From Desulfomicrobium macestii (GTDB lineage: Bacteria; Desulfobacterota; Desulfovibrionia; Desulfovibrionales; Desulfomicrobiaceae): DNA of 64,000 bases. This document shows positions 1 through 64,000 of the stretch, piece by piece. A model generated the notes under the pieces. It had not been told where the DNA came from and ran no database searches. It saw only the letters and a program-made list of their open reading frames with translations. Each line of letters begins with the position of its first letter. The first letter of the stretch is position 1. The stretch covers positions 1 through 64,000 of the forward strand of contig NZ_JADBGG010000001.1 in assembly GCF_014873765.1 (NCBI RefSeq), given 5' to 3'. The position numbers were made by a program, and so were the translations under genes.

Positions 1-1150
1 AAGGCGAGACAACCACGCAGGGGCGGCAGGGAAGAAGGGCGGCCACGCAGGGCCGCCCCTACGGTATGCATATACCGAATCGTTGCGGCCACGGTATGCA
101 TATATCGGATCATGGCGACCATGCGATGATGAATCCCAGGGCGCAAAAACGTAGGGGCGAAAAATATTTCGCCCACCCGTCGCCCACCCGTCGCCCGCCA
201 CCGTCGACATCGCACCACCGTAGGGGCAGACCTACGTGTCTGCCCAACCTCGGCGCAAGGCGAGACAACCACGCAGGGGCGGCAGGGAAGAAGGGCGGCC
301 ACGCAGGGCCGCCCCTACGGTATGCATATACCGAATCGTTGCGGCCACGGTATGCATATATCGGATCATGGCGACCATGGTATGCATGTGTCGGATCATG
401 GCGACCATGTGATGACGAATACCAGGGCGCAACCCCGTAGGGGCAGACCCACGTGTCTGCCCAACCTCGGTGTAAGGCGAGACAACCACGCAGGGGCGGC
501 AGGGAAGAAGGGCGGCCACGCAGGGCCGCCCCTACGGTATGCATATGCCGGATCGTTGCGGCCACGGTATGCATATATCGGATCATGGCGACCATGGTAT
601 GCATGTGTCGGATCATGGCGACCATGTGATGACGAATACCAGGGCGCAACCCCGTAGGGGCAGACCCACGTGTCTGCCCAACCTCGGTGTAAGGCGAGAC
701 AACCACGCAGGGGCGGCAGGGAAGAAGGGCGGCCACGCAGGGCCGCCCCTACGGTATGCATATACCGAATCGTTGCGGCCACGGTATGCATATATCGGAT
801 CGTGGCGATCATGGTATGCATGTGTCGGATCATGGCGACCATGTGATGACGAATACCAGGGCGCAACCCCGTAGGGGCAGACCTACGTGTCTGCCCAACC
901 TCGGTGCAAGGCGAGACAATCACACAGGGTCGGCAGGGAAGAAGGGCGTCCACGCAGGGCCGCCCCTACGGTATGCATATACCGGATCGTTGCGGCCATG
1001 GTATGCATATATCGGATCATGGCGACCATGTGATGACAAATCCCATGGCGCAACCCCGTAGGGGCAGACCTACGTGTCTGCCCAATCTCGGTGTAAGGAA
1101 GCATGGCGCAACCCCGTAGGGGCGAAAAATATTTCGCCCCCCACACCCCA
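1..1150. repeat. Tandem array of ~217-bp units with nested 30-bp subrepeats
   Basis: Units begin at 1, 257, 474, 691, 908 and 1095 (each starting AAGGCGAGAC or a variant), so spacing is 256, 217, 217, 217 and 187 bp. Inside each full unit a 30-bp element starting GGTATGCAT repeats two or three times (319, 349, 379; 970 and 1000), and losing one copy explains the 187-bp unit. The first unit has two subrepeats plus about 69 extra bases. Each unit also carries hairpins of the form CGTAGGGGC...GCCC. The array runs off the left edge. Reading frames through it are repeat artefacts and I do not call them as genes. Confidence 0.93.
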
Positions 1151-1166
1151 ACCACGGAGGATAATC

Positions 1167-1808
1167 GTGGACAATGGTTTTTGGCAGGTTTTTGCGGTGG
1201 GTGTGGCCGTGGCCGTGGCGCCGGGGCCGGATTTTTTCATGGTTTTGCGCAACAGCCTTTCCCGTGGCCGTCTGGCTGGGGTCATGACGGCGCTGGGCAT
1301 CGGATCGGCCTTGGTTGTGCATGTGGTCTATTCCGTGCTCGGACTGGCGCTCGTCATCGCCTCCAGCCCGGCCGTGTTCGGCCTGATCCGCATCTGCGGG
1401 GCATTGTATCTGATCCACATCGCCGTGCGTTGCCTGTTCGGCAAAAAAACGGCCATGCCCGACGCCTGTGTCCAGGTGGACGCGGCAGGCGGAAGGGACT
1501 CCCTGCTGCGCGGCTGGCGTGAGGGATTCTGGTGCAACCTTCTGAACCCCAAGGCCGCACTCTTTTTTCTGAGTATCTTCTCCCAGTTCATGACTCCCGC
1601 GACGCCCAATTTTCTTCGCTGGGTCTACGGAGCCGAGGTCATCGTCATAGTCACGGCCTGGTTCACGCTGCTTGCGCTCTTTTTATCCACGGGACGCATG
1701 CGCGGCATGTACGCTGGCGTGGCGCGCTGGATCGACGGCGGCGTGGGCGTGATTTTCGGCGGGGTCGGCTGCTCGATTCTGTGGCAGGAGGCGCGACGGG
1801 TGTTGTAG
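1167..1808 (+). CDS. LysE/RhtB-family amino acid exporter
   Basis: A 213-residue hydrophobic protein that probably exports an amino acid or a related metabolite across the inner membrane. The N-terminus has the family signature around a GPDFF motif near residue 20, followed by NSLSRGR and a glycine-rich helix. A conserved NPKA motif precedes the central helices (around residue 130), and about six membrane segments are apparent. The length fits the usual 200-215 residues. I chose the GTG at 1167 because GGAGG lies 7 bases upstream; the longer in-frame opening would start inside the upstream repeat array. It is a single gene ending in a shared terminator. The substrate cannot be read from the sequence. 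Confidence 0.88.
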   Translation: MDNGFWQVFAVGVAVAVAPGPDFFMVLRNSLSRGRLAGVMTALGIGSALVVHVVYSVLGLALVIASSPAVFGLIRICGALYLIHIAVRCLFGKKTAMPDACVQVDAAGGRDSLLRGWREGFWCNLLNPKAALFFLSIFSQFMTPATPNFLRWVYGAEVIVIVTAWFTLLALFLSTGRMRGMYAGVARWIDGGVGVIFGGVGCSILWQEARRVL

Positions 1809-1835
1809 CGGAACGTTTTTCTCGGTGAATCGAAT

Positions 1836-1873
1836 TTGGGCCCGCCAGGATGCTTATGTCCTGGCGGGCCCAA
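1836..1873. terminator. Bidirectional terminator between lysE-like gene and glcB
   Basis: Perfect 15-bp stem (1836-1850 with 1859-1873) and an 8-base loop, between two convergent genes. Confidence 0.85.
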
Positions 1874-1902
1874 TGCGTTGCAGGGTGTTCAGGATGCAGG
1901 CG

Positions 1903-4062
1903 TCATCCTTTTTGTTTCTTCAGTTCCCGTCTTCTGGCGTGCAGGATGGGCTCCGTGTAGCCGTTGGGCTGCTCGCGGCCCTTGAAGATCAGGTCGCAGG
2001 CGGCCTGAAAGGCCACGCTCGCATCGAAGTCCGGGGCCATGGGGCGATAGGCCGGGTCGCCTTCGTTCTGACGGTCGACCACTGCGGCCATGCGTTCCAG
2101 GGTGGCGCGGACCTGCTCCATGCTGCACAGGCCGTGGTGCAGCCAGTTGGCCAGGTACTGGCTGGAGATGCGCAGGGTGGCGCGGTCTTCCATCAGGCCC
2201 ACGTCGGTTATGTCCGGCACCTTGGAACAGCCGATGCCCTGGTCGACCCAGCGCACCACGTAGCCCAGGATGCCCTGGCAGTTGTTGTCCAGTTCGCGCT
2301 GGATCTCCTCCCCGGAGAGTGCGCGGTCGAGCAGGGGCAGGGTCAGAAGTTCGTTCAGGCTGGCTCTCTTCTTGCCCTGCAGTTCCGCCTGGCGGGCAAA
2401 GACATCCACCTCGTGGTAATGCATGGCGTGCAGGGTCGCGGCCGTGGGCGACGGTACCCAGGCGCAGTTGGCCCCGGCCAGGGGGTGCCCCTGCTTGGTC
2501 TCGACCATCTGCTTCATGCGATCCGGCATGGCCCACATGCCCTTGCCGATCTGGGCCTTGCCGGAAAACCCGCAGGCCAGGCCCGTGTCCACGTTCCAAT
2601 CCTCATAGGACAGAATCCAGCTGGCATTCTTCATGGCCGCCTTGGGAACCATGGGCCCGGCTTCCATGCTGGTGTGTATTTCATCGCCTGTGCGGTCCAG
2701 GAACCCGGTGTTGATGAAGATGACCCGGTCCTTGGCGGCGCGGATGCATTCCGCCAGATTGACCGAGGTCCTGCGCTCCTCGTCCATGATTCCGATCTTC
2801 ATGGTGTGGCGGGGCATGCCCAGCGCGTCCTCCACGCGATTAAAAAGGTCGCAGGCGAAGGCGACTTCTTCAGGGCCATGCATCTTGGGTTTGACGATGT
2901 AGACGCTGCCCGCGCGGCTGTTGCGCAGGGAGCCGAGTTCCTTGAGGTCGTGCAGCGCGACAAGGCCGGTGACCATGGCGTCAAGGATGCCCTCCGGGAC
3001 TTCTTCGGAACCGAGCAGGACCGCGTCCGTGGTCATGAGATGGCCCACGTTGCGCACCAGCAGAAGGCTGCGGCCTGGCAGGGTCAGGGGCTCGCCGTCC
3101 GGTGCGGTGTACGTGCGGTCTGGGTTCAGGCTGCGGTTCACGGTCTTGCCGCCCTTGGGAAAGGAGGCGTTGAGGTCGCCGCGCAGCAGGCCCAGCCAGT
3201 TGGCGTATGTCTGGGCCTTGTCCTCCCCGTCGACGGCGGCGATGGAGTCCTCGAAATCGACGATGGTGGTCATGGCCGCTTCCAGGACCACGTCCTTGAG
3301 GCCCGCGGGATGGGCCTTGCCCACAGGATGGTCGCGATCGAAATGCAGTTCGATGTGCAGGCCGTTGTTCCTGAAGAGCAGGACGCCGGGCGCGAATCCG
3401 GCGAAAGCCCGTGGATTCAGCAGTGATGTCTTGCCGTCCGGCAACTCGACCTCGACTTCCCGGCCGGAGTCCGCTGGCGTGAGGCGATATTCCTGAACGT
3501 CGGCGTGGCTGCCCCGGGCCAGGGGCAGGGCTTTGTCCAGAAAACCGGCCGCAAATTCGACGACCTTGGCCCCGCGCAGGGGATTGTATGCTCCGGAGCG
3601 TGTCGCGCCGTCGTCCTCGCTGAGCACGTCCGTGCCGTACAGGGCGTCGTAGAGGCTGCCCCAGCGGGCGTTGGCGGCGTTCAGGGCGTAGCGGGCGTTG
3701 GTGGCGGGCACGACCAGCTGCGGTCCGGCGATGGAGGATATTTCGGGATCGACGCCGCTGGTTCCGATGGAAAAGGGCAGGCCCTCCGGCACGATGTAGC
3801 CGATCTCGCGCAGGAGTTGCTCGTAAGCGACGGCATCGTGGATTTCGTCCTTGTGGCGTTTGTGCCAGGAATCGATGGTGTCCTGCAGATATTGGCGCTT
3901 GGCCAGCAGTTCACGGTTGCGTGGCGACAGGTCGTGCAGGATTCTTTCCAGGGCGGCCCAGAAATCCGTGTCCGTCACGCCGGTTCCGGGCGTAGCTTTT
4001 TCGCGAATCAGGTCATGAAGTGGCTTTGCGACGTTCAATCCGCCGACAGGGATATAAGTCAT
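1903..4062 (-). CDS. glcB: Malate synthase G
   Basis: Condenses glyoxylate with acetyl-CoA to malate in the cytoplasm. The 719-residue length matches the monomeric G form (about 720 residues). Recognisable parts are the N-terminal [10 protein letters not shown] start, the [13 protein letters not shown] segment near residue 265, and a C-terminal half with [19 protein letters not shown] and the catalytic-region residues. The ATG at 4062 was chosen over a longer opening because AAGGAG lies 7 bases upstream. No isocitrate lyase or glycolate oxidase gene is adjacent, so it may serve glyoxylate disposal rather than a full glyoxylate shunt (inference). The gene ends at a shared bidirectional terminator. 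Confidence 0.96.
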
Positions 4063-4335
4063 GGGCTGCTCCTTGGTTGGAATGGAAATTGGTCCTACCA
4101 ATATCAGGGTGCAGGCTTTGGGTCAACGCCGGACGCGCTGACACTCTGCTTGTTGCCCTCTGAAAGTGATGGCCATGTTTTCGAAAAGTCGGGCCAAAAG
4201 GCCGTTGCGGGGCACCTGGAATGCCGGGCAATCTTTTTTGTGGGTATTTGGTCGGCCTGCTCTTGAATCGGAAGCGCACGGCGGCTACGTGTCGATCATG
4301 CACCGTCAATTACAATCGTATTCAACGGGGGATTC

Positions 4336-4752
4336 ATGAAAAGCTATCGCAAGGAACTCTGGTTCCAGGTGCCGACCCGCCGGGCCTTCATCAACATTAC
4401 TGGCGATGTCGAGCAATGCCTGGCCGAGAGCGGCATAAGGGAGGGGCTCGTGCTCGTGAACGCCATGCATATCACCGCCTCGGTCTTCATCAACGACGAC
4501 GAGTCCGGTCTGCATCACGACTACGAAAAGTGGCTGGAAAAGCTGGCCCCGCACGAACCGGTCTCGCAATACCGGCACAATGTGGGCGAGGACAACGCCG
4601 ACGCGCACATGAAACGGCAGATCATGGGTCGCGAGGTGGTAGTGGCCGTGACCGGCGGGCGTCTCGATTTCGGGACCTGGGAACGGATCTTCTACGGGGA
4701 GTTTGACGGGCGCAGGAAAAAGCGGGTGCTGGTCAAGATCATCGGGGAGTGA
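4336..4752 (+). CDS. YjbQ / UPF0047 family protein
   Basis: A 138-residue protein of the YjbQ (secondary thiamine-phosphate synthase) family, which is compact and widespread. Family features visible are the TRRAFINIT start, a [14 protein letters not shown] strand, the [13 protein letters not shown] segment, an [18 protein letters not shown] stretch with conserved histidines, and a C-terminal [21 protein letters not shown]. Some members show weak thiamine-phosphate synthase activity, but the physiological role is unsettled. GGGGGATTC precedes the ATG. It is a single gene ended by a strong hairpin. Confidence 0.92.
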
Positions 4753-4776
4753 GGTTTCATTGCGCTTGCGCGGCAC

Positions 4777-4813
4777 AAAACGCCTTCCGCGATGGTTATG
4801 CGGAAGGCGTTTT
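4777..4813. terminator. Bidirectional terminator between yjbQ-like gene and sodB
   Basis: 14-bp stem AAAACGCCTTCCGC paired with its complement around a 9-base loop. It lies between convergent genes and has A and T runs on both flanks. Confidence 0.9.
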
Positions 4814-4833
4814 GCCGTTTGCGCCGGGGAGGA

Positions 4834-5544
4834 TCAACCCAGATTCGCGGCGGCGAATTCCCAGTTGATCAGCTTTTCCAGCACGGCCTTGACATAGTCG
4901 GCCCTGCGATTCTGGTAGTCCAGATAGTAGGCGTGCTCCCAGACATCGATGGTCAAAAGTGGCTTCAAACCGCTGGTCAGGGGCGTGTCGGCGTTCATGG
5001 TGTTCATGACCTTGAGCTTGTCGCCGTCAGCCACCAGCCAGGCCCACCCGCTGGCAAAACGTCCGACTGCAGCGGCGCTCAGTTCCTTCAGGCAGGTGTC
5101 CAGATCGCCGAAGGAATCGTTGATCCTGTTTTTCAGATCGGCCGGGGGCGTCCCTCCGCCCTTGGGGGAGAGGCTCTGCCAGTAAAAGGAGTGGTTCCAG
5201 GTTTGGGCGGCATTGTTGAAGATGGCGGTCTTGTCCGCTTTGCCGCTCGTTTCGAGAATGATTTTTTCCAGGGACATGTCGGCGAATTCGCTGCCCGCGA
5301 TGAGCTTGCTTAGATTGTTGAAGTAGCCCGTGTGGTGCTTGCCGTAATGAAAGCCGATGGTCTTGGCGGAAATGACGGGTTCCAGGGCATTTTCCGCGTA
5401 GGGCAGCGCCGGAAGTTCGAGCGGGGCTGCCCAGGCGAGACCCCGCAGACCGCCCATTGCAAAAAGGAGAGCGGCGCTGGAAGTGGCTGCCAGAAATTTT
5501 CGGCGGGTCAAGCCGCACGAAGGTTCCAGAAGGGGTTTGTTCAT
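4834..5544 (-). CDS. sodB: Iron superoxide dismutase with Tat signal
   Basis: Converts superoxide to oxygen and hydrogen peroxide. The protein is 236 residues. The first ~40 residues are a twin-arginine signal peptide (LTRRKFLAA followed by a hydrophobic stretch ending AWA), which places the mature enzyme in the periplasm. The enzyme domain follows with metal ligands readable as His66 (in HYGKHH), His118 (in NHSFYW), Asp200 and His204 (in DVWEHAYY). GAGG lies 7 bases before the ATG. Export protects periplasmic metalloenzymes, a setting known in sulfate reducers. Whether the metal is Fe or Mn is inferred from close resemblance to FeSOD sequences. It is a single gene. Confidence 0.95.
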
Positions 5545-5752
5545 GGCTGTACCTCGGATGTGGTGACGTTTTCGGACAAATCGCGTGAATTTCGGATGCC
5601 GTGGGAAGCGCTGCCGTCATTTGCGTCGGCATCTCTTCCGGATACGAAATCACGGGAGACCTGCCTTTGCCCGTATCGCGTTTTACAGGCCCAAGGCAAG
5701 CGTGAGTGAAATTGATGTCCAAAGGGGTGAACGGAGATAGGCTCTGAAATGC

Positions 5753-5777
5753 CAATGGCCGCGCGAGGCGGCCATTG
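5753..5777 (-). terminator. Hairpin downstream of the DUF445 gene
   Basis: 10-bp perfect stem CAATGGCCGC/GCGGCCATTG with a 5-base loop, 25 bases beyond the stop of the leftward operon. No clear T tract. Confidence 0.6.
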
Positions 5778-5801
5778 ATGGGGTGCTGGATGGTGCGGAG
5801 G

Positions 5802-6398
5802 CTAGAAAAAAATCAGGCCCTGGATCAGGCCTATCATCGCGCCCAGGACCGCGCCCACCACTTCGATGAACCTGAATTCCTTGGACATGATGGACATGAG
5901 CAGAACTTCGAGCCGTTCCATGGAGAGGTTTTCGATCTTGTCCTGGATGAGCTTTCTGAAATCCAGGGAAGTCTCCAGTTCGCTTGTGGCGGTTTCAAGC
6001 AGGCCAGGCACGATGCGGTCCAGTTCCTTGTCCAGCAGGGCCTTGATCTTTTCCATCATGGGGCCGTCCAGAAACATGGCGATCATGGGGTTCAAGGTTC
6101 CCAGACGCTTGGACAGGAATTCGGCGAATCCGTCCTGGATCCTGTCCTTGAGCTTGGCCGCGAATTCGGGGCGGCGCATGACGTTCTGGATGTCGTCGTG
6201 GGAGAGAAGCTCGCCCTCGATGACGGCGGCCAGGTTCATGGCCAGCGCTTTTTGCCTTTTGGGGAAGATGCCCTGCACCGTCAGGCTGCCGATCTGCACC
6301 GGGCGGCGCGGGTGAAAGAGCATCTTGATGGCGATGAAGTTGGTGATCCAGCCGATAAAGGCGCAGATCAGGGTCGAAAAGCACAGTTTCAAAAGCAT
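5802..6398 (-). CDS. DUF445 family membrane-anchored protein
   Basis: A 198-residue protein related to the DUF445 (YheB/YjiN-like) family. A hydrophobic N-terminal segment (about residues 5-25) is followed by the typical GWITNFIAIKMLFHPRRP motif. A long amphipathic helical body comes next, and a second hydrophobic segment lies at the C-terminus (GAVLGAMIGLIQGLIFF). This predicts both ends in the membrane with the helical part on one face. Function is unknown. It is the last gene of the leftward operon, 48 bases after the preceding gene. Confidence 0.85.
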   Translation of the reverse strand: MLLKLCFSTLICAFIGWITNFIAIKMLFHPRRPVQIGSLTVQGIFPKRQKALAMNLAAVIEGELLSHDDIQNVMRRPEFAAKLKDRIQDGFAEFLSKRLGTLNPMIAMFLDGPMMEKIKALLDKELDRIVPGLLETATSELETSLDFRKLIQDKIENLSMERLEVLLMSIMSKEFRFIEVVGAVLGAMIGLIQGLIFF

Positions 6399-6446
6399 GG
6401 GAATCTCCGGATCGCGAATTCAGGCCCGACGAGACGGGCCACGTTT

Positions 6447-6890
6447 CTACTCGGCGCTGGGCGGGACCTGCTGGTCCATGGTGCGGGGAATGTCGTTTTT
6501 GAGCGTGCTCTTGATCTGGGCGGTGAAGGCCGCAAGACCCTGGATCTGGATGCCGTCCAGCATCTCGGCTTCGGACTCGATCTTGGAGCAGGCCTTGGCG
6601 CTGGACCAGATCAGGTGGATGCCCGCAGTCTGCTTCACGCCTGCCGCGTTGGCCAGTTCGATGACGGCCATGGCATTCGAGCGGCGGACCTGCTTTTTGA
6701 CCTGGGCAGGCAGGGCCGGGACCTTGAGCAGGTCGTTCTTGGTCAAAAACATGTAGGTCAGGCTCATGCTCGGGCTGGACATGGCCTGGTTGCGAAAACC
6801 CGCGTCCACGCTCACGCCCTGTTCCTGGGCGGATTTGATCATGTGAAACAGGTCCCCGGCGATGCTCTGGGCATAGTTCTTTTCTGTCAT
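6447..6890 (-). CDS. Conserved-looking protein of unknown function
   Basis: I do not recognise this 147-residue soluble protein. It has no signal peptide, membrane segment or metal motif, and looks mostly helical with hydrophobic-repeat character. A conserved-looking core reads AMAVIELANAAGVKQTAGIHLIWSS and the C-terminus is proline-rich. The ATG at 6890 was chosen because GAGG lies 5 bases upstream; an upstream in-frame start lacks such a site. It lies between a tautomerase and a DUF445 gene in the same orientation, so a shared stress-related operon is inferred from position only. Confidence 0.7.
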   Translation of the reverse strand: MTEKNYAQSIAGDLFHMIKSAQEQGVSVDAGFRNQAMSSPSMSLTYMFLTKNDLLKVPALPAQVKKQVRRSNAMAVIELANAAGVKQTAGIHLIWSSAKACSKIESEAEMLDGIQIQGLAAFTAQIKSTLKNDIPRTMDQQVPPSAE

Positions 6891-6977
6891 GGTAACCTCG
6901 TGTTGATGGTGCCGGGATTCCAACCGTCCCGGCCCCGGCTCCCTTACACGAGGCCCCGCCGTCAGGCAAGATGCGGG

Positions 6978-7319
6978 TCAGGAGAAGGTGCGCCCGTCCC
7001 AGGCCCATTTGCCGGGTTCCGCATCCCTGAAGACGATGTAGATGCGCGGGCTTTCGATTCCAGTTTGCGCCTGGATCATTTCCGTCAAGTCCCCGGCCAG
7101 CTTCCCGATCAGGTCGTCCTTGAGCCCAAGGGCGCTCAAGGTCATGTGCGCCACGGGCTCCTCGTTGCCGCCGAAGAACATCGGCACGTCATCGTTGATG
7201 ATGACCATCATGTAGGTTTCGGCCTTGCAGAGCCCCGTGCAGACACAGTCGGAAAGAGAGCGCATGAGCTTGTTTTTGTCCTGGACGCGAATGTTGGTCG
7301 TAAGTTCAAGGCAGGGCAT
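6978..7319 (-). CDS. MIF-like tautomerase family protein
   Basis: A 113-residue protein of the tautomerase/macrophage migration inhibitory factor fold. It starts Met-Pro, so the catalytic Pro1 would be exposed after Met removal. It has the family layout: beta strand PCLELTTNI, helix KNKLMRSLSD, strand TYMMVIIND, a second helix KDDLIGKLAGDLTEMI, and the late strand RIYIVFRD. The length matches MIF (about 115). The natural substrate is unknown; family members tautomerise phenylpyruvate-like keto acids. It lies 19 bases downstream of the universal stress protein gene, in the same operon. Confidence 0.85.
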   Translation of the reverse strand: MPCLELTTNIRVQDKNKLMRSLSDCVCTGLCKAETYMMVIINDDVPMFFGGNEEPVAHMTLSALGLKDDLIGKLAGDLTEMIQAQTGIESPRIYIVFRDAEPGKWAWDGRTFS

Positions 7320-7338
7320 GTTTCCTTCTCCTCCTGAA

Positions 7339-7830
7339 TTATTGCACCACCCAGACGGTGCAGTCCTTGGCGAGATGCGTGACCTTGGTGGTCACGCTGC
7401 CGAAAAGAAACTCCTCGGCGCGGGACACTCCTCGCCGGCCGATGACCAGAGTCCCGAAATCGCCCTGCTGCTGGACCTGCAGGATGTCGCGGGCGATGGA
7501 CGTGCCGATGCTGCACTGCTGCGCGGCGGGGTTCACCGGGGACTGGCAATGCGGAACATAGGAGATGGTCACCGCATCCGGCGCAATGCCCTGTCCGGTC
7601 AGATTGGACTTGGCCTGCTGCAGGAAGGTGCGGATGCGCAGTTCCTGGGCCTGGCCGGCCTCGACCCAGGAGGCCTCGTCCGGATACAGGTCGCGGTTGG
7701 GCGGACGCTCGATATAAAGGACCGTGATCGAAAAGCCCGTACTTCCTCCGAGCAGTTCGGCGACATAGGTCACGGCGCGGGCCGCGTTGTCCGAAGCGTC
7801 CACGGCGATGAGAATTTTCTTGGGGTTCAT
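7339..7830 (-). CDS. Universal stress protein (UspA family)
   Basis: A 163-residue single Usp domain. The N-terminal strand ILIAVDASDNA and the C-terminal nucleotide-binding motif VIGRRGVSRAEEFLFGSVTTKV (G-x2-G-x9-G-S type) are both intact, so ATP binding is likely. Usp proteins are cytoplasmic and accumulate during stress or growth arrest. The gene sits 9 bases after a kinase-like gene, a spacing that suggests co-translation and possibly a functional pair. Confidence 0.93.
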   Translation of the reverse strand: MNPKKILIAVDASDNAARAVTYVAELLGGSTGFSITVLYIERPPNRDLYPDEASWVEAGQAQELRIRTFLQQAKSNLTGQGIAPDAVTISYVPHCQSPVNPAAQQCSIGTSIARDILQVQQQGDFGTLVIGRRGVSRAEEFLFGSVTTKVTHLAKDCTVWVVQ

Positions 7831-7839
7831 GTTCTCTCC

Positions 7840-8814
7840 TTAACTGTTGATTCGCCCGCGACGGATTTCGTCGATGCAGGGCGCAAGATCTTCAAGCATT
7901 TCTCCGATATTGAAATAGAACACTTCGGAGACGGAGGAAAAGTGCATGAGCACGTTGTTCAACGCATGGGGCACATAGGGATATACTTTGCGCAGGTTGG
8001 CCAGCCGGTGCTTGAAAAGCAGGGAGAAGTCCGCCGCTTCCAGCGAGACATCCGTTTTGCCGTCAAAATCCGGGCGAGGTATGTTGAAGGTGGTGCAGAA
8101 TTTCTTGCCGACCAGAAACAGAAGCAGATTGCCAAGGCCGAAGATGTCCAGACCGAACGGGTTTTCCTGGAATTCGTAGGTGTAGTCGAAATCAATCCAC
8201 ACGTAGTTGCCCGTGCCCTGCTCAATCCACAGGTGGTCGCGGCGGATGTCGCCGTGGTTCTCGCCGTGCTTGTGCAGGAATTCGATGGCGCGGCAGGCTT
8301 CGACGAACTTGTCCAGGATGTCCGGCAGCATTTCGAAGAAATAGGTCTTGTGATCGGCTTCCAGGCGGTCGATGTGCAGGGACAGAAGCTCGCCCTTGAC
8401 CACATCGAGGACACGCACGTTGTTTCCGACCGCGTCGTCGTGGGAGTAGCCCTGCATGAAGCGCATGTCTCCCCTGACCAGATCAAGGATGCGCGCCTCC
8501 TTGCGCGGGCTGCGAAAGCATTCGATCTCCATGCTGCCCATGGACACGGGAAAACGCTCATAAAAGACCAGCTTCAGGATCTTTCTTTCTCCCGTGGACA
8601 GCTCCCGGCAACGTTTGACCCAGTATTTGGGGTCTTCCACGCCGAAGCTGCGTTCCTTTTCGTCCCGCAGCACCAGGAAATATTTGCCATCCAGATCAAT
8701 CACATCGCCATACGTGATGTTCATGAACTCCGAGGTGTCGGTGAGCAGCTGTCCGGCCCGCTTGCGCGGGAAATCCGGGTCGAAGCGGCTGATGATTTCA
8801 TAGGCATTGGTCAT
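7840..8814 (-). CDS. Protein-kinase-like fold protein (APH/Kdo-kinase type)
   Basis: A 324-residue soluble protein. The C-terminal half has the kinase-fold catalytic loop HGDIRRDH (about residue 200), followed by the metal-binding segment WIDFDYTYEF, where the usual DFG is DFD as in aminoglycoside and lipopolysaccharide-sugar kinases. A Lys in the ILKLVFYE strand could be the ATP-anchoring lysine. The N-terminal third is not a family I recognise. The substrate is unknown; the neighbouring Usp protein is one candidate partner (inference from position). It is encoded 21 bases after the DUF523/DUF1722 gene. Confidence 0.72.
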   Translation of the reverse strand: MTNAYEIISRFDPDFPRKRAGQLLTDTSEFMNITYGDVIDLDGKYFLVLRDEKERSFGVEDPKYWVKRCRELSTGERKILKLVFYERFPVSMGSMEIECFRSPRKEARILDLVRGDMRFMQGYSHDDAVGNNVRVLDVVKGELLSLHIDRLEADHKTYFFEMLPDILDKFVEACRAIEFLHKHGENHGDIRRDHLWIEQGTGNYVWIDFDYTYEFQENPFGLDIFGLGNLLLFLVGKKFCTTFNIPRPDFDGKTDVSLEAADFSLLFKHRLANLRKVYPYVPHALNNVLMHFSSVSEVFYFNIGEMLEDLAPCIDEIRRGRINS

Positions 8815-8835
8815 GCGCGTCTCCTGCTTCTTGCC

Positions 8836-9786
8836 CTAGGCGTGGTTGCGCAACTTGAGTTCCAGGGGATGGGGCCGCAGATACGTCTGGTCCTGAAGGT
8901 AGAACTCCTCATATTTGAGCACATAGTGATTGAGCAGGGTCACGGGCACGATGAGCGGCAGGAAGCCGCGAGCATACTGGTTGATGAGTTCGAGCAGCTC
9001 CTGCTTTTCGTCCGGCAGCAGTTCGTTCTTGAAATAGCCCATGATGTGCTGCAGCACGTTCCTGTGCTTGGGCGGCGTGGCCTTCATGCGCATGGCGGTC
9101 ATGAGGTGCTCGTGGTAGTTCTTGAAGAGTTGCTCCTTGGGCATGGCCTTGCCGCCCGCCACCAGCCTGCCCATGGCACGGTAGATTTCGGGGCTGTGAG
9201 CCAGGAGCTGGAGCTTGTGCCGGGTGTGAAAGGTGATCAGATTGCTTAAAGTCTGCCCGGATTTGATCATGTCGCGGTAGCGGCGCAGCACGAAGATGCG
9301 GTCGATGAAATTTTCGCGCAGGTGAACGTCGTGCAGGCGTCCCTCCTCTTCGACCGGGAGCAGGGGGAAGTGCTGCATGAACATGCGCGCGAAGATGCCG
9401 ACGGATTGCCCGGCGAGGTTGCCTGATTCCGAATAGACCTTGACCCGCTCCATGCCGCTGGATGGGGATTTGCTCTTGAAAATGAAGCCGCACAGGTTTT
9501 CGGACTCCAATTCGGCCAGACGGCCGGCGGCCCATTCCTGCATGCGCCGGGTGTGGTCGACGCGGGTTTTCTGGGTCAGAAGTCGCGGGGACTCGGGATC
9601 GCCCACCAGACGCAGGGCTTCACGTGGAATGGGCAGGCCGCATTCCACCTCCGGGCGGACCGGAACGTATTCCACATATTCTCCCAGGGTTTTGGTCAGG
9701 AAGGGGTCGTGCTTGTGCCCTCCGTCGTAGCGGACCTTGTCCCCGAGCAGGCAGCGGCTGACTCCCAGCCGGATGGGTCGGTTCAT
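8836..9786 (-). CDS. DUF523 and DUF1722 two-domain protein (YbgA type)
   Basis: A 316-residue fusion. Residues 1-150 are DUF523, with the start RLGVSRCLLGDKVRYDGGHK, the RPEVECGLPIPRE segment and conserved cysteines. The rest is DUF1722 (YbgA), with the LITFHTRHKLQLLAHSP motif and a C-terminal LLNHYVLKYEEFYLQDQTYLRPHP. The family occurs near photolyase or stress genes; DUF523 has been linked to 2-thiouracil desulfidation, which I would not transfer here. The ATG at 9786 follows AAGGAG by 6 bases; a longer opening has no such site. It is the first gene of the leftward stress-like operon. Confidence 0.9.
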   Translation of the reverse strand: MNRPIRLGVSRCLLGDKVRYDGGHKHDPFLTKTLGEYVEYVPVRPEVECGLPIPREALRLVGDPESPRLLTQKTRVDHTRRMQEWAAGRLAELESENLCGFIFKSKSPSSGMERVKVYSESGNLAGQSVGIFARMFMQHFPLLPVEEEGRLHDVHLRENFIDRIFVLRRYRDMIKSGQTLSNLITFHTRHKLQLLAHSPEIYRAMGRLVAGGKAMPKEQLFKNYHEHLMTAMRMKATPPKHRNVLQHIMGYFKNELLPDEKQELLELINQYARGFLPLIVPVTLLNHYVLKYEEFYLQDQTYLRPHPLELKLRNHA

Positions 9787-9906
9787 GATATTCTCCTTGC
9801 CGGGCCCGCAATTCCGTGGCGGCATGCGTCGGCTCCGGTTGTTTTTTTTAAATATTCCCCAATTGCCGCCCTGCTGTCCAGGATAGCGCGAAGATTTACA
9901 AAATCA

Positions 9907-10395
9907 TCATCCAAGACCGATGCGGGTCAGTTTCTGGAAATTGTTGACCAGGCAGTAGCTGTCAACTTTTAGCTCCATGACCGCGCTGTCGGACGCTGCC
10001 GCGAAGGCGCTCAGATTCGGGTGCCTTCTTGAAAAGAGATTCACCGCCTTGTGCCTGCGTTCTCCGTCGAGTTCCGTGGCGAACGCGGTCACCGTCAGGG
10101 CCTGCGCGCTGGCCGGATCGGACGGATCGTTGCGGGCTGTGCTTACCAAAAAGGAGACATTTGGGTTGGAGCTCATGTTGTCGTATTTCGCGGTTTGGCG
10201 CGGGGTTACGATGATCAGGGTCCGCAAGTCATGGGTCGCGGCAAAGGCCATCTGGCTGCACAGAGGTATGTCCATGAAGGAGGTGGCCAGAACCCCGGAG
10301 CGTTGTTCACCAAGAATGGTCTCCAGGGTTTCGCGGATGCCTGGTTCGGCGATGGTGGTCTCCACAAAGTTCGGTTGGGTCATCAAAGTCGGCAT
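9907..10395 (-). CDS. Pyridoxamine 5'-phosphate oxidase-like FMN-binding protein
   Basis: A 162-residue split-barrel flavin-binding protein. It has the typical opening IRETLETILGEQRSGVLAT, then MAFAATHDLRTLIIVTPRQTAKYDNMSSNPNVSFLV, where the T-x-x-KY-x-N phosphate-contact segment is seen, and ends with VDSYCLVNNFQKL. The role is unknown; such proteins reduce or protect small molecules. The ATG at 10395 has AAGGAGGG 8 bases upstream. The gene overlaps the end of the preceding SDR gene by 13 bases, so the two are probably translationally coupled. Confidence 0.85.
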   Translation of the reverse strand: MPTLMTQPNFVETTIAEPGIRETLETILGEQRSGVLATSFMDIPLCSQMAFAATHDLRTLIIVTPRQTAKYDNMSSNPNVSFLVSTARNDPSDPASAQALTVTAFATELDGERRHKAVNLFSRRHPNLSAFAAASDSAVMELKVDSYCLVNNFQKLTRIGLG

Positions 10396-11903
10396 TGTGA
10401 GCCCTCCTTGGGCGGGGTGATGGGTCCGGAAAGAATTTTTCCGCCGATCTTGCGGGCCAGCGCCGTGAGCATGCCCCGAAAGAGCGGCCCATGCACGGGT
10501 ATGAGGGGGTACCAGTACACGATGCCCCACAATCCCCGGGGCAAGAAGCGGGCGCGCAGGGTCACTTTGGTGCTCCCTGGGCGTTCTTCTTCCACATCGA
10601 ACTGGAGCAGGGCTTCGCCCGGCAGTTTCATTTCGGCGAGCAGGCGCAGTCGGCGGTTTTCCTCGACGACGAGCACCCTCCAGAAGTCCAGGGCGTCGCC
10701 GACGCGCAGTTTATCCGGGTCGCGCCGCCCGCGCCGCAGACCCGGGCCGCCGATGAGCTTGTCGCATATCCCCCGGATTTTCCACATCCAGTCGCCGTAC
10801 ATCCAGCCTTCGTCCCCGCCGAGGCGGGTGATGGCCTTCCAGACCTGGGCCGGGGTGGCGGCCAGGGTCAGGGTATGCGCCGACTCCAGCACCGTGCCTC
10901 CGGCGTAGGGCGCGTCGCCGCAGTCTATCCATTCCGGCACGCGTTGCAGGCCCGCGTCGGACCAGCAGGTTTCCACTTCGTGGCGGACCGTGCGTTCGAG
11001 CGCCCTGCCGATGGCCTCTTCGCATGTGAGCAGGCGGGTCGGAACAAGCTCACGGATGCTGTTTTCCCGGCATACGACCTTGTTGCGCAGGCCTTCCGCC
11101 AGGGGGCGCGACAGGCTGGCGGGAACGGGCGTTACCATCTGAATCCAGTAGGAGGAGAGCTTCGGCGTCAGGACGGGCACCGGTATGATGAGGCGCTGCC
11201 GCAGTCCGGCCGCGCGGGCGTATATGTCGAAAAGGTCTCGGTAGCTCAGGATGTCCGGGCCGCCGATGTCCATGGTGCGCCCCGCCGTCTCGGGATTTTC
11301 GAGACATCCGGCCAGGTATTCGAGCACGTTGGTCACGGCGATGGGCTGGCACAGGGACTTGACCCAGGCCGGAGTGATCATGACCGGGAGGCGGTCCACC
11401 AGATAGCGCAGGATCTCGAAAGACGCGCTGCCCGAACCGATGATCATGGCCGCCCGCAGCCAGGTCAGGGGGACCGGCCCGCTGCCAAGGATCTCGCCGA
11501 CTTCCATGCGCGATTTGAGGTGTTCGCTCAAATCCTTGTCCATGTCGCCAAGGCCGCCCAGATAGATGATCCGTTCAAGACCGGCCTCCTTGGCCGCGTC
11601 GCGCATGATGATGGCCGCGCGTTTGTCGCGGTCCTCGAAATTCTTCACGCCGGGGTACATGGAATGGACCAGATAGTAGACAGCGTAACATCCGCGCAGG
11701 GCCTCTGTCAGCGCAGGCTGGTCCAGGGCGTCGGCCTGGGCCAGTTCCACGTTTTCATGGGCCGCGAAAGGCCTGCACCGCAGCTTCTCCGGATTGCGGC
11801 CCACGGCGCGCACTCTCCAGCCCCGCTCAAGCAGGGTCGCGACCAGGCGGCCTCCGATGTAGCCGGTGGCTCCGAGCACGGCGACGATGCGGTTGTCTTT
11901 CAT
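10383..11903 (-). CDS. SDR-family NAD(P)-binding protein with C-terminal DUF2867
   Basis: A 506-residue two-domain protein. The N-terminal half is an atypical short-chain dehydrogenase/NmrA-like Rossmann domain with the dinucleotide motif GATGYIGG near residue 10, an ALRGCYAVYYLVHS strand and an IYLGGLGD active-site-region strand. The classical Tyr-x3-Lys pair is not obvious. The C-terminal ~150 residues are a DUF2867/SRPBCC-like domain (WKAITRLGGDEGWMYGDWMWKIRG). The same fusion is common in proteobacteria and its substrate is not known. The ATG at 11903 follows GGAG by 7 bases. Confidence 0.88.
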   Translation of the reverse strand: MKDNRIVAVLGATGYIGGRLVATLLERGWRVRAVGRNPEKLRCRPFAAHENVELAQADALDQPALTEALRGCYAVYYLVHSMYPGVKNFEDRDKRAAIIMRDAAKEAGLERIIYLGGLGDMDKDLSEHLKSRMEVGEILGSGPVPLTWLRAAMIIGSGSASFEILRYLVDRLPVMITPAWVKSLCQPIAVTNVLEYLAGCLENPETAGRTMDIGGPDILSYRDLFDIYARAAGLRQRLIIPVPVLTPKLSSYWIQMVTPVPASLSRPLAEGLRNKVVCRENSIRELVPTRLLTCEEAIGRALERTVRHEVETCWSDAGLQRVPEWIDCGDAPYAGGTVLESAHTLTLAATPAQVWKAITRLGGDEGWMYGDWMWKIRGICDKLIGGPGLRRGRRDPDKLRVGDALDFWRVLVVEENRRLRLLAEMKLPGEALLQFDVEEERPGSTKVTLRARFLPRGLWGIVYWYPLIPVHGPLFRGMLTALARKIGGKILSGPITPPKEGSQCRL

Positions 11904-12035
11904 TCCACAACTCCTGATAATGTTTGAGGTTACAGATAGTTCCTTCCCGGCGTCTGGCAACCGTCTTTACTCTCGTTCCCAGGCAACCTATTGTTTCCGC
12001 ATAGCCCTTGAATATTTCATACTGACGAGGTTTTC

Positions 12036-13511
12036 ATGAATATACATGTATTTCGGGATGGTGGCGAGTTGAAAGATGCCGTGTTGCTCATGTTTCGCTC
12101 CGAAGGAAAGGGTTGGAGCGAAGCGGATCGGGAACTTGCAGGGCTTTTTGGCCTTGATCCCGCGATTTTATTTTCGGGCAAGGCCGGACGGACCCGCCTC
12201 TGCTCCGCGTCTGGCGGGTCGTGCCTGCTTGTGGGACTCGGCAAGGCCGACGATCTTGATCTGGACGGATTTCGCGCTGCCGTGGGCACGGCTGTTCGCG
12301 CCGCCGCCAGTCAGGAGCTTTGCTCCCTGGCGGTGGATTCCGAACACCTGGACCGGCTGGAACTGGCCGATGACCTGACTCTTGAATGCGTCGTGGCGGC
12401 GCGGCTGGCCAGCTATCGTTTTGTCGACTTCAAGTCCGATCCCGGCGAGGAGGACTGCCCCAAGACCCTGGCCGTCTGGAGCCGTGACGAGGACATGCAG
12501 ATGAAGGTGGCCCGGGCGCTGGCCGTGGCGGAAGGCGTGGCCCTGGCCCGCGATCTGGTCAACACTCCGGCCAACGTAGCCACGCCCGAGCATCTGGCCG
12601 GCGTTGCCCGTGACCTTGCCGTCCGGTTCGGGTTTGGCGTGCAGGTTTTCGGCCCCGATGAGATCGTCGGGATGGGCATGGGCTCCTTTGCCTCGGTTTT
12701 TCGTGGCAGCGACACTCCGGCCAGGTTCATCGTGCTCGATTCGGCGCCGGGCAGCGAGGCAAGGCCCCTGGTCTTCGTGGGCAAGGGCGTGACTTTCGAC
12801 ACTGGCGGCATCTCGCTCAAGCCGTCCGCGAAAATGCACGAGATGAAAGGGGACATGGCCGGAGCAGCCGCGATTCTGGGGCTGTTCATGGCCTTGGGCC
12901 GGTCAGGTGAAAGCCCCCGGCGGGTGGTCGGGCTGCTGCCGTGCACGGAGAATGTGCCGGGCAGCAAGGCCACCAAGCCCGGTGACGTGGTCACGGCCAT
13001 GAACGGCAAGACCATCGAGATCCTGAACACCGATGCCGAGGGCCGCCTCATCCTGGCCGACGCCCTGGCCTACAGCGCGCGCTTCGAGCCCGAGATCCTG
13101 GTCGATCTGGCCACCCTGACCGGGGCCTGCCTCGTGGCCCTGGGTACGAAGGTCGCGGCGGTATTCGTGACCACGGCCGAGCTTGATGGACGCATTCGCG
13201 AAGGCGGCAGCCGCGTGGGAGAACGCTACTGGCCCATGCCCCTGTGGGCGGAATACGGCGTGCCCCTGAAAGGCGATGTGGCGGATCTGAAGAATATCGC
13301 CACCCGGGAGGGCGGGGCGATCTACGCGGCCATGTTCCTGAAGAACTTCGTGCCCGAAGGCGTGGACTGGGCCCATCTGGACATCGCGGGTCCGGCCTGG
13401 ACGGATGAGAATGCGTCCATTTTCAGGCCCGGAGGAACCGGGTTTGGCGTGCGGACGTTGTGGGAGCTGATTGGTGCATATGCCGGGGAGGAGGGGGAGA
13501 CGGCGCTTTAG
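12036..13511 (+). CDS. pepA: Leucyl aminopeptidase (M17)
   Basis: A cytosolic metallo-aminopeptidase of 491 residues that frees N-terminal residues from peptides. The C-terminal catalytic domain shows the two-metal signature: VGKGVTFDTGGISLKPS (about residue 250) with the metal-binding and catalytic lysines, then MKGDMAGAAA and the family signature NTDAEGRLILAD (about residue 335). The less conserved N-terminal domain spans about 1-160. The length is normal. Its 3' end is followed by low-complexity and REP-like repeats rather than a clear terminator. Confidence 0.96.
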   Translation: MNIHVFRDGGELKDAVLLMFRSEGKGWSEADRELAGLFGLDPAILFSGKAGRTRLCSASGGSCLLVGLGKADDLDLDGFRAAVGTAVRAAASQELCSLAVDSEHLDRLELADDLTLECVVAARLASYRFVDFKSDPGEEDCPKTLAVWSRDEDMQMKVARALAVAEGVALARDLVNTPANVATPEHLAGVARDLAVRFGFGVQVFGPDEIVGMGMGSFASVFRGSDTPARFIVLDSAPGSEARPLVFVGKGVTFDTGGISLKPSAKMHEMKGDMAGAAAILGLFMALGRSGESPRRVVGLLPCTENVPGSKATKPGDVVTAMNGKTIEILNTDAEGRLILADALAYSARFEPEILVDLATLTGACLVALGTKVAAVFVTTAELDGRIREGGSRVGERYWPMPLWAEYGVPLKGDVADLKNIATREGGAIYAAMFLKNFVPEGVDWAHLDIAGPAWTDENASIFRPGGTGFGVRTLWELIGAYAGEEGETAL

Positions 13512-13521
13512 GCGCTGGGTG

Positions 13522-13605
13522 GAGTTGGAGACCGAGTTGGAGTCGGAGGAAGAGTTGGAGCCGGAAGAAGAGTTGGAGCCGGAGGAAGAGTTGGAGCCGG
13601 AGCTG
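13522..13605. repeat. 18-bp tandem repeat
   Basis: Four tandem copies of an 18-bp unit (GAGTTGGAGCCGGAAGAA and close variants at 13534, 13552, 13570 and 13588) with a 12-bp partial copy before them, directly after the pepA stop. One frame reads Glu-Leu-Glu-Pro-Glu-Glu repeats but has no ribosome site or family support. Confidence 0.9.
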
Positions 13606-13705
13606 GCGCTTGGCTGGTGGGCGCGTGGCCGGGCCTGGTCGGGGACGCTTGATGCCAGGGCGGAAGGGGGGAATGGAAAGATCGCGGTCACAGCTGCCAT
13701 TTGTC

Positions 13706-13829
13706 CATTCCTGGTAACACCGAGCCGCCCCGCCTCCACGTCATCCCCGCGCAGGCGGGGATCCAGGCATTCCTGATAACGTCGAGCCGCCCTGCCTCCG
13801 CGTCATCCCCGCGCAGGCGGGGATCCAGG
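13706..13829. repeat. Two tandem 62-bp units with REP-like hairpin
   Basis: Direct duplication, 13706-13767 and 13768-13829, differing at a handful of bases. Each copy ends in a palindrome of the form GTCATCCCCGCGCAGGCGGGGATCC, a dispersed repeat type common in proteobacterial genomes. The repeats fill the gap before the phosphodiesterase gene. Confidence 0.9.
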
Positions 13830-13871
13830 CTCTTTTGGCAGCGCAGCAAAAATTCAGCGGAGCGTAATCTC

Positions 13872-14426
13872 ATGCGCCTTTTCATAGGCATCCCCCTTCC
13901 CGGCGAGTACGCGCAAATCATTCGCCAGATCCAAGCGGCGTGGAAAAAGCGTCTGGCCTCGAAGGTGTCGTGGGTGCGGCCGGAACTGGCTCATGTGACG
14001 CTCAGGTTTCTGGGCGAAGTGGATGAGGACAAGGTGCCGGCCATTGTCCAGGCAATGCAGGAAGCGGCCCGGGGGAGCTTTGCGGCGCAGGGGGGAGCGG
14101 GCGGCTTTTTTCCTGCCGTGGGCGCGCCGCGTGTGGTCTGGGTCGGTTTGCGGCAGGGACGCGAGGAATGCGCGGCGTATTTTGAAAAGCTTGATGAAGG
14201 ATTGGCTCAGGCCGGTTTTTTGGCCGAGTCGAAACCTTTTTCCCCGCATCTGACCGTGGCCCGGGTCAAGACTGCGGCCCGAAATGATGAGTGGTCCGCT
14301 CTGCTCGTCGATTTGAAGAAGGATTGGCCCGCGTTTACGGTGAGCCATGTCGTGCTCTGGCAGAGCATCCTCAAGCCTTCCGGGCCGGAGTATCGAAGAG
14401 TGGCGGAAGTGGAACTTAAGGAATGA
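13872..14426 (+). CDS. thpR: RNA 2',3'-cyclic phosphodiesterase
   Basis: A 184-residue 2H-phosphoesterase that opens 2',3'-cyclic phosphates on RNA ends. Both HxT signature motifs are present: HVTLRFLG (about residue 44) and HLTVARVK (about residue 128). The N-terminus MRLFIGIPLP is also typical. The ATG at 13872 was chosen because it opens exactly at this conserved start and has GGAG 9 bases upstream; the open frame further upstream lies within repeats. It is a single gene ended by a hairpin. Confidence 0.93.
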   Translation: MRLFIGIPLPGEYAQIIRQIQAAWKKRLASKVSWVRPELAHVTLRFLGEVDEDKVPAIVQAMQEAARGSFAAQGGAGGFFPAVGAPRVVWVGLRQGREECAAYFEKLDEGLAQAGFLAESKPFSPHLTVARVKTAARNDEWSALLVDLKKDWPAFTVSHVVLWQSILKPSGPEYRRVAEVELKE

Positions 14427-14475
14427 CTGCAAGGCGCAGTCCGGAGGGCATCTCCTCCGGGCAGCGCCTTGCAGT
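14426..14475. terminator. Bidirectional hairpin between thpR and aor
   Basis: Outer 12-bp stem ACTGCAAGGCGC/GCGCCTTGCAGT and an inner CCGGAG/CTCCGG stem, between convergent genes; it starts at the thpR stop. Confidence 0.75.
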
Positions 14476-14485
14476 TGAATGCTTG

Positions 14486-16231
14486 TTATTGCTGTGGTTT
14501 GCCCATTTCACTGATGGCCGTGGCATAGGCCATGCGCAAGTTTTCAAGGTACTCTGGGTCGGCCTGCCCTTTCCAGGTGGTGACTTCCAGGAAGCGTTTG
14601 GGGATCTTTACTCCCATGGGGTCGAAGCCGCCCGCGATCCGGGCCTGCCAGCGCAGTTTCTGGATGGAGGCCGCCGCGTCATCCAGGCCGTCGGCCAGGT
14701 TGCTGCCGCCGAGCACGGTCAGGCATTGGCGCAGGGTGTCCGGGTCATAGACCTTGCGGGCGAAGAGACAGGCCACCATCGAAGTCAGGATCACCCGCTC
14801 GCGTTCGTCCTCCAGCAGAAAGGCCAGGGCCTTGTCCACGTCCTTGGGCGCGCTCGACTGGTCGTAGCTGTAGGCTCCGGTGTCCAGGTGCGAGTGCCGA
14901 AGGCCCAGGGACTGGGCCACGTAGAAGACCTCGCCCGTGGCGTATCCGGCCATCTCCTGGCCCAGCACGCAGGCGAAATCCTCGCCCCCGTAGTGTTTGG
15001 CCGCGACCATGGTTCCGGCCGCCAGAAGTTTCCAGAACTCGCTTGCCGCTCCGGCCAGCAGGTGCACGGCTTTGAGATATCCCCGGACTTCGCCGAAGCG
15101 CAGTTCGATCCCGGTCTGTTCCGTCGTGACCACGCCCTTTTCAAGCGCCTCCGTGGCCCAGGCCAGGGCCACGCCGCCGCTCATGACATCGAGGCCCGCC
15201 TTCTCCACCTCGTCCATGACCGTGAGCACGTCCGGGGCGTGGGTCAGGCCGAGCATGGAACCCGTGGCGAAGATGGGCTCGTAGTCGTACCCTACCTGCC
15301 GGTAGAGATACTGGTTGTCCTTGTCGAATTTCTCGCGCACGAAGCCGATATGGATGCAGCCCACCGGACAACCCGAGCAGGCGGCATTGCGCAGCAGCGT
15401 GTCGTCGGCAAAGCGCTCGCCCGTGATGCCTTCGATGCCGGGGTCCGAGGTGGCCTGCAGGTTGCGCCAGGGCAGGGCTTTCAGCTCGTTCAGCGCCTCC
15501 AGGTTCGAGGCGGTGCCGAGATTGTGATACTTGCGCATCATGTCCGTGTCCGTGACCTTGCGGAAGATGTCGGCGTTCAGGGCTCCGTATTCCTTGCCCT
15601 CGGGCAGGTTCTGGGAGCCGTTGCCCTCGATGGCGATGGCCTTGACGTTCTTGGCACCCATGACCGCCCCTCCGCCGAGACGGCCGAAATGGCGATAGGT
15701 GTCGACATTTATGCAGGCCATGGCCGACTTGTTCTCTCCGGCCGGACCGATGCGCATGATGGTCCGGTGTCCGGAGCCCTTGAGGATGCGGCGCAGGAGC
15801 TTGCCGGTGGTCAGGGCGTCCTTGCCCCACAGGTATCCCGCGTCCATGAGCTCTATGATGTTGGCGCCCAGATGCAGAACCGTGGGCCTTTCGGCGCGGC
15901 CGACGATGACCAGGGCGTCCAGCCCCGCGAAACGCAGGGCCAGGGCGCTGCGCCCGCCAGCGTGGGATTCGGCGTACTGGCTGTGCAGGGGCGATGTGAA
16001 GGCGCAGACGGTCTTGCTCATGAGCGGAAAAAATCCGGTCAGGGGGCCGATGCAGAAAATAAGGGGCTGCTCCGGATCATCCCAGGCCATGCCGGGCTTT
16101 GCGTAATCGAGATGAAGTTTGGCGGCCAGACCCGATCCGCCGATGAATGTATCCACGCCTGGCATGGAGCGGATGGTGGATCGGCCCGTGGACAGGTTGA
16201 CTTCCAGGATCTTGAAGGTATCGGCGATCAT
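14486..16231 (-). CDS. aor: Aldehyde:ferredoxin oxidoreductase (tungsten-type)
   Basis: A 581-residue AOR-family enzyme that oxidises aldehydes to acids (or the reverse), passing electrons to ferredoxin. It needs a tungsto- or molybdo-bispterin and one 4Fe-4S cluster. The N-terminal domain has the family segment FIGGSGLAAKL, and GRLGGGAVMGAKNVKAIAI lies near residue 190. The cluster motif CSGCPVGCIH (C-x2-C-x3-C, about residue 285) is intact, with a later Cys in DTLRQCLTVLGG as the likely fourth ligand. The start ATG overlaps the stop of the upstream ferredoxin gene by 4 bases (ATGA), so the pair is co-translated. The aldehyde substrate is not evident. Confidence 0.95.
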   Translation of the reverse strand: MIADTFKILEVNLSTGRSTIRSMPGVDTFIGGSGLAAKLHLDYAKPGMAWDDPEQPLIFCIGPLTGFFPLMSKTVCAFTSPLHSQYAESHAGGRSALALRFAGLDALVIVGRAERPTVLHLGANIIELMDAGYLWGKDALTTGKLLRRILKGSGHRTIMRIGPAGENKSAMACINVDTYRHFGRLGGGAVMGAKNVKAIAIEGNGSQNLPEGKEYGALNADIFRKVTDTDMMRKYHNLGTASNLEALNELKALPWRNLQATSDPGIEGITGERFADDTLLRNAACSGCPVGCIHIGFVREKFDKDNQYLYRQVGYDYEPIFATGSMLGLTHAPDVLTVMDEVEKAGLDVMSGGVALAWATEALEKGVVTTEQTGIELRFGEVRGYLKAVHLLAGAASEFWKLLAAGTMVAAKHYGGEDFACVLGQEMAGYATGEVFYVAQSLGLRHSHLDTGAYSYDQSSAPKDVDKALAFLLEDERERVILTSMVACLFARKVYDPDTLRQCLTVLGGSNLADGLDDAAASIQKLRWQARIAGGFDPMGVKIPKRFLEVTTWKGQADPEYLENLRMAYATAISEMGKPQQ

Positions 16232-16632
16232 GATTCCACCTCCTGCATTTCCAGACAGTCATGGGGGCAGAATTCCACGCAGTTGCCGCAGTGGATGCAG
16301 ACATAGGGCCTGCCCTCGCGATCCTGGGCGATGGCGTCCACCGGGCAGGCGGCGACGCACTTGCCACACTGGATGCAGAGTTTCTTCTGCTGGGTGACTC
16401 CGCCGCCCTTGCGCTGCTTGAGGCTGCCCGTGGGGCAGGCCGCCGCGCAGGGGGCAGGGTTGCAGGCCAGACAGACCTTGGCCAGAAAGCCGGTGGAAAG
16501 GCCGCCGGAGGACAGAATGCGGATGCCGGCATTTTCCCAGGACAGACATTTGTGGACCACGCGGGCGCATGCCAAGGAGCATGAATGGCAACCGATGCAT
16601 CGGTCCATGCGGGTCGCGACGAGTTGTTTCAT
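16228..16632 (-). CDS. 4Fe-4S polyferredoxin, AOR electron partner
   Basis: A 134-residue iron-sulfur protein of the HycB/DmsB-like type. Four cysteine groups are visible: CIGCHSCSLAC near residue 12, CLACNPAPCAAACP near 55, CIQCGKCVAACP near 86 and CIHCGNCVEFCP near 112. Together these would hold about four 4Fe-4S clusters. It is the likely electron acceptor of the downstream AOR, with which it overlaps by 4 bases. The ATG at 16632 (AGGAAA 6 bases upstream) opens at the conserved MKQLVATRMDRCIGC start. Confidence 0.93.
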   Translation of the reverse strand: MKQLVATRMDRCIGCHSCSLACARVVHKCLSWENAGIRILSSGGLSTGFLAKVCLACNPAPCAAACPTGSLKQRKGGGVTQQKKLCIQCGKCVAACPVDAIAQDREGRPYVCIHCGNCVEFCPHDCLEMQEVES

Positions 16633-16761
16633 AAGTGCTTTCCTGTGAAAGGGGTTCCAAAAAAATAAAGGTATGTGTCTTTGGCGCGATTGTGAAGGGG
16701 TGAGCGGGTGGTTTACAAGCCGGGACAAACGTGAAAGCGAGAAGCGGCACAGGAGGTGAAC

Positions 16762-17079
16762 GTGGCGGAACGTGTTTTTTCCATCGTGACCAGACCGGAT
16801 ACGGGACTGGAACTTTTCGAGATCATTCAGGATCATGTCCGCGAACTGCATGGGCGCGGCATGGCCAGAACAGTGGGCTACGAGGTCATGAGCAACGGCC
16901 GGGTCATCCTCTTGAAGGTCCGGGGCCCGGAGGAAGATGTCATGCCTTCGGACGAAACCCTGGAGTCCGTGCTGGACGACGCTTTCGTGGCGCGGCTTGA
17001 AGCCCTGGCCCAGGAACTGGTTGACGGATTTCATGTGCCGTCTTTTGCCCACTGCGCTTCGGAGTCGGGTGAAGATTGA
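16762..17079 (+). CDS. Hypothetical protein, divergent from aor operon
   Basis: A 105-residue soluble protein I do not recognise. It has no cysteine cluster, membrane segment or signal peptide except a lone Cys near the C-terminus. The body is alpha/beta with a repeated acidic pattern (PDTGLELFEIIQDHVRELHGRG, then VILLKVRGPEEDV). I chose the GTG at 16762 because AGGAGG ends 5 bases upstream; the GTG at 16756 would overlap that site. It is transcribed divergently from the aor-ferredoxin operon and ends at a strong terminator. Confidence 0.7.
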   Translation: MAERVFSIVTRPDTGLELFEIIQDHVRELHGRGMARTVGYEVMSNGRVILLKVRGPEEDVMPSDETLESVLDDAFVARLEALAQELVDGFHVPSFAHCASESGED

Positions 17080-17128
17080 TGGCGGGGGATGAGCCCCCTG
17101 GTTTGAAAGTGAAGATTTGAGAGTGGAT

Positions 17129-17163
17129 TCGGACGGCCCTGATCAGAGCCGTCCGATTTTTTT
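17129..17163 (+). terminator. Rho-independent terminator
   Basis: 9-bp stem TCGGACGGC/GCCGTCCGA followed by seven T residues. It ends the rightward gene at 16762 and overlaps the last codons of mnmG on the other strand. Confidence 0.9.
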
Positions 17164-19023
17164 GAGCTGAATTTCAAGGCACGACAAGGCTGCGGGGGTG
17201 ATCCCGGAAATGCGTCCGGCCTGACCGAGGGTGCGGGGCTGGATGCGGGTCAGTTTTTCGGTGACCTCGCGCGAGAGGCCGGGAATGCCTACGTAATTCA
17301 TGTCTTCGGGCAGGGCCGTCAGTTCCATCTTTTCAAAGCGATCCACCAGCTCCTGCTGGCGGCGCAGATAGCCTTCGTATTTGGCCTTGATTTCGGCTTC
17401 CTCCAGCGCTTCCTCATCAAAGTTGTCCAGCTCCGGCCACAGTGGCGAGAGAACCTCGATGGTCAGTTCCGGCTGGCGCAGCAGCTCCTTGAGGCTGACC
17501 GACTTTTGCGGGATCGTGCCGCCCATGGCCTCGACCAGATCCCTGGTCGCGGCATCGGGGCGGACGCGGATGGCTTCCAGTCCGGTCATGATTTCGTTCA
17601 CGGCCGCCTGCTTGCGGGTGAAACGCTGCCAGCGGCTGTCATCGACGAGGCCAAGATCGCGTCCGATGGCGGTCAGCCGCTCGTCGGCATTGTCCTCGCG
17701 CAGCAGGAGCCTGTGTTCGGCCCGGGAGGTGAACATGCGGTAGGGTTCAAGCGTGCCCTTGGTGACCAGATCGTCCACGAGCACGGCGATGTAGGCCTGG
17801 CTGCGGGTGAGGATCAGCTCGGGCTCTCCGTGCAGGGCGAGGACCGCGTTGATGGCCGCCCACAGCCCCTGTCCGGCCGCTTCCTCGTAGCCCGAGGTGC
17901 CGTTGATCTGCCCGGCCATGTACAGGCCGCGCACCAGCTTGGTTTCGAGGGTGGGCTTGAGCTGTGTCGGGGGGACATAATCGTATTCGATGGCGTACCC
18001 GGGTCGGATGATCTGGGCCTTCTCAAGGCCCGGAATGGACGCCACCAGCGCCTTCTGGATGTCCAGGGGCAGGCTCGTGGGGATGCCGTTGGGGTAGACC
18101 TCGTGACTGGTCAGGCCTTCGGGCTCGACAAAGATCTGGTGCCGGTCCTTCTCGGGGAAGCGGGCGATCTTGTCCTCGATGGATGGGCAATAGCGCGCTC
18201 CGGTGCCCTTGATGACACCGGTGAACATGGGCGAGCGGTCGAATCCGGTGCGGATTATCTCGTGGGTGCGCTCCGTGGTGTAGGTCACGAAGCAGGGCAG
18301 CTGCCGGAGTTTTATGCCGGGGCTGTCGAAGCTGAAGGGGCGGGGCGGGTTGTCTCCGGCCTGTTCCTCCATGACGGAATAATCGATGGACGATTTGAGC
18401 AGCCGGGGCACGGTGCCGGTTTTCAGGCGTCCAAGCTCGAAACCCAGTTCGGCAAGTCGCGGCGAGAGGCCGTGGCTTGCCGGGTCGCCCTGGCGGCCGC
18501 CGCTGAAACTGTCGAGGCCGACATGAATGAGGCCCTGCAGGAACGTGCCCGTGGTCAAGAGCGCCGCTCGGCAGGCAATGGTCTCGCCCAGGGTGGTCAC
18601 GACGCCCGTGACGCGTCCGTCCTCTACGGTCAGGGACGCGACCGTCTCCTGGCGCACGAAGAGGTTCGGGCAGTTGAAGATGTCCTGCTGCACGACCCGC
18701 ACGTATTCGGTGCGGTCGATCTGGGCGCGGCTGGAGCGCACGGCGGGGCCCTTGCGGGTGTTCAGGATGCGGAATTGGATTCCGGCCTGATCGGCCCATT
18801 TGCCCATCATCCCGCCGAGGGCGTCGATCTCCTTGACCATGTGGCCCTTGGCCAGGCCGCCGATGGCCGGATTGCAGGACAGATGTCCGATGCGGTCGGC
18901 GTTGATGGTCAAGAGAAGGGTCTGCATGCCCATGTGCGCGGCCGCCATGGCCGCTTCGCAACCGGCATGGCCGGCGCCCACGACAATGACGTCAAAGATA
19001 TCGGGCACGGTCGGGATGGTCAT
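17143..19023 (-). CDS. mnmG: tRNA uridine-34 5-carboxymethylaminomethyl synthesis enzyme MnmG
   Basis: A 626-residue FAD enzyme that, with MnmE, modifies the wobble uridine of tRNAs reading split codon boxes. The FAD-binding motif [16 protein letters not shown] is at residue 14, and the family segments [22 protein letters not shown] and [17 protein letters not shown] (about 370) are intact. The helical C-terminal domain ends in the conserved [15 protein letters not shown]. The length is typical (about 625). The gene begins 4 bases after the M20 hydrolase stop, so the two are co-transcribed. Confidence 0.97.
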
Positions 19024-19027
19024 GTGT

Positions 19028-20257
19028 TTATGCCTGGTCGTCGAAAAGAAGATGGGCGAACACCCGGGCGTCGGCGATGGTGGCCGTCATCGAAGAGTGC
19101 TCGTTGGGCTGGTGCGCCGTGTGCATGAGGGTGGACCAGCAGATGGCGGGAAGGCCCCGCTTGCGGAACGCCGCCGCCACGGTGCCGCCGCCGATCCCGA
19201 TCACGCGCGCTTCAAGTCCGCGTGCCTTCTGAAGCGCGGCGGTCAGTCGTGTCACGGCCTCGCAGTCGACAGGCGTCGCCGGGGCGGCCTGTTCCGTGAC
19301 CACGGGCGCGAAGGCGATGCGCACGTCCCGCTCGAGTTCCACCTCGTCGCAAATGGCCCGCACTTCCCGTTCGATATCTTCCAGCGGGTAGGTGGGCAGC
19401 ACGCGGCAGTCGAGATGAAAGACGTCCTGGCCGGGGATGGTGTTCACGTTGGGGACGTTGGCTTCCATTTTCGTCGGAGCAAAGGTGGATACGGGTGGAT
19501 CGAAAAGCGGATCGCAGGCGTCGAAGACCGTGTGCAGGCGGTTCAGGGCAAGGATCAGCGCCGAGGCTCCGACCAGGGAGTTGACTCCGGCTTCCGGGGT
19601 CGATGCGTGGCACTGCTTGCCCCGGACCGTGAACCTGAGCCAAAGCACGCTTTTTTCGGCGACCTCAATGGCCTGACCGTCCGGGGTGCCGAAATCCGGG
19701 ATGACGATCAGGTCGTCCGCGGCAAAGACATGCGGATGGTGGCGCATGATGTATTCGATGCCATGCGTGTTGCCCGTTTCCTCGTCGGCCGCGAGCAGGA
19801 TGCCGAGGGACAGGTCCGTTCGCACCTGGGCCGTTTCAAGGGCGCGCAGCAAGAGGAGCGCGCTGACCATGCCCTGATGGTTGTCTTCCACGCCCCTGCC
19901 GTAGATGAGGTCTCCCTCCTGACGCAGGACAAAAGGGTCGCCCTGCCACAGGGACAGGTCCCCTGTGGGCACCACGTCGGTGTGTGCGATGAGCCACAGC
20001 GTGCGCGGGCTTTTGCCCGGTCGCCTGATGATCAGGTTCGGGCGGTAGCCGCAGTCGACGGTATCGTCCGGAGCCTTGATCGTTTCCGCCTGGACGCCTG
20101 CAAACCGGGCCACATGATCGGCCAGGTACTCGACCTTCATTTTTTCACCCTGCCCCCCATTGGTCGGGCCAAGGGCGGGGATGGCCACAAGGTCGGTCTG
20201 CAACCGCAGCAATTCATCGCGGCTGTTTTCCAGGAGTTCTAGCACGGTGCTCAGCAT
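19028..20257 (-). CDS. M20-family metallo-hydrolase (ArgE/DapE/ACY1 type)
   Basis: A 409-residue amidohydrolase. The family's metal-site motifs are visible: [12 protein letters not shown] with His and Asp (about residue 78), [11 protein letters not shown] (about 108) where the bridging Asp lies, and [13 protein letters not shown] (about 142) with the catalytic Glu-Glu. A dimerisation domain follows (about 190-300), and a late His sits in [14 protein letters not shown]. The substrate is probably an N-acyl amino acid or peptide, but it cannot be narrowed. I chose the ATG at 20257, which has AAGGAC 6 bases upstream. It is co-transcribed with mnmG. Confidence 0.9.
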
Positions 20258-20317
20258 GGTGGCGTCCTTCGGGGTTGTGGATGACTTCAAAAGTCACTTC
20301 TGCCCGGAATTTTGAAG

Positions 20318-20344
20318 AAAAAAAAGGCAGGAAAAACCTGCCTT
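20318..20344 (-). terminator. Rho-independent terminator after PxxKW gene
   Basis: Stem AAGGCAGG/CCTGCCTT (20324-20331 with 20337-20344) followed on the minus strand by a run of eight T. Confidence 0.88.
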
Positions 20345-20367
20345 GTACGAAGTCCGTGATGAAAGGC

Positions 20368-20637
20368 TTAACGACCTTTGGCTGCGCGCTTGGATGCCTT
20401 GAGCGGGTTGACCTTGGCCTTGCCCTTGCCGGGTGCGGTCTTGGTGTGGGTCGAGAAATTGCAGGTTCCCAGTCTCCACTTCGCTGCGGGCTGGGGATAC
20501 GTTCCGCAAAATTTGGCGCTTTCGAATTCTTTGATCCGCTCGCAGCCTTCACACTGTTCCACAATCGGGTGCATTACAACGCCGTTGACCTGAACGCCTT
20601 CGTCGGTCTTGACGGCATTACTGAAATCTACTGCCAT
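20368..20637 (-). CDS. PxxKW family cysteine-rich protein
   Basis: An 89-residue protein known mainly from deltaproteobacteria. Four cysteines are spaced as in a small metal-binding module: CEGCERI near residue 29, CGTYPQPAAKW near 44 (containing the PxxKW signature), and Cys near 59 in LGTCNFSTH. The C-terminal tail is lysine-rich. No function is established. It is a single gene with its own terminator. Confidence 0.87.
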   Translation of the reverse strand: MAVDFSNAVKTDEGVQVNGVVMHPIVEQCEGCERIKEFESAKFCGTYPQPAAKWRLGTCNFSTHTKTAPGKGKAKVNPLKASKRAAKGR

Positions 20638-20884
20638 GAGGCTCCTCCATAATTTTGTCCTGAAATGCTGCCGCGTCTTCGGCCGGTGAAAATAGCGGCT
20701 TTACGCTGATCACCGGAAACTCGCTTTATTTTTCGAATCAAACATAAAAGTCAAGCTTTTTTTCTTTTTGCAAGATGCACCTTTCTTCCTCTGCCCAGGC
20801 TGCAAGCAGCTTTAGCGGTGTGCGTCTTTTTTGGCGCTTTCCGGAAGGGGTGCGTCCCGACGGAATTCTGAAAGCCTGACACAA

Positions 20885-20917
20885 AGAAACCAGAGCCTGC
20901 ATGAGACCCTGGTTTCT
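20885..20917 (-). terminator. Possible terminator of the zinc-ribbon gene
   Basis: 9-bp stem AGAAACCAG/CTGGTTTCT with a 15-base loop, about 30 bases beyond the stop of the gene at 20949. No strong T tract is seen. Confidence 0.5.
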
Positions 20918-20948
20918 GGTTTCGTGCGTCTGCCTTTTGGCCGTGAAT

Positions 20949-21656
20949 CTACTGGGGCTTCTTGGGATCCTCAAGACTCAGGAAGGACAACTCGTCGTCA
21001 TCTGACTTGCCCGAGGTCTTTTCCGGGGAATCGGTCCCGAAATCAAGGAGTATTTCTGTCTCCGGGGAAAATGAAGGCTTTTTGGCCGCAGAGGACTTGG
21101 AGCGTGGTTCATCATCCAGGGGTGCGAGCATTTCTTCGAGTTCCGGAATGAAAAGATCTTCGCGCTTGGGTTTGCTTGGAGCCGGAACCTGCGGGGCGGG
21201 CGGAGCGTCGAAGGAGGCGCTGAAGTCAAGCTCGACCATGTCTTCGGCAGGGAGCGTGTCCAGAAACAGATCTTCTTCCGGCTTGGGCGTCGGCGCTTTT
21301 TGCGCGGGAGCCGCTTCCCTGACCGGGACCTCGGTCATGGTGAAATCCAGATCCGGAAAGTTCGAGACGTCGATGTCGGTATTTTTTGCGGCGGCCGCGG
21401 CGGGTGGTGCGGCCAGATAGTCCCCGGAGGCGGCGCCTGTGTCGTTTGCTTGCGCATGGAGTTCGGTTTTCTGCGGTTTTGCGGAAAAATCGGGCTCGGG
21501 CTGTTGTGCGGCGGGTTCCTGCTTCAGCCAGTTGACTCCCGAGGCGGAGACCCAGTTCAGGTAAAGAGCCTTGCGGGATTCTTCCCAGTCTGCTCCGCAC
21601 TTGGGGCATGCGCTGACGTGGTCGAAGGAGTGGAATTTACATTTTTTGCAGTACAT
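20949..21656 (-). CDS. Zinc-ribbon protein with long low-complexity tail
   Basis: A 235-residue protein starting MYCKKCKFHSFDHVSACPKC, a C-x2-C...C-x2-C zinc ribbon in residues 3-20. A short conserved helix (ADWEESRKALYLNWV) follows. The rest is a Pro/Ala/Glu/Asp-rich low-complexity region that is probably disordered, with repeated short acidic patches such as DLDFTMTE, VELDFSASF and ILLDFGTD. This looks like a zinc ribbon tethered to a linear-motif tail. Function is unknown. The start is fixed by the ribbon. Confidence 0.78.
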   Translation of the reverse strand: MYCKKCKFHSFDHVSACPKCGADWEESRKALYLNWVSASGVNWLKQEPAAQQPEPDFSAKPQKTELHAQANDTGAASGDYLAAPPAAAAAKNTDIDVSNFPDLDFTMTEVPVREAAPAQKAPTPKPEEDLFLDTLPAEDMVELDFSASFDAPPAPQVPAPSKPKREDLFIPELEEMLAPLDDEPRSKSSAAKKPSFSPETEILLDFGTDSPEKTSGKSDDDELSFLSLEDPKKPQ

Positions 21657-21903
21657 GAGGTGTCCTGAATTGGCGTTGGTTTATGTTTGCGCATACCCCT
21701 GTACACTGGAATGCTTCTCTTATGCAAGCAGCCTGGCCATTGATGAAAAATGAAGTTGTGCGTATCAGGCTCCGTTAAATTATCAGGCATGTTGGGTGGG
21801 CTTGGACGGCTGGCACTCGGAAACAGACTTGTTCAAAGCTTGTCGAAGGCCGCCATATGCAACGCCCGCAAGCGAGAATTGTTCATGGAATCACAAAAAG
21901 AGG

Positions 21904-21931
21904 GAGGCGGGAAACTTTCGTTTCCCGCCTC
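21904..21931 (-). terminator. Strong GC-rich hairpin
   Basis: 12-bp perfect stem GAGGCGGGAAAC/GTTTCCCGCCTC with a 4-base loop. On the minus strand it is followed after a few bases by TTTTT, so it most likely ends leftward transcription. No gene stops just to its right except the 22355 gene 420 bases away. Confidence 0.75.
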
Positions 21932-22330
21932 GCGTAAAACCGAGATGACTAAAAACCAGATGCGATGTGATTCCGATCAGTTCGCCGGGCCTGTTCTGGG
22001 CCGGAGGTTGGCATCCATGTTGTCATTGTGACTGGAATAAACGCCTCTACAAGTCTGTTACCTGTGTTACCTTGGGAGTTTCCTTCCAACGCGCCTTTCA
22101 ACCAACATTTTGTTTTTGGTTTCTGACCAACGCACCTCTTTCTTCAAAGCGAAAGATGTTCCCTAGGAATGTTTACAGCCGACACGCCTGTGATAGAGGT
22201 TTTTTCCTGATTTCCTTCCAACACGCCTCTGCAGTACAGATTTGGTTGTCGGTTTCTTTTGAACGTCACCTTGGAGACAATTGGAACCATTTCAATCCGC
22301 ATGCGGCAGGTTCTTGATTTCACCTAGTAC
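21932..22330 (-). repeat. Noncoding block with degenerate ~20-nt repeat motif
   Basis: No convincing gene lies here. A motif close to TTTCCTTCCAACRCGCCTCT recurs on the plus strand, with cores near 22041, 22091, 22132, 22184, 22223 and 22265, and a weaker one near 22302. Spacing is irregular, about 37-52 bases. The segment is more AT-rich than the flanking genes and ends leftward at the hairpin 21904-21931. It could be a decayed repeat array or a structured RNA; orientation is inferred from that terminator. Confidence 0.55.
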
Positions 22331-22354
22331 TGCAATGCAAGCGAAAGTCAAGAT

Positions 22355-22543
22355 CTATTTCTTGCGCATCCTGTCGGCCATTATCTTGGTAGCGGCGGCG
22401 AAAATACCGCAGACGATGCCCATGAAGAAGGCCTTGACCGGCTCGTAGCCGAACCAGCTGGCGATCATGCCGATGGAGCCGCCGATGATGACTCCGCGCA
22501 TGACGGCATGGCTTGGTGTGTTTTCGTTGGATCTGTCGCTCAT
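22355..22543 (-). CDS. Small membrane protein
   Basis: A 62-residue protein. Residues 15-35 (MRGVIIGGSIGMIASWFGYEP) and 36-55 (KAFFMGIVCGIFAAATKI) form one or two glycine-rich membrane helices, with a basic tail MADRMRKK. GAGG lies 5 bases before the ATG. It sits 23 bases after the dikinase-like gene at 22567 and is probably the last gene of the leftward signalling operon. Function is unknown. Confidence 0.72.
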   Translation of the reverse strand: MSDRSNENTPSHAVMRGVIIGGSIGMIASWFGYEPVKAFFMGIVCGIFAAATKIMADRMRKK

Positions 22544-22566
22544 TTTTCCTCGTACGCAAGCCTTTG

Positions 22567-25215
22567 TCAGGCCTTGTTTTTTGCATCCATCATCGCGTGA
22601 AGCTGATTCAGGATGCGTTTTTTATAGAATTGGACCACGTCTTCCTTGTTCATGATCATGTCCAGCTGCCTGGTGTGGATGAGGATGTGTCCCAGGATTT
22701 CAAGATGATTCTCGATGAATTTCTGGTCGCAGTCGTCCAGCCGGGCGAAAAGCGCGTCTTCGCGCACTCTGGTCCGGAAGTTGAATTCGTCGAGTATTTC
22801 TCCGACGAACTTCGCCCTGCGAACCTTGCGCTGGTGATCCGCAGCTCCGCCCTTGAACTGGAATCGGATGTAGTTTTCACGCGGTCTTGGCCCGGCCAGT
22901 GCCTCCACGGACGTGAAGTGATAGCCGAACCGCGACTGCAGGTTGCAGAAGTGTTTCGAGATCATGAAATAATTTCTTTCCGAGAACTGGGACGCCATGG
23001 CCGGTTCCAGGTTCCTGTTGGTCGCGGACTGGAAGAGCACCGACATGAAGCCCTTGCAGTCGATGCACGGGGGGCCATCCCAGGGATAGGCCACGATGCC
23101 GCGCCACAGCGCGAGCATGGGAACGGAGGTGATCTTGTCCAGCGGGATCATCTTGTCGCCGGTATCGCTGACAAATCCGTCCTCGAGATTGATGATCCAC
23201 CATTGCATGGGCACGATGGTCTTGAGCTGTTTGCTCGACCTGGGAGAAAAATTGTGGTCGCGGCCGAAACTGAACATCTCCTGCACGGATTTTTCATGGC
23301 AGAAGCGGGTGATGTCGTGCAGCGTCTTACAGTTGGCCGGAGTGAAGTCGAGCCCGTCGGGGTCCAGAAGGTTCAGGGGGATGATGTGGCGGTTGACGCG
23401 CTGCAGCGTCTGGAAGACCGGGCTTCCTGCCATCATGTTCGGCCGCTGTGGCTTGCGGTCCAGGAGGGTTTCCTGGAGTCCGGCGTAGACCGCGCAGTTG
23501 TCGGCGTCGAGGGTGATTTCCTGGCCGGTTTCAAGGATGCTTGTGGCTGACGGGACGCCGAACAGGCCTGGGACCTTGAATTCCCTAGCCACGTTGGCCA
23601 GATGGCCGGCGACGCTGCCCTGCTCGGTGATGACGCCCTGGCAGCGGTTCAGGACGGCGGCCCTCTTGGGCGCGGCCTCCACGCAGACCAGGATGGCGTT
23701 GTCGGGCAGCACGAGGATGTCCACGTCCTTGCGGACGATGTGCACCACGCCGTGGGCTGTACCCGCACTGGCGGTCTGGCCTTCATGCACCAGGGGAGTC
23801 ACCCCCGGGAGCAGCTCCGAAGCGGACTGATCCTGGCGAACTTCCAGCGGTCGTGTCTGCAGGAGGACGAGCCTTCCCTCCGGGGAATAGGCCCATTCGA
23901 TATCCTGGGGGATGTCGTAATGCTTTTCTATGCGGACAGCCATGGTCGCGAGGTCCATGATCTGGGGGTCGCTCAGGGTCGGTTGCTCGCAGAGCGCCGG
24001 ATCGACCGATACCCGGCAGACGCCTTCAGCGGCCGAACAGACCAGCGACGATTCCTTGCGCGGCACCTTTCTTTCAATAATTCGCGGCTGAGGTTCCTTT
24101 TCCACGATGAATTCGTCGGTGGTCGCAGTACCGTCGACCACGCCTTTGGCAACTCCCCAGGCGGAAGTGATGCGGACATGGGCACCCACGCCGTTCAGCG
24201 GGTTGGCCGTGTAGGCGACACCTCCGGCCTGCGAGGTGACCATGCCCAGACACCCGACGCACATCAGCACGTCATCGTCCCGGATGCCGAGCATGTAGCG
24301 GTAGGTCATGGCGTGAGCGGAATATTTGCTGGCAATGATTTCCTTGTAGCCATCGACAAGGCTGTCCCGGTCAAGATTCAGAAGGGATCTGTGCTGGCCG
24401 GCAAAGGATGCTCCGGCGCTGTCTTCGCCCAGGGCGCTCGAGCGCAGCGCCACGCGGACATTGGACCCTTCGCGTTCACAGAGTCTGTCGTAGGCACCGA
24501 GAATCGCGCTTTCGAGCTCGGGTGGAACCTCGGCTGCGAGGATCATGCCCCGGATCTTGGCGCACATTTCCAGCAGGGCGATGGGCTGATCCGTCTGCGG
24601 TTCTTCGTCCGGTTCGGGCGCTTGGGCGGCCCCGGCCGCGAAATGGGAGGCCATGGGGTGGCCAAGTACGAGGCAGTTGATTTCGTCCCAGAGACCAGAG
24701 TGCTGCATGAAGGTCATGTAGGCTTGGGCGGTGATGGCGAATCCGTCAGGGACCGGCACCTGCAGGGCATTGCGCAGCTCACCCAGGTTGGCCATCTTGC
24801 CGCCCACGTCGTCGATGTTGCGAGCCGTGATGCGATCCAGGTCGAGAATCAGGTCATTGCGGCGGGCGGTCTGGCGCAGGGAGAGTTCCTGCTGGATATT
24901 CTCCTGGATGGAGCGCATGGCGTCCCGCAGTCCGAGATACTTGCCCGGGGCCAGAAACAGGAGGTTTTCAACGATGGAAAAAACCTTGGCCGTGGCTCCG
25001 GTGACCCGCGACCTGAGGAAGTGCATGCCGAAATGCCGATGCCCCAGGGCCGCGCTTTCGAGGTCGGTCATGATGTCCAGGGCGGTGTTGTTGGCCGAGA
25101 GGAGCCGTCGAAAGGCCTGATATCTGGCCTTGAACTCGTCATCCTGTCCGCTGTCTTCCTCTTGCGGGGGCGGGGTAGGGGAAAAAAAGTTTCGGACGCG
25201 CTGCATCAAACTCAT
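22567..25215 (-). CDS. PEP/pyruvate-dikinase-like protein B (ATP-grasp + phosphohistidine domain)
   Basis: An 882-residue protein related to PEP synthase, with a different acceptor end. Residues 1-150 are a helical domain shared with its paralog. An ATP-grasp domain follows from about 150 to 450, with VGGKMANLGELR, VALRSSALGEDS, SFAGQHRS and LLQTRPLE motifs. The swivelling phosphohistidine domain, about 490-590, contains GSVAGHLANVAREF, where the His aligns with the phosphorylated His of PEP synthase (T-x-H-A-A-x2-A-R). After that the pyruvate-binding TIM barrel is absent. Instead there is a ~290-residue domain with NYIRFQFKGGAAD that I do not recognise. It therefore probably phosphorylates an unknown partner. 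Confidence 0.83.
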   Translation of the reverse strand: MSLMQRVRNFFSPTPPPQEEDSGQDDEFKARYQAFRRLLSANNTALDIMTDLESAALGHRHFGMHFLRSRVTGATAKVFSIVENLLFLAPGKYLGLRDAMRSIQENIQQELSLRQTARRNDLILDLDRITARNIDDVGGKMANLGELRNALQVPVPDGFAITAQAYMTFMQHSGLWDEINCLVLGHPMASHFAAGAAQAPEPDEEPQTDQPIALLEMCAKIRGMILAAEVPPELESAILGAYDRLCEREGSNVRVALRSSALGEDSAGASFAGQHRSLLNLDRDSLVDGYKEIIASKYSAHAMTYRYMLGIRDDDVLMCVGCLGMVTSQAGGVAYTANPLNGVGAHVRITSAWGVAKGVVDGTATTDEFIVEKEPQPRIIERKVPRKESSLVCSAAEGVCRVSVDPALCEQPTLSDPQIMDLATMAVRIEKHYDIPQDIEWAYSPEGRLVLLQTRPLEVRQDQSASELLPGVTPLVHEGQTASAGTAHGVVHIVRKDVDILVLPDNAILVCVEAAPKRAAVLNRCQGVITEQGSVAGHLANVAREFKVPGLFGVPSATSILETGQEITLDADNCAVYAGLQETLLDRKPQRPNMMAGSPVFQTLQRVNRHIIPLNLLDPDGLDFTPANCKTLHDITRFCHEKSVQEMFSFGRDHNFSPRSSKQLKTIVPMQWWIINLEDGFVSDTGDKMIPLDKITSVPMLALWRGIVAYPWDGPPCIDCKGFMSVLFQSATNRNLEPAMASQFSERNYFMISKHFCNLQSRFGYHFTSVEALAGPRPRENYIRFQFKGGAADHQRKVRRAKFVGEILDEFNFRTRVREDALFARLDDCDQKFIENHLEILGHILIHTRQLDMIMNKEDVVQFYKKRILNQLHAMMDAKNKA

Positions 25216-25361
25216 TCGTGCTCCATGCCGGGGTTCCCGGTGGCTGTATACCTATTGCAGGGAACGTTCGGTCAATCTCGTTGTCTTCTGACACAAAAGA
25301 AGCCCGGCCTGCAACGTTGGCGGACGGCCAGTCCCGCCAGGGGGACAGGGCAGGGAAGCGT

Positions 25362-27923
25362 TCAGTATCGAGGAAAGGAGTGGCCACCCTTGAAAAATTC
25401 ATCGATTTTTCGGGAGACCTCCTCGTCATCGTCGAGGCGCAGATCGAGGCTGCGGATTGATGCCAACAGTCTCCCAAGGGTGGTCAGCCGGTCCAGAAAA
25501 CGGCTTTCGTCATATTTGCGGATTTCCGCCTTGAGCGCGTCGCCGTTTTGGCTGACGCGGAATCCGAGCCGGCGCAGGATGCCGGCCAGGAGCGTGGCGC
25601 GGCGAACACGCTGAACGTATTCGGCGGCGCCGCCCTTGAAGGAGAAGGTGATGTAGTTGTCGTTGATGACCGGCCCGGCATAGGCGTCTATCGTGGCGAA
25701 GTGGTTGCCGAGCCGTCCGCTGAAATTGACGTAACTTCTTGATACGACGGCGTAACTCGCGGCCTCCGGGATGGCGCCGTCCTGGCCGCCAGCCACTTCG
25801 GGATGTGTCATTCCGTTCAGGAGTGCCTTCAGGGGCTCGCAGAGGAGTTCTTCTGTGCCGACTGTGGTGCCGCGCTCACGCGGCACGACGCCATCGCCCA
25901 GGTCGTAGAGGAAAATCTTGAAAGGCAACCCGGTGCGCAGTTCGTGGGCAGCGCTCTGCGCGTGCGGGAGTTCGTCCGAAAGCCGGAACATCTCGTGCAT
26001 GGCCACTTCATGGCAGAAGCGGATGATGTCGTGCAGGGTTTGGCATCCCTCGGGCGTGAAATTTGGCATCTGCGGGTCGACCAGATTCAGAGGGATGATG
26101 AACTTCAGCGCCTCCTGCAGGGCCTTGTAGACGGGACTGCCCTTCATGAGATTGACGGGTCTTCGTTCCGAGAGGATTTCCTGGACCCGGCCTGCGTAGA
26201 CAACCCCGTTGGTTGCGTCGAGGGTGACTTCCGTCCCGTGTGCAAGAAGATGGGTTGCGCGGCCCACATCCACGAGCGTCGGGATGCCGAATTCGCGAGC
26301 CACGGAGGCCATGTGTCCCGTGGCGCTGCCGATGTCCGTGATGATGCCGGCGACCTTGCCCATGGCGGCCACATAGGCCGGCGATGTCTGTCTTGCGACC
26401 AGGATTGCACCTTTTGGTATGTCATCGAGGGCGTGATCGGACTGCACGGAATAGACCATGCCTGAAGCCATCCCAAGGGCCGCCGGTTGGCCGCCGCACA
26501 GGAGCGGGGTCCGACCGGGTACGAACTCGCAGCATTCGGCCCGGTCGGTTCCCTCGGCACGCATCAGCGGCCTGGACTGCAGGACGAAGAGGCGGTCTTC
26601 ATGGTCGAGGGACCACTCCACGTCCTGGGGCATGCCGTAGTGTGCTTCGAGTCGCAGGCCGTATTCGACCAGGGTACGGACCTGATCGCCTGACAGGCAG
26701 GATCGTTTCCGGTCTTCGTCGGGCACTTGCCTTGAGACGATACCACCCTGGGGCAGAATGGTGAAGGCCGAGGTTTTGTCTCCTGTCTCGGCGGTGACGG
26801 TTGTTCGGTCCGTGCGCCGGATGCGCCAGAAGTCAACATGCGAGGATCCGTCGACGACGCTCACCCCGAGTCCCCAGGCTGCCGAGAGAAGCACATCGTC
26901 GCTGTGGGCGGAGTTTGGATCAATGGTGTAGAGCACGCCGCTGGCCTTGGCCTGAACCATGTTCAGGACCAGAACACTCATCATCACGTCCTGCTCCGAA
27001 TAGCCTTTGGAACGACGGTAGAAAACGGCCCGGGCGGTGAAGGCGCTGGCTACCACGGCGCTCCAGGCCCGCGGGAGGGCGAAGGGGGTGGCGCCAAGAA
27101 CGGTCGCGTGCTGGCCGGCGAAAGAAGCATCGGAATCCTCGCAGACTGCAGATGAACGCACGGCCAGACGCACGTCGGGGCCGAACCTGGACACCATGCC
27201 TCGCGCCTGCTCCTGCAGTGCCTTGTCCAGGTCAGGGGGCAGAGGCGCAATCATGATTCTTTCGCTGGCTTTGGCGCAAATCCGCTCCAGGGCGCCTATG
27301 TCCGTGATGTCGATTCCGACAAGTTGGTGCCGGAAAGTTTCGAGAATCCCGGTATGCCCAAGGAAAAGGGCTGCTGCCGAAGCCGTCACGGCGAAGCCCG
27401 ACGGCGTCGGCAGGCCGACACGGTTGCGGACCTCGCCGAGGTTCGCGGCCTTGCCACCCACTTCGTCCAGGTTTTCAAGAGAGATTGCATCAAGCGGCAG
27501 GACGAGGTCCTGGCCGTCGAATGTCCGCTCGCGCAGGAGGGCGCGCAGGGCCGCTCCGCCTACATGCTGCAAGCGCCCGAAGAGAGTTGTGAATCGCCCC
27601 TTGGCCAGTGCGTTCATGTCTTCAATCAGGGAACAGCCGTGCTCGAGCAGTCCTCGCATGTGCACCAACGCATCTTCCTGGGTGAAGGAGCGGCCTTCAT
27701 AGACCATGCGCTCGAGCCAGGCCATTTCCTCGAGGATGTGGTTGTTGCTGGCCAGCAGACTTTTGAAGAAACGATACTTTCGTTTCATCTCCGGATGGGC
27801 GTCGGGAGCTGCGAGGTTCCTGCCGGTCGTCGTCTTCACGGCAGCGACCGCCGGAAGATCCGAAGGCGCTCGGCCAGCCGGATCGGTTGCGGGGGGGTCG
27901 GTCTGCGCATGAACCAGTTGCAT
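25362..27923 (-). CDS. PEP/pyruvate-dikinase-like protein A (paralog)
   Basis: An 853-residue paralog of the next gene downstream, with the same order: N-terminal helical domain (LLASNNHILEEMAWLE), ATP-grasp (VGGKAANLGEVR, LAVRSSAVCEDS, SFAGQHAT, LQSRPL), phosphohistidine domain with GSATGHMASVAREFGIP retaining the phosphorylatable His, and the same unusual C-terminal domain (NYITFSFKGGAAEYVQRVRRA). It starts with a ~45-residue Pro/Ala-rich stretch that may be a linker or a start too far upstream. It lies 45 bases downstream of a histidine kinase gene, with its paralog 146 bases further on, so all three are likely co-transcribed. Confidence 0.83.
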   Translation of the reverse strand: MQLVHAQTDPPATDPAGRAPSDLPAVAAVKTTTGRNLAAPDAHPEMKRKYRFFKSLLASNNHILEEMAWLERMVYEGRSFTQEDALVHMRGLLEHGCSLIEDMNALAKGRFTTLFGRLQHVGGAALRALLRERTFDGQDLVLPLDAISLENLDEVGGKAANLGEVRNRVGLPTPSGFAVTASAAALFLGHTGILETFRHQLVGIDITDIGALERICAKASERIMIAPLPPDLDKALQEQARGMVSRFGPDVRLAVRSSAVCEDSDASFAGQHATVLGATPFALPRAWSAVVASAFTARAVFYRRSKGYSEQDVMMSVLVLNMVQAKASGVLYTIDPNSAHSDDVLLSAAWGLGVSVVDGSSHVDFWRIRRTDRTTVTAETGDKTSAFTILPQGGIVSRQVPDEDRKRSCLSGDQVRTLVEYGLRLEAHYGMPQDVEWSLDHEDRLFVLQSRPLMRAEGTDRAECCEFVPGRTPLLCGGQPAALGMASGMVYSVQSDHALDDIPKGAILVARQTSPAYVAAMGKVAGIITDIGSATGHMASVAREFGIPTLVDVGRATHLLAHGTEVTLDATNGVVYAGRVQEILSERRPVNLMKGSPVYKALQEALKFIIPLNLVDPQMPNFTPEGCQTLHDIIRFCHEVAMHEMFRLSDELPHAQSAAHELRTGLPFKIFLYDLGDGVVPRERGTTVGTEELLCEPLKALLNGMTHPEVAGGQDGAIPEAASYAVVSRSYVNFSGRLGNHFATIDAYAGPVINDNYITFSFKGGAAEYVQRVRRATLLAGILRRLGFRVSQNGDALKAEIRKYDESRFLDRLTTLGRLLASIRSLDLRLDDDEEVSRKIDEFFKGGHSFPRY

Positions 27924-27968
27924 GCGACATGCGCCAGATTTCCAGAGCGAATTCTCATGGCGTTCTCG

Positions 27969-29624
27969 TCAGTTGATGAACGGTCGTGCTTCAAGGGGAA
28001 GCTCGACTGTTATGGTAGTGCCCTGCCCGGCAGTGCTGTCAACGGAAATCCTTCCGCCGATACGCTGCAGGATGCCATGGGAAATGGATAGCCCGAGGCC
28101 TGCGCCCTTGCCGGGTGGCTTGGTGGTGAAGAAGGGATCGAAGATCTTGTCGAGGTTCTCGCGGGGGATGCCGAAACCCGTGTCGCGAACTTGCAGACGG
28201 ACGCCGCCTCCTTCCGAAGGGGCGGTGGAAATGGTGATGGGTCCGCCTTCGGGCATGGCGTCCATGGAGTTGTTGATCAGGTTGATAAGCAGCTGGCGCA
28301 GGAGGGCGGGTTCGCTGAGAATGACGGGCAGCCGCGAGGCGAGTTCCTCTCGGATTTCAATGTTTCGCTGCGATGCTTCACGGCGTCTCAAGGCGGCAAC
28401 GTCGGTGACGAGAGTGTTCATTTCCACGTCGCGAATCGTGCCGTCGGTCTTGCCGCCAAAGCTGAGGAGTTTGTGAGTGATCTCGCGGCTGCGAGCCGTT
28501 TGAGTCACGATCTGGCGAAGGGATTCCCTGAGTTCTCCGGCGTCGGGATGGTCTTTGAAAGAATCACGCCGGAGCAGGTCCTGCATCCAGCCCGCTTCCT
28601 CTCCGATGATGGCCAGGGGGTTGTTGACTTCGTGGGCGATGCCCACTCCCAGTTGACTGATGGCGTCGAGCTTCTGAACCTGCAGTTCACACTCCCGCAG
28701 ACGGCCAGAGTCCGTCTCCATCTCTTCCTGGAGCGTCGTGAACTTCTTTACCGCCCGCAGGGACGCCGCGCCCAGGACAAGCAGGCAGATGACGGCCAAG
28801 GCCGCGAAGCGTGTCATGGTGTGGTGCAGGGTCTCGGAAATCTCCCTGTTGTCGCGTTGGGTTACGAGCAGCCAGCCGGGAAGGTTGTCCAGGGGGAGCG
28901 CGACGTAAAGCAGAGTGGTGCCGGACCATTCGCGCCGGGCAATCTTGGTGACACCGGAGTCCTTAGTGACCAGAGAGCCGTCGACACGGTCCAGGATGCC
29001 TCCGTGCAGGACGGCCCTGGTCTGCAGGATTCCCGCATCGTTGACGAGGAACGTCTCGCCGGTGCGTCCGAGGCGCTCGCGGTCGAGCAGGGAACTGAAG
29101 AGGAAGGCGTTGACGGAAAGTCTGACGGTTGCCGAAGACAGGTCCGTCCCTTCGCCTATGGCGATGAAAAAGCGCGGTGTTCCGTCCTTGCCGGCCTGAA
29201 CATCGGTGACGAGGAGACCGCTTTCGGTCCGTGAGGCTGGCGGCAGTTCCTGCGGCAAGGGTTGGCCGGCCATGACCCTGCTGCCAGTTCCGGAATCCAT
29301 CACGTCCATGCCGTCAATCCAGTCCATGGAGTGGCCAAGGGAAGTGAAGGCGTGCTGCAGTTCCTCCGCGGACATCTTACCGGAACGTTGAAGCAGCATC
29401 CCCAAAAGAGCCCCGGCCGAATCCATGCTGTACTCTACCCTGGCCCTTCCTGCTTCCGCGACGACGGCGAGTTGCGATTCGGCGGCACGGCTGTGTTCGG
29501 TGTCAACACTTTTGAGTGCGTAGACCAGAACGCATACGGCGACGAGAAAGGCCGGGGCCACGGTGAACAGGACGATCGCGTTTTTGAGCCGTTTTCTGTG
29601 CATTTCCAGACGTTGAGGAGTCAT
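27969..29624 (-). CDS. Sensor histidine kinase with periplasmic sensor domain
   Basis: A 551-residue membrane kinase. TM1 is near residues 15-37. A periplasmic Cache-like domain (about 40-270) follows, then TM2 near 275-295 (FAALAVICLLVLGAASLRAV). A coiled segment leads to an NtrB-type kinase core: the H-box GIAHEVNNPLAII with the phosphorylatable His, LINNSMDAMPEGG (N-box), DTGFGIPRENLDKIFDPFFTTK and GAGLGLSISHGI (G-boxes). There is no receiver or PAS domain. I chose the ATG at 29624 because the longer opening adds a proline-rich stretch that reads through the terminator at 29680. It is the first gene of the dikinase-like cluster. Confidence 0.92.
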   Translation of the reverse strand: MTPQRLEMHRKRLKNAIVLFTVAPAFLVAVCVLVYALKSVDTEHSRAAESQLAVVAEAGRARVEYSMDSAGALLGMLLQRSGKMSAEELQHAFTSLGHSMDWIDGMDVMDSGTGSRVMAGQPLPQELPPASRTESGLLVTDVQAGKDGTPRFFIAIGEGTDLSSATVRLSVNAFLFSSLLDRERLGRTGETFLVNDAGILQTRAVLHGGILDRVDGSLVTKDSGVTKIARREWSGTTLLYVALPLDNLPGWLLVTQRDNREISETLHHTMTRFAALAVICLLVLGAASLRAVKKFTTLQEEMETDSGRLRECELQVQKLDAISQLGVGIAHEVNNPLAIIGEEAGWMQDLLRRDSFKDHPDAGELRESLRQIVTQTARSREITHKLLSFGGKTDGTIRDVEMNTLVTDVAALRRREASQRNIEIREELASRLPVILSEPALLRQLLINLINNSMDAMPEGGPITISTAPSEGGGVRLQVRDTGFGIPRENLDKIFDPFFTTKPPGKGAGLGLSISHGILQRIGGRISVDSTAGQGTTITVELPLEARPFIN

Positions 29625-29679
29625 CTGCCCACCGTGCCGTTTGGCGGTTTGGGTTGTTGCTGCGGGTCGTTTTTGGAAA

Positions 29680-29711
29680 AAAACCGGGAAGACGGGTACC
29701 TTCCCGGTTTT
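29680..29711 (-). terminator. Rho-independent terminator after permease 1
   Basis: 12-bp stem AAAACCGGGAAG/CTTCCCGGTTTT, followed on the minus strand by T residues; it lies 36 bases beyond the permease stop. Confidence 0.85.
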
Positions 29712-29746
29712 GTTTAGGATTGAAGAAACGGTTTCGCAACCATGAA

Positions 29747-31213
29747 TCAGTAGAAGCCGATCAGGGGCCAATACACCAGTACGCTGATGGTCGCGACGAG
29801 AAGCAGGGTCAGACACCACGGGACCGCGACCTTGATGAACTCAGCCTGCGAGAAATATCCCGTGCTGTAGGCGATGATCGTCGGAGGGCAACCAATGACG
29901 AGCATGATGAACGAGGTGGTCATGGGGGATAGCATGGCCACGGCCTTTGGAGAGAGGTTCATCATTTCCGCCATGGGCAGGGTGATGGGCAAGGTCAGGG
30001 CCACGGCCGCGGAGTTGCTCATCAGGCTGGACAGGAATGAGCCGAAAAAGCCGATTCCGTAGAAGACCGCAAACGAAGGCTGGCCTTCAAGCAGCGGCAG
30101 ACAGACCTCAGCCAGGTATTTGCCCGCTCCGGATGTGAGCATGGCTCCGCCCAAGGATACACCGGCACCGAAGACGATCCAGGACTCCCAGGGGAATTTG
30201 TCGCAGATGGTCTTGAATGAAATGAACTTTGGGCCGCAAAATCCGGCCAGGGCCAGGGCGGCGGGGACGCTGTAGTGTAGTCCGGTCAGGTCCGAGAATG
30301 TCCACAGCAGGAAGGTCACTCCGAAGATGATGGTAACGCCGAGTTCTTTTCCCCGCATGGAAGGCATTTTTTCGATTCTCACCTCGGCCGGGAGTTCTTT
30401 TTCCTTGGGCCGGAAAATCATCCACAGGACGCCCCAAGTGGTGACGGCGGTCAGGATGCAGATGGGGAACTGGATGACGATGTACTCCAGGAAGCCGATG
30501 GTCGCCTCGTGACCCGCGTCTCGCGTGAAGTTTTGCAGGATTTCGAGGGCCAGAGGGTTGCGGCCGCCGCCCAGAAGGGTGCCGAAACCGCCGGCCGAGG
30601 AGGCTAATGGAATGAGAATGATGAAGAATTTTGAAAGATTGTTGCTTTTTTGCGGGGTGATTCCCATGGCCATGAAGACCGGAACCAGCGCAAAGATCAT
30701 GATGACCGTGACTGTCGCGTCGTGAAAGACGGTGGCCAGCATGGTGCACCCGACGGCCAGCACGAAGCTAAGTTTCTTGACCCCTGTTCCGGCCATCTTG
30801 AAAATGTAATACATGATGCGGTTAGCCAGGCCGACCTCGTTCAAGACCACGCCGAACATGACGATCATGAGCACGAACATGACCGCAGGACTGGCGAATG
30901 GCGCCCAGGCGTCGGTCGGCTTCTGGATGCCGAACAGGATGAGCCCCGCGGCGGCGCACAGGGCCGAGACGCCGATGGGTATGGCCTCCGTGACCCAGAG
31001 GAGGACGACGGTCAGGAGCAGGGCCAAAAATTTGTGCCCGTCGACGGGCAGATTGGCCGGGGTAGGCAGAAGATAAATTCCGAGGCCGATGGACAGGGAG
31101 ATGAGGGTCTTGATGATGATCGTACGGCCCGACTGCTCGGACGTTTCCGGGTGTTCTTCGATGAGGAGTTCATCTTCGGGGTGATTTCTGTAATCGATAT
31201 TTTCGTGGCTCAT
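29747..31213 (-). CDS. DASS (SLC13) family anion permease 1
   Basis: A 488-residue inner-membrane carrier of the divalent anion:sodium symporter superfamily, with about 11-12 helices. Family hallmarks are WVTEAIPIGVSAL, the first re-entrant region (SAGGFGTLLGGGRNPLALEIL) and the second (SNSAAVALTLPITLPMAEMM). The first loop reads GGGRNP, where characterised carriers have a Ser-Asn-Thr type motif, so the substrate may differ; sulfate or a dicarboxylate is possible. The ATG at 31213 (GGAG 7 bases upstream) overlaps the stop of the CBS gene by one base, which implies translational coupling to it. Confidence 0.88.
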   Translation of the reverse strand: MSHENIDYRNHPEDELLIEEHPETSEQSGRTIIIKTLISLSIGLGIYLLPTPANLPVDGHKFLALLLTVVLLWVTEAIPIGVSALCAAAGLILFGIQKPTDAWAPFASPAVMFVLMIVMFGVVLNEVGLANRIMYYIFKMAGTGVKKLSFVLAVGCTMLATVFHDATVTVIMIFALVPVFMAMGITPQKSNNLSKFFIILIPLASSAGGFGTLLGGGRNPLALEILQNFTRDAGHEATIGFLEYIVIQFPICILTAVTTWGVLWMIFRPKEKELPAEVRIEKMPSMRGKELGVTIIFGVTFLLWTFSDLTGLHYSVPAALALAGFCGPKFISFKTICDKFPWESWIVFGAGVSLGGAMLTSGAGKYLAEVCLPLLEGQPSFAVFYGIGFFGSFLSSLMSNSAAVALTLPITLPMAEMMNLSPKAVAMLSPMTTSFIMLVIGCPPTIIAYSTGYFSQAEFIKVAVPWCLTLLLVATISVLVYWPLIGFY

Positions 31214-31809
31214 TATGGCACTCCATGAAGATCTTTTTTCATTATGGGTGAAATTGCGCATGCGTCCTTCATGGTTGCCGATAAATGCGCGTACACGTCC
31301 GAAAAGGCGAGCATGCCGACAAGGCGCCCACCGTCGGTGACAAACAGGGAATCATGACGATTCATGACGAATCGGTGCAGGGCCTTGTCAAGGCTGTCAG
31401 TCACCATGACGGTTTGGCCCGCAGAGGGGCTGCTGACGAAATTCCGGATGAGAATCCCCGATGCGTCGGTACAGAGTTCGTGCAGTGGGGTCGTCCACAG
31501 TGCAGCCTGGTCCAGCGCACTTCCGATCATCTTGTCGTAGGAATGGCTTCGGGAGTATTCTCCGACATTGACCTTCAGTCTTGAATAGCGGGGTTCGAGG
31601 GCCATGAGCAGGTCCATGGGAGAAACCTTGCCCACGATGTGTCCCTTCCCGTCATGGACGAGAAGGATGCATGTGCTTTTTTTTCCGCTCTGAAAATCAA
31701 TGCGGCATTGTTCCAGCGCTCTCAGCGCGGCTCCGAACGTTTCCTCCTGAGAAATCCGGGGGAAATGCTCGGCCGGGATCATCAGTTCTTTCACGGTCAT
31801 TGGCTCCAT
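31213..31809 (-). CDS. CBS-domain pair protein 1
   Basis: A 198-residue soluble protein with two CBS motifs. The first (about 5-75) starts TVKELMIPAEHFPRISQEET and ends GKVSPMDLLMALEP; the second (about 115-185) has LIRNFVSS and DSLFVTDGGRLVGMLAFSDVY. CBS pairs bind adenine nucleotides and act as regulatory modules. AAGGAG lies 6 bases before the ATG. The one-base overlap with permease 1 suggests it gates or senses state for that transporter (inference). Confidence 0.88.
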   Translation of the reverse strand: MEPMTVKELMIPAEHFPRISQEETFGAALRALEQCRIDFQSGKKSTCILLVHDGKGHIVGKVSPMDLLMALEPRYSRLKVNVGEYSRSHSYDKMIGSALDQAALWTTPLHELCTDASGILIRNFVSSPSAGQTVMVTDSLDKALHRFVMNRHDSLFVTDGGRLVGMLAFSDVYAHLSATMKDACAISPIMKKDLHGVP

Positions 31810-32269
31810 TGATAACTCCTTCGAGGTGTGCCGGCCTTTGCCTTAGCAGTGTGGCCGGATGTGAAATCCGCCTTTTTTCTTCAAGCGCGGGTGCACGGCG
31901 GTGGACGCAATCCCGTCGCTGGGCTCCCTCATTTTCCAAGCGGAATGAAGAATCCCCGACCGGCGTGATGATGCCGGCCGTGTTTGAATCCATGCCGCTT
32001 CCGCGCTGCAGCTCTCCCGGGCAGGCGATTTCCGCCTGATCCATCCAGAGTTGCACTCCCGGCCAGGACCTGCGCTTCACGCAAAAGATGCGGAGCAGGC
32101 TGAGGTCCTTGGGCCATCCAGAACAGCCGGACGCCATGGATTCAAAGCATTCAAAAAACGGAAAAATCGTTGTTGCTGCTGGGCAGCCGGCTGTAACAAT
32201 AAAACAATGTGGCCGGGAAATTCCGATTTTACCAGCAGCGGGAGCAAAAATGGAAGCCGCCAATCGGGT
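31810..32269 (-). other. Intergenic region, no gene recognised
   Basis: About 460 bases between two leftward genes. The open frames have no family resemblance and no good ribosome sites. An imperfect inverted repeat near 32168-32200 (TTGTT...AACAA arms) may end the small membrane gene on its right. The AAGGAG of CBS gene 1 is at the left edge. I see nothing else. Confidence 0.5.
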
Positions 32270-32500
32270 CTAATTGTCGAAAAAGCGACTCCAGAGCGAG
32301 ATCGCCAGATTCAAAGCGAAGAGTCCCGCCAGGCTTGCCGGCCAAAACCACCATTTTTTGAGTATCGGAGGATTCCAGGCCTTCCCCCGCGGTAGATTAT
32401 GCAGCGGCTTGTAGCTGCTATTCTCGTGCGGCTGGGATGATTTCCGCAAATTCGGCTGACGTCCGTGTTCTTCTTCGTTGAAACTGAAATTTTCCTGCAT
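32270..32500 (-). CDS. Small single-pass membrane protein
   Basis: A 76-residue protein with a charged, probably disordered N-terminal 45 residues (MQENFSFNEEEHGRQ) and one C-terminal membrane helix (WWFWPASLAGLFALNLAISLW) ending FFDN. GAGG lies 6 bases before the ATG at 32500. I do not recognise it. It sits between receiver 1 and CBS protein 1 in the leftward cluster, so it may be an accessory part of the permease system (inference from position). Confidence 0.65.
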   Translation of the reverse strand: MQENFSFNEEEHGRQPNLRKSSQPHENSSYKPLHNLPRGKAWNPPILKKWWFWPASLAGLFALNLAISLWSRFFDN

Positions 32501-32586
32501 CAATACCTCATTGCAAAGGGACAGCCGTTTCCCCAGGGAAAGCGATCCGGAGGGGAAACGACGGATAATTTCAGCCTTGGGTGGAA

Positions 32587-33033
32587 TTAGAAGCCCAGGC
32601 TTTTGTGCATCTTGTCGAGTATGGCCTTTTCTTCCGCCCTGCGCAGGCGTTCGTCGCGATCTCTTTTGATCTTGTAGGCCTCCTGAATTTTTACCACGAG
32701 ATATTCGTATTCATATGGTTTCATGAGATAATCGTAGGCACCCAAGCGCATGCCTTCCACGGCCGAGGATACGTCGCCGTGACCGGTGAGCATGATAACT
32801 TCGACGCCGATGTGTCTTCCACGAATCTCCGACAGCGTCTCGATGCCGCTGAGACCCGGCATCTGGATGTCAAGAATAACGATGTCGAATTTTTCCGCCG
32901 CAAGGCGGTCCAGGGCTTCCATGCCGCTGCTCGCACCGCTGACTTCGTAGCCAGTCTCCTGCAACCGCTTGGCCAGAGTTTCTCGAAACCTTTCTTCATC
33001 ATCAACCAGAAGCAATTTGGGCAAAAAATCCAT
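32587..33033 (-). CDS. Receiver-only response regulator 1
   Basis: A 148-residue CheY-like receiver without an output domain. It shows the acidic pair in LLLVDDEERF, the phospho-acceptor Asp in IVILDIQMPG, Thr in VIMLTGHGD and Lys in YLMKPYEYEY. A short charged helix (KIQEAYKIKRDRDERLRRAEEKA) follows. It is closely similar to receiver 2. The ATG at 33033 has AGGAGG 5 bases upstream. It is separated from the second receiver gene by about 300 bases with a terminator. Confidence 0.93.
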   Translation of the reverse strand: MDFLPKLLLVDDEERFRETLAKRLQETGYEVSGASSGMEALDRLAAEKFDIVILDIQMPGLSGIETLSEIRGRHIGVEVIMLTGHGDVSSAVEGMRLGAYDYLMKPYEYEYLVVKIQEAYKIKRDRDERLRRAEEKAILDKMHKSLGF

Positions 33034-33252
33034 TATTTCCTCCTCATGGAAGTGACACTGCATTGGTTCGGGTATGTTTATTGTTTGTGAATACCGTAAC
33101 AATGTTTTCATTTCAAGATATTCTCGCCGGTTCTCTGCAGAATCGCAATTGCCTGAATTAACATGGAGAGAGGATGCAAAGATGTCTCGAAACGTACATT
33201 GGTCTTCAGGCGTGCCAGACCTTTGGATGTCTTCCTTGGTTCTTCTGGTTGA

Positions 33253-33279
33253 ACCGGGGGGATGTAATCCCCCCGGTTT
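33253..33279 (-). terminator. Terminator after receiver 2
   Basis: 12-bp perfect stem AACCGGGGGGAT/ATCCCCCCGGTT with a 3-base loop, about 60 bases beyond the stop of the gene at 33339. Confidence 0.8.
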
Positions 33280-33338
33280 GACTATTACGACTGTGTCGGT
33301 CCGCTATCGTTATCTAGGATCGGTACAATGTTGGAACG

Positions 33339-33782
33339 CTAGACCCATCTTTTCTGCAGTTTATCCAGCAGGGCTTTTTCTTCTGCCCTGTGCAGCCTTT
33401 CGTCACGGTCTTTCTTGATTTTATAGGCTTCCTGGATCTTGACTACGAGGTACTCGTATTCACAGGGCTTCATCAGATAGTCAAAGGCACCGAGGCGCAT
33501 GCCTTCTACGGCCGAGGATACGTCACCGTGTCCTGTAAGCATGATCACTTCCACGCTAAGGTGCTTGGCGCGGATTTCAGCCAGGGTTTCGATGCCGCTT
33601 AGTCCCGGCATCCGGATGTCGAGTATGGCCACATCGAATTTGTTGGTGGAGAGCAGGTCCAGTGCTTCCATGCCGCTGGCGGCCTCGCTCACCTTGTATC
33701 CGGTTTCCGTCAGACGCTTGGCCAGCGTTTCGCGAAAACGGTCTTCATCGTCGATAAGAAGCAATCTTGGCAAATTTTCCAT
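33339..33782 (-). CDS. Receiver-only response regulator 2
   Basis: A 147-residue CheY-like receiver, a close paralog of receiver 1 with the same order of motifs: LLLIDDEDRF, VAILDIRMPG (phospho-acceptor Asp), VIMLTGHGD and YLMKPCEYEY, then the same charged C-terminal helix. No DNA-binding domain follows. AAGGAGG lies 5 bases before the ATG. It is the first receiver downstream of permease 2, and the two receiver genes look like a tandem duplication separated by a terminator. Confidence 0.93.
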   Translation of the reverse strand: MENLPRLLLIDDEDRFRETLAKRLTETGYKVSEAASGMEALDLLSTNKFDVAILDIRMPGLSGIETLAEIRAKHLSVEVIMLTGHGDVSSAVEGMRLGAFDYLMKPCEYEYLVVKIQEAYKIKKDRDERLHRAEEKALLDKLQKRWV

Positions 33783-33894
33783 TATATCCTCCTTGTTTTG
33801 ACCGTCACGTAGGGACGGACAACCATTCGTCGTTTACTGATACTATTCTCTCTTGCAACTGAAGGTATACTAAAGAGAGTATCAATGAGCTGGG

Positions 33895-33915
33895 GGGAGG
33901 GGCGTTTCCCCTCCC
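33895..33915 (-). terminator. Possible terminator or attenuator after permease 2
   Basis: 8-bp stem GGGAGGGG/CCCCTCCC just beyond the permease stop at 33930. The leader of receiver 2 downstream has a further inverted repeat (GATACT...AGTATC). Confidence 0.5.
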
Positions 33916-33929
33916 TTTGAACAGGATGC

Positions 33930-35396
33930 TTAGTTGAATCCGATCATCGGCCAGTAAGTCAGTGCCGCGGCTACGCAGATGGCCAGCAGGGTGAGGCACC
34001 AGGGGATGGCTACCTTGGAGAACTCGACCTGGGTGAAGTATCCGGTGCTGTAAGCGATGATTGTGGGAGGACAACCAATGACGAGCATGATGAAGGAGGT
34101 GGTCATGGGGGCGAGAAGACCGACGGTCTCGACGCTCATGTTCATCATGCTGGCCATGGGTAGGGTCACGGGCAGGCTCAGGGCCACGGCCGCCGAGTTG
34201 CTCATCATGCTCGACAGGGCCGAGCCAAAGAGGCCGATGCCGTAATAGGTGACGAAGGGGGAGTGCCCCTGGAGCAGCGGCAGGCAGACTTCGGCCAGGT
34301 ACTTGCCAAGGCCGCTGGAGAGCATGGCCGCGCCCAGGGAGACGCCGGAGCCGAAGACGATCCAGGATTCCCACGGGAACTTGTCACAGATGGTCTTGAA
34401 AGAGACCCAGCCGGGAGCACAGAAGCCTGCAAGGGCCAGTGCCGCGACCACGCTGACATGCCAGCCGGTCAGGTCGCCGGCGAACCACATGATGAATGCG
34501 GCGGAGAAGATTGCTGCCACACCCTTTTCAGCGCTGCTCATGGGCGGCATGGACTCGATCTTCACGGATGCGGGAAGTTCCTTTTCCTTGGGTCGGAAGT
34601 ACAGGAAACAGATGGCCCAGGTCGCTATGGCGGTGAAGATGGAGACCGGGAATTCGACGATGGCGTACTTCAGGAAGCCGATTTTGACCGCGACGCCCGT
34701 GGCCTCCAGAAGGTACTTCTGGGTGATGTCCACGGCCAGGGCGCAGCGGCCGCCGCCGAGCATGGTGCCGAAGCCGCCGGCCGATGCCGCCAGAGGAATG
34801 AGGATGATGAAGAATTTGCTCAGGTTGTTGCTCTTCTTCGGCGTGATGCCCATGCTCTGGAAGAGGGGTACAATGGCGAAGAGCATGATGATGGTGATGG
34901 TCGCGTCATGAAAGAGGGTCGAGAGCAGGGTGCTGCTTATGGCTATGAAGAAGCTGAGCTGCTTCACCTTTGTTCCCGCGAATTTCAGGATAAAGAAAAG
35001 CAGGCGTTTGGCCAGGCCGACCTCGTTCAGGATGACGCCGAACATGATGATCATCATGACGAACATGACGGTCCGGTTGGCGTATGGAGCCCAGGCCTGC
35101 GAACTGCCCGTAACCTTGAAAATGATCATGAGCGCCGTGGCCAGCAGGGCGGTAACGCCAATGGGAATGGCTTCGGATACCCATAGGAACACGATCGGGA
35201 GCAGGATGGCGCCCAGACGATGCGCTTCCACCGGGAGGGACTCCGGACGGGGCAGAAAGTAAATGAACAGAAAAAGACCAAGCGCGATGAGCAATTTGAT
35301 GATCATGGATTTGGATGACTGAGTCGGACCCTGGGGCTCTTCTTCGTGCATGAGGAGCTCATCTGGGGAAGTATCTCGCACGTCTTGTGCACTCAT
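33930..35396 (-). CDS. DASS (SLC13) family anion permease 2
   Basis: A 488-residue paralog of permease 1, with the same length and motif order: WVSEAIPIGVTALLAT, the re-entrant loop SAGGFGTMLGGGRCALAVDIT, and SNSAAVALSLPVTLPMASMM. The first loop is again GGGR where Ser-Asn-Thr is expected, and the residue after it differs (RCAL against RNPL in permease 1). The two carriers may thus differ in substrate. AAGGAG lies 7 bases before the ATG. It is 67 bases downstream of CBS gene 2, in the same order as the first set. Confidence 0.88.
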   Translation of the reverse strand: MSAQDVRDTSPDELLMHEEEPQGPTQSSKSMIIKLLIALGLFLFIYFLPRPESLPVEAHRLGAILLPIVFLWVSEAIPIGVTALLATALMIIFKVTGSSQAWAPYANRTVMFVMMIIMFGVILNEVGLAKRLLFFILKFAGTKVKQLSFFIAISSTLLSTLFHDATITIIMLFAIVPLFQSMGITPKKSNNLSKFFIILIPLAASAGGFGTMLGGGRCALAVDITQKYLLEATGVAVKIGFLKYAIVEFPVSIFTAIATWAICFLYFRPKEKELPASVKIESMPPMSSAEKGVAAIFSAAFIMWFAGDLTGWHVSVVAALALAGFCAPGWVSFKTICDKFPWESWIVFGSGVSLGAAMLSSGLGKYLAEVCLPLLQGHSPFVTYYGIGLFGSALSSMMSNSAAVALSLPVTLPMASMMNMSVETVGLLAPMTTSFIMLVIGCPPTIIAYSTGYFTQVEFSKVAIPWCLTLLAICVAAALTYWPMIGFN

Positions 35397-35463
35397 GGAT
35401 TTTCTCCTTTATTATTCAATATGTTAGCTTGGCAGTGACAACATCGCTTGAACAGAAGGTGAC

Positions 35464-36018
35464 TCAGAGGCCGCACGATTCTTTGATTCTGCGGCCAATT
35501 TCCTTGTACACGTCGGAAAAGCGCAACACGCCAATGAGCTTCTTGCCGTCCATGACGAAAAGAGAGTCATGCTTGAACATGACAAAGCGGTGGAAGGCAT
35601 TGTTCAGGTTCGCGTCCTGGTCGATGATCTGGGATGATTTTGGCGGCTGGATGAAATCCTTGACCAGGATATCCTTGGCAATGGCGCAGAGGTCGTCCAG
35701 GGGTTTGGCCCAAAGGGTGGTCTGCTCTTTCATGGGCTGGATCACGTAGCTGAACTTTTCAACGTACACGCTGCTCTGTTCGTCGACCAGTTTTTCGTAG
35801 TCCGGTTCGAGTCCTCGGACCACGTCGAGGGGTGAGAGCTTGCCGACGACCTTGTTTTCACTGTCGGTCACCAGCAGGATGCGCTGTTCGCGCTTGCCGG
35901 AAAGGTATTCCTCGTTGGCCCTCTCCAGAGCCATGACCGCTCCTGAGAAAGTTGCCGTGTCCGATATCCTGGGAAATTTGGCTATGGGGACCATGAAATC
36001 TTTTACGGATGCTTCCAT
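35464..36018 (-). CDS. CBS-domain pair protein 2
   Basis: A 184-residue protein with two CBS motifs: ASVKDFMVPIAKFPRISDTATF at the start (first CBS ending GKLSPLDVVRGLEP near 85) and LVKDFIQPP...DSLFVMDGKKLIGVLRFSDVY at the end. It resembles CBS protein 1 in layout. The ATG at 36018 was chosen at the conserved start, with AAGGAG 9 bases upstream. A longer opening exists, but its extra residues are not typical. It is the first gene of the leftward operon and faces a divergent sigma-54 activator. Confidence 0.86.
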   Translation of the reverse strand: MEASVKDFMVPIAKFPRISDTATFSGAVMALERANEEYLSGKREQRILLVTDSENKVVGKLSPLDVVRGLEPDYEKLVDEQSSVYVEKFSYVIQPMKEQTTLWAKPLDDLCAIAKDILVKDFIQPPKSSQIIDQDANLNNAFHRFVMFKHDSLFVMDGKKLIGVLRFSDVYKEIGRRIKESCGL

Positions 36019-36136
36019 TATCCATCGCTCCTTGGGGTTGGGCCGGAATTGATGATTGTGCACCATCTTCGCCTCCGACACAGGTTTATTGCCGATTTCA
36101 AGTCGTTAAATAATCTTGCAAACACTGTGGAGTGAT

Positions 36137-36153
36137 TAACAATTCCTGTGCCA
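36137..36153 (-). promoter_or_regulatory. Likely sigma-54 (-24/-12) promoter, leftward
   Basis: On the minus strand TTGGCACAGGAATTGTTA has GG, ten bases, then GT, close to TGGCAC-N5-TTGC (the second base of the -12 GC is T). The expected start is near 36125, about 105 bases before CBS gene 2. The adjacent divergent gene encodes a sigma-54 activator. Confidence 0.6.
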
Positions 36154-36226
36154 AGTTTTTTTTGCGCGATATGAATTTTTATATCTAAAACTCTGTTTTT
36201 AAATAATATTATTTTGATATAAAATT

Positions 36227-36241
36227 CACAAATAGTTTGTG
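36227..36241. promoter_or_regulatory. Inverted repeat, possible activator site
   Basis: CACAAATAGTTTGTG, perfect 6-bp arms with a 3-base centre. It lies 75-88 bases upstream of the leftward -24 element and 14 bases upstream of the rightward one. Its use by the activator is inference. Confidence 0.4.
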
Positions 36242-36254
36242 CTCTCTCGGTTTT

Positions 36255-36269
36255 TGGCAATGTTGTTGC
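36255..36269 (+). promoter_or_regulatory. Likely sigma-54 (-24/-12) promoter, rightward
   Basis: TGGCAATGTTGTTGC matches TGGCA-N6-TTGC with GG and GC separated by exactly ten bases. The expected start is near 36281, about 109 bases before the sigma-54 activator gene, suggesting self-activation. Confidence 0.65.
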
Positions 36270-36389
36270 GTAATTTTTGCTGTATATTGCTCTTTTTCTT
36301 CTTGAGCAAAGTGTACGGTGTCTGTTATCGGGAAGGAAAATTTGCGCGATTTGAGGCTGTTTCGGAAGGGGTGGAGAAATGGAGGAAGC

Positions 36390-38918
36390 ATGATCAAGCC
36401 GAAAGTAATTTTGGAATGGGCATCCCGGATGCGGCCCGGTGGACCTGTTCCAGCCAGGCGTAAACTCCGAACGCGTCTGCTCGTGACGCTTATCCCCACG
36501 TCTCTCATCGTGCTCGCGCTGATGGGATATGCAACGTATTGGGCGTCATCGGAATTTATCTCCCTCGCCCTTGAACGCAACTCACGGATTCATGCCGTTT
36601 CCACCGCCTATGCGGTGGAAACGTTGCTGGAGCGTTGCAAGCGGCAGCTTCTTTTTGCGGCCCGCAATCCCATGAGCGCGGAGGATATGGCCCGCTATTT
36701 AAGGGATATTCGGGAACTCGACGGCCTTGAGTTTGCGGAATTCGGCTTCATTCCCCTGCGTGAAGCAGATCCTGTTGTTTTTGTGAGTCGCGAGGGGAAA
36801 GAAATACGATTGACGCAGGATGAAGTGAACGGCATTCGGCCCGGTCCAGCGCTTCTGTATGCGCATGTTCGCGGTTTGAAAGCGGGTGAAGTGTGGCTGT
36901 CGGAGTTTAAAGAGGTGGAAACTCCCTATCCCAGTGCTGACAATCCGCGAGAACGCATGTCCTGTGTCGCGTTGCGTATGGTGACTCCCTATGTGGGTCC
37001 TGACGGAGAACTGGACGGGTACGCTTATCTTTCGCTTAACGCCAAGATGATCCGCAATGTGCTCTCTCTCTATGAGTCGTCCAATTCTCCCGTTTTCGCT
37101 TTCTCGCGCAATCCAAAGTTTCAGCGGTACACCTTTTTTTTCGATGTGGGGGGGTGGGTGCTTTTCCAGTCCGAATCGGAACAGGGTGACGATGCGCCTC
37201 TGCGTACCTTGAATATCCGGAAAACCTTGTCCGGGACTCTGGGCAGACCCGGTATGCCAGAGGCGTTCCGTCCCTCGGAGCGGAACGAAAATTATTGGCA
37301 GACCGTCGAGGATGTCCGCGATGGGCACAAGGACATTGTCCGGTCGCTCAATCGAGTGGAGTCCGCTTCGCCCTACAGTGACCATTTTCTTGCCTACGCT
37401 CCGGTACGCCTGCACCTGGCCCCGGATCAGGACGCAAGAATCATCGGCGGAATCGCCTACGAAGACCGCAGCGTGCTGGTCGACCTCGCAGGTTACAGGC
37501 ACATCGATGTCATGCTGATCATCAGCGCCATTTCCGTGCTGGTTCTGGTGCTGGCCATTGCTCTGGTGGCCAGGGGCACCACGCTGGGTCTGCAGGAACT
37601 TGCCTATGCGGTGAAGACTCTCACGGAAAAGGGAGAGTGGGAGGAAGTCCGTCTGATCGAGACGGGCTATGAGGCAGAGATGCTCAAGGATTCGATCAAT
37701 TCCATGATCAGGACACTGCAGGCGCAGTTTGAGGAGATCAAGTCAAAGGACCTGAAGATCGAGTCCGTGGCTTTGAAAGAACCGGCGGAACTGAGTATGG
37801 GGTCCTCCATATCCACATTGGACGCGGACTTTCCGGAACTTGTCGGTTCGGGGCCGCACATGAAGCAGATGAAACGCGTCATCATCAAGGCCAGCCAGGT
37901 CGAAGTGGACGTGCTTATCGAAGGCGAGACCGGTACGGGCAAGCAATTGGCCGCCGAAGCCGTTCATCGCCTGTCGTCCAGAAACGGCAAACCCTTCATC
38001 TCAATCAATTGCGGTGAACTGGACGAGAATCTCTTGCTCGATTCCCTGTTTGGTCACGTCAAAGGGGCGTTCACGGACGGTAAGGGGGACCGGCGCGGCG
38101 CTTTTCTGCAGGCCGATGGCGGGACGCTGTTTCTGGACGAGATTCAGTCCGCATCCATGAAGGTCCAGCAAGCCTTGTTGCGAGCTCTGTCCCTGCGCAA
38201 GATCAAGCCGCTGGGCAGCGACCAGGATGTGGACGTGAACGTGCGTCTTATCACGGCCACCAATGTCGATTTGAAGGCCCTGATCGGTGAAGGGAAGTTC
38301 CGTGAGGATCTCTATTACCGGCTCAAGGTCATTACCATCACAACCCCTCCGTTACGGGAGCAGCGGCAGAACATCCCGCTTTTGGCCATGCACTTCCTGA
38401 AAGAGGGGGAACACATGGCTGGAAGATCTGATCTCGCTCTTTCGCGCGGGGCCCTGAAAGCCCTTGTCTCCTATGATTGGCCAGGCAACATCCGCGAACT
38501 CAAGCATGTGATCATAACGGCGGCCGTGATGTCCGAGGGGCGCGTGATCCAGTCCGAGCAATTGGGCATCAACGGCAAGGCAAGAAATGAGGATGACGCA
38601 TTAAACCAGAGTGCGGATTCGTTTGTGCGGGAGAAAGGGGACGGTTTTGAAAATTCGTTTCCCGCAAGAACTGATAAAAAGAAACATGACACAGTATTGC
38701 CTTTGGATCTGAACCCCCGGCAGGTCATAGCATGCGAGTATGTACGGGGGCATGGGAGCATTTCGAGCAAGGACCTGCTCGATCTTCTCGATGGCGGCAT
38801 TTCAAAGAGAACCGCAAGCTATGACCTCCAGGACCTGGTCGGCCGCGGCCTGCTGGCAAGGATAGGTCGTGGTCCCTCGACGCGTTACGTGTGGCCCTCG
38901 GGCGGCGATTCGTCCTGA
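36390..38918 (+). CDS. Membrane-anchored sigma-54-dependent transcriptional activator
   Basis: An 842-residue activator with its own sensor. TM1 is near 28-50, with a periplasmic Cache-like region to about 365. TM2 is near 370-395, followed by a HAMP-like linker. The AAA+ domain, about 480-715, has Walker A GETGTGKQ, a GAFTDG loop where GAFTGA is usual, and Walker B TLFLDEIQ. The C-terminal ~60 residues (NPRQVIACEYVRGHGSISSKDLLDLL...TASYDLQDLVGRGLLARIG) resemble a winged-helix module rather than the Fis-type helix-turn-helix of most such activators. There is no receiver domain. The ATG at 36390 has GGAGG 4 bases upstream. Confidence 0.9.
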   Translation: MIKPKVILEWASRMRPGGPVPARRKLRTRLLVTLIPTSLIVLALMGYATYWASSEFISLALERNSRIHAVSTAYAVETLLERCKRQLLFAARNPMSAEDMARYLRDIRELDGLEFAEFGFIPLREADPVVFVSREGKEIRLTQDEVNGIRPGPALLYAHVRGLKAGEVWLSEFKEVETPYPSADNPRERMSCVALRMVTPYVGPDGELDGYAYLSLNAKMIRNVLSLYESSNSPVFAFSRNPKFQRYTFFFDVGGWVLFQSESEQGDDAPLRTLNIRKTLSGTLGRPGMPEAFRPSERNENYWQTVEDVRDGHKDIVRSLNRVESASPYSDHFLAYAPVRLHLAPDQDARIIGGIAYEDRSVLVDLAGYRHIDVMLIISAISVLVLVLAIALVARGTTLGLQELAYAVKTLTEKGEWEEVRLIETGYEAEMLKDSINSMIRTLQAQFEEIKSKDLKIESVALKEPAELSMGSSISTLDADFPELVGSGPHMKQMKRVIIKASQVEVDVLIEGETGTGKQLAAEAVHRLSSRNGKPFISINCGELDENLLLDSLFGHVKGAFTDGKGDRRGAFLQADGGTLFLDEIQSASMKVQQALLRALSLRKIKPLGSDQDVDVNVRLITATNVDLKALIGEGKFREDLYYRLKVITITTPPLREQRQNIPLLAMHFLKEGEHMAGRSDLALSRGALKALVSYDWPGNIRELKHVIITAAVMSEGRVIQSEQLGINGKARNEDDALNQSADSFVREKGDGFENSFPARTDKKKHDTVLPLDLNPRQVIACEYVRGHGSISSKDLLDLLDGGISKRTASYDLQDLVGRGLLARIGRGPSTRYVWPSGGDSS

Positions 38919-39021
38919 TCGGTATCGCTGTTGCACCCTCTTCCGGGGTCGGCTATGGGTGATCTGCCAAGTTGAATAACGGGTCATTGGTTGTTTCAGG
39001 AAGTATTCCTCAGGAGCACGT

Positions 39022-40689
39022 ATGTCTGTATTTGGGCTCAAGGATCTCGGGACAAAGATTGCCATCACGGCGTTGGGTTTTTCGCTGATTCCGCTTATCG
39101 TCCTGGGTGCGACCATGTACTCCATGTTCGCCTCGGCCTACCACACCAAAGTCCGCTCCAATCTGATGACCCTGGCCGAGAACAAACGTCAGGGAATCGA
39201 TCTCTTTTTGCGGGAACAGGTTTCCCAGTTGCGCACCCTTGCCTATGCCCACTCCATTGAAGACCTCTCCTCCCAGGAGAAACTCGAGCAGATTCTGAGC
39301 ACGATGCAGTTGAGTTCCCGTACGTTTATCGATTTGGGACTCATCAACGAGGAGGGGGTGCATGTCAGCTACTCCGGACCGTACAATCTCTCCGAGGTGA
39401 ATTACAAAAACGAAGAATGGTTCAACCAGGTAATGGTTCGGAAGATCTACGTTTCTGACGTGTTTGAGGGATTTCGCGGCTTCCCTCACATGATCATCGC
39501 CGTAAAAAAGCAGGAGAGAGGCAAGGTCTGGATTTTACGGGCCACCATCGACTCGGATATTTTTGATTCTTTGGTGCGCTGGTTGCAACTCGGGGATCTT
39601 GGTGACGCCTACCTTGTGAATCGCAACGGCGAATTGCAGACAAAACCAAGGTTCGGAAACAAAAGCCAGGAAATCTACGCGGCCTTTCTCGGCAGTCCAT
39701 TTTCCGGGGCCAAGGTGGCAGAATTCGAGTCCGAGAGAAAGAAAGTGTTCGTCGGAGGGATCTGGCTGGAGCAGAAAAACTGGCTTCTGGTCATCGAGGA
39801 GGACATGCGCGGAGAACTCCAGCCCCTTTTTGAGACCCAGACAGCGACATGGGCCGTGGTTGGTGGGGGCATCATTTTCATCATAGTCGGCACCCTCATG
39901 ATCACGCGCATGATCGTCGCACAGCAGGAGCGCAGTGAAAGGGAGCAGGCTCAACTCAACGAGGAATTGATCCAGTCCAGCAAGATGGCGGCGCTGGGAA
40001 AACTGGCCGCTGGCGTGGCGCATGAAGTCAATAATCCGCTGGCAGTTATCCGGGAAAAAGCTGGCTGGATGAGGGATCTGCTGGAAGAAGAGGATGTGAA
40101 GGCAAGTCCGAATTTTCAGGAATTCGGAGACGCCGTGGATAAAATCGAGCATCATGTCGAACGGGCTGGGCAGGTCGTGCATCGCATGCTGGGTTTTGCA
40201 CGGCGAATGGAGCCTGTCTGCAACGATCTCTACATAAATGATGTGCTCAAACAGACCTCCGCTTTTCTGGACAATGAAATCCGGTTCCGGAACATCCAGC
40301 TCGTCTGGAATCTGGCTCAGGATCTGCCGACTATTCAATCCGATGCTGCCCAGATTCAGCAGGTGCTTCTCAACCTCCTCAACAATGCCATCGATGCCAT
40401 AGGCCGTAACGGTAACATCACGGTATCCACAGGTTACGATGATGAATCGGATATGGTGCGCATCAGCATACGTGATGACGGTCCGGGCATGGACAAGGAG
40501 GTCCAGCGGCGCATTTTCGATCCGTTCTTCACGACCAAGAGAGTAGGAGAGGGAACGGGGCTTGGGCTTTCCATCAGCTACTCCATAATAAACAAACTGG
40601 GCGGCATCATCCGCTTCGACAGCGAAGTCGGTCATGGTACCGAATTTACAATCCTTTTGCCGGTGAAACATCATGACAGAAAGGAATAA
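39022..40689 (+). CDS. Sensor histidine kinase with Cache domain
   Basis: A 555-residue kinase. TM1 is near 12-35 and a periplasmic dCache sensor follows (about 40-275; NEEGVHVSYSGPYNLSEVNYKNEEWF is typical). TM2 is near 280-305. The kinase core starts with SKMAALGKLAAGVAHEVNNPLAVI (H-box) and has LLNNAIDAIGRNG, DDGPGMDKEVQRRIFDPFFTTK and GTGLGLSISYSI. It belongs to the NtrB-like group, as do the other two kinases of this locus. AGGAG lies 6 bases before the ATG. The receiver gene downstream overlaps its end by 17 bases. Confidence 0.93.
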   Translation: MSVFGLKDLGTKIAITALGFSLIPLIVLGATMYSMFASAYHTKVRSNLMTLAENKRQGIDLFLREQVSQLRTLAYAHSIEDLSSQEKLEQILSTMQLSSRTFIDLGLINEEGVHVSYSGPYNLSEVNYKNEEWFNQVMVRKIYVSDVFEGFRGFPHMIIAVKKQERGKVWILRATIDSDIFDSLVRWLQLGDLGDAYLVNRNGELQTKPRFGNKSQEIYAAFLGSPFSGAKVAEFESERKKVFVGGIWLEQKNWLLVIEEDMRGELQPLFETQTATWAVVGGGIIFIIVGTLMITRMIVAQQERSEREQAQLNEELIQSSKMAALGKLAAGVAHEVNNPLAVIREKAGWMRDLLEEEDVKASPNFQEFGDAVDKIEHHVERAGQVVHRMLGFARRMEPVCNDLYINDVLKQTSAFLDNEIRFRNIQLVWNLAQDLPTIQSDAAQIQQVLLNLLNNAIDAIGRNGNITVSTGYDDESDMVRISIRDDGPGMDKEVQRRIFDPFFTTKRVGEGTGLGLSISYSIINKLGGIIRFDSEVGHGTEFTILLPVKHHDRKE

Positions 40690-41086
40690 TTCACAGATGG
40701 CATCTGTGCATGCAGGCCCGTCGGTTCTTGTGGTCGATGACGAGCAGGATTTTGTTGAAACCCTGGTCAAGCGCATGGAACGCAGGGGGTTCAAGGTCGC
40801 GGGAGTTGGCAGCGGGCAGGAGGCGTTGCTGTTGCTTGGCAAAGAGCATTACGATGTGGTCATCCTCGATGTGATGATGCCGGGAATCGACGGGATCGAG
40901 ACCTTGCGGGAGATCAAGCTCGCATGGCCCAAGATCCAGGTCATTCTGCTCTCTGGGCATGGCGGCGAGGAAATGGGGCTGCGCGGAATGGCATACGGGG
41001 CCTATTCGTACCTGCTCAAGCCCGTGGCCTTGAAGACAATAGTGGAAACAACATACACGGCGTTCGAAGAGGCTGGGGTTCGCTAG
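40673..41086 (+). CDS. Receiver-only response regulator 3
   Basis: A 137-residue single receiver: VLVVDDEQDF, the acceptor Asp in VVILDVMMPG, Ser in VILLSGHGG and Lys in YLLKPVALKT. There is no output domain. I start it at 40673, overlapping the kinase gene by 17 bases; an alternative ATG at 40697 would give 129 residues. It is probably the partner of the preceding kinase, given the overlap, and is followed 9 bases later by a second kinase. Confidence 0.88.
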   Translation: MTERNNSQMASVHAGPSVLVVDDEQDFVETLVKRMERRGFKVAGVGSGQEALLLLGKEHYDVVILDVMMPGIDGIETLREIKLAWPKIQVILLSGHGGEEMGLRGMAYGAYSYLLKPVALKTIVETTYTAFEEAGVR

Positions 41087-41095
41087 CGGGAAGAC

Positions 41096-42775
41096 ATGCG
41101 TCAGTACACAAGACAGACCATAAAGCGGAATTTTTTCGCGGCCATGCTGCTGGCTCCTTTCATTCCCGTGCTGCTGGCACTTGGGACGGGCGGGTATCTT
41201 TTCTGGAATCATGTCCAGCAGGGAGCGCTCGGCAGATTGACACTCCTCTCAGTAGGCAGCGCTCGAGTCGTCGACCTTTTTCTGGATGATTTCCTGGGTG
41301 ACTTGACGATGGCCCAGGTCCATCTGTCCGAACATTCCGATTCCATCGGGTTGCGTGATGTTTTTGACAGGCTTTCCGTCAAGCACACGCGGCTTGTCGA
41401 TGTCGCCCTGATCGACCCGGAGGGGCTGGTGAAGGCTTATGCGGGGCCCAGCGTTTACACAGGCACGCACATCGTCCCCGGACAGTGGCTGAGTGAGGCG
41501 CTGCAAAGGGGCAGCAGCGTAAGTGGCGTCATCTCCGGGCAGATGGGCCTGCCTCACTGCATTGTGGCGTTGCGGTTAAACTCCGGAAATGAGCCGCTCA
41601 TCCTGCGCGCGTCCCTTGATTTGGAAATTTTTGCCCAGATGCTCATGGATGTCCGCGACGAGGGGACCGAACTGTTTCTCGTCAACCGGGAAGGGGAAGT
41701 CATTGCCGGAAGCGGCGGACAGATTCTGACCAGAGAGCGCGGACTGGTTGAACATGTCTTCATGGAAAGAGTCGGGACGGCATTCCACGACTCGCGTTCC
41801 GATACGGCATATTCAAGCGTTGTCCTGCGCCATGGCGGTTGGATTCTGGCTGCGCGTAAACAGATGGGCGCGATTTTCAGCGCCGCTGACTCTACGGTCC
41901 TTTTTATGGGGATGTCTCTGCTTTCCGCAGGCATTGTTGTCTTCCTGTCCTCGCTTTACCTGACCGGCTACGTCGAAAAAATGTTGCGGCAGCGTGACGA
42001 GGAGCGTGAGGTGCTGCGAGAACAGCTCTATCGTGCCGGACGGCTGGCTGAACTCGGCGAGATGGCTGCGGGATTTGCACATGAGATCAACAACCCCTTG
42101 CAGATCATGAAAAGCGATCAGGCCTACATGGAGATGCTGTTGCAGGATTTTCGGGACAGGGCCGCGTCGGACGTCGCTTTTTTGAATGACGTGAACGAGA
42201 TGGCTGCGAGCATCAATCAGCTCAAGCTTCAGATCGACCGTTGCGCGCGGATCACCCATTCGATTTTGAGTTTCGGCCGGGCGGGAAACTCCGAGGCGCA
42301 GAACATCGATCTTGGCAAGTTCATTCCTGAAGTTCTGACCATGATCCAAAAAAAGATTCAGCTGAGCAATATCGCCCTGCATGTCGACATGCCTGCTTCT
42401 CGGCTGCTTGTGCATGTCGATCCTGCCCGTTTGCAGCAGGTTCTTCTGAATCTGCTCAACAACGCCATGTACGCCGTCAGTGAGGTTTCCAATATCAGGC
42501 CCGGAGAAATCGTGCTCTCATGTTCGGCCGAGGGTGCCGACCAGGTGCGTGTCGAGATCAGGGATAACGGGAGCGGGATCGGCGTGGATCAGCAGAAGCT
42601 TATTTTTACGCCCTTCTACACCACCAAGCCCGCCGGAAGCGGTACCGGCCTTGGGTTGTCCTTGTGCCATGGCATTGTGGAGAGCATGAAGGGTGTTCTG
42701 GATTTTACCAGCGTGAAGGGGCAGGGGTCGGCTTTTTTTCTCCTCCTGCCCAGGGTTTCATCTTCCGCGGATTGA
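41096..42775 (+). CDS. Sensor histidine kinase, second rightward
   Basis: A 559-residue membrane kinase of the same design as the one upstream. TM1 is near 14-38, a Cache-like periplasmic domain spans about 40-265, and TM2 is near 275-295. The kinase core has LAELGEMAAGFAHEINNPLQIMK (H-box), LLNNAMYAVSEV, DNGSGIGVDQQKLIFTPFYTTK and GTGLGLSLCHGI. It lies 9 bases after the receiver gene, in one operon with it. Confidence 0.92.
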   Translation: MRQYTRQTIKRNFFAAMLLAPFIPVLLALGTGGYLFWNHVQQGALGRLTLLSVGSARVVDLFLDDFLGDLTMAQVHLSEHSDSIGLRDVFDRLSVKHTRLVDVALIDPEGLVKAYAGPSVYTGTHIVPGQWLSEALQRGSSVSGVISGQMGLPHCIVALRLNSGNEPLILRASLDLEIFAQMLMDVRDEGTELFLVNREGEVIAGSGGQILTRERGLVEHVFMERVGTAFHDSRSDTAYSSVVLRHGGWILAARKQMGAIFSAADSTVLFMGMSLLSAGIVVFLSSLYLTGYVEKMLRQRDEEREVLREQLYRAGRLAELGEMAAGFAHEINNPLQIMKSDQAYMEMLLQDFRDRAASDVAFLNDVNEMAASINQLKLQIDRCARITHSILSFGRAGNSEAQNIDLGKFIPEVLTMIQKKIQLSNIALHVDMPASRLLVHVDPARLQQVLLNLLNNAMYAVSEVSNIRPGEIVLSCSAEGADQVRVEIRDNGSGIGVDQQKLIFTPFYTTKPAGSGTGLGLSLCHGIVESMKGVLDFTSVKGQGSAFFLLLPRVSSSAD

Positions 42776-42858
42776 CGGAAAGAGGTGCATCCGCCCTGCC
42801 GGTCTCTTTCATCAAGGCCCGGTCTGTCGTGTATATGCGAGCTTACTAAGAGGTGACT

Positions 42859-43248
42859 ATGGATGATGCATTGCGGGTCCTGCTTGTCGATGACGAGGAA
42901 AGCTATCTGGAAACCGCGGCCAAGATATTCAGGCGCAAGGGCGTTGACGTGGAGCTTTGCTCCATTGGCAGGGACGTGGTGGGAATTCTCAGGGAAAAGA
43001 AATGTCAGGTGGTCGTGCTTGACCTGAAGATGCCCGGAATGACGGGACAGGAAGTGCTCCGGGAAATCAAGGGCAGCCTCCCGGCCGTGCAGGTGATCAT
43101 TCTCACCGGTCACGCCACTTCGGATGATGCAGCCGTCTGCCTGACCAGCGGCGCTTTTGATTTTTTGATCAAACCGATTGAAATGAGCCACCTTCTTGAC
43201 AGGATCAAGACGGCTTACGATATGTGGAAACTTTCTTCGGACAATTGA
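42859..43248 (+). CDS. Receiver-only response regulator 4
   Basis: A 129-residue receiver with LLVDDEESY, the acceptor Asp in VVVLDLKMPG, Thr in VIILTGHATS and Lys in FLIKPIEMSH. There is no output domain. The ATG at 42859 is preceded by AGAGG. It lies 83 bases after the second kinase and 31 bases before the receiver-CBS fusion. Confidence 0.9.
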   Translation: MDDALRVLLVDDEESYLETAAKIFRRKGVDVELCSIGRDVVGILREKKCQVVVLDLKMPGMTGQEVLREIKGSLPAVQVIILTGHATSDDAAVCLTSGAFDFLIKPIEMSHLLDRIKTAYDMWKLSSDN

Positions 43249-43279
43249 TTTTCAAAAGGAAGAGACAAGGAGAGTCGCC

Positions 43280-44182
43280 GTGGGCAGACCGCATGTTGTC
43301 ATTGTTGATGATGAGGCTCGTTTTCGGGAAACGATGGCAAAAATTCTGGAACACAAGGGTTTTGTGGTCAGCTTGGTCGAAAACGGTGATCAGGCTTTGG
43401 AATTTCTGGAAACCGCCAATCCCGACGTTGTGCTGCTTGACGTGAGAATGCCGGGACTGAGCGGAGACGAGGCCTTGCCGCGAATTTTGGGCATGAAGCC
43501 CAAAGCCAGGGTCATCATCCTTACCGGACACGGCGATGAGCGGGCAGCGCGGAAGGCTCATGAGGCCGGCGCGTTCGATTACCTGTGCAAGCCCTGCGAC
43601 ATAGATGTCCTTGTGGCCCGCATCCTCGACGCCGTCCGCCCGCAGACCGGCATCCAGGAACGGGAGCGGACCATCGCCGAGCTCATGATCCCCATCGACG
43701 AGTACACCTGCGTGCAGGCGTCGAGCACGGTCAGGGAGGGCATAGAGCGCCTCAAGATCGCGGCGGAAAATTTCATTTCCACGGGTCTGATCATGGAGTG
43801 CGGACATCGGGCAGTTTTGGTGTTCGAGGGGGAAGAGCTGGTGGGCGTGCTGAACATGCGCAATCTGATCGAGGCGCTCCGGCCGGACTATATTTCGGCG
43901 GTGCGCGGCGAGACGAACCATGGCGTGAAATACTCGGGAATTTTCTGGCAGGGGCTTTTCAACACCCGGGTTCGCGACCTTGAGTCCAAATGCGTGCGCG
44001 ACATCATGAACCCGAGGCCGCCAGTGGTGGACAGTGACGCCAACCTGATGCAGGTGGCCGATCTTCTGAGTGCGGAAAACCGTCGCCGGGTGGCCGTCGG
44101 GCGGGACGGCAGGATCGTGGGCGTCGTGCGTGAGCAGGAGCTTTTCCACGAAATTGCCCGGCTGGTCCTGCATCGTCCCTAG
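43280..44182 (+). CDS. Receiver-CBS fusion response regulator
   Basis: A 300-residue protein. Residues 1-120 are a receiver (VVIVDDEARF, acceptor Asp in VVLLDVRMPG, Thr in VIILTGHGD, Lys in YLCKPCDID). Residues 130-295 are two CBS motifs: TIAELMIPIDEYTCVQ...VGVLNMRNLIEALRP and CVRDIMNPRPPVVDSDANLMQ...GVVREQELFHEIA. This is the only gene here with a domain that could be an output, and it joins in one chain the receiver and CBS modules that are separate genes on the leftward side. The GTG at 43280 has AAGGAG 7 bases upstream. It is the last gene of the operon. Confidence 0.9.
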   Translation: MGRPHVVIVDDEARFRETMAKILEHKGFVVSLVENGDQALEFLETANPDVVLLDVRMPGLSGDEALPRILGMKPKARVIILTGHGDERAARKAHEAGAFDYLCKPCDIDVLVARILDAVRPQTGIQERERTIAELMIPIDEYTCVQASSTVREGIERLKIAAENFISTGLIMECGHRAVLVFEGEELVGVLNMRNLIEALRPDYISAVRGETNHGVKYSGIFWQGLFNTRVRDLESKCVRDIMNPRPPVVDSDANLMQVADLLSAENRRRVAVGRDGRIVGVVREQELFHEIARLVLHRP

Positions 44183-44203
44183 GCGTTCTTTTGCCGGATT
44201 GAC

Positions 44204-44725
44204 CTAAGCCTTGCCGGCTTCGATGATGGCCCGCATGAAGGCCGGGAGATCATCAGGCGTGCGGCTGGTAATCATGTTCTTGTCGATGACGACCTCGTGA
44301 TCCTGCCATTTGGCCCCGGCGTTGATCAGATCTTCCTTGATGGCGAAAAATGAGGTCACCGTGCGCCCCTTGAGGATGCCCGCCGAGACGAGAACCCAGC
44401 CCGCATGGCAGATGGCCGCGACGATCTTGCCCTGCTGGTCGAAGGCCCTGACCAGGCTGACGGTGTTCTGATCCCTGCGCATGTGGTCGGGGGCATATCC
44501 GCCCGGGACGATGATCCCCGCGAAGTCGGCCACCTTGATGTCCGCCGGAGCCTTTTCGGATTTGGCGGGAGTTCCGTATTTGCCCTCATAGCTTTGCCCG
44601 GCCTTGCCCGAGACTACAACGACCTGTGCTCCGGCTTCCTTGAGCCTGAAGTAGGGATACCAGAATTCGTGGTCATTGAACTGCGTTTCAACCAGAAGCA
44701 CGAATTTCTTTCCAGTCAGTTCCAT
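44204..44725 (-). CDS. PfpI/DJ-1 family protein (type 1 glutamine amidotransferase-like)
   Basis: A 173-residue class I amidotransferase-fold protein of the PfpI type. The nucleophile-elbow motif AICHAGW with its Cys-His pair is intact (about residue 104), and a Glu near the N-terminus (VETQFND) matches the third catalytic position of the family. It may act as a protease, glyoxalase-like or deglycase enzyme; the family is mixed. GGAGG lies 5 bases before the chosen ATG at 44725, though 44728 is a possible start. It converges with the receiver-CBS gene. Confidence 0.87.
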   Translation of the reverse strand: MELTGKKFVLLVETQFNDHEFWYPYFRLKEAGAQVVVVSGKAGQSYEGKYGTPAKSEKAPADIKVADFAGIIVPGGYAPDHMRRDQNTVSLVRAFDQQGKIVAAICHAGWVLVSAGILKGRTVTSFFAIKEDLINAGAKWQDHEVVIDKNMITSRTPDDLPAFMRAIIEAGKA

Positions 44726-44759
44726 CATGCCCTCCGTGACGTTTTGATTGTCATCCCTT

Positions 44760-44794
44760 GCTCCTGCCCGCCTTAGGCTTGGGCAGGCAGGAGC
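44760..44794 (-). terminator. Terminator after the GGDEF gene
   Basis: 9-bp stem GCTCCTGCC/GGCAGGAGC with a 17-base loop that can pair further, about 23 bases beyond the stop at 44817. Confidence 0.6.
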
Positions 44795-44816
44795 CCAAAG
44801 TCAATTTGTCTTTTGC

Positions 44817-45770
44817 TCAGGGCAGGCTTTTCGCCCTGACACAGTTCCGGCCGTCGTGCTTTGCCTGATAGAGCAGCTTGTCCGCCTGTTCCAGGAGCAG
44901 GGCGCGGTCGCACTGCGCGATATCGTTGCAGGTCACCGCACCGATGGACACGGTGAGGTAATCGGCGACCGAGGAATCCTGATGTTCGAGATGCAATTTT
45001 TTCAGGGCGTCGCGGATGTTTTCCGCCAGGTGCAGGCATCCCTTCTCGCTTGTGTCCGGGAGCAGGATGATGAACTCCTCTCCACCGAAACGGGCCAGAA
45101 AGTCGGCCGGGCGGCCAAGCGAGGACTGAAGAACCCGGGCCACGGCCTTGAGGCAGTCGTCGCCGGCCATGTGACCATAGAGGTCGTTGTAGTTTTTGAA
45201 GTGGTCGATATCGATGAAAAGCAGGGACAGGGGTGATTTTGTGCGCAAGGCCCTGGTCCATTCATTAACATAAATTTCGTCGAACCTGCGCCTGTTGGGG
45301 ATGTTGGTCAATCCGTCCAGGGTGGACAGGTTTTCGAGCAGGTCGCGATTTCTCTTGAGCTCCAGATGATTGCGTATCCGGGCGCGAATGATCGGAGGAC
45401 TGAAGGGCTTGCGTATGTAGTCCACGGCACCAAGTTCGAGCCCCTTGGCCTCTTCGCAGGTTTCCCATTTGGCGGTCAGAAAAACGACTGGAATGTTGCG
45501 GGTCTTTGCGTCCTTTTTGAGTTCTGCGCAAACCTCAAAGCCATCCAGACCGGGCATGACGATGTCCATGAGGATGAGGTCCGGCTGAGGCTCGGCGCGA
45601 GCCATTTCCAGAGCCATTTCTCCCGTGGTGGCGTAGGTGAGATCATGCTCGTCGCCCAGGACTATTTCGAGGGCCTTGATGTTGACGGGTTCGTCATCAA
45701 CGATCAATATCGTGTTTTTGCTCGGAAAAGGGGGTGCGATAAGTACTCCTCCGGGTTTTTCGTGTGTCAA
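44817..45770 (-). CDS. Receiver-GGDEF diguanylate cyclase
   Basis: A 317-residue PleD-like protein that makes cyclic di-GMP under receiver control. The receiver (about 18-135) has ILIVDDEP, acceptor Asp in LILMDIVMPG, Thr in VVFLTAKWE and Lys in YIRKPFSPP. The GGDEF domain (about 150-315) begins STLDGLTNIPNRRRFDE and has an intact active site GGEEF. An inhibitory RxxD site before the GGEEF motif is not clear. The start is a TTG at 45770 without a good ribosome site; an ATG-started form is not available near the conserved receiver start. Confidence 0.9.
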   Translation of the reverse strand: MTHEKPGGVLIAPPFPSKNTILIVDDEPVNIKALEIVLGDEHDLTYATTGEMALEMARAEPQPDLILMDIVMPGLDGFEVCAELKKDAKTRNIPVVFLTAKWETCEEAKGLELGAVDYIRKPFSPPIIRARIRNHLELKRNRDLLENLSTLDGLTNIPNRRRFDEIYVNEWTRALRTKSPLSLLFIDIDHFKNYNDLYGHMAGDDCLKAVARVLQSSLGRPADFLARFGGEEFIILLPDTSEKGCLHLAENIRDALKKLHLEHQDSSVADYLTVSIGAVTCNDIAQCDRALLLEQADKLLYQAKHDGRNCVRAKSLP

Positions 45771-46093
45771 ACGTACATGGTCGGTTAGGATATTGTTTTT
45801 GATCTATTTCGGTTCCTAAGCATCTTCGGTCGATCATGCAACTAAGACCCTTGGGCGTCGCAAAAAAAACATGAAGGGCACCCCACAGGCTGGGTGCTCG
45901 CGGATGTGCGAATCGCCATGGCGTAAATCCTGAAGGCCGTTACACAACATCGCGCGCGAGCCTGTGCGTAGTTCCGCGCAGGCGACATTTTTTTTAATGA
46001 GGCATCCAGGATGGCCAGCTCCCCTTATTCAAGGTTTTTTTTTTGAGCGACGTCGACCCTGGTTGAAAACTGTTTTTATAAAGGGATTTTCAG
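45771..46093 (+). other. Intergenic region with two hairpins and an orphan terminator
   Basis: No gene is seen in 323 bases. An 8-bp stem at 45876-45899 (GGGCACCC region) is followed by the terminator at 45960-45995. The distance to the next start is about 100 bases, so the terminator does not belong to the thioesterase gene. It may end a short untranslated RNA; this is inference. Confidence 0.4.
45960..45995 (+). terminator. Orphan Rho-independent terminator
   Basis: 9-bp stem GCCTGTGCG/CGCGCAGGC with one T-G pair, then GACA and eight T. No annotated rightward gene ends here. Confidence 0.8.
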
Positions 46094-46861
46094 ATGGATA
46101 CAGAAGGCGGGATGATTTTTGAGCAAGGCAGGAAGATTCAGCTCTTTCATACGGACGCAACCGGCAGGATAACACTTGCGTCCCTGTGCCGATTCGCCCA
46201 GGAAAGCGCGGGAGGGCATGCCGAGCGCCTTGGGTTTGGCATGGAGCGGCTGGCTGGAAAGAACATGGCTTGGGTGCTGCGCGAACAGGCCATGCACGTG
46301 ACGCGATACCCTGGACTGGGAGAGGTGTTGCGGATCACGACCTGGCCGACACGGGCCGAAAGGATTCTATGCCATCGCGATTACCGCATCCTGGACGAAA
46401 GCGGGCAGTTGGTCGCCCGGGGAACCAGCGCCTGGCTCGGGTTGGATCTTGCGACAAGACGTCCATGCAAGGCCGAGTCCTTTTTTCATCTGCCGGCCGA
46501 GGTCGTGCCAGCGTCGGTCTTTGAGGGGCCCCTGCCGGAATTGCAGGCGCCGTGGGACGGTTGTCCTTCTGACATCCGCACTGTTCGCGCAAGTGACATG
46601 GATGCCCTGGGGCATATGAACAACCTGCGTTACCTGGACTGGATCGCGGACCATCTGGGCACTTTTGGCCTGAAAACGCCTTTTGGCCGCGTGCGCATTC
46701 GTCACGTGCGGGAAGTCAGGGATGGGGACAAGGTCGAAGTTCGGCACGGCATGACCGAAGACGGCGAGGTGCTTTTGCAGATGCGCCGGCTTGATGGTGG
46801 ACGGGAAGTCTGTCTTGCGCGCCTGGGTTTGGAGTCGTCGGAGCAGATTGTGCGGCAATGA
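46094..46861 (+). CDS. Acyl-ACP thioesterase
   Basis: A 255-residue double hot-dog protein of the acyl-ACP thioesterase family (plant FatA/B-like, bacterial type) that hydrolyses acyl-ACP to free fatty acid. The first half has DATGRITLASLCRFAQESAGGHAERLGFG and the second half DMDALGHMNNLRYLDWI, a motif typical of the family, with Asn in the catalytic neighbourhood. It starts at 46094 (AAGGG 8 bases upstream); the Met at 46112 is a possible alternative. It is a single gene. Confidence 0.88.
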   Translation: MDTEGGMIFEQGRKIQLFHTDATGRITLASLCRFAQESAGGHAERLGFGMERLAGKNMAWVLREQAMHVTRYPGLGEVLRITTWPTRAERILCHRDYRILDESGQLVARGTSAWLGLDLATRRPCKAESFFHLPAEVVPASVFEGPLPELQAPWDGCPSDIRTVRASDMDALGHMNNLRYLDWIADHLGTFGLKTPFGRVRIRHVREVRDGDKVEVRHGMTEDGEVLLQMRRLDGGREVCLARLGLESSEQIVRQ

Positions 46862-46949
46862 TGCTCGCGGGTCAGGACATGGCCCGGGATGTCTGTGGCG
46901 GGCGCTGTGCGCGACCGGTGTGCCGGAACAAGGGTTCCGGCTCGCCGGA

Positions 46950-48356
46950 CTATGGATTGGGCGTGGAGGGCTGCTCCAGGCTTGCGGACTGGACGGGCTC
47001 TTCGAGCTGTTCCATGTATGCGGCCACGGCGGCCTTGAAGGCGGGCATCTCCTTGCTTGCGATGGGATCGGCCGGCATGGTCTTGAGTTTCAAGGGGTTG
47101 ATGAGCTTGCCGTTTTGCCTCATGCGGAAGTCAAGATGCGGGCCCGTTGCGTAGCCGGTGCTGCCGACATAGCCGATGGTCTGGCCCTGCTTCACCTTGG
47201 CGCCTTTCTTGGAAGCCTTGGCGAATTTGCTCATGTGATTGTAGATGGTCTCGTAGCCGTTGCTGTGGATCACGCGCACGAAACGGCCCTGGGACTTGTT
47301 GGAGCCTACCTGGGCGATGATTCCGTCGGCGACCGTGCTGATCGGCGTTCCGGTGGGCGCGGCGTAATCGATGCCCTGATGCGGACGTCTGTATTTCAGG
47401 ATGGGGTGCATGCGGCTCATGGAATAGCCGGACGAGATGCGTGTGAAGGGCAGCGGCGACTTGAGGAACGCCTTGCGTAGCGGACGTCCTTTTTCGTCGT
47501 AGTAGGCCGTGTTGCCTTTCTTGTCCGTGTATTGATAGGCGTGGTAGGTCTGCCCCTGGTTGGTGAAGCTGGCCGCCATGAGTTGCCCGTAGCCGACGAA
47601 CTTGCCTTCCCTGAATTTTTTCTCGACGATGACTCTGAACGAGTCCCCGGTGCGCAGGTCCCGTGTGAAGTCCACGTCGTAGGCGAAAACATTGCCCAGC
47701 CTGATGGCCAGTTCCTCGCTTTCACCGGCGGAGGTCACCGCTCCGAACAGACTGCTTTCAACCACTCCCGATACGCTTTTGGTTTCCATCTCGTAGGGGA
47801 TGGCTTCGCGCCGGAATTCATAGCCGGAATCGGTCAGGGAAACCACCAGACGTTCGTTGGAATCGATTTCATATTCCAGGCCGATCAGGGCCTTGTTGGA
47901 ATAGATCATGGTCCAGGGCTGGCCTGCCCTGAGACTGTCCAGGGGATAGAAGTCCTTGCTTTCGTTGCACAGGGAATAGATCTCGGAGAGTCCTAGGTGC
48001 CCTTCCAGGAGGGTCGAAGGAGTATCGCCGCGCTTTATCGTGTCGCTCATGCGGGTGATTTCAGGCTCCCGTGGGGCGCATGCCTCGGGCAGTTCCTCGC
48101 TCTGCTGCTCCTGATCGGCAAATGCTCCGTCGTCTTTGATGTCCTGGTATTCGTGGCGGGTGGCAATGCCTTGAGCGCTCCAGTCGATGCTGGACTGCGT
48201 TTCGTTGGGGGAGAGAAAGTTGAAAAAAATGGCGGCTCCGATAAGCAGCGCGCCCATGAAGGCGAAGAAGGGCATGGTCAGTCTGGAAGGCGCGGGTTTG
48301 CGCTTCAGGGACAGGTTGACAGGCCGGTGGATTTTATGTCGATTCTTTTTTGTCAT
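46950..48356 (-). CDS. M23-family murein endopeptidase, membrane-anchored
   Basis: A 468-residue cell-wall hydrolase. An N-terminal membrane anchor (about residues 28-48) and a LysM/OapA-like middle region lead to the C-terminal M23 domain. The zinc-site motifs HQGIDYAAPTGTP (about residue 340) and GPHLDFRM (about 423) with a conserved His-x-Met between them are intact, so the enzyme should be active on peptidoglycan cross-links. The ribosome site is weak (GGACG). The 3' end converges with the thioesterase. Confidence 0.92.
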   Translation of the reverse strand: MTKKNRHKIHRPVNLSLKRKPAPSRLTMPFFAFMGALLIGAAIFFNFLSPNETQSSIDWSAQGIATRHEYQDIKDDGAFADQEQQSEELPEACAPREPEITRMSDTIKRGDTPSTLLEGHLGLSEIYSLCNESKDFYPLDSLRAGQPWTMIYSNKALIGLEYEIDSNERLVVSLTDSGYEFRREAIPYEMETKSVSGVVESSLFGAVTSAGESEELAIRLGNVFAYDVDFTRDLRTGDSFRVIVEKKFREGKFVGYGQLMAASFTNQGQTYHAYQYTDKKGNTAYYDEKGRPLRKAFLKSPLPFTRISSGYSMSRMHPILKYRRPHQGIDYAAPTGTPISTVADGIIAQVGSNKSQGRFVRVIHSNGYETIYNHMSKFAKASKKGAKVKQGQTIGYVGSTGYATGPHLDFRMRQNGKLINPLKLKTMPADPIASKEMPAFKAAVAAYMEQLEEPVQSASLEQPSTPNP

Positions 48357-48617
48357 ACGTCCATGTGCGGTTTAGGCGATGGCCCAGATGATGCTTCAAT
48401 CGGCGTTGCACGGCCACGCCCGGGCTTTGCGAGGAATTGATGGTGCCCTCATAGCCGCGTAAGACGTCAAGCTCAAGCACTTGTTTCCCGCAAGGATGCT
48501 TCCGGGAGTTGCAACTGCTTGGCCGGTTTGCCAAGGGCCCGATGCCTGGATGCTTGATGACCGTGGCGAAGAGTCGTTCAGGTCTGCCGGGATCGGCTTA
48601 CCCCGCGGAGTGTTTTT

Positions 48618-48941
48618 TCAGCCGAGGACTTCGTCGCTGACGCCGCCAAGCATCTCGATGCCCATTTCGAAACAGTTGGAAGAGCGTTCTGGCCGGGTCG
48701 AGCACCAGCGCACGCGTCCCACCCGTTTTCCGATACCTGTCACGTTGTTGCCGAGGGCATTTCCCTGCACATCCACCTTGATGTATTGCCCTGCGCCAAG
48801 CGGTATGTCCGTTTCGAGCAGGAGTCCGTTGTAGCAGTAGTTGATAACCCGCGAGGGACGTTTGGTGGCATTTTTCGTGGCAGGGAGCATGTCGCAAGGT
48901 TCCAGACATGCGAATCGTGGCCATTTTCTTTTTTCAAGCAT
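48618..48941 (-). CDS. PilZ-domain-like protein
   Basis: A 107-residue protein. It resembles a small PilZ domain, with an RxxxR-like start (MLEKRKWPRFACLEPC), SRVINYCYNGLLLETDIPLGAGQYIKVDV where the [D/N]xSxxG-like strand lies, and GRVRWC near the end. PilZ domains bind cyclic di-GMP; a REC-GGDEF gene lies about 3 kb away. Strict consensus residues are only partly seen. AGGAG lies 6 bases before the ATG at 48941. Confidence 0.72.
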   Translation of the reverse strand: MLEKRKWPRFACLEPCDMLPATKNATKRPSRVINYCYNGLLLETDIPLGAGQYIKVDVQGNALGNNVTGIGKRVGRVRWCSTRPERSSNCFEMGIEMLGGVSDEVLG

Positions 48942-49051
48942 GGTCTGCTCCTGCACCGTCCGTGCGGATGGTGAAAAAGTGTCCGGGAGATTGATTCCCG
49001 ATATACCTTGCCGGGGCAAAAGGCCAATTGGAAAACGGAGGAAGCTCCTGG

Positions 49052-49636
49052 CTAGCGGGCTTTCAGGCCGTAAATGACAAAATCGACGATATCGTCGAAC
49101 AGTCCGTCGTCCCCGTAGGGGGTCAAGAGGCCGTGCCGGATGCCGCCGACCAGGTTGCAGAAAACGACGACAGAGGTTTCGTGTGGGTCGAGTTCGCGGA
49201 TGCTGCCGTCCCGTACCCCGCGTTCCACGCATTCTTCCAGAATTTCGTAGAGTTCCGAGAAGTTGCGGATCATCACGTCCTTGTCTTCGACGGTTTTCAG
49301 ATCGCTGAATGGTGAGCAGCGTACCAGGACCATGAAATCCTGACGGGGATTGCGGGCGAAGTCGAAATATGTCTTGGCGAAGGTGCGGACCGCTTCAAGG
49401 CCATTGGGGACGCCTTGCAGGTTGGTGCGCATGGTCTGGACGAGTTCATGCACGACATCGAGTCCGGCCGTGAGAAAAAGCTTTTCCTTGTTGCCGAAGT
49501 GATGGGTCAGAAGCCCGAGAGCCACGCCGGCCCGTTCCGAGATTTTCTTGAACGTCGTTTCCGAATAACCGTGTTCGCTGAACAGTTCCTTGGCAGCCTT
49601 GAGCAGCAGTTCTTTTTTTGTCGGTCCCGTGGCCAT
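49052..49636 (-). CDS. TetR-family transcriptional regulator
   Basis: A 194-residue repressor-type protein. The helix-turn-helix (about residues 8-55) is typical: LLKAAKELFSEHGYSETTFKKISERAGVALGLLTHHFGNKEKLF. The C-terminal ligand-binding domain (60-194) is generic. It likely controls itself or the divergent gene at 49881, since an inverted repeat lies in the shared promoter region. The ligand is unknown. Confidence 0.93.
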   Translation of the reverse strand: MATGPTKKELLLKAAKELFSEHGYSETTFKKISERAGVALGLLTHHFGNKEKLFLTAGLDVVHELVQTMRTNLQGVPNGLEAVRTFAKTYFDFARNPRQDFMVLVRCSPFSDLKTVEDKDVMIRNFSELYEILEECVERGVRDGSIRELDPHETSVVVFCNLVGGIRHGLLTPYGDDGLFDDIVDFVIYGLKAR

Positions 49637-49756
49637 GATGGTTTTTCTCGTGCGTCTGATGGTGGGTAAAGAAATAGGGTGATTCGAAGCTTTGAAAAAT
49701 GTCCGCCCCGGCGGACAGTGGAGAACGCGAAGGCGAAAAACAGGCTAACTCTTTAA

Positions 49757-49774
49757 ATTGAATACCCAATCAAT
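49757..49774. promoter_or_regulatory. Inverted repeat between tetR-like gene and 49881
   Basis: ATTGAATACCCAATCAAT has 5-bp arms ATTGA/TCAAT and lies about 120 bases upstream of both divergent starts. It is a candidate TetR operator; this is inference. Confidence 0.35.
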
Positions 49775-49880
49775 ATGCGGCGTCTTGTTTTTTGTCAACG
49801 CGGCGCGGGATTTCGCATAAATTGACAAACAACGCTCTGATCTTGAATAAGAAGCGTCCACCGTCGACGAGGAGCAATGA

Positions 49881-50459
49881 ATGAATGCCTTGAAATACTG
49901 GTCCGGATACATGCTGTCGGCTCTGCGCGCCCGTCTCTACGGATTGCGGCCGGGCAGGAGGCCCTTGGTCAAGAACGACCGGGTTCGCAACAGCCCCCTT
50001 TATGATGATGTCTGTGCCTGGCAAAAGGCGCAGATGGAGTCCATGACGTTTGAAAACGACCGCCCTACCAAGGAGTTCAAGGGCGCGGTGGACCTGCCGC
50101 TCATGCGCCGCATCCACCGGCGCACCCTGCTTGAGATCAGGCACGAGCTCGGAGACCTCTGGCGTCCTTCGTCGGTGACCATGAACGAGGGACGCGGGAT
50201 CAGCCTGGATCAGTCCATCGCCATAATGCACCGGTTGCGTGACGCCGGCTTTCCCGACGATTCACTGGGCGTGGTTTCGGTCGAGTTCGCAGGTAGACGG
50301 CACTCCTTCGCCATTGTCCAGGATCGTACGGACGATTTCTGGATGCTGGACAACGGAAAATTTTCCTACTGTCCGGTACGCGGAAGCGTTTTCTTGTCCG
50401 TGCGCAAGGATGTGCATGTGCTCATCGGATTCAATTTCTTTGATGTCTGGAATTACTGA
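49881..50459 (+). CDS. Transglutaminase-like (BTLCP) protein lacking the catalytic Cys
   Basis: A 192-residue protein. Its second half resembles bacterial transglutaminase-like cysteine proteinases: an alpha segment DQSIAIMHRLRDAGFPDDSLGVV, a strand with His in GRRHSFAIVQ, and DDFWMLDN, which supplies the His and Asp of the usual triad. Where family members have a Cys-Glu-Asp-Tyr start, this one has Ser-Leu-Asp-Gln, so the nucleophile seems lost. It is probably a non-catalytic relative (inference). GAGGAG lies about 8 bases upstream. It is divergent from the TetR gene. Confidence 0.6.
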   Translation: MNALKYWSGYMLSALRARLYGLRPGRRPLVKNDRVRNSPLYDDVCAWQKAQMESMTFENDRPTKEFKGAVDLPLMRRIHRRTLLEIRHELGDLWRPSSVTMNEGRGISLDQSIAIMHRLRDAGFPDDSLGVVSVEFAGRRHSFAIVQDRTDDFWMLDNGKFSYCPVRGSVFLSVRKDVHVLIGFNFFDVWNY

Positions 50460-50494
50460 ACCGGCTTTGCAACACGCCGGAAGGAAAGGGTAAA

Positions 50495-50845
50495 ATGAAA
50501 ATCATGCCTACCGAGGCCGCACAGGCCGTGCATTTCGATTCGGAAGTCGCCCGTGGGGTGACGGGCAGGGTGGTCATCGGGCGAGTCGATGGCGCAAACA
50601 ATTTCTGCATGCGCCGCTTTGATCTTGCGCCGGGCGGACATACCCCGCGCCATGCCCACGCCTGGGAGCACGAGATCTTTTTTCACGCGGGCGAAGGCGA
50701 GGTCTACCACGATGGTCAATGGATCCGTGTCGCTCCGGGAGACGCCGTCTTCGTGCCCGGGGACCAGGAGCATCAAATCCGCAACGCCGGAGACGCGGCG
50801 CTGACATTCATTTGTCTGGTTCCAGCCGGAGCGCCTGAAATCTAA
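50495..50845 (+). CDS. Cupin-domain protein
   Basis: A 116-residue single cupin barrel. Motif 1 reads GGHTPRHAHAWEHEIFFHAGEG and motif 2 PGDAVFVPGDQEHQI. The metal-binding His residues of both motifs and the Glu of motif 1 are in place. The enzymatic or regulatory role is unknown. It is 35 bases after the preceding gene and 11 bases before the CDF transporter, so it may be in an operon. Confidence 0.88.
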   Translation: MKIMPTEAAQAVHFDSEVARGVTGRVVIGRVDGANNFCMRRFDLAPGGHTPRHAHAWEHEIFFHAGEGEVYHDGQWIRVAPGDAVFVPGDQEHQIRNAGDAALTFICLVPAGAPEI

Positions 50846-50856
50846 AGAGGTCCGCG

Positions 50857-51798
50857 ATGTTGGCCCAAGCCCGGAAATATGCCTATCTTTCCATAGGCGC
50901 CTCGCTTTTGACCATGGCCCTGAAATTCGGGGCGTTTTTCCTGACCGGGTCGGTGGGGCTTTTTTCCGATGCCGTGGAGTCCGTGGTCAACCTGACCGCA
51001 GGACTCATCGCGCTCATGGCCATTATCCTGGCGTATCGTCCCGCCGATCAGAGCCATGCCTACGGGCATGGCAAGATCGAATATTTTTCCAGCGGCATGG
51101 AAGGCATATTGATCTGTATCGCGGCGCTGGGTATCGCCTACGCCTCGGTACAGCGCTTTTTGCACCCGCAGGAGCTGCATTTCCTTGGCACGGGTATTGT
51201 CGTGGCCACCTTGGCCGGTGTCGTCAATTTCGCGGTGGCCAGGATCATGCTCCGGGCTGCCCGCGATTACGACAGCATCGTTCTCGAGGCCGACGCAAGG
51301 CATCTGCTGACCGACGTCTGGACCTCGGCCGGGCTGGTGGCCGCCTTGGCGGTCATGCATTTCGCGCCACCGTCCTGGCAGATACTTGATCCGATCCTGG
51401 GTCTCATCATGTCCGTCAACATCGTTTGGACCGGACTGGGCCTGGTTCGAAAGTCGGTAGCGGGGCTCATGGACGCCGGTTTGCCCGCGGATGAAGTTGT
51501 CCTGATCACGGATGCCATAAGGCGTATCGGCGGGATTGAATCGGGTTTTCACGCTTTGCGCACACGCAAATCCGGAGTCGTCAGATTCGTGGATTTTCAT
51601 CTGCTCGTGCCCGGAGCCATGACGGTGCAGGAGTCGCACGACCTGTGCTGCGAGATCGAGGAAGCCATAAAGGCAGGCCTGCCGGGCAGCCAGACCACCA
51701 TCCATGTGGAGCCCCGCGAGGACTATGCCTCGTTTGACGGCTGGAAGGTGGGCGGTCTCTGCGACAGGTCCGCCTGCCAAAAAGGCCGGCAGGATTGA
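50857..51798 (+). CDS. Cation diffusion facilitator (CDF) transporter
   Basis: A 313-residue inner-membrane exporter of Zn, Fe, Mn or similar divalent ions, probably in exchange for protons. Six membrane helices are expected in the first ~200 residues, with metal-site acidic residues in LFSDAVES (TM2) and LEADARHLLTDVWTS (TM5, with His and Asp). A His-rich loop YGHGKIEYF precedes TM3. The C-terminal ~90 residues form the cytoplasmic metal-sensing domain. GAGG lies 7 bases before the ATG. The exact metal is not evident. Confidence 0.93.
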   Translation: MLAQARKYAYLSIGASLLTMALKFGAFFLTGSVGLFSDAVESVVNLTAGLIALMAIILAYRPADQSHAYGHGKIEYFSSGMEGILICIAALGIAYASVQRFLHPQELHFLGTGIVVATLAGVVNFAVARIMLRAARDYDSIVLEADARHLLTDVWTSAGLVAALAVMHFAPPSWQILDPILGLIMSVNIVWTGLGLVRKSVAGLMDAGLPADEVVLITDAIRRIGGIESGFHALRTRKSGVVRFVDFHLLVPGAMTVQESHDLCCEIEEAIKAGLPGSQTTIHVEPREDYASFDGWKVGGLCDRSACQKGRQD

Positions 51799-51854
51799 AC
51801 GAAGCGCGTGGCGGGGCTTTGAAGTCCCGGCGCATGTCCGTGATGGAGGTTTTG

Positions 51855-52007
51855 ATGTTGAAAAAATTGGTGGTGCTGGTCTGTCTTGCGGCCTTTTTGG
51901 GCGCCGGGTGCTCGACCGTGGGTGAGGTGACCGGCAAGACGGTCAAGGGCGTTGAAAACGCGGCCGACGATTTCAAGGAAGGATATCGCAAGGGCAAGAG
52001 CGAGTGA
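51855..52007 (+). CDS. Small lipoprotein
   Basis: A 50-residue secreted lipoprotein. Lys residues 3-4 begin the signal peptide MLKKLVVLVCLAAFLGAGC, with the lipobox LGAGC placing the mature Cys at residue 19. The mature part (about 32 residues) is a charged amphipathic helix. It resembles entericidin-like small lipoproteins in general layout, but I cannot assign it. GGAGG lies 5 bases before the ATG. No membrane-retention Asp follows the Cys, so outer-membrane sorting is likely. Confidence 0.75.
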   Translation: MLKKLVVLVCLAAFLGAGCSTVGEVTGKTVKGVENAADDFKEGYRKGKSE

Positions 52008-52269
52008 GGGCCCGGCGGTGTGCGGCGGCTTCGGGTTGAAGTCACGCCCGCGCGGCCTTGAAGATGATCTTTTGACCTTTTTTGACGAATGATCCAGGCA
52101 TGTTGCCCCGCTTGGCGGGAATGCGCGTGCCATGCGATATTCGCATCGTTTCGGGGCCCTGCTGCTCCCAGGAAACCATTTGGCCGGGACACGGCAAAGA
52201 GTTTGCCAAATTGGGGAGAGCCGTATATTTTTATGCTCCTTTATTGGAGACCATTTTCTGGAGGAAAGA

Positions 52270-52770
52270 ATGAGCAATCCGGTGGTCCTGGTGGACACGA
52301 CCAAAGGAGAATTTCTGGTTGAACTGTTCGCGGACAAGGCGCCGCTGACCGTGGCCAATTTTTTGGGTTATGTGGACGATGATTTCTATGTAGGCACCCT
52401 GTTTCACAGGGTCGTGAAAGGGTTCATGGTTCAGGGCGGCGGACTCGACAACATGATGCGCGAAAAGCCTACCCGGCCGCCTGTCGCCAATGAGGCCGCC
52501 AACGGTCTCAAAAATGTCGAGGGCACCGTGGCCATGGCTCGCACCGCCGATCCGCACAGCGCCTGCGCCCAGTTTTTTATTAACACGGTCGATAACCCGG
52601 ACCTTGATCATCAGGGAGAGGACGAGTTCGGCTATTGCGTTTTCGGTCAGGTCATTGACGGGATGGATGTGGTCAAGAAAATTGAAAAAGTCCGGGTCAA
52701 GGCCCAGGGCGATCACGAACACGCACCCGCCGATCAGGTGTCCATTAACTCCATTACCCGTTTCGAATGA
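52270..52770 (+). CDS. ppiB: Peptidyl-prolyl cis-trans isomerase (cyclophilin type)
   Basis: A 166-residue cytoplasmic cyclophilin without a signal peptide. Core residues are visible: FHRVVKGFMVQGG with the catalytic Arg, MARTADPHSACAQFFINTVDN and FGYCVFGQVIDGMDVV. GAGG lies 6 bases before the ATG. The S1-domain gene follows 29 bases later, so the two may be co-transcribed. Confidence 0.95.
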   Translation: MSNPVVLVDTTKGEFLVELFADKAPLTVANFLGYVDDDFYVGTLFHRVVKGFMVQGGGLDNMMREKPTRPPVANEAANGLKNVEGTVAMARTADPHSACAQFFINTVDNPDLDHQGEDEFGYCVFGQVIDGMDVVKKIEKVRVKAQGDHEHAPADQVSINSITRFE

Positions 52771-52799
52771 CGGTTTACGGTGAAGTAAGGTAGTCAATC

Positions 52800-54218
52800 A
52801 TGAGTGAAGATTTTGCCGAGCTGTTCGCATCCTATGAATCCCAGCGCAAGACAGCCCTCAAGGCAGGGGACAAGATTTCCGGTACAGTGATTTCCATTGG
52901 TCAGAAGGCCGCTTTCATTGATTGCGGATCGGCAGTGGATGGTATCGTGGACCGCGAGGAATTGCTGAACGACGACGGAGAGCTGAGTGTCGCCGAAGGC
53001 GATACGCTGGAACTTTACGTGGTGGGCGTGACCGACGACAGCGTGCGTTTGTCCAAGGCACTGACCGGCATCGGCGGCCTCAATATGCTCGAAGACGCCT
53101 ATAACAGCGGCGTGCCGGTGGAAGGGAAAGTGCGCGAGCAGATCAAGGGCGGCTTTCATGTAGAGGTATTGAAGCATCGTGCCTTCTGCCCGGTTTCCCA
53201 GATCGATGCGCGCTACGTCGCGACCCCCGAGGATTATGTCGGGCAGACTCTGCAGTTTCGGATCACCAAGGTTTCCGAGAACGGGCGCAACATCGTCGTG
53301 TCCCGCCGGGCCCTGCTCGAAGAGGAGCAGAAGCAGGCTAGCGCCAGCTTTTTCGAGACGGTCAGCGAAGGCGACATCGTCGAGGGTACGGTCACTCGTC
53401 TGGCCGCTTTCGGAGCCTTTGTGGAGCTGGTTCCGGGCGTGGAAGGGCTGGTGCACATTTCCGAGATTTCCTGGGCCAGAATTCAGAGCCCCGAGGAGAT
53501 CCTGAGCATGGGCGACAAGGTGCGGGTCAAGTATCTGGGCACAAGCGCGGGCAAGAAGCCCGGTGAGACCCGTCTGTCCCTGTCCATCAAACAGGCGCAG
53601 GATGATCCCTGGAAGACCGTGGCCGATCGCTTCAAGGATGGCGACAAGGTCACTGGCAAGGTGGTCAAGCTCATGGATTTTGGCGCCTTCGTGGAGATCG
53701 CTCCTGGCATCGAAGGATTGGTTCACGTCAGCGAGATGAGCTACGCCAAGCGTATCAACAAGCCCGGCGATGTGGTCCAGGTCGGCGACATGGTCGCGGC
53801 CGTGATCAAGCAGGTCGATGTGGAGAAGCAGCGGATTTCGCTCAGCATGCGTGACGCCGAAGGCGATCCGTGGCTCAATGTGGCCGAGAAATATCCCGTG
53901 GGCCAGGCCGTGCAGGGCACCGTGGAGAAACGCCAGCAGTTCGGGCTCTTCATTTCCCTGGAGCCGGGCGTGACCGGACTTCTGCCCCAGTCGGTCATGT
54001 CCCGGGCTGACGGCGAGGTCAAATACGACAAGCTGGTTCCTGGCGATACCGTGGTGGTCAGCATCGAGAGCGTGAACACCCGCGAGCGCAAGATCAGCCT
54101 TGGAACCGGCAAGAAAGAGGAAGTGTCGGACTGGAAGGGCTACAAGCCCCAGTCTTCTGGTGCCGACATGGGCTCTTTGGGTAGCGCCCTGGCCGAGGCT
54201 CTGAAGAAGAAAAGCTAG
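52800..54218 (+). CDS. S1 RNA-binding-domain protein (ribosomal protein S1-like, four repeats)
   Basis: A 472-residue protein with four S1 OB-fold repeats, at about 22-90, 105-170, 192-265 and 280-350, and a further degenerate one near 365-440. The later repeats show VxGxVxxxxxFGAFVEL and EGLVHxSE motifs. Ribosomal protein S1 usually has six repeats and about 560 residues, so this may be a shorter S1 that assists translation initiation or RNA handling. It follows ppiB by 29 bases. Confidence 0.85.
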   Translation: MSEDFAELFASYESQRKTALKAGDKISGTVISIGQKAAFIDCGSAVDGIVDREELLNDDGELSVAEGDTLELYVVGVTDDSVRLSKALTGIGGLNMLEDAYNSGVPVEGKVREQIKGGFHVEVLKHRAFCPVSQIDARYVATPEDYVGQTLQFRITKVSENGRNIVVSRRALLEEEQKQASASFFETVSEGDIVEGTVTRLAAFGAFVELVPGVEGLVHISEISWARIQSPEEILSMGDKVRVKYLGTSAGKKPGETRLSLSIKQAQDDPWKTVADRFKDGDKVTGKVVKLMDFGAFVEIAPGIEGLVHVSEMSYAKRINKPGDVVQVGDMVAAVIKQVDVEKQRISLSMRDAEGDPWLNVAEKYPVGQAVQGTVEKRQQFGLFISLEPGVTGLLPQSVMSRADGEVKYDKLVPGDTVVVSIESVNTRERKISLGTGKKEEVSDWKGYKPQSSGADMGSLGSALAEALKKKS

Positions 54219-54228
54219 GCTTTTTTTA
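54209..54228 (+). terminator. Weak terminator after the S1 gene
   Basis: Short stem AAAAGC/GCTTTT around TAG, followed by T residues, overlapping the stop. Confidence 0.4.
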
Positions 54229-54269
54229 CGAGAGTAGACTCGTTCACCTTAAATTCAATGGAGGCTCAT

Positions 54270-54434
54270 ATGGCCATGGAACGATGGGAATGTCCGTGCG
54301 GCTATGTTTATGATCCGGCGGAAGGCGATGCGGAAAACAACATTCCGGCCGGCACCGCTTTCGAGGATCTGCCTGAGGATTGGGTTTGCCCCAAGTGTGG
54401 CGCGGAAAAAGAGTTTTTCGACAAGATGGATTGA
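54270..54434 (+). CDS. Rubredoxin (CxC variant)
   Basis: A 54-residue electron carrier. It has a conserved core ([10 protein letters not shown] and [19 protein letters not shown]) and so should bind one iron through four Cys. The first knuckle is Cys8-Pro-Cys10 (C-x-C) instead of C-x2-C; the second is the normal Cys40-x2-Cys43. Rubredoxins serve oxygen and superoxide detoxification in sulfate reducers. GGAGG lies 4-5 bases before the ATG at 54270. It is a separate gene with its own terminator and is too short for many gene finders. Confidence 0.93.
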
Positions 54435-54458
54435 TGCCGGATTGTCCTCGGTTTTGTG

Positions 54459-54490
54459 GGGAGCAGGAAGTGATTCCGCTCCCTTTTTTT
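54459..54490 (+). terminator. Rho-independent terminator of the rubredoxin gene
   Basis: 6-bp stem GGGAGC/GCTCCC with an inner GGAA/TTCC pairing, then seven T. Confidence 0.93.
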
Positions 54491-54531
54491 CGTTTCCGGG
54501 CGCTTGCCCGTGTTGAAAGGGGAGGCTTACG

Positions 54532-55893
54532 ATGGATGAGGTGTTGAAGCACAAGGCGGCAAGTTGCTGGGAACGCTATATGGCGAGCGATGACAGGGCT
54601 GCCATGGATCTGTTGGCCAACGAGTTCCTTGACTTTTTGACCCGGTGCAAGACCGAGCGCGAAACCATCGCCTGGGTGGCGGAGCAGGCCGCAGCCAGCG
54701 GATTTTCCGATGATTTGCACCAGGATCTGGTCATCCTGCCTTTTCGTTCCAAGGCCGCCATCCTGGCGCGGCGGGGCACGAAGCCCCTGGCCGAGGGCCT
54801 GCGCCTGATCACGGCCCACGCCGACACTCCGCATCTGGATCTCAAACAGCATCCATTGCACGAGGAATGTCAGGTCGCGCTCATGAAGACGCATTATTAC
54901 GGCGGCCTCAAGAAATATCAGTGGCTGGCCAGGCCCTTGGCGCTGCACGGCACCATCGTGGCCATGGACGGCCGGGTCATCCCGGTCTGCATCGGCGAGG
55001 ACGAGGCTGATCCGGTCTTCACGGTTCTGGACCTGCTGCCGCATCTGGCCCGCAAGCAGCGCGAGGAGACGGTGGAGAAGGCTTTCGTGGCCGAGAAGCT
55101 CAATATCGCCATCGGCCATGAACCGGCCGAGACCGACGAGGACGCCAAGGTTCGGCAGCGGGTCCTGGAACTTCTTTACGGGCGTTACGCCATTCGCGAG
55201 GAAGACCTCTACAGCGCCGAGTTGCAGATCGTGCCCTCGGGCAGGGCCCGATTCGTGGGCCTCGACCGCGCGCTTCTCGGCGGATACGGACAGGATGACC
55301 GCCTGTGCGTGTTCGCGGCCTTCAAGGCGTTCATGGACGCACCAAGAGGGGAGCACACCCAGATTCTCTTGTTGTGGGACAAGGAGGAGATCGGCTCTGA
55401 CGGCGCCACCGGCGCCAAGTCCCGCTTCATGGAATACGCCCTGGCCGACATCCTGGATGTCTGGGAGCCGGGCACCCGGCTGCGGCATGTCCTGGCGCGG
55501 ACCAAGGCCGTCTCCGCCGACGTGCACTGCCCCATGGACCCGGATTATCAGGATGTACACGACAAATACAACGCCTCGCTGCTTGGCTTCGGTCCCGTTT
55601 TTTCCAAGTTCACCGGACACGGCGGCAAGTACGGCGCCAGCGAGGCCGATTGCGAGTACGTGGCCTGGTTTCGCGCGTTGCTGGCGGCGGAAAACATCCC
55701 GTGGCAGATGGCCGAGATGGGCAAGGTGGACGAGGGCGGGGGTGGCACGGTGGCCAAGGAACTGGCGGTCTACGGCATGGAGATCATCGATTTCGGTCCC
55801 GGAGTCCTGTCCATGCACAGCCCGTTCGAAATCAGTTCCAAGGCCGACCTCTTGGCCACGGTACACGCCTACAACGCTTTTTACCGCAGCTAG
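54532..55893 (+). CDS. M18-family aminopeptidase
   Basis: A 453-residue zinc aminopeptidase. The catalytic-core sequences are visible: ITAHADTPHLDLK (His and Asp, about residue 92), LLWDKEEIGSDGATGA with the Glu-Glu catalytic pair (about 285), SADVHCPMDPDY (about 328) and LSMHSPFEISSKADL near the end with a metal-binding His. It cleaves neutral or acidic N-terminal residues of peptides; specificity is unknown. GGGAGG lies 7 bases before the ATG. Confidence 0.9.
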   Translation: MDEVLKHKAASCWERYMASDDRAAMDLLANEFLDFLTRCKTERETIAWVAEQAAASGFSDDLHQDLVILPFRSKAAILARRGTKPLAEGLRLITAHADTPHLDLKQHPLHEECQVALMKTHYYGGLKKYQWLARPLALHGTIVAMDGRVIPVCIGEDEADPVFTVLDLLPHLARKQREETVEKAFVAEKLNIAIGHEPAETDEDAKVRQRVLELLYGRYAIREEDLYSAELQIVPSGRARFVGLDRALLGGYGQDDRLCVFAAFKAFMDAPRGEHTQILLLWDKEEIGSDGATGAKSRFMEYALADILDVWEPGTRLRHVLARTKAVSADVHCPMDPDYQDVHDKYNASLLGFGPVFSKFTGHGGKYGASEADCEYVAWFRALLAAENIPWQMAEMGKVDEGGGGTVAKELAVYGMEIIDFGPGVLSMHSPFEISSKADLLATVHAYNAFYRS

Positions 55894-56050
55894 CAGGCCG
55901 CCCCAAAATCAAATAATTCGCAGGCTGCTGAAAAATGGTGAGATGCAAGGAAGCGAAAAAATCCAGGACGCGCGGTGTATTGTGACATACATAAGCGGTC
56001 TGGATTTTTTCGCTGACGCCGCAGATCGCCGTTTTTCAGCGGCCTGCTAG
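55890..56050. repeat. Long nested palindrome upstream of selB
   Basis: An inverted repeat in three layers: 55890-55901 CTAGCAGGCCGC with 56039-56050; 55921-55938 with 56029-56046 (16 of 18 paired); and 55953-55966 with 56000-56013 (14 of 14). The centre has a small TGTAT...ATACA stem. It is likely a dispersed palindromic element, and it fills the gap between two rightward genes. Confidence 0.9.
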
Positions 56051-56059
56051 GAGAGACGC

Positions 56060-57964
56060 ATGCCTGTCATCATGGGTACGGCCGGACATATCGACCACGG
56101 CAAGACGAGCCTCATCAAGGCCTTGACCGGCATCAACTGCGACCGCCTGGCCGAGGAGCAGAAGCGCGGCATCACCATCGAGCTTGGCTTCGCCTACCTG
56201 GACCTGACCCCGGAAGTGCGCCTCGGCATCATCGACGTGCCGGGCCACGAACGCTTCGTGAAGAACATGGTCTCCGGTGCGGCGGGCATCGACTTCGTGC
56301 TTCTGGTCATCGCCGCCGACGAAGGCATCATGCCCCAGACCCGGGAGCATCTTGAAATCTGTTCGCTCCTTGGCATCCGGGCCGGGCTTGTGGCTCTGAC
56401 CAAGACGGACATGGTCGAGGAAGACTGGCTTGAACTGGTGCACGAGGAGGTTCAGACGTATCTGGCCGGATCGTTTCTGGAAGGCGCGCCCATCGTCCCG
56501 GTTTCGGCCCATACGGGTGCCGGTCTGGACGAGCTGCGCGGGCATATCGCCGAACTGTCCTCGACTTTTGCCCCGGACCGGCGCTCGGATCTGTTTCGCC
56601 TGCCCGTGGACCGCGTCTTCACCATGAAAGGCCACGGCACGGTCGTGACCGGCACATCCATTTCCGGGGCATTACGTCTGGGCGAAGAGATCGAGATCGT
56701 CCCGTCCGGGCACCGCTCCAAGGTGCGCGGTCTGCAGGTGCATGGCACGGCCGCCGAAGTGGCCCGGGCCGGCGAGCGCACCGCCGTCAACCTCTATGGC
56801 CTGGAGGTGGCGGAGCTTGAGCGCGGCGAAGTGCTGGCCCATCCGCAGACCCTCTTTCCGTCGCCGGTCTGGGACGTGGAGATGACCTGCCTGTCGTCTT
56901 CGCCCAACCCGTTGAAGCACCGTACGGAAGTTCATTTCCATCACGGTTCGCGCGAGATTCTGGCCAAGCTCTTTTTTCTCGACCGTGACAAGCTCGAACC
57001 CGGCGAAACGGCGGTCTGCCAGGTCCGCTTTCCCCGTCCATTGCCCGGCGTATACGGGGACCGTTGCATCGTGCGCTCGTTCTCGCCCCTGCAGACCGTG
57101 GCCGGCGGGCGGATCATCAATCCCCTGGGCCGCAAGGTCCGCCGTCATTCCAAGGATATGGAAACCCTGTCCACCCTGGGTGCCGCCACGGGCGAGGAGC
57201 TTCTTCTGGCCCAGCTGCGGCTGGCCGGGCGCGGTGGGCTGACCGTGGCCGAGCTGCGCATCATGACCGACATGGAGTCCAAGCTCCTGGACAAGACCCT
57301 GCAGATTCTGGGCGGCAAACAGCTGGCCTTTCAGTTCGACCGCGACGACAAACGCTTCGTGGGTGCGGACGTGCTCGACGGTCTGGCCGGGGCCTGTCTC
57401 GAATACCTGGGCGAATACCATCGCCGCGAGCCCATGCGTCAGGGCTTGTCACGGGCCGAGCTGATTTCCGGATTCGGCCGGGGCATGCACCCGAAACTGG
57501 TGCATTTTCTGGTCGAGCGGCTGGTCAAATCAGGCCAGGTGCTGCTCGAAGCCGACATCCTGCGCCTGCCCGGACATGTGGTCTCCCTGGCCTCGGATCA
57601 GTCGGGCCTGCGTACGCTCATGGAGACGACCTATGTACAGGCGGGGCTCATGCCGCCGACCACCAAGGCTTTTCTGGAGGAGAACGGGCTGACCGCCAAG
57701 GATGTGGCGCAGATGTACCGGCTGCTCATGGAAGAGGGCGTGCTCATCAAGGTCAGCGAGGAGTTCTATTACGCCAAGACGGCCATGGACGATCTGATCG
57801 GCCGGGTCCGGGAGTTCTTTGCCTCGAATCAGGAAATGGGGCCCCAGGATTTCCGCGACATCACCGCCCTGACCCGCAAGTTTGCCATTCCGGTGCTCGA
57901 ATACCTGGACAAGGAAAAGATCACCATGCGCATTGGGGACAAGAGGCAGATCAGGAAGAGGTAA
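56060..57964 (+). CDS. selB: Selenocysteine-specific elongation factor
   Basis: A 634-residue GTPase that delivers Sec-tRNA to UGA codons marked by a SECIS hairpin. The G domain has GTAGHIDHGKTSLI (P-loop), the G3 segment DVPGHERFVK and the G4 segment ALTKTD. Domains II and III follow (about 175-345), then about 270 residues of winged-helix SECIS-binding domains (LTVAELRI, GMHPKLVHFLVERLVKSG, AFLEENGLTAKDVAQMYRLL). The length fits SelB. No selA, selD or tRNA-Sec is seen in this window. The ATG follows the palindromic element closely (GGAG 7 bases upstream). Confidence 0.96.
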   Translation: MPVIMGTAGHIDHGKTSLIKALTGINCDRLAEEQKRGITIELGFAYLDLTPEVRLGIIDVPGHERFVKNMVSGAAGIDFVLLVIAADEGIMPQTREHLEICSLLGIRAGLVALTKTDMVEEDWLELVHEEVQTYLAGSFLEGAPIVPVSAHTGAGLDELRGHIAELSSTFAPDRRSDLFRLPVDRVFTMKGHGTVVTGTSISGALRLGEEIEIVPSGHRSKVRGLQVHGTAAEVARAGERTAVNLYGLEVAELERGEVLAHPQTLFPSPVWDVEMTCLSSSPNPLKHRTEVHFHHGSREILAKLFFLDRDKLEPGETAVCQVRFPRPLPGVYGDRCIVRSFSPLQTVAGGRIINPLGRKVRRHSKDMETLSTLGAATGEELLLAQLRLAGRGGLTVAELRIMTDMESKLLDKTLQILGGKQLAFQFDRDDKRFVGADVLDGLAGACLEYLGEYHRREPMRQGLSRAELISGFGRGMHPKLVHFLVERLVKSGQVLLEADILRLPGHVVSLASDQSGLRTLMETTYVQAGLMPPTTKAFLEENGLTAKDVAQMYRLLMEEGVLIKVSEEFYYAKTAMDDLIGRVREFFASNQEMGPQDFRDITALTRKFAIPVLEYLDKEKITMRIGDKRQIRKR

Positions 57965-58433
57965 GGGGCTTGATTACGGTTCGTTTTGTTTTGTCATTGA
58001 AAAAATCCTCGCTTCGGTGGGGATTTTTTTGTTGGTGGTGGCGGAGGGGACTTCTGGCTGGAGGGGCGTTCCAGCGTGGGCCGGGACGCTTGAGGTTAAG
58101 CGTAAGGAAAATTTGGAATTGCAAGGGGTGCCGGGGGCATGGCTTTTGTCCGCCGGAGGCATGGCTTTTGCGGGAGGCGCGTTCCGTCGCAGGCCGGGCA
58201 AGGTCTGCCGGGACTCCCTCGCGGGCTTCGTAATGCTTCCCGGCCTTGAGCTTCGGGCAGGGAACAGCGCGTTGTGCGTATCACGGCCGGGAAGCAAACG
58301 ATGCCTGCGCTCGGTCAGACAGCCGACAGCCCTTGCCCGGCCCACGCCGGAACGCTTGAGCTGGTGCGGGAAAGTTGAAGCAGGATTGCAAGGGGTGCAG
58401 GGGGCGTGTCCCCTGCCCGCCGGAGGCATGGCT
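57965..58433. other. Noncoding region with direct and inverted repeats
   Basis: A ~52-bp direct repeat (GCAAGGGGTGC...GCCGGAGGCATGGCTTT) occurs at 58118-58169 and 58385-58436. The second copy contains a hairpin GCAGGGG/CCCCTGC that may end selB transcription. The arms GCTTCCCGGCC at 58235-58245 and GGCCGGGAAGC at 58285-58295 are inverted. No credible gene is seen. Confidence 0.65.
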
Positions 58434-60929
58434 TTATCTTGGGGTCATGGCCTTCTTGGTTTTGGCGGTGGGCATGGCTGTGGCCGGGTCTTCGGGCCAG
58501 GGGTGTTTGGGGTAGCGGCCGCGCATCTCGGCGCGGACGAGGGGGTAGGCGCTTTTCCAGAACGAGGGCAAGTCGCGGGTGACTTGCAGGGGGCGGCCGG
58601 CGGGGGAGAGCAGGTGCAGGACCAGGGGGTGGCGTCCGTCTGCCAGGGTGGGTGTGGTGGCGCAGCCGAACATTTCCTGCAATTTGACAGGAAGGACGGG
58701 CCCGGACTCGGGGCTGTAGTCGATCTTGCGTTTCGCCCCTGTGGGCACGATCACGAATTCGGGCGCAAGCCGGTCCAGTTCCCTCAATTTTTCCCAGCCC
58801 AGCAGCGCTTTAAGCGCCTGCAGCAAATCGATTTTGCCGAGATCCATGCCGGATCGTGCCCCGGTTGCGAAGGGCCCGAGCCATTGATCGATGCTTTCAA
58901 GGAGCGTTTGGTCGGACATGTCGGGCCAGGACCCCTGATCCAGGCTGCACAGGAAACGAACCCGATCTCGCAGGTTTTGGCATTCGCCGGTCCAGGTCAG
59001 CCGCGAAAGATCCCGTTGTCCTTGGAGCAAGGCGCGGGTCATGGTTTCCGGGTCGGTGGCCAGATTTTCTTCTTTTACGCAGAGCGCATCGAGCATGATT
59101 TTGCGCAGGCAGACGATGCGGTCTCTGACCTGGTCCAGGTGGACTTCCTCAACGGCCCGCAACTGACCCCCAAAGTGTTTTTCCAATTCGCGCAGCGAAA
59201 CCGGGGCAGACTGCCAGATTTTTGCTCCGGCCGCGTCTCCGTCCAGATCGGCGATGGCCAGAAATTCGTGTCCTGTCAGGGCGCTTGGTCCTGGCCACAT
59301 TGCCTTGCGGCCGCTGGCCAGACGATAGGTTCCGTCCTGCTGGCGTCGGGCGATGCGGTCCGGGTAGGCCAGGGCGATGAGAATTCCGGCGGCCTCGGGG
59401 TCGGGTTGTTCCAGATTGACCGAGGCCAGTCGCGCGATCTGTTCCATGCTGGCGCGCAGGGTGTCTTTGCGTGAAAGGGGATTGGGATGAGTGCGCAGCG
59501 TATCGCGCAGATCCGAGGAACCGCGCATGCTCCGACCAGGTTCACCCAGGATTGCGGCCAGATAGGCGGCGGTTGGGGCGAGGCCGTGCTTTTTGGCCGT
59601 GAGCACCATATGGCCGAGGCGCGGATGCAGGGGCAGGAGCGCCATTTCACGGCCGTGGGGGGTGATGCGTCCCTTGTCGTCCACGGCCTCCAGGCTTTGC
59701 AGCAAATGCATGGCGCTCTTGTAATGCCCGGCCGGGGGCGGCGTCAGCCAGGACAGGGCGCCGGGGTCGGTGGCGCCCCATAGGGCCAGGTCGAGCGCCA
59801 GTGGGGCCAGATCGGCTTCCAGCATCTCCGGCGCGGGGAAGGGCTTGCGGCTGACCTCGTCGGCCTGGTCCCAGATGCGGAAACAGATGCCGGGTTCCGT
59901 GCGCCCGGCGCGGCCCCGGCGCTGGGTCAGGGTGGCCAGGGAGGCGGGTTCCGTGACCAGAACCGTCATGGAACTCTTGGGGTCGAAGCGCGGCAATCGG
60001 GCCAGCCCGCTGTCGACGACGATGCGCACTCCTTCGATGGTCAGCGATGTCTCGGCGATGGCCGTGGCCAGGACGATCTTGCGCGTACCGGGCATTGGGG
60101 GGGCGATGGCCTTGTCCTGCTCTATGGCGGTCAGGGCGCCAAGCAGGGGGTGGATTTCGACTCCGGCTCCGGGATTTTCGAGCAGTTCCGCGGTGCGCCT
60201 GATTTCGCGGGCTCCGGGCAGAAAGGCCAGGATGCTGCCCTGCTCCGTGGCCAGGGCATGGCGGATGGCTCGGGCCATGCGTTCTTCGAGAAAGCGCCCG
60301 GACAGGCGCAGGTAGCGGGTTTCCACTTCATGCGGCTGTCCCGGGCAGCTCAGGATTCTGCATGGCTCAAGGAGCTCGGCCACGGCAGCTGCGTCCAGGG
60401 TGGCGGACATGATCACCAGACGCAGGTCCGGGCGCAGGGCGTCTCGAATCTCAAGACACAGGGCCAGGCCCAGGTCGGCCTGCAGGCTGCGCTCGTGGTA
60501 TTCGTCGAAAATTACGCAGCCGTAGCCGGAAAGCCCGGGATCGTGTTGCAGCATTCGGGTCAGGATGCCTTCGGTCACGACTTCGATCCGCGTGGCGCTT
60601 GAGACCCTGATATCGAGCCGGGTGCGGTAGCCCACGCGCTCACCGGCTTTTTCACCAAGGAGCCCGGCCATGTGGCGGGCAGCGGCGCGTGCAGCCAGGC
60701 GTCTGGGTTCGAGCATGAGGATTTTGTTTTTGCCCAGCCAGGCCGCATCGAGCAGGGCCAGGGGAATGCGCGTGGTTTTGCCGCTGCCTGGGGGTGCGTG
60801 GACCAGGCAGGCGGTTTTTGAGCTCAGGGTGCGCGTAAGCTCGGGCAGGAGCGCGTCAATCGGAAGACTGGGGGATAGAGTTGGAGGAAGAGTGGGCATG
60901 GGCGACGGATCGCGTTGGGAAGCGGACAT
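58434..60929 (-). CDS. hrpB: ATP-dependent helicase HrpB
   Basis: An 831-residue DEAH-box helicase. Motif I is APPGSGKTT (about residue 45), motif II is FDEYHERS, motif III MSATLD and motif VI QRRGRAGRTEPG. The HrpB-type C-terminal domain is present. The molecular role is unclear; the family is not essential in studied bacteria. It ends at 58434 and follows pgpA by 4 bases. The start at 60929 lacks a strong ribosome site; the Met at 60899 is an alternative. Confidence 0.95.
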   Translation of the reverse strand: MSASQRDPSPMPTLPPTLSPSLPIDALLPELTRTLSSKTACLVHAPPGSGKTTRIPLALLDAAWLGKNKILMLEPRRLAARAAARHMAGLLGEKAGERVGYRTRLDIRVSSATRIEVVTEGILTRMLQHDPGLSGYGCVIFDEYHERSLQADLGLALCLEIRDALRPDLRLVIMSATLDAAAVAELLEPCRILSCPGQPHEVETRYLRLSGRFLEERMARAIRHALATEQGSILAFLPGAREIRRTAELLENPGAGVEIHPLLGALTAIEQDKAIAPPMPGTRKIVLATAIAETSLTIEGVRIVVDSGLARLPRFDPKSSMTVLVTEPASLATLTQRRGRAGRTEPGICFRIWDQADEVSRKPFPAPEMLEADLAPLALDLALWGATDPGALSWLTPPPAGHYKSAMHLLQSLEAVDDKGRITPHGREMALLPLHPRLGHMVLTAKKHGLAPTAAYLAAILGEPGRSMRGSSDLRDTLRTHPNPLSRKDTLRASMEQIARLASVNLEQPDPEAAGILIALAYPDRIARRQQDGTYRLASGRKAMWPGPSALTGHEFLAIADLDGDAAGAKIWQSAPVSLRELEKHFGGQLRAVEEVHLDQVRDRIVCLRKIMLDALCVKEENLATDPETMTRALLQGQRDLSRLTWTGECQNLRDRVRFLCSLDQGSWPDMSDQTLLESIDQWLGPFATGARSGMDLGKIDLLQALKALLGWEKLRELDRLAPEFVIVPTGAKRKIDYSPESGPVLPVKLQEMFGCATTPTLADGRHPLVLHLLSPAGRPLQVTRDLPSFWKSAYPLVRAEMRGRYPKHPWPEDPATAMPTAKTKKAMTPR

Positions 60930-60933
60930 GGCT

Positions 60934-61422
60934 TTAGAAGACGGCGCGGCATGCGAGCAGCGCCATCATCGCGTAGATTCCCGCCAGCCCGTCGTCGATC
61001 ATGATGCCCCAGCCGCCGGGCAGCCAGCGCTCCGAGGCCCGCACCGGCCAAGGCTTGGTGATGTCAAAAAGGCGGAAGAACACAAAGGCCGGGATGATCC
61101 AGAGCGTGTCGGAGGCGAGCAGCGGCAGCAGCGTGACCCATTGCCCCCAGAGTTCGTCGATGACCACGCAGGATGGGTCCTTGCGGCACATGCTTTTTTC
61201 GGCCCGGCCGGCACACCAGCTGCCCAGAGGGAAGAGCAGAATAAGGACTGCGACGCGTCCCCACATCGGCAATGGCAGAAAGAGAAATGGCGCGAGGATC
61301 GCCGCGACCAGGGAGCCCCATGTGCCGGGAGCCTTGGGCATGCGCCCGGCCGCGCCGAGGGTGGCCAGGTTCAGCGGCAGCGTTTCGAGCCAGCTTGTCT
61401 TGCAGTTTGACGGGTCAGGCAT
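60934..61422 (-). CDS. pgpA: Phosphatidylglycerophosphatase A
   Basis: A 162-residue inner-membrane enzyme that removes the terminal phosphate of phosphatidylglycerol-phosphate. It has the PgpA pattern: LGAAGRMPKAPGTWGSL near residue 20, a conserved DPSCVVIDELWGQW (catalytic acidic residues) and RLFDITKPWPVR near residue 115, between membrane helices. The ATG at 61422 (GGAG 6 bases upstream) is 8 bases inside the end of maf, so the two are coupled. Confidence 0.95.
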   Translation of the reverse strand: MPDPSNCKTSWLETLPLNLATLGAAGRMPKAPGTWGSLVAAILAPFLFLPLPMWGRVAVLILLFPLGSWCAGRAEKSMCRKDPSCVVIDELWGQWVTLLPLLASDTLWIIPAFVFFRLFDITKPWPVRASERWLPGGWGIMIDDGLAGIYAMMALLACRAVF

Positions 61423-62026
61423 TGGCCACTCCGATGGCTCCGATTTCGAGCAGACAATTGAGCACCGAACGCAGGGGCAGGCCGACGACATTGGTGTAGG
61501 ACCCCTGTACCTCGTCGACCAGAAAAGCGCCGATGCCCTGGATTCCGTAAGCTCCGGCCTTGTCCATGGGTTCGCCCGTGTCGATGTAGGCCTGGAGCAT
61601 GGCCCGCGAATTTTCCGCCATGTGGACCCGCGTGGTCACTGTTTGGCAAAGAGAGATTCCGTCGCCGTGGTGAAGCACGCAGAAGCCGGTCATGACCTGG
61701 TGCCAGCGCCCCGAGAGGGATGAAAGCATGGCCAGGGCATCGTCTATGTTTCGTGGCTTGCCAAGGATGCTTTCGCCCTCGACCACGATGGTGTCGGCGC
61801 TGATAATCACCTTGTCCGGGTGTCTGGCCGCGAGGTCCTGACCCTTGATGCGAGCCATGCGCGCCGCGTAGTCCGCCGGGGCCTCTCCCGGTTCGGGAGC
61901 CGGTTCCTTCAGGGTGCTGGGTACGACCTCGAATCCAAGGCCCTGTCCGGCCAGGAGCGCCTGCCGCCGGGGCGAGGCCGAGGCCAGGAGCAGGGGCCTG
62001 CGCGCGCGGAACGGGCCCTGGTTCAT
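61415..62026 (-). CDS. maf: Maf-family nucleoside triphosphate pyrophosphatase
   Basis: A 203-residue cytoplasmic enzyme that hydrolyses certain NTPs to NMP and pyrophosphate, a housecleaning role that removes modified or excess nucleotides. The N-terminal LLLASASPRRQALL is the family signature, with ISADTIVVEGESILGKP (metal-binding Asp) and YGIQGIGAFLVDEVQGSYTNVVGLPL in order. The ATG at 62026 overlaps the lpd stop by 4 bases; its end overlaps the start of pgpA by 8. Confidence 0.95.
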   Translation of the reverse strand: MNQGPFRARRPLLLASASPRRQALLAGQGLGFEVVPSTLKEPAPEPGEAPADYAARMARIKGQDLAARHPDKVIISADTIVVEGESILGKPRNIDDALAMLSSLSGRWHQVMTGFCVLHHGDGISLCQTVTTRVHMAENSRAMLQAYIDTGEPMDKAGAYGIQGIGAFLVDEVQGSYTNVVGLPLRSVLNCLLEIGAIGVANA

Positions 62027-63384
62027 TTGTCCTCCGGGGGGGCGATGAGCGCGTCGCGCAGGGCCTCGTCCAGGGTGGGATGGGCGAAGATGTGTTCGTG
62101 CGCGGTGTGGGCTGTCCAGCGGTCGCGGACCATGATTTCCGCCAGGGTGACCAGGTGGGATGCGCCATGGCCGACGGCGGTCACGCCATGCACGACGCCG
62201 TCCACCCAGGCGACCTTGACCAGCCCCTGGGCCTGGCCGTGGGCCTGGGAAATCGGGTTGGCGCCGAGATTGGCGCGGGAAACGGTCACGGTCTTGCCCT
62301 GAGCCGTCAGTTCGGCTGCGGTGTGCCCGGCGCGCATGACCTCGATCGATCCATAGATGCAGCCGGGGATCGGGCCGGGCGCGTAGGGCGCGGCCGTTTC
62401 GCCCAGGGCGTGCAGGATAGCGTGGCGTCCCTGGTGCTCGGCGGCGTGGGCCAGCAGCGTGCGGCCGTTGACGTCTCCGATGGCGTAGATGTTTGGCGCG
62501 GCCCGGAGGAAGTCATCCGTGATGATCCAGCCAGCGCCGGTCAGGGCGACGCCTGCGTTTTCAAGGCCAAGGCCGGGAGTGTTCGGTTTGCGTCCGACGG
62601 CGACCAGCGCCTTTTCGACACGGATTTCAGCGCCGTCTTCCAGTCGCACCAGAACCGATTCGTCCTCGCTGGCCAGTCCGGCCACGCGCTTGCCCGTGAC
62701 GATGTTCCATTTTTTGCGCTTGAGCATGCCGTGGAGGGTCTGGGCGATTTCCTCGTCTTCGGCGGGGGCGATGCGGGGCGCGGCTTCGATGACATGAATT
62801 GTCGCCCCCAGGCGGTGCCAGAAATCGGCCATTTCAAGGCCGATGGCCCCGGCTCCGATGATCGCGAGGCTTTCGGGCGCTTCGTCGAGATCAAGAAGGT
62901 CGGTGGAGTCGAGGATCCGTTTGTGATCCGGCTCAAGCCCTGCAAACCAGTTCGTGGAGGATCCGGTAGCGATGACCAGAGTCTCGAAAGTCAGGGTTTG
63001 TCCGGCCTCGTCGTCGATGCGCACCGTGTTTTTATCCAAAAGGGCAGCTTGACCCTGGACCAGGGCGATTCCATGTTTATCAAGACAGCAGGCCATGGCC
63101 TTGTGGGTGGCCGCGACAAATGCGTTCTTTCGTTTCTTGAGCGCGCCCATGTCCATCTGCACGGAGCCGCTGCACAGGCGCAAGCGCGACTGGGAGTGCA
63201 GCCCTTCCAGATGAGCGGTGGCTCCAAGGTAGAGCTTGGTGGGGATGCACCCCCAGTTGAGGCACGTCCCGCCGAGGTTTTGTTTCTCGATGAGAGCGAC
63301 CGTTTTTCCTCTTTGACTGGCGAGCAGAGCTGCGGCATAACCGCCCGGACCTGCTCCTATGACAATGATGTCAAAATGGCTCAT
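62023..63384 (-). CDS. lpdA: Dihydrolipoyl dehydrogenase
   Basis: A 453-residue FAD flavoenzyme that reoxidises dihydrolipoamide with NAD+. The FAD motif is IGAGPGGYAAA (residue 9). The redox disulfide is GGTCLNWGCIPTK (about residue 38), with an intact Cys-x4-Cys. The NAD motif is IIGAGAIGLEMADF (about residue 173), and the C-terminal His-Glu base lies in AHPTLDEAL. No E1/E2 genes are adjacent, so the partner complex (glycine cleavage, pyruvate or other) cannot be told. It heads the lpd-maf-pgpA-hrpB operon. Confidence 0.94.
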   Translation of the reverse strand: MSHFDIIVIGAGPGGYAAALLASQRGKTVALIEKQNLGGTCLNWGCIPTKLYLGATAHLEGLHSQSRLRLCSGSVQMDMGALKKRKNAFVAATHKAMACCLDKHGIALVQGQAALLDKNTVRIDDEAGQTLTFETLVIATGSSTNWFAGLEPDHKRILDSTDLLDLDEAPESLAIIGAGAIGLEMADFWHRLGATIHVIEAAPRIAPAEDEEIAQTLHGMLKRKKWNIVTGKRVAGLASEDESVLVRLEDGAEIRVEKALVAVGRKPNTPGLGLENAGVALTGAGWIITDDFLRAAPNIYAIGDVNGRTLLAHAAEHQGRHAILHALGETAAPYAPGPIPGCIYGSIEVMRAGHTAAELTAQGKTVTVSRANLGANPISQAHGQAQGLVKVAWVDGVVHGVTAVGHGASHLVTLAEIMVRDRWTAHTAHEHIFAHPTLDEALRDALIAPPEDK

Positions 63385-63620
63385 GTGGGTTCCCGTGTGG
63401 CTTAATTGATGGGCGTTCAAGCTGAAACGCGAAATCCTAATCGGAAGCAGGGCGGAACTCAACCCTTGGCGTAGCCTGTGCGCTCAGGCCAAATCGGAGC
63501 TGGACAGGTGTCCGGCCTTTTTGTTTGGCGGGGCGGCTTGGCGGGGATTCCAATACCAAAATACTCGGATTTACAAGTCGATTGCCTCTACGCCATGGCG
63601 CAGGGGGATATGGAGATACG

Positions 63621-64000
63621 ATGCAGGAGAATTTGAAGAGTCGGAGCGGGGGAAAACGAAAGGGAGTCGCCTCGCTTTTTGACGATTACGAGATCAAGGA
63701 CCTTTTTCGCAGATACATCCAGCTCTTGATAGTGGTCGAGGTGCTTATCTTTCTGGTCTGCTGGGTTTACCAGCTGGGCATTGACGAGGTCGCGGTGACA
63801 GGCAAGCCCGTGGATGTCCCTTTCCCCTGGAAGGCCTATTTCCTGGTCTCCTTTTCGGCCCCGGTTGCAGTGACGTTTCTGGTCGGCATAGTGGTCGTAG
63901 CCTTCAATTCTTTTCTTTACGGGCAGAAAAAAGGCCCTGTTTTCAAGGAAACTTCCACCGAAGGAGCCGCAAGCAAACTGGTCAAGGCGGCAAATTTCTG
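63621..64000 (+). CDS. Membrane protein, partial (cut at right edge)
   Basis: The frame is open to the window end; about 126 codons are present. The N-terminal ~25 residues are basic and cytoplasmic. A membrane helix lies at about 34-52 (IQLLIVVEVLIFLVCWVYQL) and a second at about 77-100 (YFLVSFSAPVAVTFLVGIVVVAF). Then comes a soluble stretch rich in Lys, Thr and Ala. GGAG lies 5 bases before the ATG. I do not recognise the family. Confidence 0.75.
   Translation, partial: MQENLKSRSGGKRKGVASLFDDYEIKDLFRRYIQLLIVVEVLIFLVCWVYQLGIDEVAVTGKPVDVPFPWKAYFLVSFSAPVAVTFLVGIVVVAFNSFLYGQKKGPVFKETSTEGAASKLVKAANF

Follow-up and report, generated by a model that had tools for sequence, protein, structure and literature searches.

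The window, the whole stretch of 64,000 nucleotides from Desulfomicrobium macestii analysed here (contig NZ_JADBGG010000001.1, positions 1 to 64,000), contains two neighbouring genes for dikinase-like proteins in which the TIM barrel of PEP synthase (PEPS; pyruvate, water dikinase) and PPDK is replaced by a domain of about 290 residues. The locus raises the question of what such a replacement domain may accept, and what a dikinase furnished with it may be used for. As judged from their sequences, the finding is real: both proteins belong to the PEPS/PPDK superfamily of dikinases and have an undescribed candidate acceptor domain.

Domain architecture and relation to known dikinases

The two proteins (Table 1) can be aligned over nearly their full length, with 34% identity (E 5e-156). 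In each of them Pfam recognizes the ATP-grasp domain PPDK_N (PF01326; 7.8e-87 for the 882-aa and 2.2e-81 for the 853-aa protein) and the PEP-utilizers mobile domain (PF00391; 4.5e-16 and 2.2e-23, respectively), just as the initial annotation had read both domains from the bare sequence. For the barrel, PEP-utilizers_C (PF02896), neither protein gives a match, and the last ~290 residues of both are without any Pfam match; the 803-aa PEP synthase of the same genome, taken as positive control, displays all three domains, with PF02896 at 4.8e-64. The role of PEP synthase in this genome is thus taken by a separate conventional enzyme and not by the window proteins. Against the PEPS equivalog NF005057 they score 327-344 bits, compared to a cut-off of 598, and against TIGR01418 309-332 bits, compared to 739.75.

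With PEP synthase and PPDK, the window proteins share the ATP-grasp domain and the swivel histidine, in the same order and with all core catalytic residues; they differ in that an unrelated domain of ~290 aa stands in place of the TIM barrel, and in their extra N-terminal helical domain. A likeness to rifampin phosphotransferase (RPH) had also been proposed, and this comparison stood in part. RPH and the two-component aryl dikinases HpeHI likewise combine ATP-grasp and swivel His with a non-barrel acceptor domain, so the differing acceptor domain is a valid parallel; the domain order, however, is that of PEPS and PPDK, and with the N-terminal helical domain included the window proteins consist of four parts, not three. 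RPH has its catalytic His domain at the C-terminus, behind the rifampin-binding domain (PMC4844700), and unlike this arrangement of ATP-grasp, acceptor and His, the His domain of the window proteins precedes the C-terminal domain (CTD). By sequence the acceptor domains showed no relation to each other: against the RPH model NF041857 the window proteins reach 197-243 bits, compared to a cut-off of 999. A further relative is VadK (Rv1127c) from Mycobacterium tuberculosis, a truncated PPDK relative with only the ATP-binding and His domains, which phosphorylates its own catalytic His and has a regulatory function (PMC13400623). VadK resembles the window proteins in being a PPDK relative without the barrel and with a reported regulatory role, and it differs from them in that they carry a dedicated CTD and have adjacent histidine kinase, receiver and permease genes.

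Table 1. Features of the dikinase locus, with positions in the window.
Feature	Position	Strand	Remarks
Subfamily-C dikinase-like protein	22567..25215	-	882 aa; helical N-terminal domain, ATP-grasp, phosphohistidine domain, novel CTD
N-terminal three-helix domain, 882-aa protein	24844..25152	-	aa 22-124; without convincing family or fold match
ATP-grasp PPDK_N, 882-aa protein	23821..24810	-	aa 136-465
Phosphohistidine swivel domain, 882-aa protein	23497..23706	-	aa 504-573
Codon of phospho-acceptor His538, 882-aa protein	23602..23604	-	in SVAGHLANVAREF; invariant 141/141
CTD in place of PEP/pyruvate barrel, 882-aa protein	22570..23442	-	aa 592-882
Subfamily-B dikinase-like protein	25362..27923	-	853 aa; architecture as in 882-aa protein
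N-terminal helical domain, 853-aa protein	27498..27797	-	approx. aa 43-142; from alignment of both proteins
ATP-grasp domain, 853-aa protein	26553..27467	-	aa 153-457
Phosphohistidine domain, 853-aa protein	26205..26420	-	aa 502-573; His537 in SATGHMASVAREF
CTD, 853-aa protein	25365..26156	-	aa 590-853
Sensor histidine kinase (HATPase_c)	27969..29819	-	ends 45 bp before subfamily-B dikinase
DASS/Na_sulph_symp anion symporter 2	29747..31261	-	overlaps histidine kinase gene
CBS-domain protein 2	31213..31809	-	Pfam
Single-domain response regulator 2	32587..33111	-	Pfam
Single-domain response regulator 1	33339..33782	-	Pfam
DASS/Na_sulph_symp anion symporter 1	33930..35396	-	Pfam, NCBIfam
CBS-domain protein 1	35464..36081	-	Pfam
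Sigma-54-dependent activator, divergent	36318..38918	+	candidate cluster regulator (putative role)

Conserved residues and the terminal domains

Conservation was assessed by aligning 141 distinct full-length proteins. The ATP-grasp active site, on which the reading as a dikinase depends, is complete: K140, R258, E264, D265, D438, E440, Q453 and R455 are all present in the 882-aa protein, and with the exception of K140 (140/141) they are invariant (141/141). The phosphorylatable histidine has been retained as claimed; GHLANVAREF and GHMASVAREF are the phospho-His motifs of the swivel domains in the window pair, and His538, R544 and E545 are found in all 141 homologues. The same ATP-grasp and swivel residues are present in the true PEP synthase of the genome, the exception being the GLGE motif, whose Glu is usually Lys in the dikinase family.

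In the CTD, the residues H633, D634, R637, H640, E641, H766, N781, G790 and R800 are conserved in 141/141 proteins and D852 in at least 98.5%, and the signature by which this ~290-residue domain had been recognized, NYIxFxFKGGAA, is largely conserved in the family. In the AlphaFold2 model (pLDDT 83, pTM 0.70), H633, R637, H640 and E641 fall on positions i, i+4, i+7 and i+8 of one predicted helix, which carries the HD..R..HE motif and is followed by a mixed alpha/beta region. The predicted fold is not a (beta-alpha)8 barrel, and an origin of the CTD from the barrel was rejected with an hhalign probability of 0.1% against the barrel of the genome's own PEPS; together with the missing PF02896 match, this upholds the claim that the TIM barrel is absent. 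Searches of Pfam and NCBIfam with the CTDs of 97 members returned only scattered weak matches. Against PDB sequences the best E value was 0.54, and the best Foldseek hit in the PDB had an E value of 0.039, with none at or below 0.001. VIA-align reached a best Z of 5.2 in the PDB, the listed rows covering mostly residues 85-269 and barely the first 85. Weak rows of VIA-align and Foldseek comprise red chlorophyll catabolite reductase, PcyA, coproporphyrinogen oxidase and T4 MotA, at 4-10% identity. With so little coverage of the first 85 residues, the lack of a significant match is weak evidence for a new fold.

The N-terminal region is indeed common to both proteins, and it is confidently predicted as a three-helix bundle (pLDDT 90), for which the fold search gave no significant match. 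A function as HPt-like phosphotransfer domain was considered and set aside, as the domain has no invariant residue and no conserved His. BLOC1_2 matched the domain in 23 of 83 members (best 5.6e-4), which is regarded as chance similarity among helical bundles.

Distribution, subfamilies and a kinase-less paralogue

With the CTD only as query, the family was found in 78 of 198 genomes sampled from the phylum, often with several copies per genome. A separate collection yielded 563 candidate stretches with relatives, and the best 80 of these 563 are labelled as Desulfobacterota, Deltaproteobacteria or unspecific MAGs. Loci labelled Desulfomicrobium share 84-86% CTD identity with the window. The CTD was found neither on the plasmids nor in the viral contigs searched, so that there is no sign in these of a link to mobile elements. 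In the phylogenetic tree three groups can be discerned, namely subfamily C (with the 882-aa protein, mostly beside a TauE permease), subfamily B (with the 853-aa protein) and a clade named DSP after the dual-specificity phosphatase. Subfamilies B and C occur as a pair in 8 examined loci, the window included, which speaks for an old partnership and not for a recent duplication. The window genome encodes five full-length paralogues, the window pair included, and one kinase-less form. A paralogue of 1046 aa (L014:7028-10168) has an extra C-terminal extension of roughly 200 aa past the CTD, without Pfam match.

The kinase-less form, a pseudokinase of 566 aa (L011:6350-8050; in the window genome G000:C1:189349-191046), keeps the N-terminal domain and the CTD, together with what is left of the first ATP-grasp half (PPDK_N E 1.8e-4, below the cut-off), and lacks the C-terminal half of ATP-grasp as well as the entire phosphohistidine domain. 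All 11 genomes sampled from the genus have an orthologue, with 51-96% identity to the copy in the window genome, and the pseudokinase therefore appears to be kept by selection. Its gene is located downstream of a TauE permease gene and, where the gene in between could be resolved, of one for a DVU0250-like membrane protein. Its CTD and the window CTD share 21% identity; each of the 11 copies has C in place of R637, M or L in place of H640, N in place of H766, K or G in place of N781, and G in place of D852, and D634, R762, R800 and C629 are retained. Because the phosphotransfer half and R637, H640, H766, N781 and D852 have been lost together, these residues are read as receiving or positioning the phosphoryl group, and the pattern suggests that the CTD site works together with phosphoryl transfer. 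The joint loss may in part reflect general drift, the 11 copies representing one evolutionary event in a CTD that has diverged overall.

Gene neighbourhood and the nitrate cluster

In the direction of transcription, the window cluster reads CBS, DASS, receiver, receiver, CBS, DASS, histidine kinase, dikinase B and dikinase C, with the divergent sigma-54 activator upstream. The intergenic distances are 45 bp between the histidine kinase and dikinase B and 146 bp between the two dikinases; a gap of 777 bp ahead of the second CBS gene would allow for more than one transcript. The CBS proteins seem to go with the symporters and not with the dikinases. The initial annotation had pointed to kinase and receiver genes as neighbours worth looking for, and within 5 kb of the dikinase in 94 loci these turned out to be frequent: a single-domain receiver occurs in 62 loci and a histidine kinase in 52, alongside a TauE permease in 49, an unnamed membrane protein of ~230 aa in 53 and DASS in 13. 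Among 80 dikinase genes with enough upstream sequence, 19 have a receiver gene directly upstream, 18 of these receivers being 119-178 aa long. Members of subfamily C are found beside TauE in some lineages and beside DASS in others, and the CTD invariants are the same.

Several other features of these loci deserve to be recorded. The CBS-DASS unit is present twice in the window cluster (36081-33930 and 31809-29747). The ~230-aa protein (L090:5551-6243, L048:5559-6251 and many loci) has an N-terminal hydrophobic segment and no Pfam match; its gene mostly adjoins TauE and is often directly upstream of the dikinase. A zinc-ribbon-like protein (YCKKCKFHSFDHVSACPKCGADWEE; window 20949-21656) is conserved downstream of dikinases in 6 loci. 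At positions 14486-17052 of the window, the sequence reads as an aldehyde ferredoxin oxidoreductase-like protein with an adjacent 4Fe-4S ferredoxin-like protein.

The DSP clade, to which the paralogue L012 of the window genome belongs, leads to a cluster with known phenotypes. Its gene order, TauE, DVU0250-like, PhnD/PtxB, histidine kinase, receiver, dikinase and DSP phosphatase, is complete in L179 and partial elsewhere; at L012 itself it runs PhnD-HK-RR-dikinase-DSP, with the TauE and DVU0250-like genes elsewhere in the genome. A DSP phosphatase with the motif HCRxGIGR adjoins the dikinase in 29 of 32 members of the clade. In L012, the dual-specificity phosphatase gene (L012:8728-9768; HCRHGIGR) overlaps the end of the dikinase gene by 4 bp. 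L012 and its orthologues share the gene order that Korte et al. list for DVU0251 to DVU0245 (PMC4001038), where DVU0246 is annotated with ATP-grasp and mobile domains. DVU0246 is annotated with 2235 bp (744 aa), compared to about 820 aa here, and from synteny it may carry the CTD. Korte et al. (2014) reported that transposon mutants in the permease, DVU0250, receiver and dikinase genes grew equally with and without 100 mM nitrate, that the phosphatase mutant was still inhibited by nitrate, and that a mutant in the phosphatase gene of D. alaskensis had positive fitness in nitrate; nitrate was proposed to enter via a leaky thiosulfate transporter (PMC4001038). Transferred across orthologues, these phenotypes would mean that the permease depends on receiver and dikinase for its function and that the phosphatase acts differently; the positive fitness of the D. 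alaskensis mutant and possible polar effects in the operon speak against this reading. The nitrate phenotypes concern a paralogous subfamily other than those of the window pair. The resemblance to the nitrate cluster (DVU0251-DVU0245 / Dde_0597-0605) thus lies in the gene order of L012 and its orthologues and in the domain annotation of DVU0246, whereas the window proteins are members of two other subfamilies and are encoded with DASS, CBS, receiver and histidine kinase genes, without TauE, PhnD or an adjacent DSP phosphatase.

Proposed mechanism and alternatives

As the invariant residues suggest, the ATP-grasp domain would pass a phosphoryl group from ATP to the swivel histidine, His538 or His537. 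The swivel domain would then bring it to the polar site of the CTD, with H633, R637, H640, H766, N781 and D852 next to D634, E641 and R800, and this site may either receive the phosphoryl group or hand it to a bound acceptor. From the gene neighbourhood and the mutants of the syntenic cluster, the dikinase would be under the control of the neighbouring histidine kinase and stand-alone receivers, such that uptake via the adjacent anion permease (DASS in the window, TauE-type in most relatives) would be switched on or supported, at the level of activity or of expression; in the DSP clade, the dual-specificity phosphatase would reverse the mark. That the window proteins are regulatory dikinases of the PEPS/PPDK superfamily, acting on anion uptake with a replaced acceptor half, is on these sequence-based grounds considered about evenly balanced. 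Three observations favour a regulatory role: different permease families are served by one subfamily, no signalling gene is a more common neighbour than the receivers without output domain, and a pseudokinase form is maintained beside a permease. More tentative, and rather doubtful as a whole, is the extended proposal that the CTD would be an undescribed phosphoryl-acceptor domain of new fold, with the protein serving as output for a two-component system in sulfate-reducing bacteria, in which histidine kinase and receiver act on a swivelling dikinase that gates anion permeases (hence the sensitivity to oxyanions such as nitrate), with pseudokinase and dual-specificity phosphatase as partners.

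Against the regulatory reading it must be held, by analogy, that the relatives with known acceptor domain, i.e., PEPS, PPDK, RPH and HpeHI, phosphorylate small molecules and not regulators. Small molecules are the substrates in every characterised relative that has an acceptor domain (PMC4844700, PMC12167813), and this, together with the permease genes among the commonest neighbours and the catalytic-looking invariant polar set of the CTD, argues for a metabolic dikinase whose CTD binds the imported anion, or a carboxylate or sulfonate derived from it, which would be phosphorylated at the expense of ATP (giving AMP and Pi) and so trapped or activated after uptake. We hold this to be unlikely, though it has to be taken seriously, in view of subfamily C with its TauE or DASS partners at unchanged CTD invariants, the frequent single-domain receivers and histidine kinases nearby, the pseudokinase maintained beside TauE, and the several paralogues per genome. 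The example of VadK, which autophosphorylates and regulates without any acceptor domain (PMC13400623), leads to yet another alternative, namely that the phospho-His state alone matters and that the CTD, as a protein-interaction module, reads the position of the swivel domain with no second transfer. Persistence of the N-terminal domain and CTD without the kinase in the pseudokinase would agree with it, but the polar invariants of the CTD are kept no less strictly than those of the kinase site, and some of them disappear along with the kinase; a catalytic or phosphate-binding site would explain this better, which renders such an autophosphorylating regulator quite improbable. The most conservative assignment would be a normal PEP synthase or PPDK whose barrel has diverged strongly. 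The NCBIfam PEPS models do match the N-terminal two thirds, and automatic annotation would presumably call the window proteins PEP/pyruvate-binding domain proteins, but the absent barrel by PF02896, hhalign and predicted fold, the 327 bits where 598 are required, and the complete PEPS elsewhere in the genome leave hardly any room for it.

Significance

How sulfate reducers control their anion uptake is little understood, and this control sets their sensitivity to the nitrate and perchlorate used against oil-field souring. Receivers without output domain need a partner, for which the widespread co-encoded dikinase, with the defined site in its CTD, is a candidate. If the regulatory reading is true, the PEPS/PPDK superfamily would gain a new acceptor domain, and a testable mechanism would be at hand for the unexplained nitrate cluster DVU0251-0245.

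Follow-up and report, generated by a model that had tools for sequence, protein, structure and literature searches.

One of the closest described systems is that of DVU0151 in Desulfovibrio vulgaris Hildenborough, which the available part of the source presents as a sigma-54 activator of the one-component kind whose long N-terminal region is conserved and in which a Fis-type HTH is not annotated, a winged helix being recognised in some orthologues, including Dbac_2039 (PMC4641369). The gene is divergent from the sigma-54 promoter of the transport operon DVU0150-DVU0146 and encodes the loop GAFSEA; the same part of that work admits departures from GAFTGA in this loop, among them GAFTDA and GAFTGG, and does not list GAFTDG (PMC4641369). 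A second point of reference is the cluster of DASS, CBS and two-component genes of Desulfosarcina variabilis and its relatives, which has been called a sulfate transporter cluster common to many sulfate reducers and for which a model involving kinases, WalR-type regulators, CBS proteins and repressors has been put forward, with no sigma-54 activator named in the available part of the paper (PMC11887813). A further source, in the portion at hand, describes how sulfate is accumulated with high affinity when it is limiting, and transported in a sodium-dependent manner, in Desulfomicrobium baculatum (PMC5840216). Our literature search on DVU0151 and on winged-helix activators in Desulfovibrio returned no further study of this activator family.

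The locus analysed here lies in a 64-kb stretch of the Desulfomicrobium macestii genome, which as a whole is referred to as the window; the genome comprises 4.5 Mb in 99 contigs, and a search of it finds one RpoN (sigma-54) gene. Within the window, genes for a CBS-domain protein (35464..36018, minus strand) and a DASS-family anion permease (33930..35396, minus strand) are divergent from the gene of a one-component sigma-54 activator (36390..38918, plus strand). Like DVU0151, as far as the available text describes it, the window activator is a one-component protein without a Fis HTH and is divergent from a sigma-54 transport operon; unlike DVU0151 with its GAFSEA, it has the loop GAFTDG and a CBS-DASS target. 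The reading that we favour, at a probability of about 0.78, is that a single sigma-54 promoter faces the CBS-DASS operon and that copies of the motif TTTGCRCGATWT serve as sites for the divergent, membrane-anchored activator, which itself would be expressed from an ordinary promoter. Judged by sequence comparison, the left-hand promoter is conserved and a right-hand match is not, the architecture is family-wide, and the motif is shared between loci.

The gene at 36390-38918 had been read beforehand as encoding a sigma-54 activator, and the Pfam search bears this out, with Sigma54_activat (PF00158) matching residues 509-674 at an E-value of 1.3e-59 and AAA_lid_14 matching at 3.5e-19. Two hydrophobic stretches, as read from the sequence, bracket an extracytoplasmic region. 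The structure prediction of this sensor is modest (mean pLDDT 57.5), and the best structural matches of the model are dCache ligand-binding domains, e.g., those of TlpA and TlpC of Helicobacter; on many consistent hits the modelled sensor is dCache-like, although the model does not reveal the ligand. A C-terminal HTH of the Fis type is usual, but not universal, in bacterial enhancer-binding proteins. The Pfam search found no Fis family match in the C-terminus of the window activator, where the sole hit was to the winged-helix family PF22168 at 23.7 bits, below the cut-off of 27, and a PDB sequence search with the C-terminal domain was without a match.

The activator is one of a large family of one-component proteins in Desulfobacterota that combine a membrane-anchored dCache-like sensor, an AAA+ domain and a winged helix rather than a Fis HTH. 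At E<=1e-120, 156 of the 348 genomes of the order gave a match to such an activator, and at E<=1e-150 so did 18 of 395 genomes sampled from the phylum. The family loci that were fetched are part of the matches listed for the order (L049-L068 together with 60 chosen by hand); the duplicate contigs L043, L044, L045 and L047 (equal to L014, L019, L015 and L018, respectively) were dropped, as was L082, which has no upstream DNA. Among the 125 family loci examined, a sigma-54 site scoring at least 11.5 faces the target in 114, of which 36 also trained the matrix, and faces the activator in 6. The activator stays divergent from the CBS-DASS pair in 14 loci and, as in the DVU0151 type, adjoins a transport gene with a target-facing sigma-54 promoter. 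The same genome holds a second family activator (L002/L038; L038 7034-11288), 37% identical to that of the window, which has the loop GAFSEA, its own target-facing sigma-54 promoter and a divergent permease gene that reads from its sequence as TSUP-type. With this loop and target, the paralogue is probably the DVU0151 orthologue.

The permease is a DASS member by its match to PF00939 (E 1.3e-40, above the cut-off), and it also matches TIGR00785 at 2.1e-52, yet under the curated cut-off of that model. Its substrate may be sulfate or else a dicarboxylate; among its PDB relatives are carriers of carboxylates as well as SLC13 members whose specificity differs. The CBS gene starts at ATG 36018, where the Shine-Dalgarno sequence AAGGAG and the ATG are conserved in aligned relatives, and two of these carry deletions upstream of the ATG. 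The conserved start and the deletions rule out GTG 36081, so that the boundary of 36082 adopted in the preliminary description does not mark the start of the gene. Downstream of this first pair, positions 29747-33782 of the minus strand hold two response regulators that consist of a receiver alone, together with a second CBS-DASS pair. Downstream of the activator gene are two histidine kinases of dCache type and a further receiver; for the second of these kinases the dCache match is near or below the cut-off, and for neither does it clear the cut-off by a wide margin. Likened by the kinds of genes present, the cluster resembles that of Desulfosarcina variabilis in bringing together DASS permeases, CBS proteins and cache-domain histidine kinases, and differs from it, as described in the available text, in including a divergent sigma-54 activator (PMC11887813). 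A pattern scan gave no good sigma-54 match ahead of the second CBS gene. A strong hairpin with the arms AACCGGGGGGAT and ATCCCCCCGGTT is found at 33249-33277 (minus strand), between the genes of the two response regulators; it has no T run and could be a processing or attenuation element.

The promoter assigned to the CBS-DASS operon, TGGCACAGGAATTGTT, lies at 36138..36153 on the minus strand and reads TGGCAC-N5-TTGTT, with the GG and the -12 dinucleotide GT ten bases apart, just as had been noticed earlier. Its predicted transcription start is near 36127, which leaves a leader of about 109 nt to the CBS ATG if transcription begins 12 nt past the -12 base. The -24 element has its GG in the TGGCAC context and at the correct spacing to the -12 element; the latter is GT or GA in 13 of the 14 CBS-DASS loci and GC only in L046. 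Because the -12 is GT rather than GC, the consensus match of the site is lowered, and it is still marked as a promoter on account of its conservation. A matrix trained solely on 36 target-facing promoters of paralogous loci, with L018 and L034 left out of the training, recovered a site of this type in all 14 CBS-DASS loci, with scores from 9.1 to 17.7 and a shuffle p of at most 0.02 in 13 of them (0.065 in L016). In the window the core score of the site is reached nowhere else on either strand of the 64 kb (shuffle p=0.0065), and in an alignment of ten loci the flanking sequence drifts and the -24 and -12 blocks stay. The earlier proposal that the CBS-permease operon is under a sigma-54 promoter is upheld by this comparison, by which the left site is a real and conserved promoter. 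An IHF site between promoter and enhancer was also considered and rejected, since the best matches, averaging 7.8 of 9, were no better than those in shuffles (7.4); a search of 35900-36500 for riboswitches and other known RNAs gave none at E<=1.

The motif TTTGCRCGATWT was overlooked in the preliminary description and is, from its distribution, the likely binding site of the activator. Its only exact copies in the window are TTTGCGCGATAT (36161..36172, plus strand), at -34 to -45 of the left promoter, and TTTGCGCGATTT (36341..36352, plus strand), at -214 to -225 and within the activator leader; they are 180 bp apart, and the position of the former is unusually close to the predicted start for an activator site. 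The exact motif occurs three times in the 4.5-Mb genome, twice at this locus and once inside an open reading frame. It was found de novo and independently in the orthologues and in the paralogue regions beside their own activators, unbiased word counts yielding the same core from both sets, as ATCGCGCA/TCGTGCAA for the CBS-DASS loci and as TTGCGCAA/TCGCGCAA for the paralogues. When the paralogue motif matrix was applied to 14 held-out CBS-DASS regions, 25 sites were obtained against 7.3 expected, 23 of them in the same orientation, although the best site is singly significant (p<=0.05) in only six loci (L001, L012, L013, L014, L049 and L051); L018 was excluded from the motif analysis. Across the genus, 27 exact hits in 16 genomes, seven of them at this locus, stand against one for the reversed pattern. 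A weaker candidate, TTGTTGCGTAATTT (36263..36276, plus strand, score 9.6), overlaps the -12 element of the proposed rightward promoter. In addition, a partial inverse copy, TTTGCAAGATTA, is found in the CBS leader at 36111-36122 (minus strand); it is retained in close relatives and may be a downstream binding site.

It had been suggested that a second sigma-54 promoter faces the activator gene, in which case the activator would drive both the CBS-DASS operon and, by positive autoregulation, its own gene. The underlying match, TGGCAATGTTGTTGC, does exist at 36255..36269 on the plus strand, with GG and GC ten bases apart and a leader of about 109 nt to the activator ATG 36390 under the same assumption about the start, so that the distances of some 105-109 bases given for both sides fit. 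Its core-only p is 0.056; 13 sites in the 64-kb window score as high as its core (11.0), and its score with the full taxon matrix, 0.23, is exceeded by the best chance site on that strand. Of the 14 orthologous loci, the window (L001) and its closest relative (L010) share the 16-mer unchanged, L011 has it in degraded form and the other 11 lack it. Matches to a loose -24/-12 pattern with two mismatches mean little by themselves, as 69 occur in the window where 79 are expected. Very strong activator-facing sigma-54 sites are present in L072, L074 and L076, distant relatives from other families of the phylum outside the order, which may be true divergent pairs or reflect autoactivation; they make the idea of divergent promoters reasonable, though unsupported at this locus. 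Furthermore, 16 of 37 paralogue regions carry a sigma-70-type promoter facing the activator, compared with 1 of 37 on the other strand. The same scan gave no significant activator-facing promoter in the 14 loci of the CBS-DASS branch (2 of 14 on the other strand), and none is accordingly claimed from the scan for the window activator gene, whose ordinary promoter we infer from the paralogues. On this evidence the rightward match looks like a chance match and is rejected as a promoter, and positive autoregulation from a divergent sigma-54 pair is very improbable. Compared with divergent sigma-54 operons of the DVUA0100 type (type III secretion), as described in the available part of the source, the window has one supported side only (PMC4641369).

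The enhancer proposed to be shared by both genes fared in a mixed manner, since repeated TTTGCRCGATWT sites do lie between them, whereas the right-hand side would at most be subject to autorepression and the element originally singled out is not the enhancer. That element, the inverted repeat CACAAA-TAG-TTTGTG, is indeed present at 36227..36241; such repeats number three where 1.5 are expected, 67% of shuffles contain at least one, and the right arm is not conserved in the aligned loci, so it is judged a chance palindrome. Its left arm is partly conserved, with TTCAC kept in nine of ten aligned loci, which is one reason to consider that the activator binds elsewhere, e.g., at TTCAC(A/G)A, and that the TTTGCRCGATWT repeats belong to another regulator. 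The motif is not exclusive to this regulator, as it occurs outside the locus and as G003 and G012 contain it four and two times, respectively, with no family activator matched in either genome, where some other factor may use a similar site. Nevertheless, its independent discovery in paralogue regions next to their own activators and its enrichment in the held-out CBS-DASS set make a different owner of the repeats unlikely. A further alternative accepts the left promoter as a sigma-54 promoter but has it driven by another activator, perhaps one linked to the neighbouring histidine kinases, with the adjacent activator serving other genes. The activator query matches 35 places in its own genome, mostly through the AAA+ domain alone, and the cluster itself includes dCache histidine kinases and receivers; set against this, 14 loci keep the activator divergent from the CBS-DASS pair, and next to its paralogues the same motif recurs beside other sigma-54 promoters that face the target, which leaves control by another activator quite improbable.

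The favoured reading, of one sigma-54 promoter and TTTGCRCGATWT sites for the divergent activator, would thus operate as follows. The activator would be made at a basal level from its ordinary, non-sigma-54 promoter and would receive a periplasmic signal at its dCache-like domain, by way of a presumed ligand. It would then bind the candidate TTTGCRCGATWT sites between the genes, and its AAA+ ring would remodel RNA polymerase-sigma-54 at 36138-36153, so that the operon of the CBS protein and the DASS anion permease, for sulfate or dicarboxylate, would be switched on, with no other side activated. The site at 36341-36352 would act as an upstream site for the operon and, probably, as an autoregulatory operator too, through which the activator may repress its own gene.

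The loop GAFTDG is found in the window and 11 other loci, and in all 12 a T or A replaces the -12 C of the promoter (TTGT/TTGA versus TTGC). The -12 C is present in 94 of 99 scored loci with a loop ending in A, the sites having been scored blind to that base. Eleven loci with a sigma-54 score below 10 were excluded from this count (L018, L046, L071, L073, L075, L077, L086, L113, L121, L124 and L138), of which L073 and L075 show TTGAT at sites of low score; L013 was read as GAFTDG in the 12-locus count, is missed by the loop pattern of the 99-locus count and is absent from the tree. In this tree of 124 rows, the CBS-DASS activators form one clade (support 100) and the GAFTDG rows one subclade within it (support 89), outside which lie L046 (GAFTDS, TTGCT) and L018. 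Since the GAFTDG rows form a single clade, the association reflects one historical change rather than repeated covariation and is confounded. A -12 T or A also occurs without a loop change in L023, L026, L102 and L110, as well as at a doubtful site in L070. For the alanine dehydrogenase promoter, which the literature assigns to a GAFTGG activator in D. vulgaris, 14 upstream regions were read (from 18 matches, the four from G002 being left out), and in 9 of them the best-scoring site has TTGC. As this promoter keeps TTGC, a general rule linking loop and -12 is unsupported and was rejected, the loop of its regulator being known from D. vulgaris only. It is distinctly unlikely that activator loop and promoter -12 changed together into a dedicated pair, shielded from the cell's other activators and controlling an operon for the uptake of an anion, perhaps sulfate. 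The association between GAFTDG and the -12 base is retained as a lead from sequence and, if experiments bear it out, would bear on activator-promoter matching.

The unit described here is useful but ordinary, and regulatory units of its kind are already known. It also illustrates how a second promoter recognised by eye, however plausible, may fail against related sequences. The family comparison gives a common candidate motif for a class whose one named D. vulgaris member, in the available literature, is DVU0151. Anion uptake must be tuned by sulfate reducers, and for uptake through DASS permeases the locus offers a concrete regulator, a promoter and candidate binding sites.
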